Of a stretch of DNA of 50,748 nucleotides, positions 1-50,748 are shown piece after piece. The DNA is taken from positions 1 through 50,748 of the forward strand of contig PFUL01000049.1 in NCBI GenBank assembly GCA_002790095.1, written 5' to 3'. This stretch comes from Elusimicrobia bacterium CG_4_9_14_3_um_filter_62_55 (GTDB lineage: Bacteria; Elusimicrobiota; Elusimicrobia; UBA1565). The position numbers and the translations under genes are program-made. A model generated the notes under the pieces. It had not been told where the DNA came from. It made no database searches and saw nothing but the letters and a program-made list of their open reading frames with translations. Position 1 is the first letter of the stretch, and each line of letters opens with the position of its first letter.

Positions 1-67
1 TTCGCGGCTTTCGCTGTCGCAAAAGCGGACGCAGCGGAAGTCTATGGAGGTTTCCCATGCCTTATTT

Positions 68-91
68 CTTTATAGGCGATCGCCTATAAAG
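68..91. repeat. 24-bp perfect palindrome
   Basis: Two 12-base arms, CTTTATAGGCGA and its exact reverse complement, meet with no spacer. The centre holds GCGATCGC, which is the HIP1-type octamer. No T-run follows on either strand, so it does not read as a terminator. It lies about 100 bases upstream of the toxin-antitoxin promoter and may be an operator or a junction of inserted DNA. Confidence 0.6.
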
Positions 92-192
92 TACATACAA
101 GCGGGAGAGGACTATGGTTCCCTCCAGACTCCGAAGCCCATACAGCATCACAACTCCAGTCCCAAACTATGGAAACTTGGAACAAGGCCCCC

Positions 193-221
193 TTGACGAA
201 AGGGGTGTCGGGGGTTAGAAT
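193..221 (+). promoter_or_regulatory. Sigma-70-like promoter for the RHH/RelE pair
   Basis: TTGACG at 193-198, a 17-base spacer, then TAGAAT at 216-221. TAGAAT recurs at 226-231, so the -10 region is directly repeated with a 10-base period. Predicted transcription start is near 228, leaving about 40 bases of leader before the antitoxin start. Prediction is by consensus only. Confidence 0.55.
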
Positions 222-269
222 AAAATAGAATCTATATGAACGAATATGCATTCAACGGGAGAATTCGCG

Positions 270-512
270 ATGCCTAAAACAATTACCCTGCGGCTCGCCG
301 ATCGGGTCTATGAGACTTTTCGCAGCTACGCCGAGGCGGATAACCGTCCCATCTCCAATCTCATTGAGACCGCCGCCCTCAAACATCTTGAGGAGTGCTC
401 GCTGATCTCGCCCTCCGAGATGCGCTCCATCTTGGCTGATGAATACCTGGTGGCGGGGTTGAAGAGCGGCTCGCGGGCGGCCCGTGGAAAAAAAGGCCGG
501 TTCGTCGCCTAA
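270..512 (+). CDS. Ribbon-helix-helix (CopG/RHH) antitoxin
   Basis: An 80-residue protein starting MPKTITLRL, the N-terminal beta strand typical of ribbon-helix-helix DNA-binding proteins, followed by a helix-turn-helix (VYETFRSYAEADNRPISN) and a basic C-terminus that would wrap the toxin. In this family the RHH dimer binds the operator and the tail neutralises the toxin. I prefer the ATG at 270 to the upstream ATG at 246 because GGGAG at 257-261 is correctly spaced from it and the first eight residues of the longer form look non-coding. The toxin gene follows after 6 bases on the same strand, so the two form a cassette, convergent with purA. Confidence 0.8.
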   Translation: MPKTITLRLADRVYETFRSYAEADNRPISNLIETAALKHLEECSLISPSEMRSILADEYLVAGLKSGSRAARGKKGRFVA

Positions 513-518
513 ACGCCG

Positions 519-800
519 GTGAGGGGCTCCTATCGCATTTTCGCGACCTCTCATTTTCTCAAATGCCTGAGACGACTGGACCCCGCGATCCTGAGAAAGA
601 TTGAAGCCAAACTGAAATCCCAGGTATATCCCCAACTCAAGCGGGAACCTTATTTCGGCCCCAACATCAAAAAGCTCCGCGATTGGGAGCCTGCGGCGTG
701 GCGCTACCGGATCGGCCTCTGGCGGGTCTTCTATGAGATTGACGAGCCCCGAAAGGTCGTCTCTTTGCTGACCTTTGATTGGCGCAAGGACGCTTACTAA
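519..800 (+). CDS. RelE/ParE-superfamily toxin
   Basis: A 93-residue basic protein with a GTG start. The layout is that of the RelE/ParE fold: an N-terminal strand (YRIFATSHFLKCLRRL), two helices rich in Lys/Leu, then the strands WRYRIGLWRVFYEID and KVVSLLTFDWRKDAY. The family cleaves ribosome-bound mRNA (RelE) or poisons gyrase (ParE); the C-terminal Arg, Lys and Tyr fit an RNase-type RelE, but sequence alone does not decide. It follows the RHH antitoxin by 6 bases and ends 4 bases before the convergent purA stop, so the cassette sits exactly at the 3' end of a housekeeping operon, a common insertion point. Confidence 0.8.
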   Translation: MRGSYRIFATSHFLKCLRRLDPAILRKIEAKLKSQVYPQLKREPYFGPNIKKLRDWEPAAWRYRIGLWRVFYEIDEPRKVVSLLTFDWRKDAY

Positions 801-804
801 CAGC

Positions 805-3051
<2,247 letters not shown>

Positions 3052-3055
<4 letters not shown>

Positions 3056-4002
3056 GCGCCCTTCTGGCGGGGCGGCAGCCCCGCCGTGCCGGCGTTCTTA
3101 GGGCTCTCAGGACCGCCGGCCGACCGCGGATGACTTCGGCGGTAGACCTTGCGCAAACTCTCCAGCGAGGTATGCGTGTAAATCTGGGTGGTCGCGAGAT
3201 TCTTATGCCCGAGCATCTCCTGCAGCGCCCGCAAGTCGCAGCCGCCGTCGAGCAAATGGGTCGCGAAGCTGTGCCGAAGGGCGTGCGGCGAGACCGATTT
3301 CAGAAGACCGGAGGATTTCGCCCAGCGTTTGACCACCCAAGCGACCCCCGCGTCGGTGAGCCTCCCCCCGCGTCCGTTGCGCCACAACGGGCGTCCCGAA
3401 ACGGCCGCTGAAAACGACGGCCGCGCGCGCTGATACTCCCGCAGCGCCTTCAGAGCGCCGCCTCCGACGGGCACGATCCGCTCGCGTGAGCCCTTTCCGA
3501 ACACCCGCGCCGTGCCGCCCATGAAATCGAGATCCGGGTCGTTGAGACGAGACAGTTCGGTGCGGCGCAGGCCGCTGGAATAGAGCAATTCCAGAATCGC
3601 CCGGTCGCGCAGGCGGACCCACTCGAGACCCCGTCCTTCGCACTCGAGCAAGCCGCGGACCTCGTTCTCCGACAGGAACCGAGGCAGCTTCTTTTCCGCT
3701 TTGGGAATCGGGAGATTGAGAAAGGGATCCCGCTGCAATTCGCCGGCCTCCCGAAGGAAGCGGCAGAAGGATCGCACCGCCGAAAGCTTGCGCAGCACGG
3801 ACGCCCGGGAAAGTGCGCGCGACCCGAGATCCGCCAAGTACCCCCGGGCCTCTCGGCGCCCGAGCGCGCTTGGCGCGAGCGAGCGCGCAAAACAGAAGCA
3901 CTCGAATTCAGCCAGGTCGCGCGTGTAGGCGCGCAGCGTATGCTCGGAAAAATTGCGCCGAGACCGCAGCGCCGTAAGAAAACGCTGGATCCGGAGCTTC
4001 AC
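3052..4002 (-). CDS. xerC: Tyrosine recombinase XerC/XerD
   Basis: Site-specific recombinase of the Xer type, which resolves chromosome dimers at dif together with FtsK. The N-terminal SAM-like DNA-binding domain covers about residues 1-95 (NFSEHTLRAYTRDL). The catalytic domain carries the Arg in SGLRRTELSRL, the HALRHSFATHLL box (H-x-x-R), GHKNLATTQIYTH with the second His, and the nucleophilic Tyr of IYTH. Whether it is XerC or XerD cannot be told from one copy. The last 18 residues (about SPKNAGTAGLPPRQKGA) are foreign to the family and come from the repeat at 3064-3121. GTG start. Confidence 0.9.
3064..3121 (-). repeat. Protein-coding palindromic repeat, copy 1 (end of xerC)
   Basis: This 58-bp segment matches 4033-4090 with about 4 mismatches; the first 42 bases differ at one position. 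It contains a GC-rich hairpin (GGCGGGGC, GGCA loop, GCCCCGCC). On the minus strand it is translated as SPKNAGTAGLPPRQ near the XerC C-terminus, in the same frame as copy 2. This resembles REP elements or rickettsial palindromic elements inserted in frame. Confidence 0.8.
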
Positions 4003-4004
4003 GC

Positions 4005-6518
4005 CTACTCTTTGGACGCTTCTTCGCGCGCCTGGCGGGGCGGCAGCCCCGCTGTGCCGGCGTTCTTAGGGCTATTAGGATCGCCGGCCAGCGCAGCCCT
4101 CTCGGCCGCCCGCTCTTTTTGCTTCACCTCTTCTTCGTCGAGGTATTTCTGAGCGTCGTCCTTGGAGAGCGGTTTGAGGTTGCGGCATTTCGGAAAGCCG
4201 GAGCAGGCGAGGAAATGTCCGCGCTTGCCCAGACGCATCCACATCGGGCTCTGGCACTTGTTGCAGGGCCGCGAAGTGATGATCGGACGCGAACCTTCGA
4301 TCTTGCTGCCGTTCGCGTCCAGCGAGTAGGTGTTCTTGCAGTTCGGGTAGCCCAAGCAGGCGAGGAAGCGTCCCTTGCGCCCGGTCCGGATCACCATCGG
4401 CTTGTCGCAGAGATCGCAGACCTCCTCGGTCTTTTCCGGAACGACTTTTTGTCCGTCGGGATCGAGCTGAATCTTGCCGCGGCATTTCGGGAATCGAGAA
4501 CACGAGAGATACTTTCCGAAACGACTCTCCCGAATCAGCATTTTATCCGAGCAGATCGGACAGGTCTCGGCGCTCTCCTGCGGTTCGACGCGGCAGTCCT
4601 CCATCTCATCCTGGGCCAGATCGAGGGCTTTCTTAAAGGGATCGAAGAAGCTCCCCACCACTTCCTGCCAGCGGTCCCTGCCCTCGGCGACGCCGTCGAG
4701 CTGCTCTTCGACCGCAGCCGTATAGCCGAGATCCATTTGCTCGGAGAAATGCTTGTTGAGCTGCTCGACGACCAAGATGCCCAGATCGCTGGGGGTCAGG
4801 CGTCGGTCCTTCAGGCCACGCCGCACATAGCCCCGATCGATGACGGTCTTGATCGTGGGCGCGTAGGTGGACGGGCGGCCGATGCCGTGCTTCTCAAGGG
4901 CGCGGATCAGGCTCGCTTCGTTGTAGAACGGAGGCGGGCTGGTCTGATGCCCCTCGGAAAGAAGCTCCTCGAGCTTCACCGAGTCCCCCTCGTGCAGTTC
5001 GGGCAGGCGGCGGTCCTTGGAGTCGCCTGAATTCTCCTCGTCCTCGGCCTTGTCCTCCTGCTTGTCTTGAAGCACCTTCAAGAAACCGTCGAATTTCAGC
5101 GTCCGGCCGGTCGCGTGAAACAGCGCGTCCCCGCTCTCGATATCGGCGGCGACCGTGTCGAAAACGGCTTCCTTCATCTGGCTCGCGACGAAGCGCTTCC
5201 AAATGAGGGAGTAAAGCTTGAACTGCTCCGGGGTCAAATGCTTTTTCAGCGATTCCGGCGTGCGCTTGACGCTCGTTGGTCGGATCGCTTCGTGCGCCTC
5301 CTGGGCGCCCTTCACCTTGCCGGTGTACACCGGGGATGTCTCGGGAAGATACTCCGTGCCGAATTCCTTGTCGATGAACTCGCGCGCTTCCTGCTGGGCG
5401 ATCGTAGCGACGTTCACGGAGTCGGTTCTCATGTAGGTGATCAAACCGGCGGGATCGTCGGTGCCGGTGTCGACGCCTTCGTAGAGGCCCTGTGCGATGC
5501 GCATCGTGCGTTCGGCCGCGAAGCCGAGCTTCTGCGAACCCGCCTGCTGAAGGGTGCTCGTAATGAACGGGGGAGTCGGCCGGCGGCGGACTTCCTTACG
5601 TTCGACGGAAACGACCGTGAAGGCGCCGCTCTTCACCGCGTCCTCGACGGCCTTCAGCGACTCCTTCGATTGGAAGACGGTCGACTTCACGCGGTAGTCT
5701 TCCGAGAACAGCTTATGCGTCCGGGTCACCTCGATCTTCTCGCCCTTCCACTGCGTCAAGCGGGCCTCGAACTCGGGTTTAAGACCCGCCTTTTCGAACT
5801 TGGCGCCGAGCGTCCAATACTCGGAGGTCTCGAAAGCCTTGATCTCCTTATCCCGCTCTACGAGCAACCGCACCGCGACCGACTGGACGCGGCCGGCGGA
5901 AAGCCCACGGCGGATCTTGCGCCACAGCAACGGGGAAAGCTTGTAGCCCACCAGCCGGTCGATAACGCGACGGGCTTGCTGCGCATGGACCAGATGCATG
6001 TCCACTTCGCGCGGCTCTTCGAGCGCGGCCTGAATCGCCTGCGGCGTGATTTCGTGAAAAGTGATGCGGCGAAAACGATCCAACGGAACGCCGAGGATCT
6101 GTCCCAAATGCCACGCGATCGATTCCCCCTCGCGATCGTGGTCCGTCGCGAGGTAAACGAATTCGGACTTCTTGGCAAGCTTTTTGAGCTCGGGGAGAAG
6201 CTTCTTCGTGCGCGTGAGCAGTTGGTACGAAGGCTCGAACTCCTTGTCCTCATCGACGCCGAGCTTCTTTTCCGGAAGATCCCGAACGTGGCCGTACGAG
6301 CTGGCGACGGTATAGCCCCGCTTCAAGAAGCGGGAGATCGTCCGCTGCTTGGCGGGCGACTCGACGATGACCAAGGATCCGCTGACCTTTCCGGAGGAAG
6401 CCTTCGGTACGTCTTCGGACAAAGCCGCTTTGACGGTTTTCTTGGTAGTTTTCTTTGCGGCCTTTTTCTTGGTTTTTTTCTTAGCTGCGGGCATATCCCT
6501 GTCCGGCGACCGGTTCAA
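4005..6518 (-). CDS. topA: DNA topoisomerase I
   Basis: Type IA topoisomerase that relaxes negative supercoils. The TOPRIM domain starts at about residue 48 (SLVIVESPAKQRTI) with ATDHDREGE following; the active-site Tyr is in GLITYMRTDS. Three C-terminal four-Cys zinc ribbons follow (CPIC...CSRFPKC, CDLC...CLGYPNC, CNKC...CSGFPKC). A Lys/Ala-rich N-terminal tail (PAAKKKTKKKAAKKTTKK) precedes TOPRIM and may bind DNA. The start is uncertain: the TTG at 6518 has AAAGGG correctly placed, while the ATG at 6494 gives MPAAKKK with a very close AGGGA. Either overlaps dprA. The C-terminus ends in the repeat-encoded peptide shared with XerC. Confidence 0.96.
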   Translation of the reverse strand: MNRSPDRDMPAAKKKTKKKAAKKTTKKTVKAALSEDVPKASSGKVSGSLVIVESPAKQRTISRFLKRGYTVASSYGHVRDLPEKKLGVDEDKEFEPSYQLLTRTKKLLPELKKLAKKSEFVYLATDHDREGESIAWHLGQILGVPLDRFRRITFHEITPQAIQAALEEPREVDMHLVHAQQARRVIDRLVGYKLSPLLWRKIRRGLSAGRVQSVAVRLLVERDKEIKAFETSEYWTLGAKFEKAGLKPEFEARLTQWKGEKIEVTRTHKLFSEDYRVKSTVFQSKESLKAVEDAVKSGAFTVVSVERKEVRRRPTPPFITSTLQQAGSQKLGFAAERTMRIAQGLYEGVDTGTDDPAGLITYMRTDSVNVATIAQQEAREFIDKEFGTEYLPETSPVYTGKVKGAQEAHEAIRPTSVKRTPESLKKHLTPEQFKLYSLIWKRFVASQMKEAVFDTVAADIESGDALFHATGRTLKFDGFLKVLQDKQEDKAEDEENSGDSKDRRLPELHEGDSVKLEELLSEGHQTSPPPFYNEASLIRALEKHGIGRPSTYAPTIKTVIDRGYVRRGLKDRRLTPSDLGILVVEQLNKHFSEQMDLGYTAAVEEQLDGVAEGRDRWQEVVGSFFDPFKKALDLAQDEMEDCRVEPQESAETCPICSDKMLIRESRFGKYLSCSRFPKCRGKIQLDPDGQKVVPEKTEEVCDLCDKPMVIRTGRKGRFLACLGYPNCKNTYSLDANGSKIEGSRPIITSRPCNKCQSPMWMRLGKRGHFLACSGFPKCRNLKPLSKDDAQKYLDEEEVKQKERAAERAALAGDPNSPKNAGTAGLPPRQAREEASKE
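4033..4090 (-). repeat. Protein-coding palindromic repeat, copy 2 (end of topA)
   Basis: Partner of 3064-3121 with the same hairpin. It encodes SPKNAGTAGLPPRQ in the same frame close to the TopA stop, followed by a short charged tail. TopA homologues normally end after the last zinc ribbon and a basic tail, so this peptide is an added segment. Confidence 0.8.
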
Positions 6519-7347
6519 TCAGACCCTTTCCTTCCATGTAAGAAAGCAAAGACAACAATCTAGGCAATTCGAATCCGGTTTCGCCGCTCAACTCCTCTAT
6601 ACTCAAATGATCGGAACCCAGTAAGTCTAGAACTTTCCGCTCGGCAAGAGTATCACCCTCTTCCTTATATGTCAAGGCGGGAGGATCCGGCCGCTCCCCC
6701 CGGTCTATCCCCAAAGCCTCCATAACCGAGTCGGCGTCACGCACCGGGCTGGCCCCGGCGCGCAACAGCCTGTACGAGGCCGCTCCGAGCGGACGGTCAA
6801 CGGCCGCGGGAACAGCCATCACCTCCCGCCCCTGTTCGCCGGCCAAGCGAGCGGTGATCAGCGATCCGGATCGCTCGGCGCCTTCGACCACGACCACCCC
6901 GAGCGAAAGTCCGGAAACGATCGCATTGCGCATCGGAAACTGTTCCGGCCGCGGGCCCCGGTCCGGCTCGAATTGAGAAATCAAAGCGCCGCCGGAGACG
7001 AAGATGCGCTGCGCCAAAGCGGTGTGCTCGACCGGATAGATCCTGCGCAAACCGGAACCCAAGACCGCCCAGGTAATCCCACCGGCCTCGAGCGCCCCCT
7101 CGTGAGCCGCCGCGTCGATGCCGCGCGCGAGTCCGCTTACCACGACGATCCCCGCCCGCGCCAAACCCGCGGCGATGCTCCTGGCCATCCGCCGCCCGTA
7201 GGGGGACGGCTTGCGCGAACCCACGACGGCAACGGCGGGAAGTTCTGGGTTCAATGCCCCGGCGATCCAAAGCCACTCCGGCGCGCATTCCGCTTCGCGG
7301 AGTCGTTCGGGAATTTCAAGGGCGCTCGCCGGGATCCTGCGGATCAA
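6481..7347 (-). CDS. dprA: DNA-processing protein DprA
   Basis: DprA binds incoming single-stranded DNA during natural transformation and loads RecA. The Rossmann-like core is clear: AVVGSRKPSPYGRRMA, VVSGLARGIDAAAHEGAL, ITWAVLGSGLRRIYPVEH, GALISQFEPDRGPRPEQFPM-RNAIVSGLS, and ERSGSLITARLAGEQGREVMAVP. A winged-helix-like C-terminus (LGSDHLSIEELSGETGF) closes the 288 residues. The N-terminal SAM domain is short or absent. It overlaps the Xre gene upstream by 4 bases and topA downstream by 14-38 bases. With ComM at 9-10.6 kb it suggests natural competence. Confidence 0.93.
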   Translation of the reverse strand: MIRRIPASALEIPERLREAECAPEWLWIAGALNPELPAVAVVGSRKPSPYGRRMARSIAAGLARAGIVVVSGLARGIDAAAHEGALEAGGITWAVLGSGLRRIYPVEHTALAQRIFVSGGALISQFEPDRGPRPEQFPMRNAIVSGLSLGVVVVEGAERSGSLITARLAGEQGREVMAVPAAVDRPLGAASYRLLRAGASPVRDADSVMEALGIDRGERPDPPALTYKEEGDTLAERKVLDLLGSDHLSIEELSGETGFELPRLLSLLSYMEGKGLIEPVAGQGYARS

Positions 7348-7721
7348 AGCAGTTCCTCTCCGAAATCGTCTTTCCGGGAAGGAGCAAGGTTATGAGGCAC
7401 GGACCGCGCAAAATATCCACGGCGGCCTTCCCGCGACAACAATCGGTCTACGCGCTCGAACGCGTCCTCCTCCTCAAGCAGGCGCTTCCATTCGGAGGGG
7501 ATGCGCCCGGCGCCGACGATCAAGCGCGCGGGTTCGATCTTCAGCGCGACCGCCAGCCGTCGCAGCACTTCTTCTTCGGAAGGAGGATTGCGCTTGCCCG
7601 CGAGAACCTTGGAGAGAAACGAGGGATCAAGGTCCGTCTCCCGGCACAATTCCCGCAAACCCAGACCGCGCCGCTGCATGCCGTCCTTGACCATCGCCGC
7701 AAACGGCGCCCGTGCCGTCAT
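7344..7721 (-). CDS. Xre-family helix-turn-helix regulator
   Basis: A 125-residue protein with an HTH_3/Xre domain at about residues 10-65: GLRELCRETDLDPSFLSKVLAGKRNPPSEEEVLRRLAVALKI, the standard five-helix layout. The C-terminal 50 residues are charged and without a recognised domain. It is coupled to dprA by an ATGA overlap and lies 5 bases after the TPR gene, so it may control this operon or competence functions. The target is not visible. Confidence 0.8.
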   Translation of the reverse strand: MTARAPFAAMVKDGMQRRGLGLRELCRETDLDPSFLSKVLAGKRNPPSEEEVLRRLAVALKIEPARLIVGAGRIPSEWKRLLEEEDAFERVDRLLSREGRRGYFARSVPHNLAPSRKDDFGEELL

Positions 7722-7725
7722 GGGG

Positions 7726-8181
7726 TCAGTCCGGCTTTCCCTTCTCAGGGATCTCTTCGTACGCGTCGTCCAGATGGCCGTGAATCGCCCCGCCCCGCTC
7801 GAACTTGATGTGCTCCCAACGCTGATGAACGACGCCTTTCATCGCATGATCCGGGAAGTAGGTCAGATACTTGGCGTACATCTCCCGGGCCTCGTCGTAT
7901 TTATTCTGTTCTCGGTAGGCTATTCCCGCCCGCGCGAGCGCCTTGGGGGCGTAATACGAAGTCGGGTGATTCAACAAAAGCTGGTCGAAGGCTTTTGTCG
8001 AACGAGGATAGTCTCCCCGCGCGTAATAGATGAGGCCGACATAATACTCGATCTGCTCCGAGCGGGGATTTCCCTCGTCCTTCGCGGCGACCGTCAGCAT
8101 ATCCTCGTAATCGTAATGATTGCGGACGTAGTAAACCCCTCCGATCAAGAGGGCGAGTGCGATCGTGTATTTGTTGATCAT
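7726..8181 (-). CDS. Membrane-anchored TPR protein (BamD/YbgF-like repeats)
   Basis: A 151-residue protein with an N-terminal membrane anchor (INKYTIALALLIGGVYYV), then TPR-like repeats at about residues 45-115, including GLIYYARGDYPRSTKAFDQL, NHPTSYYAPKALARAGIAYR and DEAREMYAKYLTYFPDH. The spacing resembles outer-membrane assembly lipoproteins of the YbgF/BamD class, but there is no lipobox Cys. A well-placed AAGGGG precedes the ATG. It follows the LysM gene by 9 bases, so both probably act in the envelope. Confidence 0.65.
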   Translation of the reverse strand: MINKYTIALALLIGGVYYVRNHYDYEDMLTVAAKDEGNPRSEQIEYYVGLIYYARGDYPRSTKAFDQLLLNHPTSYYAPKALARAGIAYREQNKYDEAREMYAKYLTYFPDHAMKGVVHQRWEHIKFERGGAIHGHLDDAYEEIPEKGKPD

Positions 8182-8190
8182 CGAGTCCCC

Positions 8191-8934
8191 TTACTCCGCC
8201 TTCAGGATGTCGTTGAGCTGGATGGAACCGCCCGACTTGACGACCATCGCCCGATACTCGCCGTCCTTGATCTTGCGAACCACTTCGATCTCACCGACCC
8301 GCTGCACGTAAATTCCCTTGGGATCCGGATCGTCCTCGCGAAGGGCGGACCACCGGTACACGGCTAACCGCGTTCTTCTGCGCACCGAAACGGCATTAGA
8401 AATCTGCACCCGGACGAGATCCCCGCTGGCCGTCATGCTTTCCTTCCCCTGGTAGTCGAGAACGCGCCCGTCGGGTGTCCAGCCCTTGGCCATCTTAAAT
8501 CGCGGCATCGCCGCCGTCTGACCGGTCATCCCCTTCGGAAATTCAGTCGAGAGCGAATCACTGTCGGCGAGTTCCCCGGGAGGCGCCTTCGGGGCGAGTT
8601 CGACCACCGGCTCCGGCTCCGGCTCCGGAGTCCGAACCGGCTTCTTCACTTCCTGGTCGGTCACCATCACCGTCTTGCCGAGACCGGGGATCACGAAGAC
8701 CTGGCCGGGATAGATCACATTGGGATCCTTAATCCGGTCGGTATTCGCCTCGTAGATTCTCGGCCAGAGCCAGGGGGTGTGGTAGAAGTATTCGGAAAGG
8801 TCCCAAAGCGTGTCGGCCTTCACCACCTCGTGATCGGCCCCCTCTTGAATCGTTTCTTGATGCGTCTCAACCACCGTTTCCTGCGCGAACGCGCCGGCGC
8901 ACGCAAAAATCAGGATCGCGATGAATGCCTTCAT
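8191..8934 (-). CDS. Secreted LysM-domain protein
   Basis: Signal peptide MKAFIAILIFACAGAFA, then a LysM domain at about residues 35-85 (VVKADTLWDLSEYFYHTPWLWP, then NVIYPGQVFVIPG) that would bind peptidoglycan. A Pro/Glu linker follows, and a C-terminal beta-rich domain (YQGKESMTASGDLVRVQISN, then AVYRW, VQRVGEIEVVRKIKDGEYRAMVV) similar to those of LysM proteins that meet other envelope parts. GGAGG lies 4-5 bases upstream of the ATG. A 13-codon upstream reading frame (8931-8972) with its own GGAG ends by overlapping this start (TTATGA), which might couple translation. Confidence 0.75.
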   Translation of the reverse strand: MKAFIAILIFACAGAFAQETVVETHQETIQEGADHEVVKADTLWDLSEYFYHTPWLWPRIYEANTDRIKDPNVIYPGQVFVIPGLGKTVMVTDQEVKKPVRTPEPEPEPVVELAPKAPPGELADSDSLSTEFPKGMTGQTAAMPRFKMAKGWTPDGRVLDYQGKESMTASGDLVRVQISNAVSVRRRTRLAVYRWSALREDDPDPKGIYVQRVGEIEVVRKIKDGEYRAMVVKSGGSIQLNDILKAE

Positions 8935-9075
8935 AAAGCCTCCGCTTTAAATCCGTTCAGCCGCATACTCATTCTCCAAAATTGGCCGCTAAAATTACCA
9001 CTTTCCCGGGGGTTCTCTCTCCTTATATGCCTTCCTTTGAGAAATAAATCAAGGTGACTGTGGTCGCGCTTCGCC

Positions 9076-10599
9076 TTACGGATCCGCATATCCGCGGTAA
9101 AACAGCGCCTCGGAGACGTGCGGGTCTTCGATGCTCGCGGAACCGGCAAGATCGGCGAGGGTCCGCGCGACTCGCAGAATCCGGTCGATGCCCCGCGCGG
9201 AGAGCTTACCCCCTTCAACGAACGATTCGATCAGCCGGAGGCTTCCCGCCCCGAGCGGGCAAAGCGTTCTCAATTCGGCGCTCGTGAGCCCGGCGTTCCC
9301 CCCGGGACGATTCAGGCGGGCGGACGACCGCGACCGCGCCGCGACCACGCGCTCCCGAACCGCCGCGGACGGCTCCCCCGCGGCGGGCGCATTCCAATCC
9401 TCAAAGGGAAGCGGGGCCAGCTCGATGCGCAGATCGAAGCGGTCCAGCATCGGACCCGAGACGCGATTGCGGTAGCGCCGCACCGAGGGCTCCGGACACA
9501 CGCAGGGATTTTTCACCCTGCCGGCGCGGCCGCACGGACAAGGGTTCATCGCGGCGACCAAGGAGAAATCCGCCGGAAAGCGAATCGAATCCCGCACGCG
9601 CGTCACCGTCACGGAGTGATCCTCCAGCGGCTGCCGCAGCGCCTCCAGGGCGCCGCGCCGGAATTCCGGGAGCTCGTCTAAAAACAACACCCCGCGATGC
9701 GCCAGCACGATTTCGCCGGGACGACACGCCGGGCCTCCGCCGATCATCGAAAGCGTCGACGCCGTCGCGTGCGGCGCCCGAAACGGACGCTCGCGGGGAA
9801 TTCCGTCGGACGGAGCGCGCAATCCGGCGACGGAATGAATCCGGGCGACCTCGAGCGCCTCGTCTCCCCCCAGCGGCGGAAGGATGCCCGGCAGACGCCG
9901 GGCGAGCATCGATTTCCCGGAGCCCGGAGGCCCGACCATCAGGAGGTTGTGCCCCCCCGCCGCGGAGATCTCGAGCGCGCGGCGCGCCAGCGCCTGGCCG
10001 CGTACATCCGAGAGATCGTACGCGCACGCGCTCCCAGGGCGTTCCGGCGGGGGAAGCTCATCGGACGGCAGGCGCCGCCGCGGGCGCTCCCGATCGCCCA
10101 GGAGGGCGGCCGCTTCGGTCAGCGATCCTACCCCGAACACGGGCAGGCCCGTCAGCGCCGCCTCCGCCGCGTTCGCCGACGGGACGAGAGCGGCCCGCAT
10201 CCCGCACTCGCGGGCGGCCAAAGTCAGCGCGAGAGCCCCGCGCACGGGCCTAAGAGACCCGTCCAAGGCGAGCTCCCCGAACGCGCAAAACCCCGTCGAC
10301 CAGGACTTCGCTTCGATTTGACCCGAGGCCGCCAGCACGCCGAGCGCGATCGGCAAATCCAGATGCGCGCCTTCCTTGCGCTGCTCGGCCGGGGCGAGAT
10401 TGACGACGACGCGCTGATCCGGAAATTCGAAGCCGGCGTTTCGCACGGCGGAGACCACGCGCTCGCGGGCCTCCCGCACCGCACCGCCGGGGAGTCCCAC
10501 GGTCGTGAAGCACGGGAGCCCGTTGCTGAGATCGGCCTCGACGCGGACGAGAAATCCGTCCACGCCGCGCACCGCGGCGGACCACAAGGTCGCGAGCAT
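9076..10599 (-). CDS. comM: ComM/YifB-type Mg-chelatase-like AAA+ helicase
   Basis: 507-residue protein of the YifB/ComM family; in competent bacteria ComM is a hexameric helicase that drives branch migration of integrating DNA. The N-terminal Lon-protease-like domain (VRGVDGFLVRVEADLSNGLP, then FTTVGLPGGAVREARERV) is followed by the Walker A GPPGSGKSMLARRLPGILPP, the Walker B GVLFLDELPEF, and the Cys-rich AAMNPCPCG insertion with CVCPEPSVRRYRNRVSGPMLDRFD. A C-terminal Mg-chelatase helical domain ends the protein. Together with dprA it supports a transformation capacity. Confidence 0.92.
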   Translation of the reverse strand: MLATLWSAAVRGVDGFLVRVEADLSNGLPCFTTVGLPGGAVREARERVVSAVRNAGFEFPDQRVVVNLAPAEQRKEGAHLDLPIALGVLAASGQIEAKSWSTGFCAFGELALDGSLRPVRGALALTLAARECGMRAALVPSANAAEAALTGLPVFGVGSLTEAAALLGDRERPRRRLPSDELPPPERPGSACAYDLSDVRGQALARRALEISAAGGHNLLMVGPPGSGKSMLARRLPGILPPLGGDEALEVARIHSVAGLRAPSDGIPRERPFRAPHATASTLSMIGGGPACRPGEIVLAHRGVLFLDELPEFRRGALEALRQPLEDHSVTVTRVRDSIRFPADFSLVAAMNPCPCGRAGRVKNPCVCPEPSVRRYRNRVSGPMLDRFDLRIELAPLPFEDWNAPAAGEPSAAVRERVVAARSRSSARLNRPGGNAGLTSAELRTLCPLGAGSLRLIESFVEGGKLSARGIDRILRVARTLADLAGSASIEDPHVSEALFYRGYADP

Positions 10600-10665
10600 G
10601 CCCGCTAGTACGGGCGGGGACGCGATTTAGTTCCCTTAACCTGGATTCCGCAGCTGGACGTGAGG

Positions 10666-11422
10666 TTAATTGACCGGAACGATCCACTCCCGCAGTTCTT
10701 TGTCCCAGAAAGGCTTCGCACGACCGCCGCGACTGCCATCGTCGCCCCGCCGGCCTCCATCCGGCTCCGGAGGCTGGATGGAGGGGCTTGGCACCGGCGG
10801 GCGATGACGACGCGATATCCCGCGAAGGTCTTCAAGACGAATCAACGGGCGCGTCTCATATTCTAGGGGGGCGCGCGTGGGGACTTGTTCAACAAGCGCT
10901 TGGTAGCACTCTCCGGGATCGGGCTACGGTGAGAACGGCGCGGCCGTTGAAGAAGGTTATGCCGTGCAGGCTCTGTGACTCCATCTCGCTTTCCGGGCGG
11001 ACGCCCCGTGAGGGCCCGCCGGTGATGGACGCCGTCGGTATACGTTCGATCTGGTAGGCGCTCATGGTGAGTTGCAGCGCGGCTTCGAGAGTGCGCCGCG
11101 CGCTGATCTCGAGATCGTGCATGTCTGTATAAGCTTTCTGCCATGCAAGCAGGTTCTGTTCGTATTCCTGGGCGCTCATCCGTCCCTTGCCCGCACGGCG
11201 AAATTTCTCTTCCTCGCGCAACGCATCGCGAAGCAGACCCTCTGTGTACCGGGCCGTCCGCCATTTTTTCTGGGCTTGAACACCTTCACGCGCCAACTCC
11301 AGAATCTTCTCTTTGACCTGCCGCGAAGGCGTGCAAGGGTTCCTGAACCCCGGACGACACGGGATTTTCTCAGCCGATGCCGCGCCCGGCAGCAGAAGCA
11401 GAAACACTAACGCCGCCCTCAC
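10666..11422 (-). pseudogene. Secreted protein with a frameshift (intact part 10889-11422)
   Basis: The uninterrupted reading frame (10889-11422, 177 residues) has signal peptide MRAALVFLLLLPGAASA and a helical Arg/Lys/Glu-rich domain. It stops after ARSRRVLPSAC. The neighbouring frame is open for 86 codons from 10923 to the TAA at 10666-10668 and looks coding: it begins DPGECYQALVEQVP, continues with YETRPLIRLEDLRG and ends PFWDKELREWIVPVN. Removing one base from the GGG at 10921-10923 joins the two into about 250 residues. Either the gene decayed recently or the assembly has a one-base error. It is coupled by ATGA to the lipoprotein gene upstream. Function unknown. Confidence 0.6.
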
Positions 11423-12366
11423 GGCACGACCTCGAAGACGGCGACATTCGACTCGACGCGTCCGAATCCCTGCTTGTTATACCTCAGCAAGGACTCCGGA
11501 TTGACGCCGTATTTGGCAGCGATTCGTTCGGCCTCCTCCACTGAAAAGCCTTCCTGCCCGATTTGGTCCCAAACAACCTTGAGCCGATAGGTCCCGGGCC
11601 TCTCGAAGCGATAGCGAGTCGTAAACTCGCGAAAGCGCCCAGACAGCTCCGGCCTTTCCGGGAGCCCGCGCCGGCGGCGCTCAAGCGCTTCCTCGCGAGG
11701 GACGAAACGCCATGGGGCGGTTTCAACGGTCTCGCCGGGGTACAGAGTCAGGTGAAGCTCGCTATCGGCTGCTCCCTGCTCGGCGATGCGCTTAAGTTCG
11801 GCCTCGATGCGCTTTTCGCTCCAATCCTCTGGAAAAACGAGTTGGGTCCCGGCGCCGAAGGGGTCGCCGAGATCGGCGAAGAACGGACCGCCTCGAAGCT
11901 CGGTCTCGCGACCGTCGGGCTCGATAAGACGATACTCCCAACTGGGCTCGCCAGTCCCCACCCGCTTAAAGAAATTTTCATACCAGGGAACATTCTCCGA
12001 CCCGACATTCTGCACCTCGAGGCGATACCAGAAGTTTTCGCCGCGGCGCAGCACGCGGTCGCGGACCACGACCCGAAGCTCGATCGCGCGACCTTCCCGC
12101 TTCGGGACAAAGCCGGGCGGCGCCGGCGAGACCAGCCTCTGGCGATCCTCGATCTTTGCGCGGTAACGGGGATCCTTAGCGGCGAGCCGCTCACGCACGG
12201 CTCGCATGACTTCACGATCTTCTTCCGGTACGTCGCGAAGCTCGGGAAATCGGTCCACGGGTGGTTTCGCGGACTCGGCAACGCGCGCCGCCTCCTTCGC
12301 CGCCTCGGGCTTGCCGCAGCCGGAGGCGACGAGCAGCGCGAGCAGCAGCACCGTTGTTCTAACCAT
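11419..12366 (-). CDS. Lipoprotein of unknown function
   Basis: About 315 residues with a lipoprotein signal (VLLLALLVASGC; Cys of the lipobox near residue 17). Residues 80-270 form a beta-rich domain of the type seen in extracellular protein-protein modules: AIELRVVVRDRVLRRGENFW, LEVQNVGSENVPWYENFF, LHLTLYPGETVETAPWRFVP, FERPGTYRLKVVWDQIG. The C-terminus ends with a helix and SNVAVFEVVP. I prefer the ATG at 12366 (GGGAG seven bases upstream) to the one at 12372. It overlaps the membrane-protein gene upstream by about 8 bases and the secreted protein downstream by 4, so the three form one operon. Confidence 0.65.
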   Translation of the reverse strand: MVRTTVLLLALLVASGCGKPEAAKEAARVAESAKPPVDRFPELRDVPEEDREVMRAVRERLAAKDPRYRAKIEDRQRLVSPAPPGFVPKREGRAIELRVVVRDRVLRRGENFWYRLEVQNVGSENVPWYENFFKRVGTGEPSWEYRLIEPDGRETELRGGPFFADLGDPFGAGTQLVFPEDWSEKRIEAELKRIAEQGAADSELHLTLYPGETVETAPWRFVPREEALERRRRGLPERPELSGRFREFTTRYRFERPGTYRLKVVWDQIGQEGFSVEEAERIAAKYGVNPESLLRYNKQGFGRVESNVAVFEVVP

Positions 12367-13860
12367 CGTCATTCTCCCACCGACGCGTAAATTCGGTCGC
12401 CAACGCGCGACGGCGGCGCCAATAGAGGATCAGCTTTTCAACCGCGAAGCCGAGCGCCGCAAAAACCGTGACAAGAACCGGAGCGATCTTGATTGCCGCT
12501 CCCTGAACAACCCAGGAGGACGCGGCGTACCAGCCCAATAAGAATCCGGCCAATGTTCCGACGCTCTCCGCTTGCACGCCTGACTCCCGGACCTCGGGCA
12601 AAACCGAGGCAAAAACCGCATACACGCCCGCATGAACGAGCCAAACCGGAACGAGGGCCATAGCGGCCGGATAGCTGGCGACGATCACGGCGGCAATCCC
12701 GCCAATAACGACGCCGATAATGCCCATCGCTGAAATTCCGCGCTTGCCGGCGATCTTGTTGAGCACGGCCGATTCGCCTATTTTAAACTTGAAGATGAGA
12801 CGACGAATCCCCACTAAAGAAAATGGAATCGCGACGGCCGCCGCGGCGAAGAACGGCCAATCGGCGATCATTTGGGGCAACAGAGAGGGCTCGAAGAAGA
12901 GTGCCCCCTGGCTCCACCAAAAGACGGCGACCCCGAAAAAGGCGGAAACGGTCAAAATCGGAACAAGGGGATTGCGTCCCTCTTGAACGAAAGCGTCCAA
13001 CTCGTGCTTGGCGTCGTTGCCCCAAAGCTTCCTGTAATAGTACGGCCACCCGGAGGCCGCCAATGCGGCGGCTCCGCCCACGCCGGCGGCGAGCAGGTAG
13101 CCCAGGCCCATACGCCCGGTCAGCGTCCATAGGGCCTCACCGACCGCGAAGAGCGAAAGCGAAGCAGCATAGGAACCAAAAATCCAGGTCGCCGCCTGCG
13201 AGCGCCCCGCCGCGACGCGTCTAAAGAGGAAACCCGCGATGATAACGCCGGCGGCGACGGCCGGCGTTGCCGGCAATAAACCGGGTTCCATAAACACGTC
13301 ATGGAGGAGAACCGAGTCGACCATCGCATACCACGCCGCGAGAAAAGAAGCCCCTGCAACCGCAACCCCGTACGCCCACCGTTTGATTCGCTCCCGCCGA
13401 GGCAACGGCTCCTGCTTTACGACATGATCAACAGGCGGCATCGAGAGTACCTCCTCAGGCGCTTTCCAAGTTGTCAGGTGATCGGCGGCGATAACCGGGA
13501 CATTGAGGCGCTTTCCGGGAGAGAGATTCGGCAGTTCTTCCGAGTCGGCGCCGTTAAGCGCGACGACCGTGTCTTTCGCGGCGATGGGTTCTCCGCGCAG
13601 AAGGTCGAAGCTGTCGCGGGCCCAACGACTGGATTGTGCGCTCGAGGCTTCCGCCTTGCTGGGAGGGCGCAGCCAAAAGGAACGCTCAGACTTAGGTCCG
13701 ACAAGCCCGAATTCGCGGTAATGGACGCGCCCGGATGCGCTTGCAGGGTATTCGAAACTGCCTTAGAGGCGTTGGGAGTCGAAAATCTGGGGGCTGCGGC
13801 CGCACCGGAAACCAGCGCCATGACCGCGAATGCGCAGAGTACGAATCTTGGGGAGCCCAT
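12359..13860 (-). pseudogene. Membrane protein, probably frameshifted from its signal peptide
   Basis: The ATG at 13441 opens a 360-residue protein with about eight to ten hydrophobic segments (AYGVAVAGASFLAAWYAMV, GIIGVVIGGIAAVIVASYP and others) and a GAGGAGG just upstream. Its frame stays open upstream to a TAA at 13763-13765, and that stretch looks coding (GRVHYREFGLVGPKSERSFW, DTVVALNGADSEELPNLSPG, RLNVPVIAADHLTTW), the second part being LysM-like. The ATG at 13860, with AGGGGGG before it, starts a signal peptide (SPRFVLCAFAVMALVSGAAA) in the other frame. One indel between about 13762 and 13700 would join all into roughly 500 residues. Alternatively 12359-13441 stands alone. Function unknown. 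Confidence 0.55.
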
Positions 13861-14030
13861 TGCCCCCCTAATGTACCATGGGGCCAAACTTTAGGTTTAG
13901 GACTTTCGGGATAAAAAATATGGGAAAAGGTCCCTAATTGGTTGGGCCCTTCCCGGACGAAACGGGTTACGGCAACCCCTCAGGCGCAAGCTCACCCAGT
14001 CTGATGAGGCGGACAACGGACGATTCCAGG
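13861..14030. other. Intergenic stretch between membrane-protein operon and Xre gene
   Basis: 170 bases. A short hairpin GGGTT-ACGGC-AACCC sits at 13964-13978. On the minus strand GGGA-CCTTT-TCCC followed by ATATTTTTTAT (about 13913-13934) could be a weak terminator for the Xre gene. I considered a c-di-GMP riboswitch here and dropped it. Confidence 0.3.
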
Positions 14031-14411
14031 TTAGCCCGATTTCCGGGAGGAACGCCCCTTCAGGCCGCCGCCCCGATAGCCGAATTGGGTCGCGATGTCC
14101 TTAACGATGCCGACAAGAGCGCGCTTTTCCTTGTCCGTCATTTTCTTCATCAGGGATTCAATCACGCGGGCATACGCGTCGCCGGAGGCGGATCCTTCGA
14201 TCGGCAGCAATTCAGCCGGTCCGACCCCAAGCGCGGCCGAGACCGCCAACAAAGTCTTCAAGCTGGGCACGTTCGCGCCCCGCTCGATCTGGCCGTAGAA
14301 GGAGGCTTCGATCCCGGACGCCTCGGCCACTTCGGCCTGCGTGCGCTTTTGCGCCTCGCGCAGCGCGCGCATTTTCCCGCCGATCTCGGCGTATAAAGAT
14401 TCGTCGCCCAT
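14031..14411 (-). CDS. Xre-family transcriptional regulator
   Basis: A 126-residue protein with a standard Xre/Cro helix-turn-helix at about residues 8-65: KMRALREAQKRTQAEVAEAS, then YGQIERGANVPSLKTLL. The remainder (YARVIESLMKKMTDKEKRALVGIVKDIATQ) is a helical dimerisation-like tail. It is divergent from the receiver gene at 14519, with the receiver's promoter in the roughly 110-base space between them, so it is a candidate regulator of that gene. No palindromic operator stood out. Confidence 0.8.
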   Translation of the reverse strand: MGDESLYAEIGGKMRALREAQKRTQAEVAEASGIEASFYGQIERGANVPSLKTLLAVSAALGVGPAELLPIEGSASGDAYARVIESLMKKMTDKEKRALVGIVKDIATQFGYRGGGLKGRSSRKSG

Positions 14412-14462
14412 CTACCTATTCAACGAATACTGCAGGCGCAGAGAAACAGACTAAAAAACCTG

Positions 14463-14490
14463 TTGACTGGCTTTATAACCCTGTTACACT
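14463..14490 (+). promoter_or_regulatory. Sigma-70-like promoter for the receiver gene
   Basis: TTGACT at 14463-14468, 16-base spacer, TACACT at 14485-14490. Predicted start near 14497, giving a leader of about 22 bases with no clear Shine-Dalgarno sequence before the ATG at 14519. Consensus-based prediction. Confidence 0.45.
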
Positions 14491-14518
14491 TAGAAGCAGC
14501 CTCCGCGCCGACCTCGAT

Positions 14519-14887
14519 ATGAAACCCCACGGGAAACGCATGCTAATCGTGGAAGATGATCCCGCGCTCGCCCGAATGTCCGCGCGATTGGCGGCCTCGC
14601 TCGGATGGGTCGCGACCGTCGTCGCGAGCCCCTCCTCGGCTCTCGACGCGCTCGCGGAGGGCGCCTTCGATCTCGTGATCAGTGATGTGGGATTGGGCGA
14701 GGAAGACGGCGTCGCGTTGGCTTCGGCGCTGAAGCGGCGTACGCCGGATTTGCCCGTCATCATGATGTCCGGCGATCCGGACAATCTCGCTCGGGCGCTG
14801 AAGGCGGGTCTGCCCGTCACGTTGGCGAAGCCCTTCGACCGCGGGGCGCTCCAAGCGGCGCTGGACCGGGCGCTGCCGGGGACCTAA
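14519..14887 (+). CDS. Stand-alone response-regulator receiver domain
   Basis: 122 residues forming a single CheY-like receiver. Acidic pair E12-D13-D14 in MLIVEDD, phosphoacceptor D56 in LVISDVG, the switch Ser in VIMMSGDPD and the conserved Lys in VTLAKPFD are all present, so it should be phosphorylatable. No output domain, so it would act through protein contact. No kinase is adjacent; the nearest is the GAF kinase at 23-25 kb. It converges with, and overlaps by 4 bases, a second receiver whose key residues are lost. Confidence 0.88.
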   Translation: MKPHGKRMLIVEDDPALARMSARLAASLGWVATVVASPSSALDALAEGAFDLVISDVGLGEEDGVALASALKRRTPDLPVIMMSGDPDNLARALKAGLPVTLAKPFDRGALQAALDRALPGT

Positions 14888-15333
14888 ACGGCAATCCCGG
14901 CCGCATCGGCCAAGGCCGAAAGCAGCTGCTCGGGAGTGAACGGCAGCGGCAAATAACGGTCGGCGCCCGCGCGCAGCGCCTTCGTCCACAACGCGCTGCT
15001 CATCTCGGCGGAATTCACGATGATCTTAGGCTTGGGGAAATAGGACAACCGCCGAATCCGGCCGCAGAGTTCGAGTCCGTCCATCTTCGGCATCCGGTAG
15101 TTGACGACCAGGACGTCCGGCCGGAAGAGCCGTGCCTCCCGCAGCGCGGCGACCCCGTCTTGGGCCGTGCGCACGAGAAACGGCAGACCGCGCAAACAAA
15201 CGACCCGCTCGATCAACAGTAAAATGGCGGGGTTGTCGTCGACGATCAGCAAGCGCAGGCGCCGCTCGGACTCCCGACCCGAAAACTGCCCCCCGCGCCT
15301 GAAGTGCATCGGATTGCGTCCGCATCGGCCCAT
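14884..15333 (-). CDS. Degenerate (pseudo-)receiver protein
   Basis: CheY-like receiver of about 149 residues. LRLLIVDDNPAILLL gives the acidic pocket, and the fold continues through DVLVVNYRMPKMDGLELC, PKIIVNSAEMSS and GADRYLPLPFTPEQLL. The phosphoacceptor position is Asn (VVNYRMP) instead of Asp, and the conserved Lys of the KPF motif is Leu (LPLPF). Classical phosphorylation is therefore unlikely, and it may be a constitutive or ligand-sensing decoy. The ATG at 15333 is chosen because GGGAGG lies six bases upstream; a longer frame starts at 15420. It converges on the canonical receiver. Confidence 0.8.
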   Translation of the reverse strand: MGRCGRNPMHFRRGGQFSGRESERRLRLLIVDDNPAILLLIERVVCLRGLPFLVRTAQDGVAALREARLFRPDVLVVNYRMPKMDGLELCGRIRRLSYFPKPKIIVNSAEMSSALWTKALRAGADRYLPLPFTPEQLLSALADAAGIAV

Positions 15334-15495
15334 CGTGCCCTCCCGATGCCGGAGAGGGGGCCGGCGCTGCATTGAGTGTAGCGGGCAAGCCTCAAAGCGC
15401 CAGCGACTTTTAGGCGACATTGTGCGAGATTTTCTTCACAAAAGACCTGCGGCTCCGATTTAAACGACGGGGCTTAAATCCTTCGCACATCCAGG

Positions 15496-15885
15496 CTAGG
15501 GACCCAGTTCCGCCTCAATCAGCCTGCGATTCGACGGGGAGATGAAGTCCGAGCTTTTTCCGCCCAACTGAATCCGCTTCACGAGCTCATCTCTGAACGG
15601 GTCGAATTCCTCGACGACCTGTGGATGGGACTTAAGCCGCCCCAAGGGGTAGACTTTGGCCTTGGAATAGGCGACGACCGACTCGAACCTCAAGAAGGGA
15701 TGCTCTCCCGCTTGAAGTATACAGCTATCGTCGTCAAAGGATTTCCTATCGGTTATATTTGCGCAGAGGCAGGAGTCTTCAGGTCCCGTGGGTGCGGTTA
15801 TGGCAACCCAAAGATGAGACCACTCCCCCGTCGTGAGATCACGCAAGCGGAAACAGAAGCCGGGCTTGATGGGGCTGGAGGGCAC
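15496..15885 (-). CDS. Putative toxin partner of the Panacea protein (PemK/MazF-like)
   Basis: A 129-residue protein with a GTG start that overlaps the stop of the Panacea gene by one base (TAGTG), a tight two-gene unit. The N-terminal half (KPGFCFRLRD, EWSHLWVAITAP, CLCANITD, DSCILQAGEHPFL) matches the pattern of SH3-like PemK/MazF barrels: a substrate-binding strand, a V-x-x-T, a Cys-rich strand and a final GDHPF-like turn. That kind of protein is often paired with DUF4065 antitoxins. Family membership is my reading of the pattern; catalytic residues cannot be assigned with confidence. Confidence 0.6.
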   Translation of the reverse strand: MPSSPIKPGFCFRLRDLTTGEWSHLWVAITAPTGPEDSCLCANITDRKSFDDDSCILQAGEHPFLRFESVVAYSKAKVYPLGRLKSHPQVVEEFDPFRDELVKRIQLGGKSSDFISPSNRRLIEAELGP

Positions 15886-16478
15886 TACTCGGAGGCCAAG
15901 AAAGAGGAATCCATGATGTCCAATCTCCTCTGTTCTTCGGCGATCCCCAAAATCTGCTCATCAGACTTCCCTACCCGCTTCAATATCTCCCTGGACGGGA
16001 TTGGATTGCTAGTCCCCTGCGGGTCCATCCATTCGGGGCAATTGTCGTGAGTGAACTTCACAAGGTCCCACTCAGTCATCGAGCCGAAGCGCTCAAAGAT
16101 GAATTCAAGGGTGTCGAGTTCGGACTTGGAGAAATCTTCCCCTGGATCGTTTATAAGGCGAACGTCATATCCAGACTTCTTGAAAAAACAACTCCAGAAG
16201 GGAAAGTGCTTTTTCTCTTGGACGGCCTCGTAAATCGGACTCGTAACGGGGCCGTAATCCATGGAGACATACTGGCCGCCTGCGATGGGAAAGCCGGTTC
16301 TTTTGATCGATTCGCGGTCAGTCAAATAGAGAAGTTTGATCAACTTCATGTAGTTGATCTCTCCTTCAAATTTCTTGGCAAAGAAGGACGCAGCGCGGGT
16401 GGCCTTTTTTTCGTCGAAACGGTAGTCGGACACAGAAACACCCGCCCCCAGCTCTCCAGCCTGAGGCGTAACGCTCAT
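15885..16478 (-). CDS. Panacea-domain (DUF4065, SocA-like) antitoxin
   Basis: Panacea/DUF4065 protein; members neutralise a wide range of toxins (PanAT systems) and include the Caulobacter SocA antitoxin. Diagnostic segments are AASFFAKKFEGEINYMKLIK followed by LLYLTDRESI, then GGQYVSMDYGPVTSPIYEAV and the C-terminal LVKFTHDNCPEW. About 197 residues from the ATG at 16478. The ATG at 16484 is two codons earlier, but the promoter's -10 box ends at 16485, so the mRNA should begin at about 16478. It is co-transcribed with the PemK-like gene downstream. Confidence 0.82.
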   Translation of the reverse strand: MSVTPQAGELGAGVSVSDYRFDEKKATRAASFFAKKFEGEINYMKLIKLLYLTDRESIKRTGFPIAGGQYVSMDYGPVTSPIYEAVQEKKHFPFWSCFFKKSGYDVRLINDPGEDFSKSELDTLEFIFERFGSMTEWDLVKFTHDNCPEWMDPQGTSNPIPSREILKRVGKSDEQILGIAEEQRRLDIMDSSFLASE

Positions 16479-16484
16479 ATTCAT

Positions 16485-16513
16485 TATTTAGACGCCTTCT
16501 CTAGACATGTCAA
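16485..16513 (-). promoter_or_regulatory. Promoter abutting the Panacea gene (leaderless)
   Basis: Read on the minus strand: TTGACA (16508-16513), a 17-base spacer, TAAATA (16485-16490), then immediately ATGAATATG. Transcription would start about seven bases after the -10 box, at the second ATG (16478), giving an mRNA without leader. The hexamers and spacing are close to consensus. Confidence 0.65.
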
Positions 16514-16664
16514 TACCGAGCAGATAAGAGGATCATACCAAAACCGTGATTTTAAGGCGGTCTACAAAACATGCGCGTTCCTTAACAATCCAGGTCCTTC
16601 GACCCCTGCGGCGCCGGGCCGTTCGCCCTTTTTCCGAATCTGCGGACGGGCGCATCGTATCGGC

Positions 16665-17009
16665 ATGAATCGACATTGGCCGCTCGCCGCGGCGCTACTC
16701 GTCCTTGCTCCGCTTGCCGGGCACGCCGAGTCCGACCCGTTCTGGGACGGCGCGCTGATCCGCGAACGCGATGCCTCCGCGCCCCCGGCCCGGCAGAACC
16801 CCTCGCGGCAAAAACAGTCGGGGAGCGATTTGAGCCCGGCCCGCGCCGAACATCGAGGCCGCATGCGCGCGGTGCCCGCCCCGGCGGCCGACACAGTTCG
16901 CGGCATCGCTTCGCGCCGCTCCGCTCCCGAAATTCGCTGGGACCTCGCCGCCGCGCTGCCGCGCGTCGACGCACAACTGCTGAAAAGAAAGTTGAGCCGG
17001 GACGCTTGA
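16665..17009 (+). CDS. Small secreted protein of unknown function
   Basis: 114 residues. Signal peptide RHWPLAAALLVLAPLAGHAE, then a basic, Pro/Arg/Ser-rich, probably disordered region and a short helix (EIRWDLAAALPRVDAQLLKR). The ATG at 16665 lies well inside a longer open frame whose upstream part is antisense to the Panacea gene, so I cut it there. No Shine-Dalgarno sequence is obvious. No family recognised; it may be a lineage-specific envelope peptide. Confidence 0.45.
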   Translation: MNRHWPLAAALLVLAPLAGHAESDPFWDGALIRERDASAPPARQNPSRQKQSGSDLSPARAEHRGRMRAVPAPAADTVRGIASRRSAPEIRWDLAAALPRVDAQLLKRKLSRDA

Positions 17010-17014
17010 GGGCG

Positions 17015-17038
17015 GGGCGCTCCTAACGCCGGGCGCCC
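17015..17038 (+). terminator. Possible terminator after the small secreted gene
   Basis: Stem GGGCGC (17015-17020) and GCGCCC (17033-17038) with a 12-base loop, just after the stop codon. The following bases TGATTCT are only weakly T-rich, so termination is uncertain. Confidence 0.3.
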
Positions 17039-17072
17039 TGATTCTAGGATGAAAATAGCATCATTTTCTGCA

Positions 17073-17101
17073 TTGACGCACTGAGGACGCCCGGCTAAAC
17101 T
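17073..17101 (+). promoter_or_regulatory. Promoter of hicAB, close to the start codon
   Basis: TTGACG (17073-17078), 17-base spacer, TAAACT (17096-17101), and the hicA ATG only four bases later, so the transcript would be leaderless. Upstream, GAAAAT-N6-ATTTTC at 17051-17068 is a small inverted repeat that could be an operator. Confidence 0.55.
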
Positions 17102-17105
17102 GATC

Positions 17106-17291
17106 ATGAAGGTCAAGGAAATCATTCGACTTATCCAGGATGACGGTTGGTTCATCGTGGCAAACAAAGGAAGCCACCGCCAGTACAAGCACCCGTCAAA
17201 GCCAGGTCGAGTGACAATTGCAGGAAATACAGGATACGACCTCGCACCAGGAACGCTGAACAGCATTCTAAAACAGGCTGGACTGAAATGA
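17106..17291 (+). CDS. hicA: HicA mRNA-interferase toxin
   Basis: 61 residues, the usual length of HicA, with a double-stranded-RNA-binding-like fold. It has the conserved MKVKEIIRLIQDDGWF opening, the catalytic His in GSHRQYKHP, and VTIAGN followed by LAPGTLNSILKQAGL at the C-terminus. HicA cleaves mRNA and tmRNA in the cytoplasm and is held by HicB. Its ATGA overlap with hicB and shared promoter make a standard toxin-first hicAB operon. Confidence 0.93.
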   Translation: MKVKEIIRLIQDDGWFIVANKGSHRQYKHPSKPGRVTIAGNTGYDLAPGTLNSILKQAGLK

Positions 17292-17497
17292 GCAAGTACC
17301 TGGTCGTTATCGAGAAAGCAGGAAAGAACTTTTCGGCCTTCTGTCCGGATATCCCCGGCTGCATCGCCGTCGGATCGACGAAGCGTGAGGTTGAAAAAAA
17401 CATTCGCGAAGCGATCTCCCTGCATATCGACGGGCTTAAAGAAGACGGCCTGCCGGCCCCGCCCCACACATCCACCGCCGAATACGTGGCCGTCTAA
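17288..17497 (+). CDS. hicB: HicB antitoxin (short form)
   Basis: 69 residues from the ATG at 17288, overlapping hicA by 4 bases. The HicB fold is visible: YLVVIEKAGKNFSAFCPDIP, then GCIAVGSTKREVEKNIREAI and SLHIDGLKEDGLPAPPHT. The HTH or RHH DNA-binding domain found in longer HicB proteins is missing, so it may neutralise HicA without being the repressor of the operon. A frame opening at 17147 exists but its first 47 codons lie inside hicA and are not HicB-like. Confidence 0.92.
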   Translation: MSKYLVVIEKAGKNFSAFCPDIPGCIAVGSTKREVEKNIREAISLHIDGLKEDGLPAPPHTSTAEYVAV

Positions 17498-17538
17498 GGC
17501 GAAAATTCTCAAATTGCACGGCGCAGACAGGCCGTTCG

Positions 17539-18342
17539 TCAGCCGCGGCCCCGCTTCCACTCTTCGAAGAAATCCTCGTACGCCCGAAAGAAATGCCGCT
17601 GGAACGCGGCATCGAACTCGCTCGATTGTCCGAGGTCCTTGAGGAATTCGGCGATGCCGATCAATCCGTGGCGCCGGCGCAGCGCGTCGACCATCGAGAG
17701 CGACATGTCGTAGGCGAGGCGCGCCTGCTCCGGCGAGAGCCCGCGAAACGATGCGTTCAGCCTCTGCGCGGAGAAATACGAATCCTGCTTCCCTTTGAGG
17801 CGGGCCTCGGCCTCGGCGACGCCCTCATCGGAAAACGCCTGCCGGTTCGATCCGGTGTAGTAGAAATCGAAGAACATCGACAGATTCTTGGAGCCGCCGC
17901 GCTCCGAACGCGCCCGTTCCAGCAGTTCGCCCGCGCCCGGGATTCCCGGATTCAACCGCAGCGCCGCTTCAAGCGCCTCGACCGCAGGGCCCGGCCGTCC
18001 CTGTTCGTAATGGATCTTACCCAACAGCAGGAATGCGTTCGTGTCGGACGGGGAGACGATGATCGCGCGTTCCAAGCGGCGTGCCGCGGCCGTCGGATCG
18101 CCGGCTTTATAGAGGTCGAACGCCTCGCGCACACCGTCGTCCGGCGTCTCCTTAGGCGGCACGGTGAAAAGCTCCGATTCCGGAGATTCCGGCTCAAATG
18201 GCGCAGCGCCCTCTTTCGCCTCAGTCGTCGGTAGAGCGTCGTGCGGCAAGACGGGGGGACGCCGCGCCGCAAACGCCCACAGGACGGCGCCCAGCACGCC
18301 GGCCCCAAGCGCGAGACGGAAGGCCGAGAGGCGAATAATCAA
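17539..18342 (-). CDS. Membrane-anchored TPR protein
   Basis: About 267 residues. A single N-terminal membrane segment (FRLALGAGVLGAVLWAFAA) is followed by an acidic Pro-rich linker and TPR-like helices (AFDLYKAGDPTAAARRLERA, TNAFLLLGKIHYEQGRPGPA, VEALEAALRLNPGIPGAGEL). The C-terminal 110 residues (KQDSYFSAQRLNASFRGLSP, FFRAYEDFFEEW) are helical with no family I know. The start is uncertain: I propose the TTG at 18342, after GGGGTGAT, because the longer frame to 18402 runs back inside a decayed gene. Probably envelope-located. Confidence 0.6.
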   Translation of the reverse strand: MIIRLSAFRLALGAGVLGAVLWAFAARRPPVLPHDALPTTEAKEGAAPFEPESPESELFTVPPKETPDDGVREAFDLYKAGDPTAAARRLERAIIVSPSDTNAFLLLGKIHYEQGRPGPAVEALEAALRLNPGIPGAGELLERARSERGGSKNLSMFFDFYYTGSNRQAFSDEGVAEAEARLKGKQDSYFSAQRLNASFRGLSPEQARLAYDMSLSMVDALRRRHGLIGIAEFLKDLGQSSEFDAAFQRHFFRAYEDFFEEWKRGRG

Positions 18343-18346
18343 CAGA

Positions 18347-18475
18347 TCACCCCAGCGCCGGCAGAAATCGCTCGGCCGAAAGAACGCGCACGCCGTCGAC
18401 AAAGTGCAGGTGCGAGGCGACCATGGTCTCGCGCAGGTCGGAGACGATCGGAGCGGTCAGGCTGCGGTTTTTCAC
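18347..18475 (-). pseudogene. C-terminal remnant, possibly of an AAA/DUF4143 ATPase
   Basis: An open stretch of 42 codons on the minus strand reading KNRSLTAPIVSDLRETMVAS, then HLHFVDGVRVLSAERFLPAL and stop. From memory, the closing pattern DGVRVL-x-A-x-x-FL-x-x-L is typical of the end of AAA ATPases with a DUF4143 domain. Nothing upstream encodes the rest of such a protein, so it would be a leftover of a deleted gene. The assignment rests on a short motif. Confidence 0.4.
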
Positions 18476-18516
18476 GGGCTGCGCCCAGTGTCGCCGAGGA
18501 TTTTCGGCGTGTCAAT

Positions 18517-18566
18517 ATTGCATATAACTGCAATTTAGACGCGTCCAAATTGCAGCTTCATGCAAA
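18517..18566. repeat. Long imperfect palindrome, operator-like
   Basis: Core CTGCAATTT-A-GACG/CGTC-C-AAATTGCAG (18528-18555) is a 28-base palindrome with one mismatched pair. Matching TTGCAT and ATGCAA extend the symmetry outward to 18517 and 18566. It lies just upstream of the ATPase remnant and after the AbiEii-like gene, so it may be the former operator of the lost gene. Confidence 0.6.
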
Positions 18567-18636
18567 CCGGCCTCGCAACCACAGTCCGCGAGGCGCAGTG
18601 CCCTTCGCTCGCGGAGCGCGGGCGCGTTCTCCGCCG

Positions 18637-19392
18637 CTAACTCAGCCGGCCGACGCGCTTGATCAGATCGGCGATTTCAGGAGCGGGTTCGCGCGCGGCG
18701 AGCTTCTGAAATCCCGCCAGCAGTTCGATGCGGAATTTCTCGACTTTCGCATAGACCTCTTCGGCCGGCAGCGCGGGATCGAGGGCGAAGCCGCATGCCT
18801 CCGCCGACAGGGTCGCTCCGGAAACACTGATGATGAGCCCTTCCGGGGTCATCCCCGCATCCAATTCTCGGCCGCCGGCCATAAGAGATTCCAAGGTTCC
18901 CGCGCCGGGACGATCGAGAATCCAGAGCAAATCGTAGAGATCCTTCTCCCCGCAGCGGCTAATGAGAGCGGCCGTCTTCATTTTCAACAGCGTATCGAAG
19001 TCGGCGACGACGACGCCGTCCGGGAGCGTCTCCGAGCGTCCGATTTCATGCAAGCGCGCGTGCAGAGCCGCGTCGACGGTGAAATCGCGATCCCGAAACC
19101 GGACGCCCGCCCGAAAGAACTGGGCGGAGTCGGACCGGACGTCGATCTCGGCTCCGATGGAAACCAGAGAGCGGACGGCGAGCGCCGCGGCACGCTGGCA
19201 GGCCTCGTCGCGCGTGAACAGGTCCATGTCGTCGGACCTGCGATGCCCGGCGTAGTAGCCGGCGAGGGCGGTCCCGCCTACGAGCATCACGCCCTCAATG
19301 CGCTGCGCGAACACGTGCCGGATCGCACCGAGCAAAGGCGCCGGAAGAACGCGCTCGCTTATCGCGGCATCGGGGCGAGGTGCAGCCGCCAT
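18637..19392 (-). CDS. AbiEii-like nucleotidyltransferase (putative toxin)
   Basis: About 251 residues. The motif VGGTALAGYYAGHRRSDDMDLF near residues 35-60 is the nucleotidyltransferase signature of AbiEii/DUF1814 proteins: GG for nucleotide binding, then H-R-x-S-x-D-x-D-x-F with the metal-binding Asp pair. A later Asp strand (DFTVDAAL) and KMKTAALISRCGEKDLYDLL complete the family pattern. AbiEii enzymes act as toxins in AbiE phage-abortive systems. The ATG at 19392, after GAGAGGG, is preferred over 19458. It overlaps the Xre gene upstream by 34 bases, so the Xre protein is the probable antitoxin. Confidence 0.75.
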   Translation of the reverse strand: MAAAPRPDAAISERVLPAPLLGAIRHVFAQRIEGVMLVGGTALAGYYAGHRRSDDMDLFTRDEACQRAAALAVRSLVSIGAEIDVRSDSAQFFRAGVRFRDRDFTVDAALHARLHEIGRSETLPDGVVVADFDTLLKMKTAALISRCGEKDLYDLLWILDRPGAGTLESLMAGGRELDAGMTPEGLIISVSGATLSAEACGFALDPALPAEEVYAKVEKFRIELLAGFQKLAAREPAPEIADLIKRVGRLS

Positions 19393-19838
19393 ACCCTCTC
19401 TAGATCCTGCCGGCGGCCGGGCGGCAGGAACTTCATGTAGTCCGGAAAACGGCTCCAAACGACGCGGCCCGCGGCCTTTGCCGCCCCGTACAACCCGTAC
19501 GCCTCAACCAGGCGGGCGAGCGCCTTCGGTTCGCGCCGCTGTACGGCCGCCGCGAAATCCTCGAGATCGGGATACAGCCGATCCCACAGCAGCGCGGCCC
19601 GAATCGCTGCTCGTCGTTCTCCCAAATCCGGCAACGGCTGCGCGAGGTCGGCGGCATCGACGCCAAGAGCCGTGCAAAGCCTGAGCAGGTGAGCGGATTT
19701 CACTTCCGCGAAACCGTCGCGCGCGGACTTAAACCACAACGAAACCGCCTGCCGGGACACTCCTGACAGTCTCGCGATGTCACTATGGTTGAGATTGCGA
19801 GCTTTGATAGCGATTGACAATGAATCGATACATATCAT
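19359..19838 (-). CDS. Xre-type antitoxin paired with AbiEii-like protein
   Basis: 159 residues. An Xre helix-turn-helix opens the protein (LSIAIKARNLNHSDIARLSG, VSRQAVSLWFKS), followed by LLRLCTALGVDAADLAQPLP and a helical C-terminal domain (ALARLVEAYGLYGAAKAAGR, then VVWSRFPDYMKFLPPG) common to regulators paired with nucleotidyltransferase toxins. A frame opens at 19892, but that lies inside and upstream of the promoter; the ATG at 19838 is the first after the -10 box. Base composition at the start is AT-rich, unlike neighbours, in keeping with transfer. Likely autorepressed through the inverted repeat over its -35 box. Confidence 0.75.
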   Translation of the reverse strand: MICIDSLSIAIKARNLNHSDIARLSGVSRQAVSLWFKSARDGFAEVKSAHLLRLCTALGVDAADLAQPLPDLGERRAAIRAALLWDRLYPDLEDFAAAVQRREPKALARLVEAYGLYGAAKAAGRVVWSRFPDYMKFLPPGRRQDLERVWRLHLAPMPR

Positions 19839-19850
19839 TTTACTAATAAA

Positions 19851-19897
19851 ATAATACTTAAATAGAATTCGTTTGTCAAGCATACTTGACAAACGAA
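19851..19897 (-). promoter_or_regulatory. Promoter with operator hairpin for the Xre/AbiEii pair
   Basis: On the minus strand TTGACA (19874-19879), exactly 17 bases, TATTAT (19851-19856). The -35 box lies in one arm of a perfect 13-bp inverted repeat with a 4-base spacer (19868-19880 and 19885-19897, TTCGTTTGTCAAG). Transcription would start near 19844, about six bases before the ATG. This is the expected layout for autorepression by the Xre protein. The repeat is also 45 bases downstream of the CsgG-like gene and could help terminate it. Confidence 0.7.
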
Positions 19898-19940
19898 GGA
19901 GCGGCGAACCTCGGTGCCGGCAACCACCGTAGGCGCGGGC

Positions 19941-20873
19941 CTAGTCCGCGAGGCGGCAGATGTCCTTGGGCTGCGGGGCACGCCCGGTCTGCTTGAGCAT
20001 GTGCGCGATCGAACCCTCGCCGTTGGCGCCGAGCGGGCCGGTGACGCGAACGGTGCCCAACGGCTCTTCTTCGTGGCCGAGCACCAGGCCGGTGGTGGGG
20101 TCCGTGATCTGCTTGCCCAACGAGAAGCAATTGAGCTCCTGGCCTTCTTCGATGCCCATCGTCGGACCGGCGTTCAGGTAAACCGAGTCCCCCCGGACCC
20201 CGGCGATGCGGCAGGTCCAAGGCTTCTTCGAAACCTGCGAAACGATGTTTTCGGTGAACTGAACGATGGCCTGGCGCAGCGCCTTGCCCTCGATCGTTTC
20301 GTCGTAGCCGCCGCGTCCGCCCAGGCCCAGCACCGAGCCCTTCGCGTTCTTGGCGATGCCCGTGCCGGAATCGGCGAAAATCACCTGACCGGTCTCCGCG
20401 TCGACGATGCGGATGTCGACAGTCGCCTCGGCGGTCTGACGCTTAGACTGAACGATCACATATTCCGAGCCTTCCTGCTTGACGCCGAATTCGGACACCG
20501 AACCGGTCACGATCGCGTTGAGCCCCAGGATCTGGCCGACCTTGACCACCGTGCGGGGGTCGATCGCGCCGGAGGCCTGCAGCTTCTGCTCGGCCATAAT
20601 CTTATCGAGCTTGTCGCGCTCGACGACGACGAAACGCCCGGTCTTCGCGAGTTCGGTGACCAAAATGTCCGAGGCGGCGCTTCCCAACCGCGAACCGTAG
20701 GCGGTCTTGTTCTCGAATTCGACGACGCCGATGCGGCGCTTGGGGCCGACGTACTTGGAGCTGTGGCGCTTCGTGAGCGTCGCGCTGTCGGTGCGTTCGC
20801 GGCGGGCCGAGGTGCGCGGCGCGCAGGACGCGGCGAGGACGACGAGGGAAATCAACGGAAGTAGGCGCTTCAT
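19941..20873 (-). CDS. CsgG/HfaB-family lipoprotein
   Basis: 310 residues with a lipobox (LVVLAASC, Cys near residue 17). The CsgG core is clear: RRIGVVEFENKTAY, ASDILVTELAKTGRFVVVER, LGLNAIVTGSVSEFGV, VDIRIVDAETGQVIFADSG and a final QAIVQFTENIVSQVSKKPW. CsgG forms an outer-membrane secretion pore for curli; HfaB relatives export holdfast anchors. A C-terminal domain of about 90 residues (VRGDSVYLNAGPTMGIEEGQ, VLGHEEEPLGTVRVTG) is an addition found in some homologues. It is the last gene of a run of four envelope lipoproteins and may be their export or assembly partner. Confidence 0.85.
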   Translation of the reverse strand: MKRLLPLISLVVLAASCAPRTSARRERTDSATLTKRHSSKYVGPKRRIGVVEFENKTAYGSRLGSAASDILVTELAKTGRFVVVERDKLDKIMAEQKLQASGAIDPRTVVKVGQILGLNAIVTGSVSEFGVKQEGSEYVIVQSKRQTAEATVDIRIVDAETGQVIFADSGTGIAKNAKGSVLGLGGRGGYDETIEGKALRQAIVQFTENIVSQVSKKPWTCRIAGVRGDSVYLNAGPTMGIEEGQELNCFSLGKQITDPTTGLVLGHEEEPLGTVRVTGPLGANGEGSIAHMLKQTGRAPQPKDICRLAD

Positions 20874-20879
20874 CGTAGG

Positions 20880-21479
20880 TTATCTCCTTGGAAACGACAT
20901 CATCGCTCGGTCGACGGCCTGCCGGGATTCCTGATCCATCGGTTTCCCGTAGGCCTTTTCCGCCGCGTTCTCCAGCACTCCTTCCAGAAACGACAGTTCC
21001 GCCTTCTTCCTGCTCAACGCCGCTTTGGATTTCTCGAAGCGGCCGGTATTCTTCCAAAGCGTCTCGCCGGATTTCCCGTCGACCACCGACAACTCCAGCT
21101 CGACGATCCTGCGGCGAACAAAACCCAGGTTCTGATCGCTGAAATCGTTGACCATCCCGACCACGTAGCGATCCACTCCCAGCGCCGCGGCCACCTTCTC
21201 GGAAGCGATGCTCCTCAATTGCCCTCCGTCCGAAATCCCGATCCCGCGCAGCGCGGCGTCGGCTGCCTCCAACGGCACCGGATCCCATCCGAAGCCCGAG
21301 AGCTTTTGCTGCGTCAGTTCCCGCAGCAGCTGCGGTCCCCTGAGGCTCGTCGACATGCTGTTAAACGGCAGAACCGCGATATCGCCGCGCAATTCCGGGA
21401 CCGGCCTCACGACCGCCGGCCTCGGTCCCGCGCACGCCGCGAACGCCGAAGCGAACGCAAGCGCGAGTCCGACCTTCAT
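20880..21479 (-). CDS. GNA1162/DUF799-like lipoprotein
   Basis: 199 residues, lipobox SAFAAC near residue 15. The fold resembles the TolB-N-like domain of GNA1162/DUF799 lipoproteins: DIAVLPFNSMSTSLRGPQLL, then VAAALGVDRYVVGMVNDFSD, VELELSVVDGKSGETLWKNT. These occur beside CsgG/HfaB genes, as here, where csgG-like follows after 6 bases. The C-terminus is helical (LENAAEKAYGKPMDQESRQA). Role in outer-membrane assembly inferred from context. Confidence 0.65.
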   Translation of the reverse strand: MKVGLALAFASAFAACAGPRPAVVRPVPELRGDIAVLPFNSMSTSLRGPQLLRELTQQKLSGFGWDPVPLEAADAALRGIGISDGGQLRSIASEKVAAALGVDRYVVGMVNDFSDQNLGFVRRRIVELELSVVDGKSGETLWKNTGRFEKSKAALSRKKAELSFLEGVLENAAEKAYGKPMDQESRQAVDRAMMSFPRR

Positions 21480-21480
21480 C

Positions 21481-22626
21481 CTAAAACTTCTTCGTCGCCG
21501 CTTCGACTTCGATCCGGTACGACGAAATGGATTTCACGCTCAGCCCGAAATCGCCCATGGAAGGCAGCGCCTTCGCGAGCTCTTCGGCGGCGACGCCCTC
21601 GGTGGTCACCTGCAGTTCCGCCGCGCCGTCGCGATATCCGGCCAAAGCGGCCGTCGCGATGTCGGGCTGTCCGCGCAGCGCCTCGATGAGCTTCTGCACG
21701 TCTTCGACCCCCGAAACACCCTTCACCGAAATCGTCACTTCGACGCGCGCGCCCAGCAATTGTCCGAGTTCGTCGGCGATTTCGTCGCCCGCGAGCTTGC
21801 CGGCGATTTCCAGCGCCTTCGCCCGGGCGACATCCGGGACCGGATCGAGACCGGAGGCTTCCCGCGTACGGCTCGCGAGGACTTGTGCGGTCTCCGGCTT
21901 GATCACCTGAATCTGAATGCGCGAACGGAAGGAATGAAAGCCGCCGAGGTTGACGTCGCGCAGTTCGTGAACGCTCGCGTCCCCGGTCAGCACCAGGTCG
22001 GCGCCGAGGTCCCTGCCGATGCCGGCGGCCGCGGCGGAATCGGAAAGATTCTTTCCCTTAAACCGGGCGAGCGCGGCGTCGTCGATCACCTTAAAGCCCT
22101 TTTCAAGCAGCGCCTTGCGCAGCGCGCCGGCGGCGCTCGTTTCACGCTCCGCATCCCAGCGGCCCGCGCTCGTGACGAAAACCGCGACCGACGGGTTTCC
22201 CGGAGGCGGGGGCGGACGCATCAGACCCAGCTTCTTCAGGTCGCTGCCGACCTTTTGATACAGCACCAGCGCGCGGATGCGGGTTTTGTAGAACCCGTCC
22301 TCCTCCCGCTCGTCGATCACGTCGTATTTGCGCACGTAGCCGGACACGTTCGCCAGGATGTTCTGGTCCACGGTCACGGCTTTCGCGACGCGGGTCTTCG
22401 CCGAAATGAAGACCCCCACGACCCGTTCAACCGCCTTCTTCTGGGCGTCGGCGAGCGAGGCTCGCTTCGTGCCGAGAAGATCTTTCGGGTCGTGGGGGCT
22501 CCATCCCTCCGCCTCGATGACTTCCCCTTCCTCGTTGGGACCGGGCTTGAGCCGGCTGCCGGAGCAGCCGACCAGAGAGACCGTTAGAACGAGGGCGAGC
22601 AATCCTCGCGGCGAAAGACGCGGCAT
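21481..22626 (-). CDS. Lipoprotein with LPP20/FlgT-like domain
   Basis: 381 residues with a lipobox (VLTVSLVGC). The N-terminal half (SLADAQKKAVERVVGVFISA, NVSGYVRKYDVIDEREEDGF, YKTRIRALVLYQKV) has the pattern of LPP20/FlgT N-terminal domains. A TolB-like alpha/beta module follows (LRKALLEKGFKVIDDAALAR, GADLVLTGDASVHEL), and the last 100 residues form a repeated beta-alpha unit (VEVTISVKGVSGVEDVQKLI, then AAELQVTTEGVAAEELAKAL). One base separates its stop from the next gene, so it is co-transcribed with the GNA1162-like and CsgG-like genes. Confidence 0.65.
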   Translation of the reverse strand: MPRLSPRGLLALVLTVSLVGCSGSRLKPGPNEEGEVIEAEGWSPHDPKDLLGTKRASLADAQKKAVERVVGVFISAKTRVAKAVTVDQNILANVSGYVRKYDVIDEREEDGFYKTRIRALVLYQKVGSDLKKLGLMRPPPPPGNPSVAVFVTSAGRWDAERETSAAGALRKALLEKGFKVIDDAALARFKGKNLSDSAAAAGIGRDLGADLVLTGDASVHELRDVNLGGFHSFRSRIQIQVIKPETAQVLASRTREASGLDPVPDVARAKALEIAGKLAGDEIADELGQLLGARVEVTISVKGVSGVEDVQKLIEALRGQPDIATAALAGYRDGAAELQVTTEGVAAEELAKALPSMGDFGLSVKSISSYRIEVEAATKKF

Positions 22627-22627
22627 C

Positions 22628-23086
22628 TTACTTGAACTTCACGCCCAGCATCTTTTCGGCGCGCCTTCGCGGAAGCTGGATCGTCACGACCGCTCCGTCG
22701 TCACCGGTGAATTCCGTCTTCACGATCTCGGCGCCCTTGACCATCTGGCTGAGAGTCTCGATCATCTTCTGCTCGCCCATGATCGACATGTCCACCGTCT
22801 GGCCGGACTCGAGCTGAGCGCCCTTGATTATCGTCAGCAGTTCGTTGTGAGCCTTGATGATCGCAGCGTCGCGGGAAAGCGCGCGCCGCTGGGTCATCGA
22901 CGGGAGTTTCGGATCGGCCGCGGCGATGCCGATGGCCTCGAAATACTTCCTATGGATCGAATCCTGCGCGATCACGTCCTGAACCTCTCCGTCCTTGACC
23001 ATTCCCTTCTTGTGGCACGCCGTCATCGCGCCGGCCGCGAAAACCATCGCAAGCACCGCGAGAATCCGTCCGTTGTTGATGCGCAT
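22628..23086 (-). CDS. LPP20-like lipoprotein
   Basis: 152 residues, lipobox FAAGAMTAC near residue 24. The rest matches LPP20-type surface lipoproteins: YFEAIGIAAADPKLPSMTQR, ALSRDAAIIKAHNELLTIIK, then a closing beta strand VVTIQLPRRRAEKMLGVKF. A very strong GGGAGGAAG precedes the ATG, marking it as the first gene of the four-lipoprotein operon ending at 19941. It is likely abundant at the cell surface. Confidence 0.7.
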   Translation of the reverse strand: MRINNGRILAVLAMVFAAGAMTACHKKGMVKDGEVQDVIAQDSIHRKYFEAIGIAAADPKLPSMTQRRALSRDAAIIKAHNELLTIIKGAQLESGQTVDMSIMGEQKMIETLSQMVKGAEIVKTEFTGDDGAVVTIQLPRRRAEKMLGVKFK

Positions 23087-23113
23087 ATACTTCCTCCCTT
23101 TGCGACTAACGAC

Positions 23114-25078
23114 TCAAGCGTTTTTCGCGCCGACCGCGGCCGACGCGCGCTCCGTGGGTATCACGAAGAAAAAAGTACTTCCCTGCCCCGAAGACGATTC
23201 GAACCAAATCCTTCCCCCGTGCCGATCCACGATCTGACGGCAGATCGCAAGTCCCAGACCCGTACCGGGCGCAGGCATCGCGTTCCGGTTGGAAGCCCGG
23301 AAAAATTTCTCAAAAACCCGTCTTTGCTCATCCTCCGGGATCCCGATTCCGGTGTCGGAAACCCGCGCGAGAAGGCCTTCGCCCTTATTTTCGAGGCCGA
23401 CGGTCACCCGTCCCCCCTCCGGGGTAAATTTTATCGCGTTAGAGACCAGGTTGTCGAATACCTGTCCGAGCCATTGGGTGTTTCCGTGGGCCGCCGGGAG
23501 CTCTCCCGAGGCGGAAAGTTCGAGCGTGATGGAGCGGGCTTGCGCCGCGAGACGCTGTCCCTCGAGGCATTTTTGGGCCGTCTCGACGAGATCGATGCTT
23601 TCCAGCTCGATTTGGACGCCGCCTTCGAGCTTCGAGAGGTCCAGGAGGTCCGTCACCAAAAGGTGAAGCCGGTCGGCGGCGCTCTTGACGATTTTCAAAA
23701 ACCGGCGCTGCTCGGCCGGAATCTCGCCGGCGTCCCCGTCCAACAGAACGGCCAAAAAACCCTGGATCGAGGTCAGGGGAGTTTTGAACTCGTGACTCAC
23801 GGTCGAGACGAATTCATCCTTCATCGAATGCATCCGCTGCAGCTCGAGGTTCGTATCCTGAAGTTTTTTGGAAAGCACGGCGCTCTCGATCAGCACCGCC
23901 GCCTCCTCGGCGATCACCTGCACGAAGCCGATATGATCCTCCGAAAATAGATCCTTCCTAAAGCTCCCGACCCGCATCACGCCGATGCGCTGGCTTTCAA
24001 CGCGCAGCGGCACGACCATCAGCGAGCGGCAATTCCACAGCTTCGCGTAGTGTGCGATCACATCGGGGTCGTTCTGAGCGTCCCCGGTGATGAACGGCTT
24101 TCCAAAACGGAACACCCGCACCGAAGAGGAATGTTCGTTGGTCAACGGAATCCGGTACATACCGTCGCTTTCGTTGACCCCGAAGGCGCCCGGCAAGGTG
24201 ACGAGTTCGCCGGTGTCCTGGTCGAAGGTCAAAAACGCGCAGATGTCCGCATCCAGGGATTTCGCGACGATCCCGATGATCGCCGACAAGACGTCCGACT
24301 GATCGGGGTGCTCGGAGATGATGTCCGTCACCTCTTGAAGCGTCCTCATCTCCTTCGCCCGCTGAATCAACTGAAGATTCGTTTCGTCGAGGCGCTGCAT
24401 CGTCACGTCCAATCCGCCCTGAAGCCGCTCTCGGGCGCGATCGAGTTCCCAGAAGCGGGAAGCGCGGTCGGCCATCGACGTAAAATAAGCCGCGAGCGTT
24501 TCGAGCGGCTCCTTGTGCCGGTCGGCGGCCTCGGCGTTGGATCCGTACGAAACCGCGGAGATAAGACCCCACAGTCGGTCCCGCGTTCCCCAGGGGACGA
24601 AGCGAATCGCACGGGCCCCGCGCACCGACAACAACCGCCCGCAATTTCCCGGGAGTTCGCCGGAAACCTTCCAACCCTGTTCCGTGGAGAAGGCCTTATC
24701 CCAGAGGGCCTCCTCGAGTTTTAGATCCGCGGGCTCCAGGGATTCCAGCGATCCCGAACGAACGATCAGGTCTCCGTCCGTGCCGTCGAAAGCGCCCAGG
24801 GGCGCGCGGCGGAACCAAACGAACACATCGAGTCCCCCGAACCGGGCCAAGAAGCGGTCCACCCCGAACTGCACGGATTCGGCGAAAGATTCGGGGGTCT
24901 CCGGCATGGGATGCGCCTCGAGGAGTTCTTGGGAGAACGCGCCCCGCTCGCTCCATTCCAGCCGCTCTTGGGAATACTTCGCCTCGACGGGGCCGAGCAT
25001 CCGGAAACGCAGGAACCAATAGACCGCGCCGATGCCGACGATCGTCGACGCGGCGAGCGCTCCGAAAAGCGGGTTCAC
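23114..25078 (-). CDS. GAF-domain sensor histidine kinase
   Basis: 654 residues starting at a GTG that overlaps the upstream stop (GTGA). One N-terminal membrane segment (LFGALAASTIVGIGAVYWFL), an acidic linker region, a coiled coil, then a GAF domain (DVLSAIIGIVAKSLDADICA to FVQVIAEEAAVLIESA). The kinase core has the H box SHEFKTPLTSIQGFL, N box NLVSNAIKFTPEGG, G1 DTGIGIPEDE, F box FEKFFR and G2 GTGLGLAI, so it should be active. No receiver is adjacent. The frame continues upstream to 25381, but that part lies inside the previous gene. Coupling to pilT and the DnaA-like gene suggests control of, or by, surface motility. Confidence 0.9.
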   Translation of the reverse strand: MNPLFGALAASTIVGIGAVYWFLRFRMLGPVEAKYSQERLEWSERGAFSQELLEAHPMPETPESFAESVQFGVDRFLARFGGLDVFVWFRRAPLGAFDGTDGDLIVRSGSLESLEPADLKLEEALWDKAFSTEQGWKVSGELPGNCGRLLSVRGARAIRFVPWGTRDRLWGLISAVSYGSNAEAADRHKEPLETLAAYFTSMADRASRFWELDRARERLQGGLDVTMQRLDETNLQLIQRAKEMRTLQEVTDIISEHPDQSDVLSAIIGIVAKSLDADICAFLTFDQDTGELVTLPGAFGVNESDGMYRIPLTNEHSSSVRVFRFGKPFITGDAQNDPDVIAHYAKLWNCRSLMVVPLRVESQRIGVMRVGSFRKDLFSEDHIGFVQVIAEEAAVLIESAVLSKKLQDTNLELQRMHSMKDEFVSTVSHEFKTPLTSIQGFLAVLLDGDAGEIPAEQRRFLKIVKSAADRLHLLVTDLLDLSKLEGGVQIELESIDLVETAQKCLEGQRLAAQARSITLELSASGELPAAHGNTQWLGQVFDNLVSNAIKFTPEGGRVTVGLENKGEGLLARVSDTGIGIPEDEQRRVFEKFFRASNRNAMPAPGTGLGLAICRQIVDRHGGRIWFESSSGQGSTFFFVIPTERASAAVGAKNA

Positions 25079-26958
25079 GCGAAACTCCCCGGTGCCGGAG
25101 CGCACTGCAGATCCAAAAACGCGTGCAGATGAAATTTCGGATCGTGCACTCTGCGATAGGGCATCCACGCCAACGGCACGCCCCCCTCGCCGAGCAGATG
25201 CTGCACCACGTAGCGGCAATCCCCTTCGTTCTCCGCCAAATCGGCCCCCGGCTGCGGCCCGAGGACCAGTGCTGCGTCCGCACCGCCCTGATAGGCCTCT
25301 TCGGCCAGCACGAACGGCACGGTCGGAGCCGGGTCCACGGCGTAAGGCCTGCGAACCGCCTCCGCGAACGGCCACGACCACGAATTAATTTGTCCCGCGA
25401 CCGCGACCCGGCGAAGCGTCCATTCGGCGTGGGCTTCCTGGCCTTGAGGGTAAAGCAACAGCAGGCGGCGCGCGCCCCCCGCGGGAGACGGTGTTTCCGC
25501 GGATTTTTTCTCCAGCTCCTCGGCGGCGATCACTTGCGGCTCGCCGGCCTCCGCCTGAAACAACGTCGGGTGAAGATCGGCGAGCCCCGCAGGCTGTCCC
25601 GCTGCGAGGCGCAAGGATTCGAGCGCTTTCGCTCGGCGCAGCGTCCATCCGAGTTCCCCAAAAATACCGACGGCGGACTGCGCGAACGCCGAGACTTCGG
25701 CCTCCACGCCGGTCAATCCTGCGCTCTCCATCGCGCCTTTGACCGCCTCCAGCCTCTTGTCGCCGGTCGCGACCTTCACTTCGACCGTGTGGCCGCCCGA
25801 AATCCTGATTTCCAGCGCCTGCTCGATCGCAACGATCATTTCCGCTGGGTAGGCGGAAGCCAAAATAATCTGCTTGCCCGCGTCCATAAAGGATTTAAAC
25901 AACGAGACGAGCTGCGTTCGGTTGTGCTCCGCGATCCCCATGAATTGCAAATCATCGACGATCAACGCGCGCGCCTTCGCGGCGAATTCCTCGAGCTCCT
26001 GGAAACGATTTTCCGAAACCGCCCACGCCGCCGCGCGCGCGAGTCTCGAACCGCTGGTGATCCAGACGGGTTCCTCGGGAGTTTGCTGCTGCAGCTTGTC
26101 GGCCAAGGCGTGGAGCAAATGCGTTTTTCCGCTGCCGGGAAGTCCCGAAACGAACAGCGGCTGATAGAGCGAACCCGGACTGGTCAAAATCGACATCCCC
26201 CCGGCATGCGCGAAGCGGTTGAACGCGCCGACTATGAAATTGTCGAGAGAATGCGAAACGATCCGTTCCGTCACCGCCCCGAACAGAGCCTGGGACGCGA
26301 GCTTATGGGAGACGGATTCGACGGCTTCCCCCGGCCCGGCGCCGGCGAGCGGGACCGCTTCGGGCGTGGACGGAGTGATGCCGGGCGCAACCTCTTGGCG
26401 CAAGGCAATGGGCGGACCCTGTCCCGCGAACGGGGCCGGACTCGCTTCAGCCGTCGGCGACAGGTTCAAACCGCCCGCCGACGCCGCGGGTTCGGGGACC
26501 GGAGATAGAGAAATCGGGACGACGTCGTCGGCCGCGGTTTCTTCGACGGTCGGGACGGGCGCGGGAACCGGGGCGGGCATGGGCGCTTCCTCGACAGGCG
26601 CCGGTCCGTCGCCGGACGCGAGGGCGAGCTCAATCGGCAGACTCCCGCCCTCCCCGAAACCGGAGTCCGGCTCCGGCTCCGCTGCGGGAGCGGCCTTGGG
26701 AGTGGAGGCCGAAGCGGCGTCGGGATGGATGCTCCGCATTTCCGATTCAATCTCGGAGAGCTCCTCGTCACTGAGCTTCCGAAGCGACAAACTGAAGTTG
26801 AACTCGGCGTTCCCCTTTTCTTTCTTCGGGCGGCCGCAGACCGCTCCCAGCTTTCGTATCAGACCGTGCACGTCGGCCAACGACCCCTTGACGAACAAGA
26901 GCCGTCGGTTCGGGTCTCCCTTCGTAGGCGACTCTTCGATCTTCCATCGGCTGAGCAT
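25075..26958 (-). CDS. DnaA-like AAA+ protein with novel flanking domains
   Basis: 627 residues in three parts. Residues 1-80 (WKIEESPTKGDPNRRLLFVK, LIRKLGAVCGRPKKEK) form a small alpha/beta domain of unknown family. A Pro/Ala-rich linker of about 110 residues follows. Residues 230-420 are an AAA+ module like DnaA or Hda: LYQPLFVSGLPGSGKTHLLH (Walker A), ARALIVDDLQFMG (Walker B), IILASAYPAEM (sensor I). The DnaA origin-binding helix-turn-helix is absent. The last 140 residues (RRLLLLYPQGQEAHAEWTLR, DAALVLGPQPGADL) are unclassified. Overlaps both neighbours, within the pilT operon. It is not the replication initiator; a motility or polarity role is inference. Confidence 0.7.
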   Translation of the reverse strand: MLSRWKIEESPTKGDPNRRLLFVKGSLADVHGLIRKLGAVCGRPKKEKGNAEFNFSLSLRKLSDEELSEIESEMRSIHPDAASASTPKAAPAAEPEPDSGFGEGGSLPIELALASGDGPAPVEEAPMPAPVPAPVPTVEETAADDVVPISLSPVPEPAASAGGLNLSPTAEASPAPFAGQGPPIALRQEVAPGITPSTPEAVPLAGAGPGEAVESVSHKLASQALFGAVTERIVSHSLDNFIVGAFNRFAHAGGMSILTSPGSLYQPLFVSGLPGSGKTHLLHALADKLQQQTPEEPVWITSGSRLARAAAWAVSENRFQELEEFAAKARALIVDDLQFMGIAEHNRTQLVSLFKSFMDAGKQIILASAYPAEMIVAIEQALEIRISGGHTVEVKVATGDKRLEAVKGAMESAGLTGVEAEVSAFAQSAVGIFGELGWTLRRAKALESLRLAAGQPAGLADLHPTLFQAEAGEPQVIAAEELEKKSAETPSPAGGARRLLLLYPQGQEAHAEWTLRRVAVAGQINSWSWPFAEAVRRPYAVDPAPTVPFVLAEEAYQGGADAALVLGPQPGADLAENEGDCRYVVQHLLGEGGVPLAWMPYRRVHDPKFHLHAFLDLQCAPAPGSFA

Positions 26959-27866
26959 TAACCGGACCTCAGCAGCATCAATTCGAGCAGGATCTCGATG
27001 GCGGCGGTGCGGCTTCCGATATCGCCGACGGTGAAATTCTTAAAGTAGATGTCCTCATCGTCGCACAGACTCTCGAGGTCCCGCTTTTGGTCCTCGGAAA
27101 GCCCTTCGAGAATCGCGATGACGCCCGCCGTGTTCGTTTTCTTAAGGTGCTCTAAAAGTGCCGGGGCTTTCGTCGTCGGGGTCACCGTCGCGACTACCGA
27201 CCGGTGCAGGTACAGCGGCTTTTTCGAGACGCCTCCGGAAACGGTCCCAATAAAGTGGATCAGCTTTTCAATAGCCTCGCGCTGGCTCGACGAATAGAGA
27301 TACGCGATCCGTCGGATCTGATCTTTCGGAGTTTTCTCGGGGATCGGTTCGGGATCGATTTGAAGTTCCCCCGCAACGGCCGCTGCAGGCTTCGCGGATT
27401 CGGGTGCCGCCGCCGCCTGAGGAGGCGCCTCGGCTTCCGCCCTGGCCTTCGCCTGCGCCTCGGCTTCTGCCCTGGCCTTCGCCTGCGCTTCGGCTTGCGC
27501 CTTGGCCTTCGCCTGCGCCTCGGCTTGCGCCTTGGCCTTCGCCTGCGCCTCGGCTTGCGCCTTGGCCTTCGCCTGCGCTTCGGCTTCCGCCTTGGCCTTC
27601 GCCTGCGCCTCGGCTTCTGCCCTGGCCTTCGCCTGCGCTTCGGCGTCCGCCTTGGCTCGCGCCGCCTCGACCTTGGCTCTCACCTCGGCTTCCGCTTTCG
27701 CGGCGATTTCCGCCGGGGACGGACCTGAAGGAACGGGTTCCGATGGGGGCGAAGGCGAAATCGGCCGTGCCGCCGCCGCATCCTCGGATCCCATCGAGGA
27801 AAGGATGTCGTCCAAGCCTTCGAGGATCTCTTCGATTTCCTCGTCGGATTTTCCTTCGGCGCTCAT
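26958..27866 (-). CDS. Ala/Lys/Glu-rich coiled-coil protein
   Basis: 302 residues. An acidic N-terminus (SDEEIEEILEGLDDILSSMG) and Pro/Ser linker lead into about 100 residues of decapeptide repeats (AKAKAQAEAQ), a long single helix or coiled coil. The C-terminal 130 residues are a folded alpha/beta domain (RRIAYLYSSSQREAIEKLIH, PALLEHLKKTNTAGVIAILE, FKNFTVGDIGSRTAAIEI) unlike families I know. Its first codons overlap the end of pilT by 4 bases and its stop overlaps the DnaA-like start, so it probably works with PilT and the AAA+ protein, perhaps as a spacer or scaffold. Confidence 0.65.
   Translation of the reverse strand: MSAEGKSDEEIEEILEGLDDILSSMGSEDAAAARPISPSPPSEPVPSGPSPAEIAAKAEAEVRAKVEAARAKADAEAQAKARAEAEAQAKAKAEAEAQAKAKAQAEAQAKAKAQAEAQAKAKAQAEAQAKARAEAEAQAKARAEAEAPPQAAAAPESAKPAAAVAGELQIDPEPIPEKTPKDQIRRIAYLYSSSQREAIEKLIHFIGTVSGGVSKKPLYLHRSVVATVTPTTKAPALLEHLKKTNTAGVIAILEGLSEDQKRDLESLCDDEDIYFKNFTVGDIGSRTAAIEILLELMLLRSG
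27421..27660 (-). repeat. Eight-unit 30-bp tandem repeat inside the coiled-coil gene
   Basis: Units of exactly 30 bases start at 27451, 27481, 27511, 27541, 27571, 27601 and 27631, with a partial first unit at 27421. Each encodes ten residues of the AKAKAQAEAQ type. Units differ by a few third-position and Gln/Glu changes, so copy number could vary by slippage without breaking the frame. Confidence 0.9.
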
Positions 27867-28951
27867 TGAGTCGGGACGCCTCCGGCCTGCTTCATCTTCA
27901 ACTGAAGATCCTCGGGGTTCGTCGCGTTCTCCAGAACGTCGCCTTCATCCACCTTGCCTTCCTGATACAGGCGGAGCAATTGCTCGTCGAACGTATGCAT
28001 GCCGTAGTACTCGCCGGCCTCCATCGCCTTGCGGACATCGTTATTCTTGCCTTCGAGGATGTTCCGACGGATGCCGCTGGTCGAAATCATCACCTCGGTC
28101 GCGGGAAAACGAGAGAGACCGTCCTTGGAAATAACCAAGCGCTGGGCCACGACCCCCTTGAGCACGAGCGCCAACTGCTGACGGATCTGGGAAATTTGCC
28201 GGTCCGCAAAACTGTCGATGATCCGGTCGATCGTTTGAACCGCGTCGATCGTGTGAATCGTCGAAAGGACGAGATGACCGGTTTCAGCGGCGGTCAGCGC
28301 GGCTTCGATCGTCTCAGGGTCGCGCATTTCTCCGATAACGACGACATCCGGATCTTGGCGCAGCACGTACTTCAGCGCCTGCGCGAAGGACGCCGTGTCG
28401 CGGCCGACCTCGCGCTGGACGATCGTCGATTTCAAATCTTCATGGAAAAACTCGATCGGGTCTTCGATCGTGATGATCCGGTGGTGTTCCCGGCCGTTCA
28501 TGTAATGGACGAGGCTGTTCATCGACGTCGTCTTCCCCGCGCCGGTAATCCCGGCGAACAGAATCAACCCGCGAGTCTCTTTGGAGAGCCGTTCCATCGC
28601 CTTCATGGGGAGGTTCAATTCCTCGAAAGTCCGCAGCTTGATGGGAACGACGCGAAGAGAGAGCGCCACCGTACCCCGCTGGCGGAAAACGTTCACGCGA
28701 AAACGCGAGACCCCGGGGAGACTGTAGGCCAAGTCCATTTCGTCGGATTCAGCGAATTGTTTCTGCTGTTCCGGGTTCATGATCGTCTTGACCATTCCTT
28801 CGATGTCTTCGGCTGACAACTTCTGAAGTTTGACCGCCGGAACCAGCTTCCCGTGGACGCGAACGGCGGGACTCGAACCGGCCTTAAAGTGGATGTCCGA
28901 TATTCCCTTTTCGACCATCAATTTCAGCAACGCCGCCAAATCCATCGCCAT
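27863..28951 (-). CDS. pilT: PilT twitching-motility ATPase
   Basis: About 362 residues, the family length. PilT is a hexameric ATPase that retracts type IV pili at the inner-membrane face. It shows the N-terminal ISDIHFKAGSSPAVRVHGKL, Walker A GITGAGKTTSMNSLV, the Asp box ITIEDPIEF, Walker B region DPDVVVIGEMRDPETIEAAL and the His box LVLSTIHTIDA. The ATG at 28951 is chosen because GGAGG lies six bases upstream; a longer frame begins at 28972. It heads an operon with the coiled-coil, DnaA-like and kinase genes and stands just downstream of the microcompartment operon. Confidence 0.95.
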   Translation of the reverse strand: MAMDLAALLKLMVEKGISDIHFKAGSSPAVRVHGKLVPAVKLQKLSAEDIEGMVKTIMNPEQQKQFAESDEMDLAYSLPGVSRFRVNVFRQRGTVALSLRVVPIKLRTFEELNLPMKAMERLSKETRGLILFAGITGAGKTTSMNSLVHYMNGREHHRIITIEDPIEFFHEDLKSTIVQREVGRDTASFAQALKYVLRQDPDVVVIGEMRDPETIEAALTAAETGHLVLSTIHTIDAVQTIDRIIDSFADRQISQIRQQLALVLKGVVAQRLVISKDGLSRFPATEVMISTSGIRRNILEGKNNDVRKAMEAGEYYGMHTFDEQLLRLYQEGKVDEGDVLENATNPEDLQLKMKQAGGVPTQ

Positions 28952-29030
28952 AGTCCGCCTCCACGCGGTCAAAAAGACCCGCTGCCGCCGCGAGAGACGC
29001 GGTGCGCGGTTTAGGGGTCGCCGCCGACGC

Positions 29031-29303
29031 TTATTGGGAAGTACGTACGATGCGGACGCCCTTCAACGCGAGCCAGTCTAAAGCGAGCGGGCTGACGATC
29101 GCGTCTTTCGGAATTGTAAGTCGTTTCATCTGGGGCGTCAATGCCTGTTTTATCTCGTATTCCGTCAAAAAACGTCGTCCGCATAAGGGTTTCAGGCAAC
29201 CGGGATCCTGATGCCCATCGCGGGGAACGGAAGTAGGCGCGGGAACCGGCACAGGCGCCAAATGCCGCCGCAGCACGTCAATCAAGTCACTTCGCGTAAA
29301 CAT
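29031..29303 (-). CDS. Small BMC-associated protein with a targeting-type N-terminus
   Basis: About 90 residues. It opens with an amphipathic helix (MFTRSDLIDVLRRHLAPV) like BMC encapsulation peptides, then a Pro linker, a Cys pair (DPGCLKPLCGRRF) and FLTEYEIKQAL followed by IPKDAIVSPLALDWLALKG. From memory, this second half recalls short segments in ethanolamine-utilisation and other BMC accessory proteins. The ATG at 29303 is chosen because the residues before it look unstructured. It lies 65 bases downstream of a BMC-H gene on the same strand, the last gene of the operon. Exact function unknown. Confidence 0.6.
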   Translation of the reverse strand: MFTRSDLIDVLRRHLAPVPVPAPTSVPRDGHQDPGCLKPLCGRRFLTEYEIKQALTPQMKRLTIPKDAIVSPLALDWLALKGVRIVRTSQ

Positions 29304-29368
29304 TGATCTAGGGACAGGCCCCACACTTTCTTTACTTTTTGGGGCAGGGGCGGGGCCGTCCCGTCAAA

Positions 29369-29662
29369 TCAGACCTTGATGGAAATCTTTCCCAGATAGG
29401 CTTCAAGATCGGCCGCCGGGCGCGGAATGACGTGCACCGCGACCAGTTCTCCGACCCGCTGCGCGGCAGCGGCGCCCGCCTCAACAGCGGCGCGCACCGC
29501 TCCGACTTCTCCCCGGCACAGCGTCGTGCACAACCCTGAGCCGATTCGCTCGTAGCCGATCATCTTCACCTTCGCGGATTTCGCCATCGCATCGGTCGCT
29601 TCGATCATTCCGACGAAGCCCTTCGTTTCGATCATGCCCAACGCGTCTTTCATTTCAGCCAT
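29369..29662 (-). CDS. BMC-H hexameric shell protein
   Basis: 97 residues with one BMC domain (Pfam00936): [74 protein letters not shown]. Hexamers of such proteins tile the flat facets of the shell, with the central pore between strands two and three (here around GSGL). The closing [12 protein letters not shown] is a short extension. It resembles the BMC-H at 34367 (both share GEV and AAAQKVGEL-type segments), so the operon has two facet proteins. Confidence 0.93.
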
Positions 29663-29692
29663 CGGATTCTCCTCGGTTTCTGCTTCGGTAAA

Positions 29693-29986
29693 TTAGTGTT
29701 CGTACGGCGAGTCGTTCTTCTGGGTGCCCCGGGACTCCACTTCCAACCCCGCGTTGCAGGTCGGACAACGCTTGGCCGGCGAATAGGTTCTAACGCATTC
29801 GTCTTCACCCGGCCAATACTCCTCGAAAAACATCGGGGCCTTTTTATGGCAGATCATGCAGTACCGGCCATAGCCCGCTCCGCAGCAGGAACAGAATCGC
29901 GGTTCCCCGTCCGCGGTGTGCGTCAGCGCCCCGCATGTGCCGCACTGCAAGTCGACGCGGAGCTCGATTTTTCGCTTTTCAGTCAT
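29693..29986 (-). CDS. Zinc-ribbon protein of the BMC operon
   Basis: 97 residues with four Cys pairs: CGTC, CSCC, CMIC and CPTC, plus further Cys and His, laid out as two zinc ribbons around an aromatic stretch (APMFFEEYWPGEDECVR). No enzyme motif is visible. The gene abuts deoC with no gap (deoC ends at 29987), so the two are co-translated. A structural, redox or assembly role within the compartment is possible. Family not recognised. Confidence 0.6.
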   Translation of the reverse strand: MTEKRKIELRVDLQCGTCGALTHTADGEPRFCSCCGAGYGRYCMICHKKAPMFFEEYWPGEDECVRTYSPAKRCPTCNAGLEVESRGTQKNDSPYEH

Positions 29987-30982
29987 CTAATAATTCCCTC
30001 CGCCGGACGGCTTGGCATCGGTCACGATCGCGACGCTCGCCGAAGTGCCGAGTCGGGTCGCCCCCGCCTCGATCATCTCTTTCGCCGCGGCGGTATCCCG
30101 AATTCCGCCGGAGGCCTTCACGCCCATCTTCGGGCCGACGGTCTCACGCATGAGACGGATATCCGCGGCGGTCGCCCCTCCGGGGCCGAATCCCGTCGAG
30201 GTCTTCACGAAATCAGCGCCGACCTCCTTGGACATCGCGCAGGCGCGGCGTTTCTCATCGTCGTTGAGCAGCGCCGTCTCGAGAATCACTTTCAAAACCT
30301 TGCCCCGCGTCGCGTCGCGCACGGCCTGGATGTCGCCCCGCACCAGCGCGTCATTGCCGGATTTCAAGGCGCCTACATTGATGACCATGTCGATTTCGTC
30401 GGCCCCGTTGGCGATCGCGTCGCGCGCCTCGATCGCCTTGACCGTCGGCGTCGTGGAGCCCAGCGGAAAGCCGATTACGGTGCAGATCTTCACGCCTGTG
30501 CCGCGCAAAATCTGGGCGGCGAAAGAGACGTAGCTCGGATTGATGCATACCGAAGCGAAGCAGTACTGACGCGCGTCCTCGCATAGTCTCGCGATTTCTT
30601 CCTGCGTGGCTCCCGGCTTGAGCAAAGTATGATCCACGTAGGCCGCGATTTGGTTGCACTGCTTGGTCGGGTGACAAACCCCGATGCGGTCGGCGCCGAT
30701 CGCCTTGAGTCCGCTTGCCTTATGGCAATGCGGGCAGTCGGGGCCGTGCGTATGATCTTCGGGCTTGACCGCCGGCACGGATTCGGGGGGGATCGGGTTC
30801 CCGCGGGACACGTTCCATCCGCCGAAGACCTTCCCGGCCGTCCCGGTCGTGACCCGGACGCCCCCTTTGGAAACTGTAGGCGACGGACAGCCGCAATCGG
30901 TCTTAGTCTTGGCCAGGTACCCTTTTTCCGCCAGCACCCGCACGACGACCTCGATGATATCCTTGAGTTCCTGTTCACGCAT
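29987..30982 (-). CDS. deoC: Deoxyribose-phosphate aldolase with BMC-targeting extension
   Basis: 331 residues against about 220-260 for ordinary DeoC. It splits 2-deoxyribose-5-phosphate into glyceraldehyde-3-phosphate and acetaldehyde. The core from about residue 112 has [13 protein letters not shown], the proton-relay Asp198 in ADEIDMVIN, the Schiff-base Lys260 in [10 protein letters not shown] and Lys289 in GVKASGGIR. The first 110 residues are extra: an amphipathic helix ([20 protein letters not shown]), a typical encapsulation peptide, then a linker rich in Cys and His (CGC at 30-32, [12 protein letters not shown] at 77-88, CHPTKQC at 103-109). This makes it the core enzyme feeding aldehyde into the shell. 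Confidence 0.95.
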
Positions 30983-31271
30983 AGCGTTTCTCCTTCCCCC
31001 GCAGATGCACTGAATCGATAATCCCGCAAATGAGAGTGCGGACCGGCGCCGTCTCGTCTCCTAAAATTTGCCTGGCGGAACCGCCTTCGTCGAGCACGAG
31101 CACGATGCTGCCCGGCCCCGACTGCACGCCCCCGTCCAGCGCCAGCACCGCTTCGCCCAAAGGCTTCTCGGTTATCGGATCGATCGGACGCACGAGCAGC
31201 AGGCGCTGGTTGTTCAAACTCCGGTGCTTGTACTGACCCCACACGTTTCCAACGACTTCGCCGACGAACAT
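30975..31271 (-). CDS. BMC-P pentameric vertex protein (EutN/CcmL), copy 1
   Basis: 98 residues from the ATG at 31271; a longer frame to 31472 reads through the neighbouring gene and is rejected. EutN/CcmL signature: [70 protein letters not shown], and [15 protein letters not shown]. Pentamers cap the icosahedral vertices. It overlaps deoC by 8 bases and follows another BMC-P gene with a one-base overlap. Confidence 0.93.
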
Positions 31272-31564
31272 CAGGCGCTCCTCTCCCGCTCGCGGAAATC
31301 GCGGACCTGATGGCCTTCGACGATGCCGATCACAGCCGCGTCCACCGGCGGCAGGTCGCTGAAGGCGACGGCCGCTTCGCGCGAGGCGACCCAATACACG
31401 AACTCCGAAGAGCCGGACCCGCAGGAGTCGGCGGCGACGACCGGGTCGCCCTTGACCGCGCCGGTCTCCCAATCAAGGGGCTGAATCAAAAGCAGCGTCT
31501 TGCGGTCGAGCGTCGCATAGTGGCGCGAACAGGTGACGCGTCCGACGATTCTCGCGTATTTCAT
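31271..31564 (-). CDS. BMC-P pentameric vertex protein, copy 2
   Basis: 97 residues. The EutN/CcmL fold can be followed: KYARIVGRVTCSRHYATLDR, KTLLLIQPLDWETGAVKGDP, VVAADSCGSGSSEFVYWVAS and PPVDAAVIGIVEGHQVR. It is the most diverged of the three vertex proteins here; the usual GVGAGVGDWVLV loop reads SCGSGSSEFVYWV. Start and stop each overlap the neighbouring gene by one base. Confidence 0.88.
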   Translation of the reverse strand: MKYARIVGRVTCSRHYATLDRKTLLLIQPLDWETGAVKGDPVVAADSCGSGSSEFVYWVASREAAVAFSDLPPVDAAVIGIVEGHQVRDFRERERSA

Positions 31565-32016
31565 CAGCGCATGTACTTCCGTTCGATGGCCAAAATCTTG
31601 CCGAGTCTCCGATCGTGGCGTCCGCCGCCGTACTTCGACGCGAAGAACGCGTCGCAGATCGCGTTGAGCGCGATTTCCCCATGGGTCTTTCCGCCGAGAC
31701 AGACGACGTTCGCGTCGTCGTGCTCCATCGCAAGCTTGGCGCTGACCACATCGTAGGCGCAGACCGCGCGCACCCCGGTGATCTTATTGGCCGCAAGCGC
31801 GACGGCGCCCCCGAATCCGTCGAGAAGAACGCCGCGTTCGAACTCTCCGCGGGCGACCGACTCCCCGACGAGTTGGGCCACATCGGGATAGTCCACCGCG
31901 TCGGTTGAATAGCATCCGAAATCGGTCACGTCATGGCCATGCGCTTGGAGATACTTCTTGAGCTTCTCCTTGGCTTCGAAGCCGCCGTGATCGGAACCGA
32001 TGACCAGCCTCGCCAT
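31564..32016 (-). CDS. RpiB-like sugar-phosphate isomerase with altered active site
   Basis: 150 residues, normal for RpiB/LacAB. It has VIGSDHGGFEAKEKLKKYLQ (Asp9, His10), DYPDVAQLV, ALAANKITGVRAVCAYD and ANVVCLGGK. RpiB interconverts ribose-5-phosphate and ribulose-5-phosphate using a Cys base in CGTGIGM. Here that segment reads LLDGFGGAVALAANK, so the Cys is Asp66 and the anion-hole Thr is Phe. Mycobacterial RpiB uses a Glu base from elsewhere, so Asp66 might serve, or the substrate may differ. Such RpiB-like genes accompany DeoC in sugar-phosphate BMC loci. No encapsulation helix is visible. Confidence 0.85.
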   Translation of the reverse strand: MARLVIGSDHGGFEAKEKLKKYLQAHGHDVTDFGCYSTDAVDYPDVAQLVGESVARGEFERGVLLDGFGGAVALAANKITGVRAVCAYDVVSAKLAMEHDDANVVCLGGKTHGEIALNAICDAFFASKYGGGRHDRRLGKILAIERKYMR

Positions 32017-32020
32017 GAGA

Positions 32021-32572
32021 TTACTTTCCCACCGTCTGCAAAAGCTGCGGATCGGCCTGAGGGATGACGATGTAACTGACGAGTTGTCCTTCGGGAACGA
32101 CCTGGATTCCCGCCGCCACCGCGGTCCGCACCGCCCCGACCTCCCCGGACATCGACACGTAGCCCTTGCCGCCCGGCAGCACCGCCTTCGTCTCGATCAA
32201 ATGAACCTTCGCGGCCTTCGCGGCCTCGTCGGCCGCGTGGATCGCGGCGATGGCGTCCTTCGTTTCGATCATACCGAACGCCTCCAGCTTCTCGACGCCG
32301 ACGCGCGTCTCAAGCGTCGCCATCACCTGCTCGTGGACGTTTCTGATGATGAATTTATGGATCAGCGTCTTCTCGGCGATCCGGAGACCGGCGCGCATCG
32401 CAGACTCGACCTCGCCGACCGGACCGCGGATCAAAATCGTATATTTTCCGCGGGCGATCACCTTGCCGGCGACGAGATCGACGCCGGCCTCCTTGACCAT
32501 CGCGTCCGAGGCTTCGACGCCCTTCGCCAGCGAGGATGTTTCGATCAGTCCGATGGAGTATCCGGTTTGCAT
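32021..32572 (-). CDS. BMC-T tandem-domain shell protein
   Basis: 183 residues with two BMC domains: residues 1-90 (MQTGYSIGLIETSSLAKGVE, ILIRGPVGEVESAMRAGLRI) and 95-183 (KLEAFGMIETKDAIAAIHAA, KGYVSMSGEVGAVRTAVAAG). Trimers of BMC-T proteins act as pseudohexamers and often provide gated or larger pores. No Cys for an Fe-S cluster (as in PduT) is present, so a cluster-based electron port is unlikely. Placed between rpiB and the aldehyde dehydrogenase gene. Confidence 0.93.
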   Translation of the reverse strand: MQTGYSIGLIETSSLAKGVEASDAMVKEAGVDLVAGKVIARGKYTILIRGPVGEVESAMRAGLRIAEKTLIHKFIIRNVHEQVMATLETRVGVEKLEAFGMIETKDAIAAIHAADEAAKAAKVHLIETKAVLPGGKGYVSMSGEVGAVRTAVAAGIQVVPEGQLVSYIVIPQADPQLLQTVGK

Positions 32573-32582
32573 GTAGTTCCTC

Positions 32583-34031
32583 TTACACGATCCTGAAATA
32601 ACCGACGAGACTGCACTGAAGCGGCCGCACGAAATGCGTCGCCTGGGTCAATCCGTCGCCGGTCGGGGTTCCGATCGAAAGCGTGGCGTAGCCTTCGCCC
32701 ATGCCGAGCCCGTTGAAGTTCGGCGCGTTTTTCACGAAGATCGAGCACGCCATTCGCCGCCCCATCTTTGTGAGATTTTCGACATTCATCGAATACATCG
32801 AAGCGGTGTGATGATTGTAACCCTCCGCGTGGTAGGCCAGTTCGATGGCCTTGTCGACGCAGGAGACGGAGGTCACGGGGAGAACAGGCATCAACTGCTC
32901 GGTCCAAATCCACTCGTTGTCGTGGTCGACGAACGACCACAGCAGGCGCGTTCCTGCGGGAACGTCCAGCCCGATCCCCCTTGCGATCACCGCGGCGTCC
33001 TTTCCGATGTACTTCCTATTGAGCTTCGGATCCTTACAGCCCTTGCCGCCCTCGATGATCACTTCCTTCGTGAGCCTGCCCAACTGCTCTGGGTTCAACT
33101 CGTAGGCGCGCGGGTCCGAGCGCAGAGCGGCCAGAAAGCGATCCTTGATCGCGTCGACGAGGATAACTTCTTTTTCCGCCGTGCAAAGCACGTTGTTGTC
33201 GAACGAGCAGCCGGTGACGACGCCTCGCGCCGCCTCCTCGACCTTCGCGGTTTCGTCGACGACCACCGGCGGATTCCCCGGACCGGCCGCGATGGTCTTG
33301 CAGGTCTTGCCGGAGGTCATCGCCACCTTCACGATGGCGGGACCGCCCGTCACGAGATTGACCGGAATCGCCGGATGAGCAAGCAGGGCTTTGGTGTTCT
33401 CCTGCGAGGCCGGCTCGACGACCGTGATGAGGCCGCGCGGACCGCCAGCGGAAACGATCGCTTCGGTGAGAAGCTTCATCGTCGCGCGGCAGCAGCCGCT
33501 TGAGGCCGGATGCGGCGCAAAAATCACGCTGTTGCCGCCCGAGAGGATTGAAATCGCGTTATTAATGATCGTCGACGTCGGATTCGTAGACGGGGTAACG
33601 GCGGCGACGATGCCGAACGGCGCGTATTCGGTGATCGTCAGCCCCTTGTCGCCGGTCCGCGCGACGGCGCGGAGCGCTTCGGGTCCGGGGGTTTTTTTCG
33701 CGGCGAGAAGATTCTTGCGGACCTTATCCTCGTAACGGCCCATGCCGGTTTCCTCACGGGCCATCTTCGCAAGCGGCTCGGCGTTGTCGATCGCGGCCTT
33801 GCGCATCGCCGCGATGATCGATTCACGCTGCTCAAGCCCGAGGTCCTGAAACACCCGCTGAGCCGTTCCGCTGGCATCGACGGCGGCGTCAAGATCCTGG
33901 AAGACGAAGGACTCCGATGAGCCCGGAACGGAGGACGCCCCGGCGGCCGACGCCGCCGGAGGCGGGGATCCGTTCTGTTCCAAGCGCTTGAGAACCTCGG
34001 TTACGACGGTCGCGATCGCGTCTCTATCCAT
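32583..34031 (-). CDS. pduP: CoA-acylating aldehyde dehydrogenase (PduP/EutE type)
   Basis: 482 residues. It oxidises acetaldehyde (or a related aldehyde) to acyl-CoA with NAD. The catalytic Cys283 is in CSFDNNVLCTAEKEV, the BMC-type motif; NAD-binding segments VTPSTNPTSTIINNAI and VNLVTGGPAIVKVAM are present. The first 20 residues (MDRDAIATVVTEVLKRLEQN) form an amphipathic helix joined by a Pro/Ala/Ser linker, a standard encapsulation peptide. It should take the acetaldehyde from DeoC. No alcohol dehydrogenase accompanies it, so internal NADH must be reoxidised by another route. Confidence 0.94.
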   Translation of the reverse strand: MDRDAIATVVTEVLKRLEQNGSPPPAASAAGASSVPGSSESFVFQDLDAAVDASGTAQRVFQDLGLEQRESIIAAMRKAAIDNAEPLAKMAREETGMGRYEDKVRKNLLAAKKTPGPEALRAVARTGDKGLTITEYAPFGIVAAVTPSTNPTSTIINNAISILSGGNSVIFAPHPASSGCCRATMKLLTEAIVSAGGPRGLITVVEPASQENTKALLAHPAIPVNLVTGGPAIVKVAMTSGKTCKTIAAGPGNPPVVVDETAKVEEAARGVVTGCSFDNNVLCTAEKEVILVDAIKDRFLAALRSDPRAYELNPEQLGRLTKEVIIEGGKGCKDPKLNRKYIGKDAAVIARGIGLDVPAGTRLLWSFVDHDNEWIWTEQLMPVLPVTSVSCVDKAIELAYHAEGYNHHTASMYSMNVENLTKMGRRMACSIFVKNAPNFNGLGMGEGYATLSIGTPTGDGLTQATHFVRPLQCSLVGYFRIV

Positions 34032-34048
34032 CCGAGCACCCTATTCCG

Positions 34049-34360
34049 TCACCGTGAATACGCCGTGTCCTTGGATTTCTCGAACACGGTCTTACCGCCC
34101 TTCTCGACATAGTCGACGATCGCGCAGATCGTACAGTCCACCGGTTGTCCTTCGGTGACCGACGTCTGGCGCGCCGACGATCCTTGAACGAGCAGGACGA
34201 GTTCCCCCTCCCCGGCGCCGACGGCGTCGATGGAAACGAGGGGATGGCCCTTCGAGGCCCCGTCGAGGTCGACCGGCTGGACCAGAAGCAGCTTCTTGCC
34301 GACGAGCCGCTCGTCCTTGTTGGTCGAAACGACGGTGCCGCAGACTCTCGCGAAAATCAC
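34049..34360 (-). CDS. BMC-P pentameric vertex protein, copy 3
   Basis: 103 residues with the canonical EutN/CcmL pattern: MIFARVCGTVVSTNKDERLV, GKKLLLVQPVDLDGASKGHP, LVSIDAVGAGEGELVLLVQG, SSARQTSVTEGQPVDCTICA, IVDYVEKGGK. The conserved DAVGAGEGELV turn makes it the best match to family consensus among the three vertex genes. Six bases follow the BMC-H stop upstream. Confidence 0.94.
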   Translation of the reverse strand: MIFARVCGTVVSTNKDERLVGKKLLLVQPVDLDGASKGHPLVSIDAVGAGEGELVLLVQGSSARQTSVTEGQPVDCTICAIVDYVEKGGKTVFEKSKDTAYSR

Positions 34361-34366
34361 GGCCGC

Positions 34367-34657
34367 TTACTTGCGGCGCGCGTCGGCGAGGGTAATCGGC
34401 ATTTTGCCCTCGAGGTCCGGATGCGGCTGCGGAATCACATGCACGGCGATAAGCTCACCGACTTTCTGAGCGGCGGCTCCGCCGGCGTCGCACGACGCAC
34501 GGCACGCGGCCACTTCTCCGCGAAACAACACCGTGACGAGTCCGGTTCCGACCTTCTCGTAGCCGACGATCTTCACGTTCGCGGCCTTGACCGCGGCATC
34601 CGCGGCCTCGATGCAGGCCGTCAGCCCGCGTGTTTCAATCATTCCAAGCGCTTCCAT
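34367..34657 (-). CDS. BMC-H hexameric shell protein
   Basis: 96 residues, one BMC domain: [80 protein letters not shown], then the short tail [25 protein letters not shown] directly before the ATG is one of the strongest ribosome sites in the operon, as expected for a major facet protein. The pore loop is near GTGL. Confidence 0.95.
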
Positions 34658-34676
34658 TCTTCCTCCTGATGCGTCT

Positions 34677-35315
34677 TCAAACGATGTGTACGAAATCTCC
34701 GTTCTTCAGCCAGGCGGCGTTGGCTTCATCCAAATCCACGTGAAACTCCAAAGCGAATTGATCTGAGACCCGGGCGAGGCATTGCTCGAACACCGTCTCG
34801 CGCGGGCCGCCGATGCCGGCGCGCACGCGAAGCATTTCCCCGCCCTTGATGCCGAATTTCTCGGCGTCGCGCGGGTGAAAATGGACGTGACGCTGCGCGA
34901 TGATCGCCGCATCCTCGACGTCCACATGGCCGCGAGGACCATGCAGGCGCAGGGGCGCGGCGCCTTCAAGCTTTCCCGAACCTCGAACCGGAGGCTTGAT
35001 GCCCAACATCGAGGCGTCCGTTCGAGAAATCTCCACCTGAGTCTTGGAGCGGAACGGCGCCACCAAGCGAATGCGGTCGAGTCGGCCCTTAGGCCCCTCC
35101 ACATCGACGGTTTCCGTCGCGGCCCAAAAGCCCGGCTGAAGGATGCGGCGGTATTCGGTCGGGTCCTTTTCGCCGAATAAAATCCGCCAATGCTCCTCGG
35201 TGATATGAAAATGCCGGTTGGAAATCCCGACCGGGATCGGATGCTTCGACCGCGCGAGACTCGTCTCCAACTCCGAGACGATTTGCGCGGCGGCTTCGGC
35301 TCCGAAGGGAAGCAT
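34677..35315 (-). CDS. pduL: PduL-type phosphotransacylase
   Basis: 212 residues. It converts acyl-CoA and phosphate to acyl phosphate and free CoA, recycling CoA inside the shell. Two metal-binding patches typical of PduL are present: NRHFHIT (His35, His37) and [16 protein letters not shown] (His143, His145, His147), with [20 protein letters not shown] between them. The N-terminal helix [18 protein letters not shown] is a likely encapsulation peptide, which marks a BMC-lumen enzyme. No acetate kinase is encoded in this window, so acetyl phosphate is used elsewhere. Confidence 0.95.
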
Positions 35316-35316
35316 C

Positions 35317-36096
35317 TCAGTTCGCGGCGGGCACCTTGAATCCGATAATGCGGGAAAAACCGTCGACCTTAAGGCTCGCTCCGCCGACCAACGCCCCGTC
35401 CACGTCCGGTTGGGACATCAATTCATCGATGTTGTCGGCCTTCACCGAACCGCCGTAGAGGATTCGCATGCCCTGCGCGAGCGCGTCGCTGTAAAGAGAA
35501 GCGACCTGCTTGCGAATGAATAGATGCGCCTCCTGAGCCTGCGCGGGAGAAGCCGTCTTTCCGGTTCCAATCGCCCAAACGGGCTCGTAGGCGATCACGA
35601 GCATGGACAAATCCACCGGAGCGAAACCGTCCAGCGCCCCCTTCAACTGCGTCTCCAACACGCGCCAGGTTTGCTGGGATTCCCGCTCGTCGAGAGACTC
35701 CCCCACGCAAACGATCGGCAATAGCCCGACCTTCAGCGCGGCAGCGAGGCGGTCGTGAACGGTCTTATCGGTCTCCCCGAAAAACTGCCGGCGCTCGGAG
35801 TGCCCGATAATCGCCGCGTCAACGCCCAACTCCTTTAAGGATGCGGCGGCGCATTCCCCGGTGAACGCCCCGCTCTCCGCCCAGTGCACGTTCTGAGCGG
35901 CGCAGCGAATCCGGCTGCCCTTCACTGCTTCCGCGACCGCGGCAAGCAAGGTGAACGGAGGAGCGACGATCGTTTCAACGCCCGTCGCCTTCGCGGCAGC
36001 GTCTTTGAGACCCTCAACGAGTGCGTTCGCCCCGTTGAGGTCCAGGTTCATCTTCCAGTTTCCAGCGATCAGGGGTCTTCGAAGGGGTGAGCTCAT
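35317..36096 (-). CDS. tpiA: Triosephosphate isomerase
   Basis: 259 residues, standard TIM barrel. Catalytic Lys in GNWKMNL, His in IIGHSERRQFFGETD, Glu in VIAYEPVWAIGTGKTAS; phosphate loops LYGGSVKADN and GALVGGASL. It interconverts glyceraldehyde-3-phosphate and dihydroxyacetone phosphate. As the first gene of the microcompartment operon it would draw off the triose phosphate that DeoC produces. No added encapsulation helix is seen, so it may act outside the shell or double as the cell's main enzyme. No Shine-Dalgarno sequence is visible before the ATG. Confidence 0.96.
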   Translation of the reverse strand: MSSPLRRPLIAGNWKMNLDLNGANALVEGLKDAAAKATGVETIVAPPFTLLAAVAEAVKGSRIRCAAQNVHWAESGAFTGECAAASLKELGVDAAIIGHSERRQFFGETDKTVHDRLAAALKVGLLPIVCVGESLDERESQQTWRVLETQLKGALDGFAPVDLSMLVIAYEPVWAIGTGKTASPAQAQEAHLFIRKQVASLYSDALAQGMRILYGGSVKADNIDELMSQPDVDGALVGGASLKVDGFSRIIGFKVPAAN

Positions 36097-36100
36097 AAGG

Positions 36101-36121
36101 TTGTTGACAAAATGTCCACAA
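36101..36121. promoter_or_regulatory. Operator-like inverted repeat in the BMC leader
   Basis: TTGTTGACA (36101-36109), 3-base spacer, TGTCCACAA (36113-36121): nine-base arms with one mismatch. It lies between the predicted transcription start (about 36137) and the tpiA start, a position where a repressor would block the operon. No regulator gene is adjacent. Confidence 0.5.
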
Positions 36122-36143
36122 TTCGAGATTTTTACGCACCCCG

Positions 36144-36173
36144 ATTATAACACCCGGACGACCGAGCAGGCAA
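36144..36173 (-). promoter_or_regulatory. Sigma-70-like promoter of the BMC operon
   Basis: On the minus strand TTGCCT (36168-36173), 18-base spacer, perfect TATAAT (36144-36149). Start near 36137, leader about 40 bases. The surrounding 36097-36221 intergenic stretch is AT-rich compared with the rest, particularly 36190-36220 (downstream of the HAD gene on the minus strand, T-rich), where termination of the upstream operon may occur. Confidence 0.55.
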
Positions 36174-36221
36174 TAGGTCCCGCTTCGAAAATATAAATAA
36201 ACAATAAAAAATAATGGTTAT

Positions 36222-36809
36222 TTAAAATTCCGTGAAAGGGATGACGATTTCCCGAAGAGCGCCGGGATGATAGTCTTCTTTGTACGAGGATTTCGAGCCG
36301 CGCTTCACCCGAAAACTGAGGACCTTGGCTTTGCGGCCCTCCAAAATATCGGAATCAGAGTCTCCGAAATAAAGCACGTAGTTGCCCTTGGTCAGATAGC
36401 GGTGCTTGTTCGTGCTTCCGTTGGAGAAAATAAAGTCGTGCGCAAGGTAGCGCCATTCCTTTTGAAGAGCCTCCCCCCCGTAGCTCGGGCGCGCGCTGAT
36501 GATCGATACCCGAAACCCTAAAATGCGGAAAGTCCAAGCGAGGACGTTCGGCAGCAATTTACGCTCTTCGACATCGTAGCTCTGATTGACGACGGTCCAG
36601 AATCCGGGGCTGAATGGCTGATGCGCACTTTTAAACGCCTTCGCGAAGGCCGGCGTGGAGAAAACGATCGTATCGTCGTAGTCGAAGCCGACCCTAAGCT
36701 CCCCGATCGTTACCAAGCTGAAGACGAGGCCCCAGCAACTCATAAAGACCAAGGTCTTCTTGAACCAGGTCCATGTCTTATCCGCTTTATCTCGAACCGC
36801 TTTCAGCAC
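36222..36809 (-). CDS. HAD-superfamily phosphatase, membrane-anchored
   Basis: 195 residues. An N-terminal hydrophobic segment (TLVFMSCWGLVFSLVTIGEL) is an uncleaved anchor or signal. The HAD nucleophile motif VGFDYDDTIVFSTPAF follows, with motif II in FRVSIISARPSYGG, a Lys in STNKHRYLTKG and motif III VLYFGDSDSDILEGRKA. The order and the TI-FSTP segment resemble class B acid phosphatases of the AphA type, which strip phosphate from nucleotides in the periplasm. It follows the 5'-nucleotidase by 10 bases, so both probably act on exported nucleotides. Confidence 0.8.
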   Translation of the reverse strand: MLKAVRDKADKTWTWFKKTLVFMSCWGLVFSLVTIGELRVGFDYDDTIVFSTPAFAKAFKSAHQPFSPGFWTVVNQSYDVEERKLLPNVLAWTFRILGFRVSIISARPSYGGEALQKEWRYLAHDFIFSNGSTNKHRYLTKGNYVLYFGDSDSDILEGRKAKVLSFRVKRGSKSSYKEDYHPGALREIVIPFTEF

Positions 36810-36819
36810 AATGGCGCCC

Positions 36820-38337
36820 TCACTTGGCCCCGGCTCTCGCCAGGTCCGGGACCTCGATCGGACTGTAGCGGCGGGCGCACCAAGCCAGCACGTCGCGGAC
36901 CAGTTCCCTGGTTTTAACCGGGTCCGTCCCTTCCGCGAACGCCGAGTATCCGTCGCCGCCCCAGACCATGAAATCAGCCGCAGTCACGGAGTAGGTTTCA
37001 TCGTCGTCGAGCTTTCGTCCGCGCACGCGAATCGACGACAAGCGCTTTCCCCGCGGACCGGCTTCATTCCAGACGTATTCGATCCCCGACGTCTGCAGAA
37101 CGTGCGGCGCGAAGGACACCCCGTGCTCCAGAATCTTGCGCACGCTGGATCCCCGCATATAGAGGGTCATGAGATAGTTGTCGAAGGGCATCATCTCAAA
37201 GACGTTTCGCAGCCGAACCGGGCCCTCCGCCAAACCGCTTCGGAGGCCGCCTCCGTTCAAGAAAGCGATATCCGTCTTCGTCCACTTGCGTTCGCAATCG
37301 GTCGCCCAAGCGCCTGCGGGAGAAAGACGCCGATGATCGGTCTCAAGCTCCGCGGCCGCCCGCCCGATCACCACGTCCAATTCCCGCCCGACTTCCCGGC
37401 GATAGCGTTCGACAATGCGCGCGACATCCGGGTCCTCGCCGACCGCGTCCACCCAAAGCGGGCGCACTTCTCCTGAGCGGGACACCATCTTCCGGGTCTC
37501 GTCGTCGAATTCCAAGGTCGCGATCCCGACGGATTTCAAATAGGCTCCCGCGTTGACGATCAGAGTCCCCGAGGGTTCGGCGACGGGATTCGGGATCGCC
37601 GCATGCGTGTGCCCCCCCACGATCAAATCGATTCCCTCAACTGCGGCCGCGATCGCGCGATCCCCTTCAAACGGCGGGCGGGAGGCGCTTTCCTGTCCCA
37701 CATGAGTAAGCGCGATAATGATCTCGGCCCCGCTTTTCCGCAATTTTGCCACGGCTTCCTTCGCCGTCTCGATCTCCCCGGCGAACAAAAGCCCGGCGAC
37801 GCTGTTGGGGAAAACGCGTTCGGGCACGGTGCGGGTAACCATCCCGAAGATGCCGATCTTAATGCCGGCCACGGTCTTTAGAATATGGGGTTTTACGTAG
37901 TCGACGCCCTCCCCGGTCGAAACACGGCGAATGTTCGCCCCGAGCACGGGGACGCTGATCTTCCCGATAAGTTCCCGGAGCGTTTCCTCTCCGAAATCGA
38001 ATTCATGATTGCCGAGGGCGACCGCGTCGTAACCGAGGGAGTTGAAAATCTCGGCCAACGCCGCACCCCGCGAAAAATTGCCTTCGGGGGTTCCCTGAAA
38101 CCAATCCCCCGCGTCAAGCACCAAAGACGGTCCTTTCGCGCGCTCCGCGCCGATGACCGCGGCGAGAGCGGCCGCACCTCCGATGACGCGCCCGCCGGCC
38201 TTCGGCTCGGGGCGGGACATGATCCAGCCGTGAATGTCGTTGGTATGGACGATTCGAAGCGGGATCGTTTTCGCGCCGACCGCGCTCGAGAACAGGAAAG
38301 CGCACAAAAAGGCCGCCGCGCAGCGCGGGGCCCTCAT
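36820..38337 (-). CDS. Secreted 5'-nucleotidase (UshA family)
   Basis: 505 residues with a signal peptide (RAPRCAAAFLCAFLFSSAVGA). The metallophosphatase domain has the full metal set: HTNDIHG, DAGDWFQG, LGNHEFDFG, LTHVG and VGGHTHA. The C-terminal 5_nucleotid_C domain has NGGGLRSGLAEG and WGGDGYSAFAEG, the substrate clamp. It removes phosphate from external nucleotides in the periplasm. It overlaps the DUF47 gene by 4 bases, so it is co-transcribed with phosphate uptake and lies next to the deoxyribose-phosphate compartment. Confidence 0.93.
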   Translation of the reverse strand: MRAPRCAAAFLCAFLFSSAVGAKTIPLRIVHTNDIHGWIMSRPEPKAGGRVIGGAAALAAVIGAERAKGPSLVLDAGDWFQGTPEGNFSRGAALAEIFNSLGYDAVALGNHEFDFGEETLRELIGKISVPVLGANIRRVSTGEGVDYVKPHILKTVAGIKIGIFGMVTRTVPERVFPNSVAGLLFAGEIETAKEAVAKLRKSGAEIIIALTHVGQESASRPPFEGDRAIAAAVEGIDLIVGGHTHAAIPNPVAEPSGTLIVNAGAYLKSVGIATLEFDDETRKMVSRSGEVRPLWVDAVGEDPDVARIVERYRREVGRELDVVIGRAAAELETDHRRLSPAGAWATDCERKWTKTDIAFLNGGGLRSGLAEGPVRLRNVFEMMPFDNYLMTLYMRGSSVRKILEHGVSFAPHVLQTSGIEYVWNEAGPRGKRLSSIRVRGRKLDDDETYSVTAADFMVWGGDGYSAFAEGTDPVKTRELVRDVLAWCARRYSPIEVPDLARAGAK

Positions 38338-38939
38338 TGCGATTTCACGAGGATGTCGCCGATAATATCGGCGGCCTCGTCGCCGCGGTCCGCCGCGTTA
38401 GACAGATGGCGGTACAGTTCGCGCGTCTTCAAAATCGAGATGACGTCGTTCTTCTTGAACAAATCGGCGAGAGCCTGACGGTACAGATGCTCCACGAAGT
38501 TCTCCGACTTCTTCGCCCGAATCAAATGCTCCTCGGCGACTCTCGGCTTGCCCTTCAGATGGGACACGGCCTTGACGATATCCTGGCCGGCTTCATAAAG
38601 CGATTTCGCCATTTTTTTCAGATGGTCGTTCGTCTCGACCTCGAAAAGAACCATCTCCTCGACGGTGGACTTGGCGTAGTCGATCATATCGTCTATCGCG
38701 CGAGAGAGACCGAAAATGTCTTCCCGGTCGATCGGCGTCACCAACGACTCATTGATCGCGTTGATTACAATGCGGCGAAGATCATCGGCCTGTTTTTCGA
38801 GTTCGGAAACCCGCATCCCGCGCGCGGGGCTGGGTTCTTCCATGAATTCGTCGAGCGCGGAGAGTCCCTCCAGTGTTTTTTCCGCCTGCTGGAGGAGCAG
38901 ATGATAGAAGTCGTACTTTTCCCGCCTAAAGAAGAGCAC
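38334..38939 (-). CDS. DUF47/PhoU-like phosphate-transport regulator
   Basis: 201 residues, all helical, of the DUF47 (YkaA/PhoU-like) family: FFRREKYDFYHLLLQQAEKT, VSELEKQADDLRRIVINAIN, TPIDREDIFGLSRAIDDMID, and KKNDVISILKTRELYRHLSN with AADRGDEAADIIGDILVK. The E/D-x-x-x-D patterns bind metal in PhoU proteins. These proteins pair with Pit transporters and modulate uptake; here pit lies 11 bases upstream on the same strand. Confidence 0.93.
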   Translation of the reverse strand: MLFFRREKYDFYHLLLQQAEKTLEGLSALDEFMEEPSPARGMRVSELEKQADDLRRIVINAINESLVTPIDREDIFGLSRAIDDMIDYAKSTVEEMVLFEVETNDHLKKMAKSLYEAGQDIVKAVSHLKGKPRVAEEHLIRAKKSENFVEHLYRQALADLFKKNDVISILKTRELYRHLSNAADRGDEAADIIGDILVKSQ

Positions 38940-38950
38940 TTCGGCTCATT

Positions 38951-39955
38951 CTAGCACTTCAATTTCACTAAAACCCAGGCGAGAACGGCGGCGGCGGGAA
39001 AGGTGAGGAACCAATTCGCCAGCAATTCGCCGACCGTATCCCAGCGAACGGCCCGCGGGTTATGCCCCGCCCCGACCCCCAACAGGCTCGACGAATTGAT
39101 CTGACCGGGCGAAAGCGGCAGTCCCACGAGAGTCGATCCCAAAACCAATCCCCATGAAACCGCCAGCGCGGTGAAGCTGTGCAGGGGCTCGACCCGAAAA
39201 ATATCGAATCCCATCTTTTTCAGCGTCCGCGTGAATCCGAACAGGACTCCGAACGCGAACGCCGCGGAACATACCCCACGGACCCACAAGGGGAGCACGA
39301 AGCTTTGAGGAACCCCTCCGGTTTGCAGCGACAGACCCGCCACCACCAGCAGCGCCATGCTTTTCTGCGCCGCATTCGCCCCATGCGCCAGACTCAAGGC
39401 GGCGAACATCAACACCTCCGCCGTGCGAAACGAGTGGATCATCCGGCTCGATACCTCCCTCGCCGCGCGGTAGAGGCCGCGAATCGCGATTCCCGCCGTT
39501 ACCAGGCCGATGAACGGAGTCAGCATCACGCCGAGCATCACCAAAACGGCGTTGCGCCATTGAATCACCTCCGGTCCGCCGAGCGCGAGGAAACCGCCGA
39601 GCCAGCCTCCCAGGAGCGCATGCGTGTAGGAACCCGGAAGCCCGAGTCGCCATGCGACGGTCGCCCACGCCACAGCGGCGATCACCGCAGCCACGCAGGC
39701 GTCAAAGGGACTTGCCGCAGCGGGGAGAAGATCGAGACGCACGAGGTGCTGACCGAAGGTCCGCGCCACGGCGGATCCCAAAAACATCGATCCAAGAAAG
39801 GCAGCGGCCGCGGCGACGACCGCCGCGGATCGTGTCGTCATGCTGCGGGAACTGACGACCGAGGCCGACATCGTTCCGGAATCGTTCGCTCCGTTCAAAA
39901 ATGCGAAGGCGATCGTCGGCAGAACGATCAGCGGAATGCGAAGATCGAGTTCCAG
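38951..39955 (-). CDS. pit: Low-affinity inorganic phosphate (Pit) transporter
   Basis: About 334 residues and eight to ten membrane segments; moves metal-phosphate across the inner membrane by proton symport. The paired Pit signatures are present: IAFAFLNGANDSGTMSASVV near the N-terminus and LSLAHGANAAQKSMALLVVA in the second half, the latter missing the usual Asp. The frame is open far upstream, but that part lies inside the coiled-coil gene. The first plausible start is a CTG at 39955 with AGGGG seven bases before it, or an ATT at about 39937; there is no ATG, GTG or TTG in the right place. Partner of the DUF47 gene. Confidence 0.85.
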   Translation of the reverse strand: MELDLRIPLIVLPTIAFAFLNGANDSGTMSASVVSSRSMTTRSAAVVAAAAAFLGSMFLGSAVARTFGQHLVRLDLLPAAASPFDACVAAVIAAVAWATVAWRLGLPGSYTHALLGGWLGGFLALGGPEVIQWRNAVLVMLGVMLTPFIGLVTAGIAIRGLYRAAREVSSRMIHSFRTAEVLMFAALSLAHGANAAQKSMALLVVAGLSLQTGGVPQSFVLPLWVRGVCSAAFAFGVLFGFTRTLKKMGFDIFRVEPLHSFTALAVSWGLVLGSTLVGLPLSPGQINSSSLLGVGAGHNPRAVRWDTVGELLANWFLTFPAAAVLAWVLVKLKC

Positions 39956-39956
39956 C

Positions 39957-41609
39957 CTACTTCCCCTTTTCCTCGAGCTTCCACTTGAGAGCTTGAATTT
40001 CCCCGCGCAGCTTGAAAATCTCCTGCATCCGGGTTCCGTCCTGTTGCGCGAGCGTCTGCTGCCAGGAACGGTCCGCTGATTCCGCCTGAGTCCGGAGCAT
40101 CGCGGCCTCGCGCGTCCTTTCGGCCAGCTGTTCCTCGTAGCGCTCCTGCTCCTGAGCCCATTGCGCCCGCGTCTCAGCGAGGGCCCGGTCGCGCGCCACA
40201 TCCGCGTCAAACAACCGCTTCTGCACAAGCTTCGCGGAACGCCGCTCCGCTTCCACCTGCCCCGTCATTTCCTCGACTTGTGCGCGCGCGGCGTCAAGCG
40301 CCGACTTCAAACCCGCAATCTCGCGATTCTTGCCCTCGATTCTCTGGGCAAGGTCGGCTTTTTCCGCGTCGATATCGAGCGTTTTCTCCGAAACCCCATC
40401 GCGCTCGGCGGCGGAACGCGCGGCAAGCGCATCCGCGAGCGCGCGAGTCAACTCCCCGATCTTTCGTTCGAGGGCCATCTCCCGAGAGTCGTCTTTCACG
40501 GGCGCGGAAACCGCCGCGGCGGCGTCGCGTTCGCCCACGGCCGCGTTGAAGCGCTCAATCAGACCCCGGCGCTCGCGGCGCATCTCCTTGAGGTCCGCCT
40601 TCGTCGAGGCGAGCTCGATCTCAAGAGCTTGAATCCGGGCGGCAAAACGCTGCGCGCCTTGACGCTGGGCGCTGATCTCCTTCAGCAGCCGCGCCAACGC
40701 GGCGTCTTTCTCCTCGAGCATCCGCTCCTGGGACTCCTCCGCGAAGCGCGCCTTCCGAACCCCCTCGAGCTCGGTTTCCAGAGCGCGGACGCGCGCGGAG
40801 AAGCGGGTCGCGGCCTCCCGATAATTGTAGGCTTCGCGAATGATCCCGCCGATGGCGTCGTCGGTTTCCTCGATCCGCTTAAGTTCCGTCTCGAAATCCT
40901 CCCGCCGCTCCTTGTCTTCTTCGAGAACTCGCCGAAATTTGAGGATGCGCTCGCGCAGCTGCGCGAGCATCGCGTCCGCGTCTCCCTGGACGTTCGCCAA
41001 GCGCTCGACGAGCGCGGCGTTCTCTTCCTTTAGACGCGCGCCGTGTTCTTCCAATTCGGCGATCTTCTTTTCCAACGGAGAGGCGGCGTCGCGCAGGCGG
41101 CGAAGCTCGTCGAGTTCGCGCTCCCGGGCCGCCAAGTCGCGAGAACGTTCGACCAACGCCTCGCCCAAACGGGCCCGAACCGGCTTCACGTCGATGCGGA
41201 CCGCTTCGCGAGCCTGATCGCAGACGTCGCTGATCCAGTTCCGCCCCGTCGCCACGTGATTTTCGAAGCGTTCGGCCAAAAGGTCGAAGCCCTGCTCCGC
41301 CAACTTGACGCGGCTGGCGTACTCCATCTCGAGCATCACCAAGCGCGCGCGGAGTTCCTCTTCGGTGAGCGGTCCTTCGATCAATTTCGCCCGAAATTCC
41401 TCCACGCGGGATTCGGCGGAGCGGCGGGCGTCGTCGAGCCGCGCGCGAATGGAGTCCAGCTCGCGCGACAGAGAAGCGGGTATTTTGCCCGCGGTTTCGA
41501 CGATGCGCGCCTCTGCGCGTCCGATTCTCCGCAATGCGGATTCGATGGCGGCCTGCTCGGAGCGTTCGAAGCGCTTCAGCAACTGTTCGGTTTGTTGTCG
41601 TTCGCTCAT
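39957..41609 (-). CDS. Long coiled-coil protein
   Basis: About 550 residues, predicted almost wholly as coiled coil, with heptads throughout (AESRVEEFRAKLIEGPLTEE, DAASPLEKKIAELEEHGARL, DVARDRALAETRAQWAQEQE). No membrane segment, signal or enzyme motif. It resembles bacterial SMC-like or scaffold coiled coils without a head domain. The ATG at 41609 (MSERQQTEQLLKRFERSEQ) is preferred to one at 41699, which lies in the GC hairpins upstream. It begins the operon that continues with pit, DUF47 and nucleotidase genes. Function unknown. Confidence 0.65.
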   Translation of the reverse strand: MSERQQTEQLLKRFERSEQAAIESALRRIGRAEARIVETAGKIPASLSRELDSIRARLDDARRSAESRVEEFRAKLIEGPLTEEELRARLVMLEMEYASRVKLAEQGFDLLAERFENHVATGRNWISDVCDQAREAVRIDVKPVRARLGEALVERSRDLAARERELDELRRLRDAASPLEKKIAELEEHGARLKEENAALVERLANVQGDADAMLAQLRERILKFRRVLEEDKERREDFETELKRIEETDDAIGGIIREAYNYREAATRFSARVRALETELEGVRKARFAEESQERMLEEKDAALARLLKEISAQRQGAQRFAARIQALEIELASTKADLKEMRRERRGLIERFNAAVGERDAAAAVSAPVKDDSREMALERKIGELTRALADALAARSAAERDGVSEKTLDIDAEKADLAQRIEGKNREIAGLKSALDAARAQVEEMTGQVEAERRSAKLVQKRLFDADVARDRALAETRAQWAQEQERYEEQLAERTREAAMLRTQAESADRSWQQTLAQQDGTRMQEIFKLRGEIQALKWKLEEKGK

Positions 41610-41724
41610 CGGAACCCGGATTCCCCTTAGTATTACGGGGAATCCCCGACCCGGCCATATCGATTCCGTTAACGCTTTAATTCGGGGGAAGCCCCCCATC
41701 GCATCAATTGCTTCGCAGCGAGAC
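41610..41724 (-). other. Intergenic stretch with two GC hairpins
   Basis: GGGGG-AAG-CCCCC at 41684-41696 and CGGGG-AAT-CCCCG at 41636-41648. Both stand between the asnB stop and the coiled-coil gene. The first could help terminate asnB, but no T-run follows on the minus strand. Confidence 0.4.
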
Positions 41725-43566
41725 CTAAAGAGATTCGAACCAGAGAAGCAGGACGGCGACGCGAAATACCAACCCCGAATCCACGGCGGGATTGGCGTGG
41801 CGGACTCCCTCCAACATCGCCGCCAGATGCGAGGAGTCGAAAAGGCCCCGGTCCGGTGCGACGGAGAAGAGACTCGTCAGCCGTTCATTCTTGGGATCGC
41901 GAACCCACTCTTCCCAAGGGGCGACGAAGCCGTGTTTGCGCCTCCAAACGATCGGGCGCGGAAGGTACTTTTGAGCGAGCTTGCGGAGAATATACTTGCC
42001 CTTCAGGCGACGGATCTTCGTCGACGCCGGCAGATGGAGCGCGTATTCGACGAGGCGGCGATCCAGGAACGGAACCCGCGCCTCCAGCCCCGCGCGCATC
42101 GTCGTTTTGTCGACTTTCATCAACAGGCAATCGCACAGTACCGACCGCAAATCGAAAGCCAGCGCCCCGTTGAGACTGTGCGGCGCCTCGGGATCCTTGA
42201 GCCAATCCATCGGATCGAGATGCGCCGCGCGGTTTTGAAAGTCCCGGGAAAGCAGTCCTGCGTAGGCGCCCTCGGAGTGATGCGCCGAAGCGCGCGCCCA
42301 GGACCCGCGGTCCGCGTGAGGCAGATCTTGAAACACGCGACCCTTGCCCATCTTCCGAGCCGCGGCGGCGGCGAGCCCGCGTCCCCAACGGGGCACCCGC
42401 GCGACTTGCTCGGACAGATAGGCGGCCTTATAGCGGTTGTAGCCTCCGAACAATTCGTCGGCCCCTTCTCCGGTGAGAACCACCTTAACGTCTTTGCGGG
42501 CGAAGCGTGAGAGCAGCAGGGTCGGCAGGATCGCGGAGTCCGCGATGGGCTCATCGAGAGCCTCTCCTAGGTTTTCAACTCGCGACAGCACGTCCGCGGA
42601 AAGAATCAACTCATGGTGATCGGTTCCGAGGTAGCGGGCGACCGTCCGGGCGTGCGAGGATTCGTCGAGCCCCGCGCGAGTCCCGGAAAAGCCGATCGAG
42701 AACGTCGAGACCTTTCGTCCCGCCGCGCGGGCCATCAACGCCGTGATCAGAGAGGAATCAACCCCGCCGCTGAGAAACGAACCCACCGGAACGTCGGAAA
42801 GCATCTGCCCCCGCACGGACGCGATCAACAGACGCTCCACCTGATCGAGGGCTTCCTTCATCGAAGGCGCGCTGCCCGAGGCCTCCCACGCCGCGCGCTT
42901 GGGAAGCTCCCAAAAAGTCTCCAGCTTCATCCCGTGGGCGTTCACGCGCAGAACGTGTCCGGGTGCGAGCTTCAAAATCGAATCGAAGAGTGTTCGCGGA
43001 TGGTGAACGAAGCCGTAGCACAGGTAGTCGAGCACCGCCGCGGAATCGAGCTCGCGGGAATCCGTCAACTCGAGCGTCGCTTTAAGCTCCGAGCCGAAGG
43101 CGATCCGCGATCCGTTGAAGGAGTAGTAAAGAGGCTTCACGCCGATCGGATCGCGCGCGAGGATCAATTCGTTCTTTTTCGCGTCGTACAACGCGATCGC
43201 GAACATCCCTTCCAGCCGCTTGAGAGCCCCTTCCCCCTCCCGGGCGAACAGGCGCAGCACGGTTTCGGCGTCCGAGCGCGTCCGGTAGCGAACGCCGCCG
43301 GCCTCTAATTCCTCTTTAAGGGCCGGGTGGTTGTAGATCTCTCCGTTAAAGACGACGGTGAAACGGCCGTCCTCCGTGCTCATCGGCTGGGCGCCATGCT
43401 CCAAGTCCAAAATCGATAGACGGCGAAAGCCCATCGCGACGGGTCCCCGCGACCACGCGCCCTTGTCGTCGGGTCCCCGGTGTGCGAGACGCTCCCGGGC
43501 GCGCTCCACTCGCGCGGGGTCGGCGGAGGAACCGTCGAGCCGGAATTCCCCGACGATGCCGCACAT
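41725..43566 (-). CDS. asnB: Glutamine-dependent asparagine synthetase
   Basis: 613 residues. N-terminal Ntn glutaminase domain starting MCGIVGEF with the catalytic Cys2, then RLSILDLEHGAQPM, VVFNGEIYNHPALKEEL and RSDAETVLRLF. The synthetase domain has the PP-motif SFLSGGVDSSLITALMARAA and VVLTGEGADELFGGYNRYK. It makes asparagine from aspartate using ATP and glutamine; homologues also amidate cell-wall or glycan substrates, so the substrate is not certain. It overlaps the DUF72 gene upstream by one base. Confidence 0.92.
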   Translation of the reverse strand: MCGIVGEFRLDGSSADPARVERARERLAHRGPDDKGAWSRGPVAMGFRRLSILDLEHGAQPMSTEDGRFTVVFNGEIYNHPALKEELEAGGVRYRTRSDAETVLRLFAREGEGALKRLEGMFAIALYDAKKNELILARDPIGVKPLYYSFNGSRIAFGSELKATLELTDSRELDSAAVLDYLCYGFVHHPRTLFDSILKLAPGHVLRVNAHGMKLETFWELPKRAAWEASGSAPSMKEALDQVERLLIASVRGQMLSDVPVGSFLSGGVDSSLITALMARAAGRKVSTFSIGFSGTRAGLDESSHARTVARYLGTDHHELILSADVLSRVENLGEALDEPIADSAILPTLLLSRFARKDVKVVLTGEGADELFGGYNRYKAAYLSEQVARVPRWGRGLAAAAARKMGKGRVFQDLPHADRGSWARASAHHSEGAYAGLLSRDFQNRAAHLDPMDWLKDPEAPHSLNGALAFDLRSVLCDCLLMKVDKTTMRAGLEARVPFLDRRLVEYALHLPASTKIRRLKGKYILRKLAQKYLPRPIVWRRKHGFVAPWEEWVRDPKNERLTSLFSVAPDRGLFDSSHLAAMLEGVRHANPAVDSGLVFRVAVLLLWFESL

Positions 43567-44252
43567 CAGAAGCGCCCCGTTACCGTATAGTGCTTAAGTC
43601 GGCGCGCGTCGCGCCACATGGCGGCGTTTTCCAAAAATAAAAAACTCTCCCGGCCGCTCGCGCAGCGCGACACCGCGTCCCGCAGTTCGGTATCGGTAAA
43701 ACTCACGCCGCGCGACACCCGACGGCCTTCCCAGCGTCCGCCCAAACGCCAGTACCGGGTCTCGCGAGGCGCCTCCTCCGCGCGCAGCGCGTCAAAACCG
43801 ATCATCAATTTCAAGTCCGATGCGATCTTCGTCAATAACTTCGTTTCGAACTGGCGGCCGCGGGGCATCCAGACGATTCGCCACGGGCCGCGTCCCGAAC
43901 CTTTGAAATAGCCGTACATCGCGCGCATGTGATCGGCGCTCGGGTAAAACACCGGTGAGGTGTCGTAGACGACGAAGGCGGGAGAAAGCACCGCAAGCAC
44001 CGCGCCGAAATCGCGCACGGTCTTGCGCAGGGCGGGGGTCATCCGGAACGGGCTGTCCCCCCCTCCGATCTCCCGCGGGGCGCGCACGGCAAAGGTGAAT
44101 CCGGGAGGGGCTTCGCTCTTCCAGCGCTCGGCCGTCTCGATTTTTGGAAGGCGTGAAGCGGTACTGGTGATCTCGACCGCGTCGAGTTCGGAAAAGAATC
44201 GATCCCGCGCGACGGGAAACCCGCAGGTCCCGACCCGAAGTGCGCCTTTCAC
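43566..44252 (-). CDS. DUF72 (YecE-like) protein
   Basis: 228 residues with the DUF72 TIM-barrel pattern: LRVGTCGFPVARDRFFSELD, AVEITSTASRLPKIETAERW, PPGFTFAVRAPREIGG, and a C-terminal YWRLGGRWEGRRVSRGVSFT with FLFLENAAMWRDARRL. The biochemical role of DUF72 is not established. It overlaps the small membrane-protein gene upstream by 4 bases and asnB downstream by one. Confidence 0.8.
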   Translation of the reverse strand: MKGALRVGTCGFPVARDRFFSELDAVEITSTASRLPKIETAERWKSEAPPGFTFAVRAPREIGGGDSPFRMTPALRKTVRDFGAVLAVLSPAFVVYDTSPVFYPSADHMRAMYGYFKGSGRGPWRIVWMPRGRQFETKLLTKIASDLKLMIGFDALRAEEAPRETRYWRLGGRWEGRRVSRGVSFTDTELRDAVSRCASGRESFLFLENAAMWRDARRLKHYTVTGRF

Positions 44253-44551
44253 GACCCGGAATCCGGGAGAGGGCGAACGACGGTTTCCGGCAGAAAACGC
44301 GCATAGGCGCGGAGATAGAAAAATACGGCGACGCAGGCGAGACCGTACGCCAATTCAAAGCCGCCGTAACGGAGCCACTGGGACCGGCTCACGAAGTCCC
44401 AGGCTTTCGGCGCGTACAGATTCGCTTCGGGCTCCCCCAGAAACAGATCAAAGAGGCCCTTCGCGCTGACCAGGATTCCCCAAAAAAGGAAGATCCAGGA
44501 GCTCAAGACTACGAGCCCCCGGATCTTCACTTTCTCGGTCGCGGTTCCCAA
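44249..44551 (-). CDS. Small membrane protein
   Basis: About 100 residues with two to three hydrophobic segments (GLVVLSSWIFLFWGILVSAK, FELAYGLACVAVFFYLRAY). The frame runs back into rpsI up to 44656, but the sequence before about 44551 is antiparallel noise. The start is a TTG near 44551 or a GTG at 44530, neither with a good ribosome site. No family recognised; four-base overlap with the DUF72 gene. Confidence 0.5.
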   Translation of the reverse strand: MGTATEKVKIRGLVVLSSWIFLFWGILVSAKGLFDLFLGEPEANLYAPKAWDFVSRSQWLRYGGFELAYGLACVAVFFYLRAYARFLPETVVRPLPDSGS

Positions 44552-44568
44552 GGGAACGAGTCTGGAGA

Positions 44569-44973
44569 TTAACGCTTGGAGTATTGGAAGCGCTTGCGGG
44601 CCTTCGGCTGCCCGGGCTTTTTGCGCTCGACCATGCGCGCATCGCGGGTGAGCCACCCTTCCTTGCGCATCGTCTTCTTCGCGTCGTCGCCGAGTTTCGC
44701 GAGAGCGCGCGCCACGCCGTGGCGAATCGCCTCGGCCTGACCCGTGATCCCGCCGCCGATGACCTTGGCGCGGACTTCAAAGTCCTTGCCCTGATCGACC
44801 TTCGTCAAGGGCAGCCGCACGCTGAGGATATGGCGCCCGCGTCCGCGGAAGAACTCTTCGACCGGTTTCGCGTTGACGGTGATCTTGCCGGCTTCCCCGC
44901 CCGGAATGAGACGAACCTGCGCCACCGACGTCTTGCGGCGTCCGGTCGCCATGAGAACGTTCTTGTCAGACAC
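44569..44973 (-). CDS. rpsI: 30S ribosomal protein S9
   Basis: 134 residues, typical S9: ATGRRKTSVAQVRLIPGGEA, GKITVNAKPVEEFFRGRGRH, VIGGGITGQAEAIRHGVARA and the C-terminal KKPGQPKARKRFQYSKR whose final Lys-Arg reaches the P-site tRNA. It overlaps rplM by 8 bases, the universal L13-S9 pair. Confidence 0.98.
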   Translation of the reverse strand: MSDKNVLMATGRRKTSVAQVRLIPGGEAGKITVNAKPVEEFFRGRGRHILSVRLPLTKVDQGKDFEVRAKVIGGGITGQAEAIRHGVARALAKLGDDAKKTMRKEGWLTRDARMVERKKPGQPKARKRFQYSKR

Positions 44974-45406
44974 TGAGAGCCTCCACCTTCTGGGCCGAGT
45001 GCGGATGCGCTTCCCCCGGGTAAACCTTGAGGCGCCGCATCTGATGCTGGCGCAGCAAAGTCTCCGGAAGCATGCGCTTCACGGCCAACATGATCACCTT
45101 GCGGGGATCCTTTTCCATCTGATTCCGGAACGGAGTCACCTTCGCGCCTCTCGGATAGCCCGAGTGCGAGAAGTAGAACTTCTGTTCTTCTTTATTGCCG
45201 GTCACCTTGATTTTGGCAGCGTTCGTGACGACAACAAAGTCTCCGCAGTCAACGGAAGGAGTGAAATATCGTTTAGTCTTCCCTCGCAGCAAGTTCGCGG
45301 CCTTGGTCGCCAAACGGCCGAGAACGGCGTCCTTGGCGTCGATCAGGATCCATCGCCTGTGCTGCTGGGCGTACTTCGAGTCAATTTGCGTAGTCTTCTG
45401 CGGCAT
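44966..45406 (-). CDS. rplM: 50S ribosomal protein L13
   Basis: 146 residues from the ATG at 45406. L13 pattern: RRWILIDAKDAVLGRLATKA, ANLLRGKTKRYFTPSVDCGD, FVVVTNAAKIKVTGNK, YFSHSGYPRGAKVTPFRNQM and VKRMLPETLLRQHQMRRLKV. An in-frame GTG at 45424 would add six residues, but the -10 box TATACT occupies that stretch, so the shorter form is right. No Shine-Dalgarno sequence precedes it. Confidence 0.97.
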   Translation of the reverse strand: MPQKTTQIDSKYAQQHRRWILIDAKDAVLGRLATKAANLLRGKTKRYFTPSVDCGDFVVVTNAAKIKVTGNKEEQKFYFSHSGYPRGAKVTPFRNQMEKDPRKVIMLAVKRMLPETLLRQHQMRRLKVYPGEAHPHSAQKVEALSV

Positions 45407-45414
45407 AATGAGAA

Positions 45415-45443
45415 AGTATACCACAGCGGAGCCGCGGGAGTAA
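45415..45443 (-). promoter_or_regulatory. Probable rplM-rpsI promoter with no leader
   Basis: On the minus strand TATACT (45415-45420) lies 8 bases before the rplM ATG. The -35 region is weak (TTTACT at about 18 bases upstream). Transcription would begin next to the start codon. L13 operons in other bacteria often have a leader, so this is unusual if real. Confidence 0.4.
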
Positions 45444-45484
45444 AGCGAAACCCGAGCGGCGACAAAAAATAAAACCGTTATTTT

Positions 45485-45982
45485 TTATGAAGGATTCAGA
45501 ACGGCGTCGAGCCGACGCTCCAAGGCCCCGGCCCGAGGGCCCCTGGCCTTCTCGACGCGGTCCATTAATGCGGCGCGGTCGCGGCCCGAGGGAAGCGAAA
45601 TAGGATAGCGCGTTTCGTAGAGGTCGGATCGCCACGGAAGGATCACCGGCGACCCCGGGCTTAATCCCAACGCCGCGACATTTCCCGGTTTTTGCGCGGC
45701 GGTGAAATCGGCGATCGCCAAAGGCGTGAAGATGAAATCACTTCTCCGACTGACGATCTTGAGGAAAACATGGAGCACCGGCTCGCCCGGTCCGTCGAGG
45801 CGGCCTGCCTCCAGCACGACGTCCATGTTCGCCTCAGGGAATTTCCGCCGCAGCGCGCGCTTGAGCGGTTCACGCGCGCCCAGCGACACCGGTCCGCACG
45901 CCTCGCAGGTTTTCGGCCGCGATGCGTCCATGTCGAATTCCAGGTTCGCCTCGCGTTGAATGTCGGCCGCGAAACCCGACAC
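45485..45982 (-). CDS. Unknown protein downstream of an in-frame stop
   Basis: 165 residues from a GTG at 45982. Segments include a Cys pair in PKTCEACGPVSLGAREPLKR, DVVLEAGRLDGPGEPVLHVF and a basic Arg-rich C-terminus. No domain recognised. The same frame stays open upstream for 26 more codons (PTPERGALSAPEPGTPTPER) to a TAG at 46061-46063, which closes the gene before it. The two may therefore be halves of one gene split by a nonsense mutation, or the GTG is genuine. Confidence 0.45.
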   Translation of the reverse strand: MSGFAADIQREANLEFDMDASRPKTCEACGPVSLGAREPLKRALRRKFPEANMDVVLEAGRLDGPGEPVLHVFLKIVSRRSDFIFTPLAIADFTAAQKPGNVAALGLSPGSPVILPWRSDLYETRYPISLPSGRDRAALMDRVEKARGPRAGALERRLDAVLNPS

Positions 45983-46060
45983 GAACTCGGCGACCCGCTC
46001 CGGGGTCGGGGTTCCCGGCTCCGGAGCGGAGAGCGCGCCGCGTTCGGGAGTCGGCCGCGA

Positions 46061-46387
46061 CTACAGCGCGGCGAGTATGCGTTCACTGCCCGCCGCGAAC
46101 TCTTCGTCCCCCATGCTGGAAATCTGGAAGGGCGTAAATCCCCCCATCACGCTTTGCACCGCGTCGGAAAGCTCCTGCAGGTCGACTCCGGTCTTGCGGT
46201 CCAACGCGGCCAGCGCCGTGGAGTCGGAGCGCGCCCGGACCGGATCCGGAGACTCGACCGTTCGTTCCGCGGAAAGGGAAATCGGCGCCGGCTTCACCGA
46301 TTGCGGCGGGACGGAATCGGCGCCTTCGGCTTTAGCGAGCCGTTCGATAACCGCGTTCACCCGCAATGCGCTTTGCTGCTCGGCCAA
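46061..46387 (-). CDS. Unknown helical protein ending at an in-frame TAG
   Basis: 108 residues from a TTG. Two helices (ALRVNAVIERLAKAEGADSV and GVDLQELSDAVQSVMGG) flank a Ser/Pro-rich linker; it ends FAAGSERILAAL. The frame is coding-like upstream of the TTG too (IVLFPDRLTDAPIASPLAFR), back to a TGA near 46457, with no usual start codon, so the true N-terminus is unclear. It may be a decayed gene together with 45485-45982. Confidence 0.4.
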   Translation of the reverse strand: MAEQQSALRVNAVIERLAKAEGADSVPPQSVKPAPISLSAERTVESPDPVRARSDSTALAALDRKTGVDLQELSDAVQSVMGGFTPFQISSMGDEEFAAGSERILAAL

Positions 46388-46480
46388 TTGCCTAAACGCG
46401 AGCGGGGAGGCGATCGGAGCATCGGTAAGGCGGTCCGGAAACAGGACGATGCCTCAGCAGATACTCCGGACAATCGCGGC

Positions 46481-46520
46481 CCTTAAAAGTTTATCTATTT
46501 TTATAGATAAACTTTTAAGG
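46481..46520. repeat. Perfect 18-bp inverted repeat with a TTTT loop
   Basis: CCTTAAAAGTTTATCTAT (46481-46498), TTTT, then its exact reverse complement (46503-46520). It is AT-rich in a GC-rich setting. It stands between the bd-like operon's last gene and the unknown gene at 46061-46387, so it may terminate the former by an A/T-rich stem or be a bidirectional structure or insertion scar. Confidence 0.8.
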
Positions 46521-46593
46521 AATTGGAAACTCCCAAACGGCCCGGGAAGTATCCGCTGGGATCAAAAAGGGACCGGCACGCTGCTCGCCCGTC

Positions 46594-47796
46594 TCAGGCG
46601 CCGTGGTTCTTGAATGTAATGAAAATCCCCAACGCCACGACGACCACCAACCACGCCGCAAGAATCCCGATCGAGGCCTTTCCCCAGGCCTGCATCCGCG
46701 GCCCCGGCGTCCACCGCCCGGGAACCCGGCCCGCCTGAAACGCGACCGCGAGCAGCCACGCCGCGACGCTCACCCCAAGCACGAAGGTCGCGAAGAACAA
46801 CGCAGTGCTGCCGATGTCCAGATGAACCTGGTGTGCAGCCAGCGTATAGCCCCACTTGCCGAGGTACAGTCCCCGCAGCGTCTCGCGCGAAGCCGCCATC
46901 GCCAGAGTCACGATAAACAGCGCCGCGGCCGCTCCCGGAGCGGAAGCCGCGGGGTCCTCCTTCCCGCGAATGCGCCAAAAATATCCGAGCAGGCCGAAAC
47001 CGAGCAGCGCGGCGACGACGAACGCCGGATTCATGTGGAAACGGAACTCGGATGGAAGCGTCACGAGCCACAGCACGCCGCCGAGCGCCTGGACGGCCGT
47101 CGCCCAGAACGCGAGAGACGCGCCCGCGCGCGCCGCCCGGGCCAGGACCGTCTTATCGAAGTCTTCGCGGGGGGAGAAGTACCACGCGTAAAGCATCAGG
47201 AACACGCCCGCCGCCGCGACGGCGGGAACGATGAAGTGGGCGAAGCGCAGGGGTTCGAACGCGTGCAAAGCCAGCCCCGAAACCGAAGGGGCGCCGTCCT
47301 TGACCGCCCAGTCCGTCCACTTCTCCGGCGCGAGCATCTGAGCGTTCAGCGCGTGCATGATTGCGCCCGCGACGAGAAACAACGCGGCGGAGACGACTCC
47401 GGAAGCGCCGCAGTCCCTGGAAACCCGAAGATACAAGATGCCGTAGGCCGCGGTCACGACGCCGACGAAGCCAAGCACCCAAGCGCCCGAGAGCATGTTC
47501 GAGGCATACCAGAACGGATCGTAGAGCACCTGCATAAACAACAGCGGCGCCACGCCGAACAGGATCGCCCCGGAGACCGCGGCCGTGCAGGCCTTCGCGA
47601 GGCTCCCGGAGAGTCCTTTCCAGAAATCGTCCCCCCAATACCGGCCGTAGATCGAGAGCACGAGAGCCCCGATGGCGAGATTCACGCACAGGATATGGAT
47701 CGAAAAGGTCAGCACCCCGAGCGTTTGGAAAACGCGGGGATAAAACGGCACGCCCATCGGATCGGCGAGCGCCTGCAGCATCGCGTGGGTGGTCAT
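46594..47796 (-). CDS. Cytochrome bd-like complex, subunit II-like membrane protein
   Basis: About 400 residues from the ATG at 47796 (ATGA overlap with the subunit I gene); the frame running to 48000 is inside that gene. Nine or so membrane segments: FQTLGVLTFSIHILCVNLAI, VSGAILFGVAPLLFMQVLYD, FLVAGAIMHALNAQMLAP, LRFAHFIVPAVAAAGVFLML. Several His in membrane segments (in FSIHILC, IMHALN, FAHFIV) could bind haem. It is not the standard CydB; it resembles the partner of CydA-like proteins reported in lineages such as Nitrospira. Terminal electron transfer inferred. Confidence 0.65.
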   Translation of the reverse strand: MTTHAMLQALADPMGVPFYPRVFQTLGVLTFSIHILCVNLAIGALVLSIYGRYWGDDFWKGLSGSLAKACTAAVSGAILFGVAPLLFMQVLYDPFWYASNMLSGAWVLGFVGVVTAAYGILYLRVSRDCGASGVVSAALFLVAGAIMHALNAQMLAPEKWTDWAVKDGAPSVSGLALHAFEPLRFAHFIVPAVAAAGVFLMLYAWYFSPREDFDKTVLARAARAGASLAFWATAVQALGGVLWLVTLPSEFRFHMNPAFVVAALLGFGLLGYFWRIRGKEDPAASAPGAAAALFIVTLAMAASRETLRGLYLGKWGYTLAAHQVHLDIGSTALFFATFVLGVSVAAWLLAVAFQAGRVPGRWTPGPRMQAWGKASIGILAAWLVVVVALGIFITFKNHGA

Positions 47797-49112
47797 CGGA
47801 GTTCCCCCTTCGAAAGCGCCGCGACGAATTCGGCCAGAGCGCGCCGTTCGGGATCGGTTCCGGCAAACGGCGGCATGTAGGGCATCTGGTCCAGCGAGTA
47901 CAGAAGCCCCTCCATCATATCCGCGTCGAGCTCCTTCTCGCGGGCGATTCGCGCCAGCGATCGGACCCCGCCCTGCTGGAGACTGTGGCAGGCCGCGCAT
48001 TCGAGCAGCGCGACCATGCGGCCGGCCTGGAGACGGTTTTCGTCGTTTACCTCGCGGAGATTTTTGGGCACAAACGGAGCGGTCTTAAGAATGCCGCGCT
48101 CATTGATCGCCGGGATTTCCGAGCGCACCCCCTTAGCGGGGAGGTCCGCCCCGATAATCTGGTTCGAGTACATGTAATTCGGGATCACCCAGGGCTTGCG
48201 GATGAGCTCGCGCGAACGCTCAAACGACCAAATGCCGGCAAACAGCACCAGGATCGAGGCGAGCGCGGGCCAAAACCGCGCCGAGGCCGGCTTGACGATC
48301 AGCCAGCCAAAGTAAAGCGCGAGCAGGACCGTAGATCCGATCATCCCCTGACGCAGGCCGGGCTTTACGAGCATCTCGACGATCTCCACCGCATGCGCGG
48401 GCAGCGAAGCCCTGTACCAGAAGAAGCACGCCGCGCCGAGCGCCAGTCCTCCGAGGCCGAAAACCGACGCGGCCCGCGCGACGGTGGAGCGCACCTTGGC
48501 GTCATATACGCGGGCCGCGATCACGGTGGCATAGGCGGCCGCGATGACCAGCATCGAACCCGTTCGCAGGAACAACTGCGGCCAATAGGTGCGGTTGAAG
48601 AAGCCGTCGAAGAAGCCGCCCGTCTGCGGCCACAAGCCGGGGGTGAGCATGAAGGTCAGGATGCCGACGATGACGACCATCGTCGTCCAGGAACCAAGCG
48701 CAAAGATCCATCCGATGCGGATGTGCGTCTTGCGGTCGACCTTGTCGAAGGAATACACGTAAACGAAAATCCCAACGACTTCGACGATGAAGAACACCCA
48801 CTCCGTCGCCCAGCCCCAAACGTAGTTGTGAATGAGCCCCGAGATGGCTCGCGGCGCGGCCAGCGTCGCTGCGAACCAGATGCCGACCCCGCTCAGCGAG
48901 CCGAAAACGTAGGAAAAAATAAGCAGCAGCCGCGAATACTTCCGGACGAAATCCAGCAGTTCGGGGCGGTTCTCCCGTTCCGCGCGGCTCTCCAGGTAAA
49001 CGTTCAGCCACATCGCCCCCACCGACAAATGCGATGGAAGCATGTGAAACGCGGCGATCAGTCCCAAAACAAGGCCGGCGGTGAGACCGGGAACTTCCCA
49101 AACGGGATACAT
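47793..49112 (-). CDS. CydA-like quinol oxidase subunit fused to cytochrome c
   Basis: 439 residues. About eight to nine membrane helices with CydA-like His (His23 and His28 in AFHMLPSHLSVGAM, His96 in LIHNYVWGWATEW) and FGSLSGVGIW. After the last helix, residues 365-439 form a cytochrome c domain: CAACH at 372-376 with the axial Met probably in MPYMPPFAG near 413. Classical CydA has no haem c. The long Q-loop of canonical bd oxidases is not evident. The pair with the subunit II-like gene suggests an oxidase or quinol:cytochrome reductase of the bd-like superfamily; direction and acceptor are unknown. Confidence 0.75.
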   Translation of the reverse strand: MYPVWEVPGLTAGLVLGLIAAFHMLPSHLSVGAMWLNVYLESRAERENRPELLDFVRKYSRLLLIFSYVFGSLSGVGIWFAATLAAPRAISGLIHNYVWGWATEWVFFIVEVVGIFVYVYSFDKVDRKTHIRIGWIFALGSWTTMVVIVGILTFMLTPGLWPQTGGFFDGFFNRTYWPQLFLRTGSMLVIAAAYATVIAARVYDAKVRSTVARAASVFGLGGLALGAACFFWYRASLPAHAVEIVEMLVKPGLRQGMIGSTVLLALYFGWLIVKPASARFWPALASILVLFAGIWSFERSRELIRKPWVIPNYMYSNQIIGADLPAKGVRSEIPAINERGILKTAPFVPKNLREVNDENRLQAGRMVALLECAACHSLQQGGVRSLARIAREKELDADMMEGLLYSLDQMPYMPPFAGTDPERRALAEFVAALSKGELR

Positions 49113-49172
49113 AAATCCTCCTCAGTTAGGCTCGATTTCGTCTTGGCAACGGAAATGCCCGCGACGGAGGAA

Positions 49173-50189
49173 TTATTGGACGCCGGCGGTGGGCTGTAGT
49201 TTCGGTTTAGGCGCGGGCGCGGCGTCCGGCTGGGAGCGAGGGGCCGTCGCGCGGTATTGGGAGACGACGCCCATCAGAGGATCCGACGGTGAAATCAGAT
49301 ATTTCGCGGAGCCGTCGATGGTCAGAATTTCCAGCGAACTCTTATCCTGCAGCTGCCGCTCGGACAACCGCGTCGCTTCCAGGATACGGCGCTCCTCGGC
49401 CTCGGTGATTTCCACATAGCCGGAATCCAGCAACGCCTTCATCTTGGCGCTTTGATCGACCGCCCCGCCCTCGGGCGTCGGGGCCTGCGGCTGAGACCAC
49501 GCCTTGGGACGCGGCAGCGGTTTCTGAGAGGGAACGGGTTCGAAAGCGCGAGGCGCCGACAGACGCGCGAGCAGGTCTTTCGGCGGCCGCGTCGTTCCGA
49601 CGATGCGGCCGTTGGGGAATTTCCAAAACGCGGGGATGCGGCGGCGAACCTTGAGATAGACGGTGACTCCCTCGTGGGTCAGCATGCCGTCGTCGGTGAA
49701 AATCCGCTTCCCGTCCACCGTCCGGATCTTGTATACCCACTGCCCCTCGGCGCCTTTCGATTCAAAATACTGAAAGGCCTCCTGGGAGAGTACAAAAACA
49801 AATTTCCGGTATCCGACGGTCGTCAGATCGAGGCCCTTGTAGCCGTTCCCGGCGCGAAACTCCACGGCCAGTCCCCGCAGCGATCCGAGTTTTTGGCGCA
49901 AATACGCGAAAGCCCCCATCTTCTCGGCCTCGCGGCAGCGCATCAGCGCGGTGTATTGGTCGGGAGTCCAGCGCGAGGAATCCGCCGGGACGACCAGACG
50001 CCGCCGCATCTCGGTGATAAGGCTCGTTTCCGCGGGGAGCGCGTCTTCTTGCGCGAGGGCGGCGGCCGTCGCGGAAGAACTGATGACCTCGCCCGGAACC
50101 CGGCCCCCGCGCGGCTCTTCCTGCGGCGAGCATGCGGCCGACGCCGCCAACAGCGCCGCGGCGAGCAGCTTACGCCGGCTGAGCCGCAA
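49173..50189 (-). CDS. Lipoprotein of unknown function
   Basis: About 338 residues. A TTG at 50189 starts [19 protein letters not shown], a twin-Arg-flavoured lipoprotein signal with the lipobox Cys near residue 20; the longer frame to 50429 is inside dcd. Residues 110-215 are a compact folded domain ([70 protein letters not shown]); the rest is Pro/Lys-rich linker and a helical tail. It overlaps dcd by 20 bases. No family recognised. Confidence 0.6.
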
Positions 50190-50739
50190 GGATCCGCGGC
50201 AACACGACGCCGACCTGGTCCTGGTATTTCCCCTTACGGTCCGCGTAGCTGGTCTCGCAGACTTCGTCGGATTCAAAAAAGAGGATCTGCGCGATTCCTT
50301 CATTGGAGTAGATCTTCGCGGGAAGCGGCGTCGTGTTGCTGATCTCGAGCGTGAGAATCCCCTCCCAACCCGGCTCCAGCGGCGTGACATTGACGATGAT
50401 CCCGCAGCGCGCGTAGGTGCTTTTTCCAAGACAGATGCCCAGCACGTTGCGTGGGATCTTAAAGCGCTCCACCGTGTGGGCGAGCGCGAAGGAATTCGGG
50501 GGAACCATGCAGGTATCGCCCTGGAAATCGACGAAGGAATCCTTCCGGAAATTCTTCGGGTCGATCACGGAGTTCAGCGCGTTCGTGAAAATCTTGTACT
50601 CGTTGGATACCCGGATGTCGTAGCCGTAGGAAGAGAGGCCGTACGAGACCTTGCCTTCGCCGTCGAGCTTCTCGACGAACGGCGTGATCATCTCGTTTTC
50701 GAGACAGTTCTGGCGGATCCATTTGTCGGGCTTGATCAT
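50170..50739 (-). CDS. dcd: dCTP deaminase
   Basis: 189 residues. It deaminates dCTP to dUTP for thymidylate synthesis. Family motifs: [60 protein letters not shown] with the catalytic region [12 protein letters not shown], and [14 protein letters not shown]. The trimeric dUTPase fold is expected. AGGAACAGG precedes the ATG. The gene is complete and lies 9 bases from the window end. Confidence 0.95.
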
Positions 50740-50748
50740 CCTGTTCCT

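Follow-up and report, generated by a model that had tools for sequence, protein, structure and literature searches.

Why would a PilT-type ATPase be encoded together with a DnaA-like ATPase and a sensor kinase, next to the genes of an SPU microcompartment? The question is raised by an operon in the window, i.e. the whole stretch of 50,748 nucleotides analysed here (contig PFUL01000049.1 of Elusimicrobia bacterium CG_4_9_14_3_um_filter_62_55, assembly GCA_002790095.1). On the minus strand, from 28951 to 23114, the operon encodes a PilT (PilT-B; 27863..28951), a linker protein (COIL; 26958..27866), a DnaA-type AAA+ protein (25075..26958) and a GAF sensor histidine kinase (23114..25078). PilT-B matches TIGR01420, starts with an ATG at 28951 and stops at 27863; COIL starts at 27866 in ATGA and stops at 26958; the AAA+ gene starts at 26958 in TAATG and stops at 25075; and the kinase starts with a GTG at 25078 in GTGA and stops at 23114. 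Along the operon, neighbouring genes overlap by 4, 1 and 4 bases, in agreement with a preliminary description of this DNA, which had noted four genes with overlaps of 1-4 bases and proposed that their products probably cooperate.

The four-gene order recurs across the phylum rather than being unique to this genome, and is therefore not due to chance. Because the order is conserved in Elusimicrobiota, a joint role of the four genes, as first proposed, is likely. A scan of genome contigs gave one locus, in a genome of the same genus. Where the sequence allows, COIL and/or AAA+ follow PilT-B in 62/66 loci, the exceptions forming one family, and the kinase is the next gene after AAA+ in 36 of the 47 PilT-B loci where the AAA gene is complete and enough sequence lies beyond it. 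The AAA-kinase pair, with COIL present or absent, is also found without PilT-B: AAA, COIL and kinase are present and PilT-B is missing at ten loci (L105-L114), and AAA and kinase are present without it at L066, L070 and L072. Beside the AAA gene of seven loci of family f8 (L115-L121), no PilT-B, COIL or kinase gene was found. Because AAA+ also stands without PilT-B, including in the f8 loci, it is more than a mere PilT controller, and the role of AAA+, COIL and kinase is wider than service to PilT-B. Thus, the earlier idea that AAA+ and kinase steer PilT is upheld in part: the kinase mostly follows AAA+ at PilT-B loci, but the AAA-kinase pair does not depend on PilT-B being there. Pieces of the order have been lost in differing combinations among lineages. 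Two other histories were rejected, i.e. a late insertion of PilT into the order, since other families and classes also have PilT-B together with COIL/AAA, and confinement of the kinase to the class, by a kinase search across loci.

Motor, AAA+ protein, partner and kinase

PilT-B is a full-length member of the PilT/PilU family (TIGR01420, 430.1 bits, cut-off 319.1). It is 59-74% identical to its orthologs in relatives and at most 47% identical to the next paralogs listed. In a tree of the sequences from the window's order (36 rows, two of them partial duplicates, i.e. 34 without these) against 34 other PilTs of the phylum, PilT-B is distinct with UFBoot 100; with 37 outside-order sequences added, support for the 71 PilT-B rows against the 34 others is 1.0. 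Within the phylum's PilTs it forms a clade of its own, distinct also from the other PilTs of its own genome, in which there are six other PilT-family matches at E<=1e-60. In six genomes checked that have no PilT-B at the locus, it is absent genome-wide, the best PilT reaching at most 46%. Walker A, Asp box, Walker B and His box are intact in the window's PilT-B and each is present in 34/34 rows of the order; in the outside-order rows minus family f10, Walker A and Asp box are kept in 33/33, a strict GExRD in 24/33 and the His box in 32/33. The His-box pattern is found in none of the four f10 rows (L200, L201, L211, L213); that these are another paralog was rejected, since they lie inside the PilT-B clade, without its neighbours. 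By contrast to these motifs, AIRNLIRE, which we take to be the retraction motif of the canonical PilT motor, is degenerate in PilT-B (NLIRE in 0/71 PilT-B rows vs 14/34 other PilTs of the phylum) and, because of this, retraction by PilT-B is not secured. The pilus gene pilM is present in 67 of the 71 PilT-B genomes at E<=1e-20, the remaining four being 72-85% complete.

The AAA+ protein consists of an N domain (residues 1-80), a disordered linker (83-210), a DnaA-type AAA domain (236-470) and a C domain (497-618). The preliminary description was right that it is DnaA-like without the origin-binding domain: residues 236-392 match the DnaA ATPase domain (PF00308, 101.5 bits), the structure of A. 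aeolicus DnaA is matched with Z 23.5 and rmsd 3.4 over 212 residues, and only domain III was matched, with no match to the DNA-binding domain IV in the window's protein or in 8/8 relatives scanned. It was also right about the unassigned flanks, i.e. residues 1-230 and 480-627 have no Pfam or NCBIfam match above curated cut-offs. Scores against full-length models stay below the cut-offs for DnaA (TIGR00362, 118 bits, cut-off 344) and Hda (TIGR03420, 54.7 bits, cut-off 194.8), and an ordinary DnaA of 450 aa is encoded elsewhere in the same genome. A tally across the phylum, 329/340, includes DnaA too. Walker A and B are kept. None of the 31 sequences in the group of the window's protein, 30 of them from the order, retains the sensor-2 Arg, and the Arg-finger position is non-Arg in 27/31. 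Proteins from outside the order retain a nearly intact DnaA core, with Arg at the Arg-finger position in 28/28, the sensor-2 Arg in 27/28, and PF00308 scores of 215-241 bits in the six proteins scanned; the idea that both arginines were lost throughout the family was accordingly rejected. Internal stops in AAA relatives were also rejected, as only terminal stops had been read through in the six loci examined.

COIL had been described as an Ala-rich coiled coil. The Ala-rich part is instead a low-complexity linker that varies, being rich in Pro/Ala or in Glu in relatives; the parts conserved are a short helix motif at the N-terminus and, at the C-terminus, a beta-alpha domain of four units (residues 183-302; pLDDT of the structure model 89.8). 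Among the matches listed, the nearest PDB folds of this domain are Argonaute/Piwi MID domains: all 50 VIA matches listed are Ago/Piwi (Z 12.0-13.3, rmsd 2.6-3.0, 115-118 residues aligned), with Foldseek giving E of only 1.2e-4 for Ago/Piwi and 1e-3 for lumazine synthase. PDB sequence searches with the C-domains of COIL and AAA+ gave nothing credible (best E for COIL 0.12, unrelated). Compared with each other by hhalign, the two C-domains match weakly with shallow alignments (3.8%, P 0.0035) and clearly with deep ones (72.8%, score 33.2; maximum score among 150 column-permuted alignments, 17.3). As judged by this profile comparison, the C-terminal domains of COIL and AAA+ are one family, which has no Pfam entry, and the two proteins are diverged partners sharing it. 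The short amphipathic helix and linker at the COIL N-terminus have the layout of an encapsulation peptide, a reading that is disfavoured since loci lacking shell genes (L189, L195, L197, L220) retain the helix motif. Genomes of family f9 often carry SPU genes elsewhere, and the lack of shells at COIL loci refers to the locus only.

The kinase has a single N-terminal hydrophobic stretch and GAF, HisKA and HATPase_c domains. Among the flanking genes examined near it, no response regulator was recognised.

Neighbouring genes for DNA sugars and DNA uptake

The adjoining DNA-sugar genes and comM-dprA were missing from the picture given in the preliminary description. A gap of 79 bases separates the start of pilT from a microcompartment operon that runs on the same strand. 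The last gene of that operon encodes a small conserved protein of 90 aa (29031..29303) that has no Pfam match and adjoins PilT-B in nearly all PilT-B/BMC loci. Also on the minus strand are genes for a BMC-H shell protein (29369..29662; PF00936, 99 bits), a DeoC-type aldolase (29987..30982; PF01791, 59.6 bits), two EutN/CcmL vertex proteins (30975..31564; PF03319), the ribose-5-phosphate isomerase RpiB (31564..32016; PF02502, 157 bits), a double-domain BMC-T shell protein (32021..32572; PF00936 in two stretches), the aldehyde dehydrogenase of the compartment (32583..34031; PF00171, 104 bits), the phosphotransacylase PduL (34677..35315; PF06130, 204 bits), triosephosphate isomerase (35317..36096; PF00121, 314 bits) and a 5'-nucleotidase (36820..38337; PF02872, 120 bits, and PF00149). 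The nucleotidase is near the unit in only 2/60 other loci, most of which are too short to reach it. With the signature enzymes DeoC (PF01791) and RpiB (PF02502) beside shell genes, the locus is of the SPU type as defined in the main text of PMC8217296, which proposes that DNA breakdown products are metabolised by SPU compartments.

In the window's order, PilT-B is directly 3' of the SPU operon in all 33 loci with upstream sequence, and in the same 33/33 the gene found 1-316 bases upstream of it is BMC-H or the counterpart of the 29031-29303 gene. Outside the order, SPU shell genes are upstream of PilT-B in 14/37 loci, while in 16/37 rpiB or deoC is within 2.5 kb and shell genes are absent at the locus; shells elsewhere in those genomes are possible, and absence is limited to the locus because a BMC-T search at E<=1e-42 overlooked genomes (G240, G242) that do have a BMC-T there. 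At L191 and L196, deoC and pilT-B overlap by 4 bases (ATGA). Only in 6 of the 69 PilT-B loci with upstream sequence (L206, L207 and four of f10) is a deoC/rpiB or shell gene out of reach. Conversely, several SPU loci have no PilT-B (e.g. L063, L064, L067, L068, L071). In six of the seven f8 loci (L115-L117, L119-L121) tpiA-deoC directly precedes the AAA gene, beside which no shell, PilT-B or COIL gene was found. Neighbouring gene order can outlive function, and this limits the explanation preferred below.

On the other side of the operon, the minus strand encodes a ComM-type AAA+ protein (YifB/ChlI-like; 9076..10599; PF01078, PF13541, PF13335) and DprA (6481..7347; PF02481, 218 bits). comM-dprA lies downstream of the AAA gene in many related loci, even without PilT-B, and comM/dprA/topA neighbourhoods are common in bacteria. 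ComEC is encoded in the window's genome (G000:C80:35744-36508, 119.7 bits, cut-off 23) and in 48 of the 57 genomes of the group; the search also matches in E. coli and so shows a channel, not competence. ComEC does not track PilT-B (29/35 genomes with PilT-B, 19/22 without).

A model for the unit and its alternatives

As the best explanation, we tentatively suggest that the four genes form a signal-controlled pilus-retraction unit, by which DNA would be taken up either as a nutrient or for transformation. In this model, PilT-B would be a dedicated pilus-retraction ATPase. AAA+ and COIL would act as partners drawn from one domain set, with the DnaA-type AAA+ module serving as a nucleotide switch between its N and C domains, and the membrane-anchored GAF kinase would sense a state and set the unit, so that control would pass from kinase to AAA+ to PilT. 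The unit would most likely drive retraction of type IV pili for DNA uptake; DNA sugars would enter the deoC/rpiB pathway encoded next door, which is enclosed here in the SPU microcompartment, and strands would be handed to ComM/DprA. The gene order, the paralogy of PilT-B, the domain common to AAA+ and COIL, the intact Walker motifs and the linkage to deoC/rpiB and comM/dprA were observed; we infer retraction, DNA as the cargo and this chain of control. Against the model speak the degenerate AIRNLIRE region, the failure of ComEC to track PilT-B, the SPU loci and f9 genomes that have no PilT-B, the occurrence of AAA+, COIL and kinase away from PilT-B, the six PilT-B loci without deoC/rpiB or shell genes in reach and the rarity of a nearby 5'-nucleotidase.

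A stronger version is possible, if on the unlikely side, i.e. a phylum-specific DNA-feeding machine in which an AAA+/COIL pair from a new domain family, gated by the kinase, powers a dedicated pilus motor that pulls in DNA from the environment and shares an operon with the pathway, enclosed here in a protein organelle, that burns the sugar of this DNA. If true, such a machine would be a direct genetic wire from a surface motor to organelle metabolism. Whether food or sex drove the evolution of natural DNA uptake has long been asked, and a motor clade found mostly beside the deoxyribose-phosphate pathway, with comM-dprA near in the class, offers a system for testing it. SPU microcompartments would gain a possible supply line, and the paired C-domains of AAA+ and COIL would define a family that Pfam lacks, joined to a DnaA ATPase put to a new use. 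We found no published description of the PilT-B/COIL/AAA+/kinase-SPU arrangement in the open PMC subset.

Four other explanations have to be weighed. Signal-controlled surface motility or attachment, a reading close to that of the preliminary description, in which the kinase acts via AAA+/COIL to place or time PilT-B retraction for twitching and the DNA-sugar genes are mere neighbours, is unlikely: the position of the kinase right after AAA+, the pilM genes and the six other PilTs that would serve other jobs fit it, but the deoC/rpiB linkage persists at loci without shell genes, including the two deoC-pilT overlaps, and the f8 AAA gene retains deoC and comM-dprA as neighbours without PilT-B, COIL and kinase.

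Alternatively, PilT-B, COIL and AAA+ might assemble, position or segregate the SPU microcompartment, as McdAB does for carboxysomes. The constant place of PilT-B behind the shell operon in the window's order, the COIL helix and the f9 genomes, 43/59 of which have an SPU-like BMC-T gene elsewhere (e.g. L226) and no PilT-B at E<=1e-108 and which carry COIL-AAA-kinase, speak for such a service. It is rather improbable, given PilT-B-AAA beside rpiB/deoC at loci without shell genes, the COIL motif kept at such loci, and several SPU loci without PilT-B and COIL.

Equally improbable is that there is no common function and that a slowly eroding ancestral order juxtaposes a PilT paralog, a DNA-sugar pathway and comM-dprA-topA-xerC. 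Losses in differing combinations and the commonness of comM/dprA/topA neighbourhoods agree with erosion; the short overlaps, the rarity of PilT-B outside a deoC/rpiB/shell context and the shared domain of COIL and AAA+ argue against it. Finally, that AAA+ controls replication initiation in the manner of DnaA/Hda, with an incidental PilT neighbour, is very improbable, since its DnaA-type core, near intact outside the order, is set against the missing domain IV match, the normal DnaA of the genome, the lost arginines in the window's group and the low Hda score.

Likeness to known systems

PilT-B resembles the PilT/PilU retraction ATPases (TIGR01420) in its full-length match and intact ATPase motifs, but differs from them as a separate clade with a degenerate AIRNLIRE region, encoded with COIL/AAA/kinase beside SPU or deoC/rpiB genes. 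AAA+ shares with DnaA, Hda and IstB-DnaC the DnaA-type core, Walker A/B and, outside the order, Arg finger and sensor 2; unlike them, it has no domain IV, has other N and C domains, is not Hda by model score and, in the window's group, has no sensor-2 Arg and has mostly lost the Arg finger. The microcompartment genes are like the SPU loci of Sutter et al. 2021 (DeoC, RpiB, BMC-H/T/P, AldDH, PduL), whereas the link to a PilT-COIL-AAA-kinase operon sets the window's locus apart from those catalogued in PMC8217296, the main text of which has no word beginning with "pil" or "Elusimicrob". As in McdAB carboxysome positioning, described in PMC13052382, there is an ATPase and a partner with a disordered region beside compartment genes; unlike in McdAB, the motor-type ATPases of this operon match the DnaA and PilT families and not the ParA type, and the PilT-B unit also occurs where the locus has no shell genes. 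The model proposed here also resembles the nutritional natural transformation described in PMC11784314 for Deinococcus radiodurans, where DNA-uptake genes, including pilT, comEC and dprA, serve nutrition with DNA as food; the abstract of that paper mentions neither a dedicated PilT paralog nor an operon link to DNA-sugar catabolism.

Conservation of the operon and of PilT-B

In the window, which is a contig of an Elusimicrobiota genome, four genes on the minus strand make up the operon: PilT-B, which gives 430 bits to TIGR01420 (28951-27863); COIL, a linker protein composed of a helix motif, a linker and a C domain (27866-26958); an AAA+ protein that matches the DnaA ATPase domain (26958-25075); and a histidine kinase with GAF, HisKA and HATPase_c domains (25078-23114). 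Successive genes overlap by 4, 1 and 4 bases. The genome has seven matches to PilT-B, itself included (E<=1e-60). Orthologs in 34 other relatives have 59-74% identity (three are partial), and all non-ortholog PilTs listed have at most 47%. A UFBoot of 100 separates the PilT-B proteins of the order from 34 of the phylum's other PilTs; when the 37 sequences from outside the order were added, 71 PilT-B rows, including family f10, were separated from the 34 others in FastTree with a support of 1.0. All PilTs were searched for in ten genomes; PilT-B is present in four of them and absent genome-wide from the other six (best match <=46%). Within the order, the ATPase motifs of PilT-B are intact; NLIRE of the retraction motif is present in 0/71 PilT-B rows versus 14/34 other PilTs.

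PilT-B is found in 35 of the 57 genomes of the close group, including that of the window; across the phylum, 71 of 340 genomes have it at E<=1e-108. All PilT-B loci were examined: the 37 outside the order and 35 within it, the latter comprising the window and 34 others, one of which misses the phylum threshold. In the order, COIL comes next after PilT-B in all 30 loci with at least 1.1 kb downstream, and the other five end at contig ends. Among the 36 outside loci with enough sequence, 32 have COIL and/or AAA behind PilT-B (COIL in 20, AAA in 30); L206 is counted here through a weak COIL match alone, and L218 is cut. The four loci lacking both belong to family f10 (L200, L201, L211, L213); these lie inside the PilT-B clade without the His-box pattern and without COIL, AAA or deoC/rpiB neighbours. 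Where the AAA gene is complete and at least about 1.3 kb of sequence lies beyond it, the kinase follows in 20/22 loci in the order and 16/25 outside. At several outside loci, the kinase core matches well while the GAF part does not.

Domain architecture of COIL and the AAA+ protein

A structure model of the AAA+ protein built with 31 sequences (pLDDT about 85-97 within domains) has an N domain (1-80), a disordered linker (83-210), the DnaA-type AAA part and a C domain (497-618) modelled as four beta-alpha units. The best PDB match of the AAA part is A. aeolicus DnaA (Z 23.5, rmsd 3.4, 212 aligned). COIL starts with a short helix motif, like EEIxxILSDLDxIL, and its linker is Ala-rich in the window's genus, of which G001 (matching contig of 16,127 bases) is the sole other member in the search, and Pro-rich, Glu-rich or mixed elsewhere. 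The COIL C domain (model pLDDT 89.8) has the same four-unit topology as that of the AAA+ protein, and the two align end to end with 72.8% probability and a score of 33.2 (47 and 34 sequences), compared to a top score of 17.3 for 150 column-permuted nulls and 10.3 for a reversed control. In some outside lineages, an N domain replaces the COIL helix and weakly matches the AAA+ N-domain profile (13.6 bits in L194, 15.6 in L214 and 26.1 in L210). Thus, COIL and the AAA+ protein look like partners made from one domain set. Among the 50 matches listed, Argonaute/Piwi MID domains are the solved folds nearest to the COIL C domain (Z 12.0-13.3); Foldseek E-values are modest (1.2e-4), with lumazine synthase close behind. 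We read this domain as a Rossmann-like fold and do not take the MID resemblance as a sign of nucleic-acid binding.

Loci of family f29 (L194, L214, L223) encode a third protein between COIL and AAA; its N domain is AAA-like and its C domain is a partial one of the COIL type. Proteins with COIL-type C domains are also present off the main-locus contig (G015:C175:4201-4554, G030:C17:30459-30809, G007:C115:1852-2190). Five of seven f8 loci encode an AAA protein of about 1030-1170 residues with a very long linker (e.g. L115 7789-11082); the gene is cut in L118, and in L121 it is split in two.

Lineages differ in the ATPase centre. In a set of 31 sequences, 30 from the order plus one from a different family in the class, the Walker A Lys is present in 31/31, and 30/31 have the first Asp of Walker B. 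The DnaA sensor-2 Arg is missing in all 31, and only four, including the window, carry Arg at the Arg-finger position. By contrast, the AAA proteins of PilT-B loci outside the order have the Arg finger in 28/28 and sensor 2 in 27/28; the six of these that were scanned score 215-241 bits against the DnaA ATPase domain. No match to DnaA domain IV was found in any of the eight relatives scanned. Based on this contrast, the family looks like a DnaA duplicate that kept the full ATPase centre in some lineages and was altered in that of the window. The Walker A pattern is detected in 26/28 outside proteins and was not found in those of L192 (6471-9239) and L196 (6985-8835), which are perhaps inactive ATPases; the L196 protein nevertheless gives 239 bits to the DnaA ATPase domain.

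Genes flanking the operon

Upstream of PilT-B, the window has genes for a 90-residue protein of no Pfam family (29031-29303, minus strand), BMC-H, a small cysteine-rich protein, DeoC, two EutN/CcmL proteins and RpiB, and further upstream BMC-T, an aldehyde dehydrogenase, PduL, TpiA and a 5'-nucleotidase. DeoC together with RpiB marks the sugar phosphate utilization (SPU) type of microcompartment, for which PMC8217296 proposes a role in the metabolism of DNA degradation products; by definition, the window locus is an SPU locus. In microcompartment loci, the 90-residue protein is nearly always encoded immediately upstream of PilT-B, and in the order its gene or BMC-H lies <=316 bases upstream in 33/33 loci with upstream sequence. 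Of the 37 PilT-B loci outside, 14 have shell genes, and another 16 carry rpiB or deoC within 2.5 kb and lack shell genes at the locus; the remainder are two with neither (L206, L207), the four f10 loci and one that is cut. In L191 and L196, ATGA is common to the deoC stop and the pilT start. pilM (E<=1e-20) is present in 67/71 genomes with PilT-B, the other four being 72-85% complete. Thus, PilT-B goes with pili and with deoxyribose/ribose-phosphate genes, whether or not a shell is encoded at the locus.

In family f8, which lacks PilT-B, tpiA-deoC immediately precedes the AAA gene in six of seven loci (L118 is cut); at these six, a search beside AAA found no gene for a shell protein, PilT-B, COIL or the kinase. 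G137 and G138 carry a BMC-T gene elsewhere and are the only f8 genomes with pilM. In family f9, an SPU-like BMC-T gene lies away from the AAA locus in 43/59 genomes (L226 in G175). In the window, the 5'-nucleotidase adjoins a PhoU-like protein and a Pit-type phosphate transporter (36820-40228, minus strand); lying beside the SPU operon, these may form a set for scavenging nucleotides and phosphate. A 5'-nucleotidase was seen near the unit in only 2/60 other loci, most of which are too short to reach it.

Many loci of the class have comM and dprA downstream, often together with topA and xerC; these include loci of genus g5 and families f8 and f9, all without PilT-B. After the kinase, the window has four putative exported/lipoprotein genes (LPP20-like, LipL46-like, GNA1162-like and CsgG family; 19941-23086, minus strand). 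Genes of the CsgG and GNA1162-like types, in most cases accompanied by a LipL46-like gene, recur behind the kinase in many f1, f3 and f9 loci, often upstream of comM. A protein with a SocA/Panacea antitoxin-like domain (PF13274, 84 bits) is encoded at 15885-16484 (minus strand).

Possible functions and comparison with known systems

Because a pilus motor, DNA-sugar catabolism and ComM/DprA are linked, the simplest joint function is the uptake of DNA as food. We tentatively favor this function, possibly together with transformation, on the basis of gene content. The AAA+ protein and COIL would be a switch or DNA-handling part and the kinase would provide input; DNA binding, retraction and phosphotransfer are putative activities of the unit as a whole. 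PMC11784314 offers a precedent in Deinococcus radiodurans, in which uptake machinery serves nutrition. The stronger proposal of a phylum-specific DNA-feeding machine, with a dedicated pilus motor wired to the DNA-sugar pathway of the organelle, is unlikely to hold in full. Several observations do not favor DNA uptake as food: ComEC does not correlate with PilT-B (29/35 genomes with it versus 19/22 without), SPU genes are common in the absence of PilT-B, several lineages retain AAA, COIL and kinase after PilT-B loss, the PilT-B retraction motif is degenerate, and the nucleotidase was seen at only 2/60 other loci, most of them too short.

Alternatively, PilT-B, COIL and the AAA+ protein could tend the SPU microcompartment; f9 genomes often retain SPU genes elsewhere, which speaks for such a service, and we nevertheless regard it as improbable. 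We give equally little credence to the neighbours having no shared function at all. Replication control by the AAA+ protein, despite the full DnaA ATPase centre outside the order, is very improbable.

In the open-access papers searched, we found no account of a PilT gene in operon linkage with a microcompartment. The operon is not ParA/McdA-like. Its AAA+ protein is DnaA-type but is neither DnaA nor Hda, and PilT-B is a member of the PilT family whose standing as a canonical retraction motor is putative.
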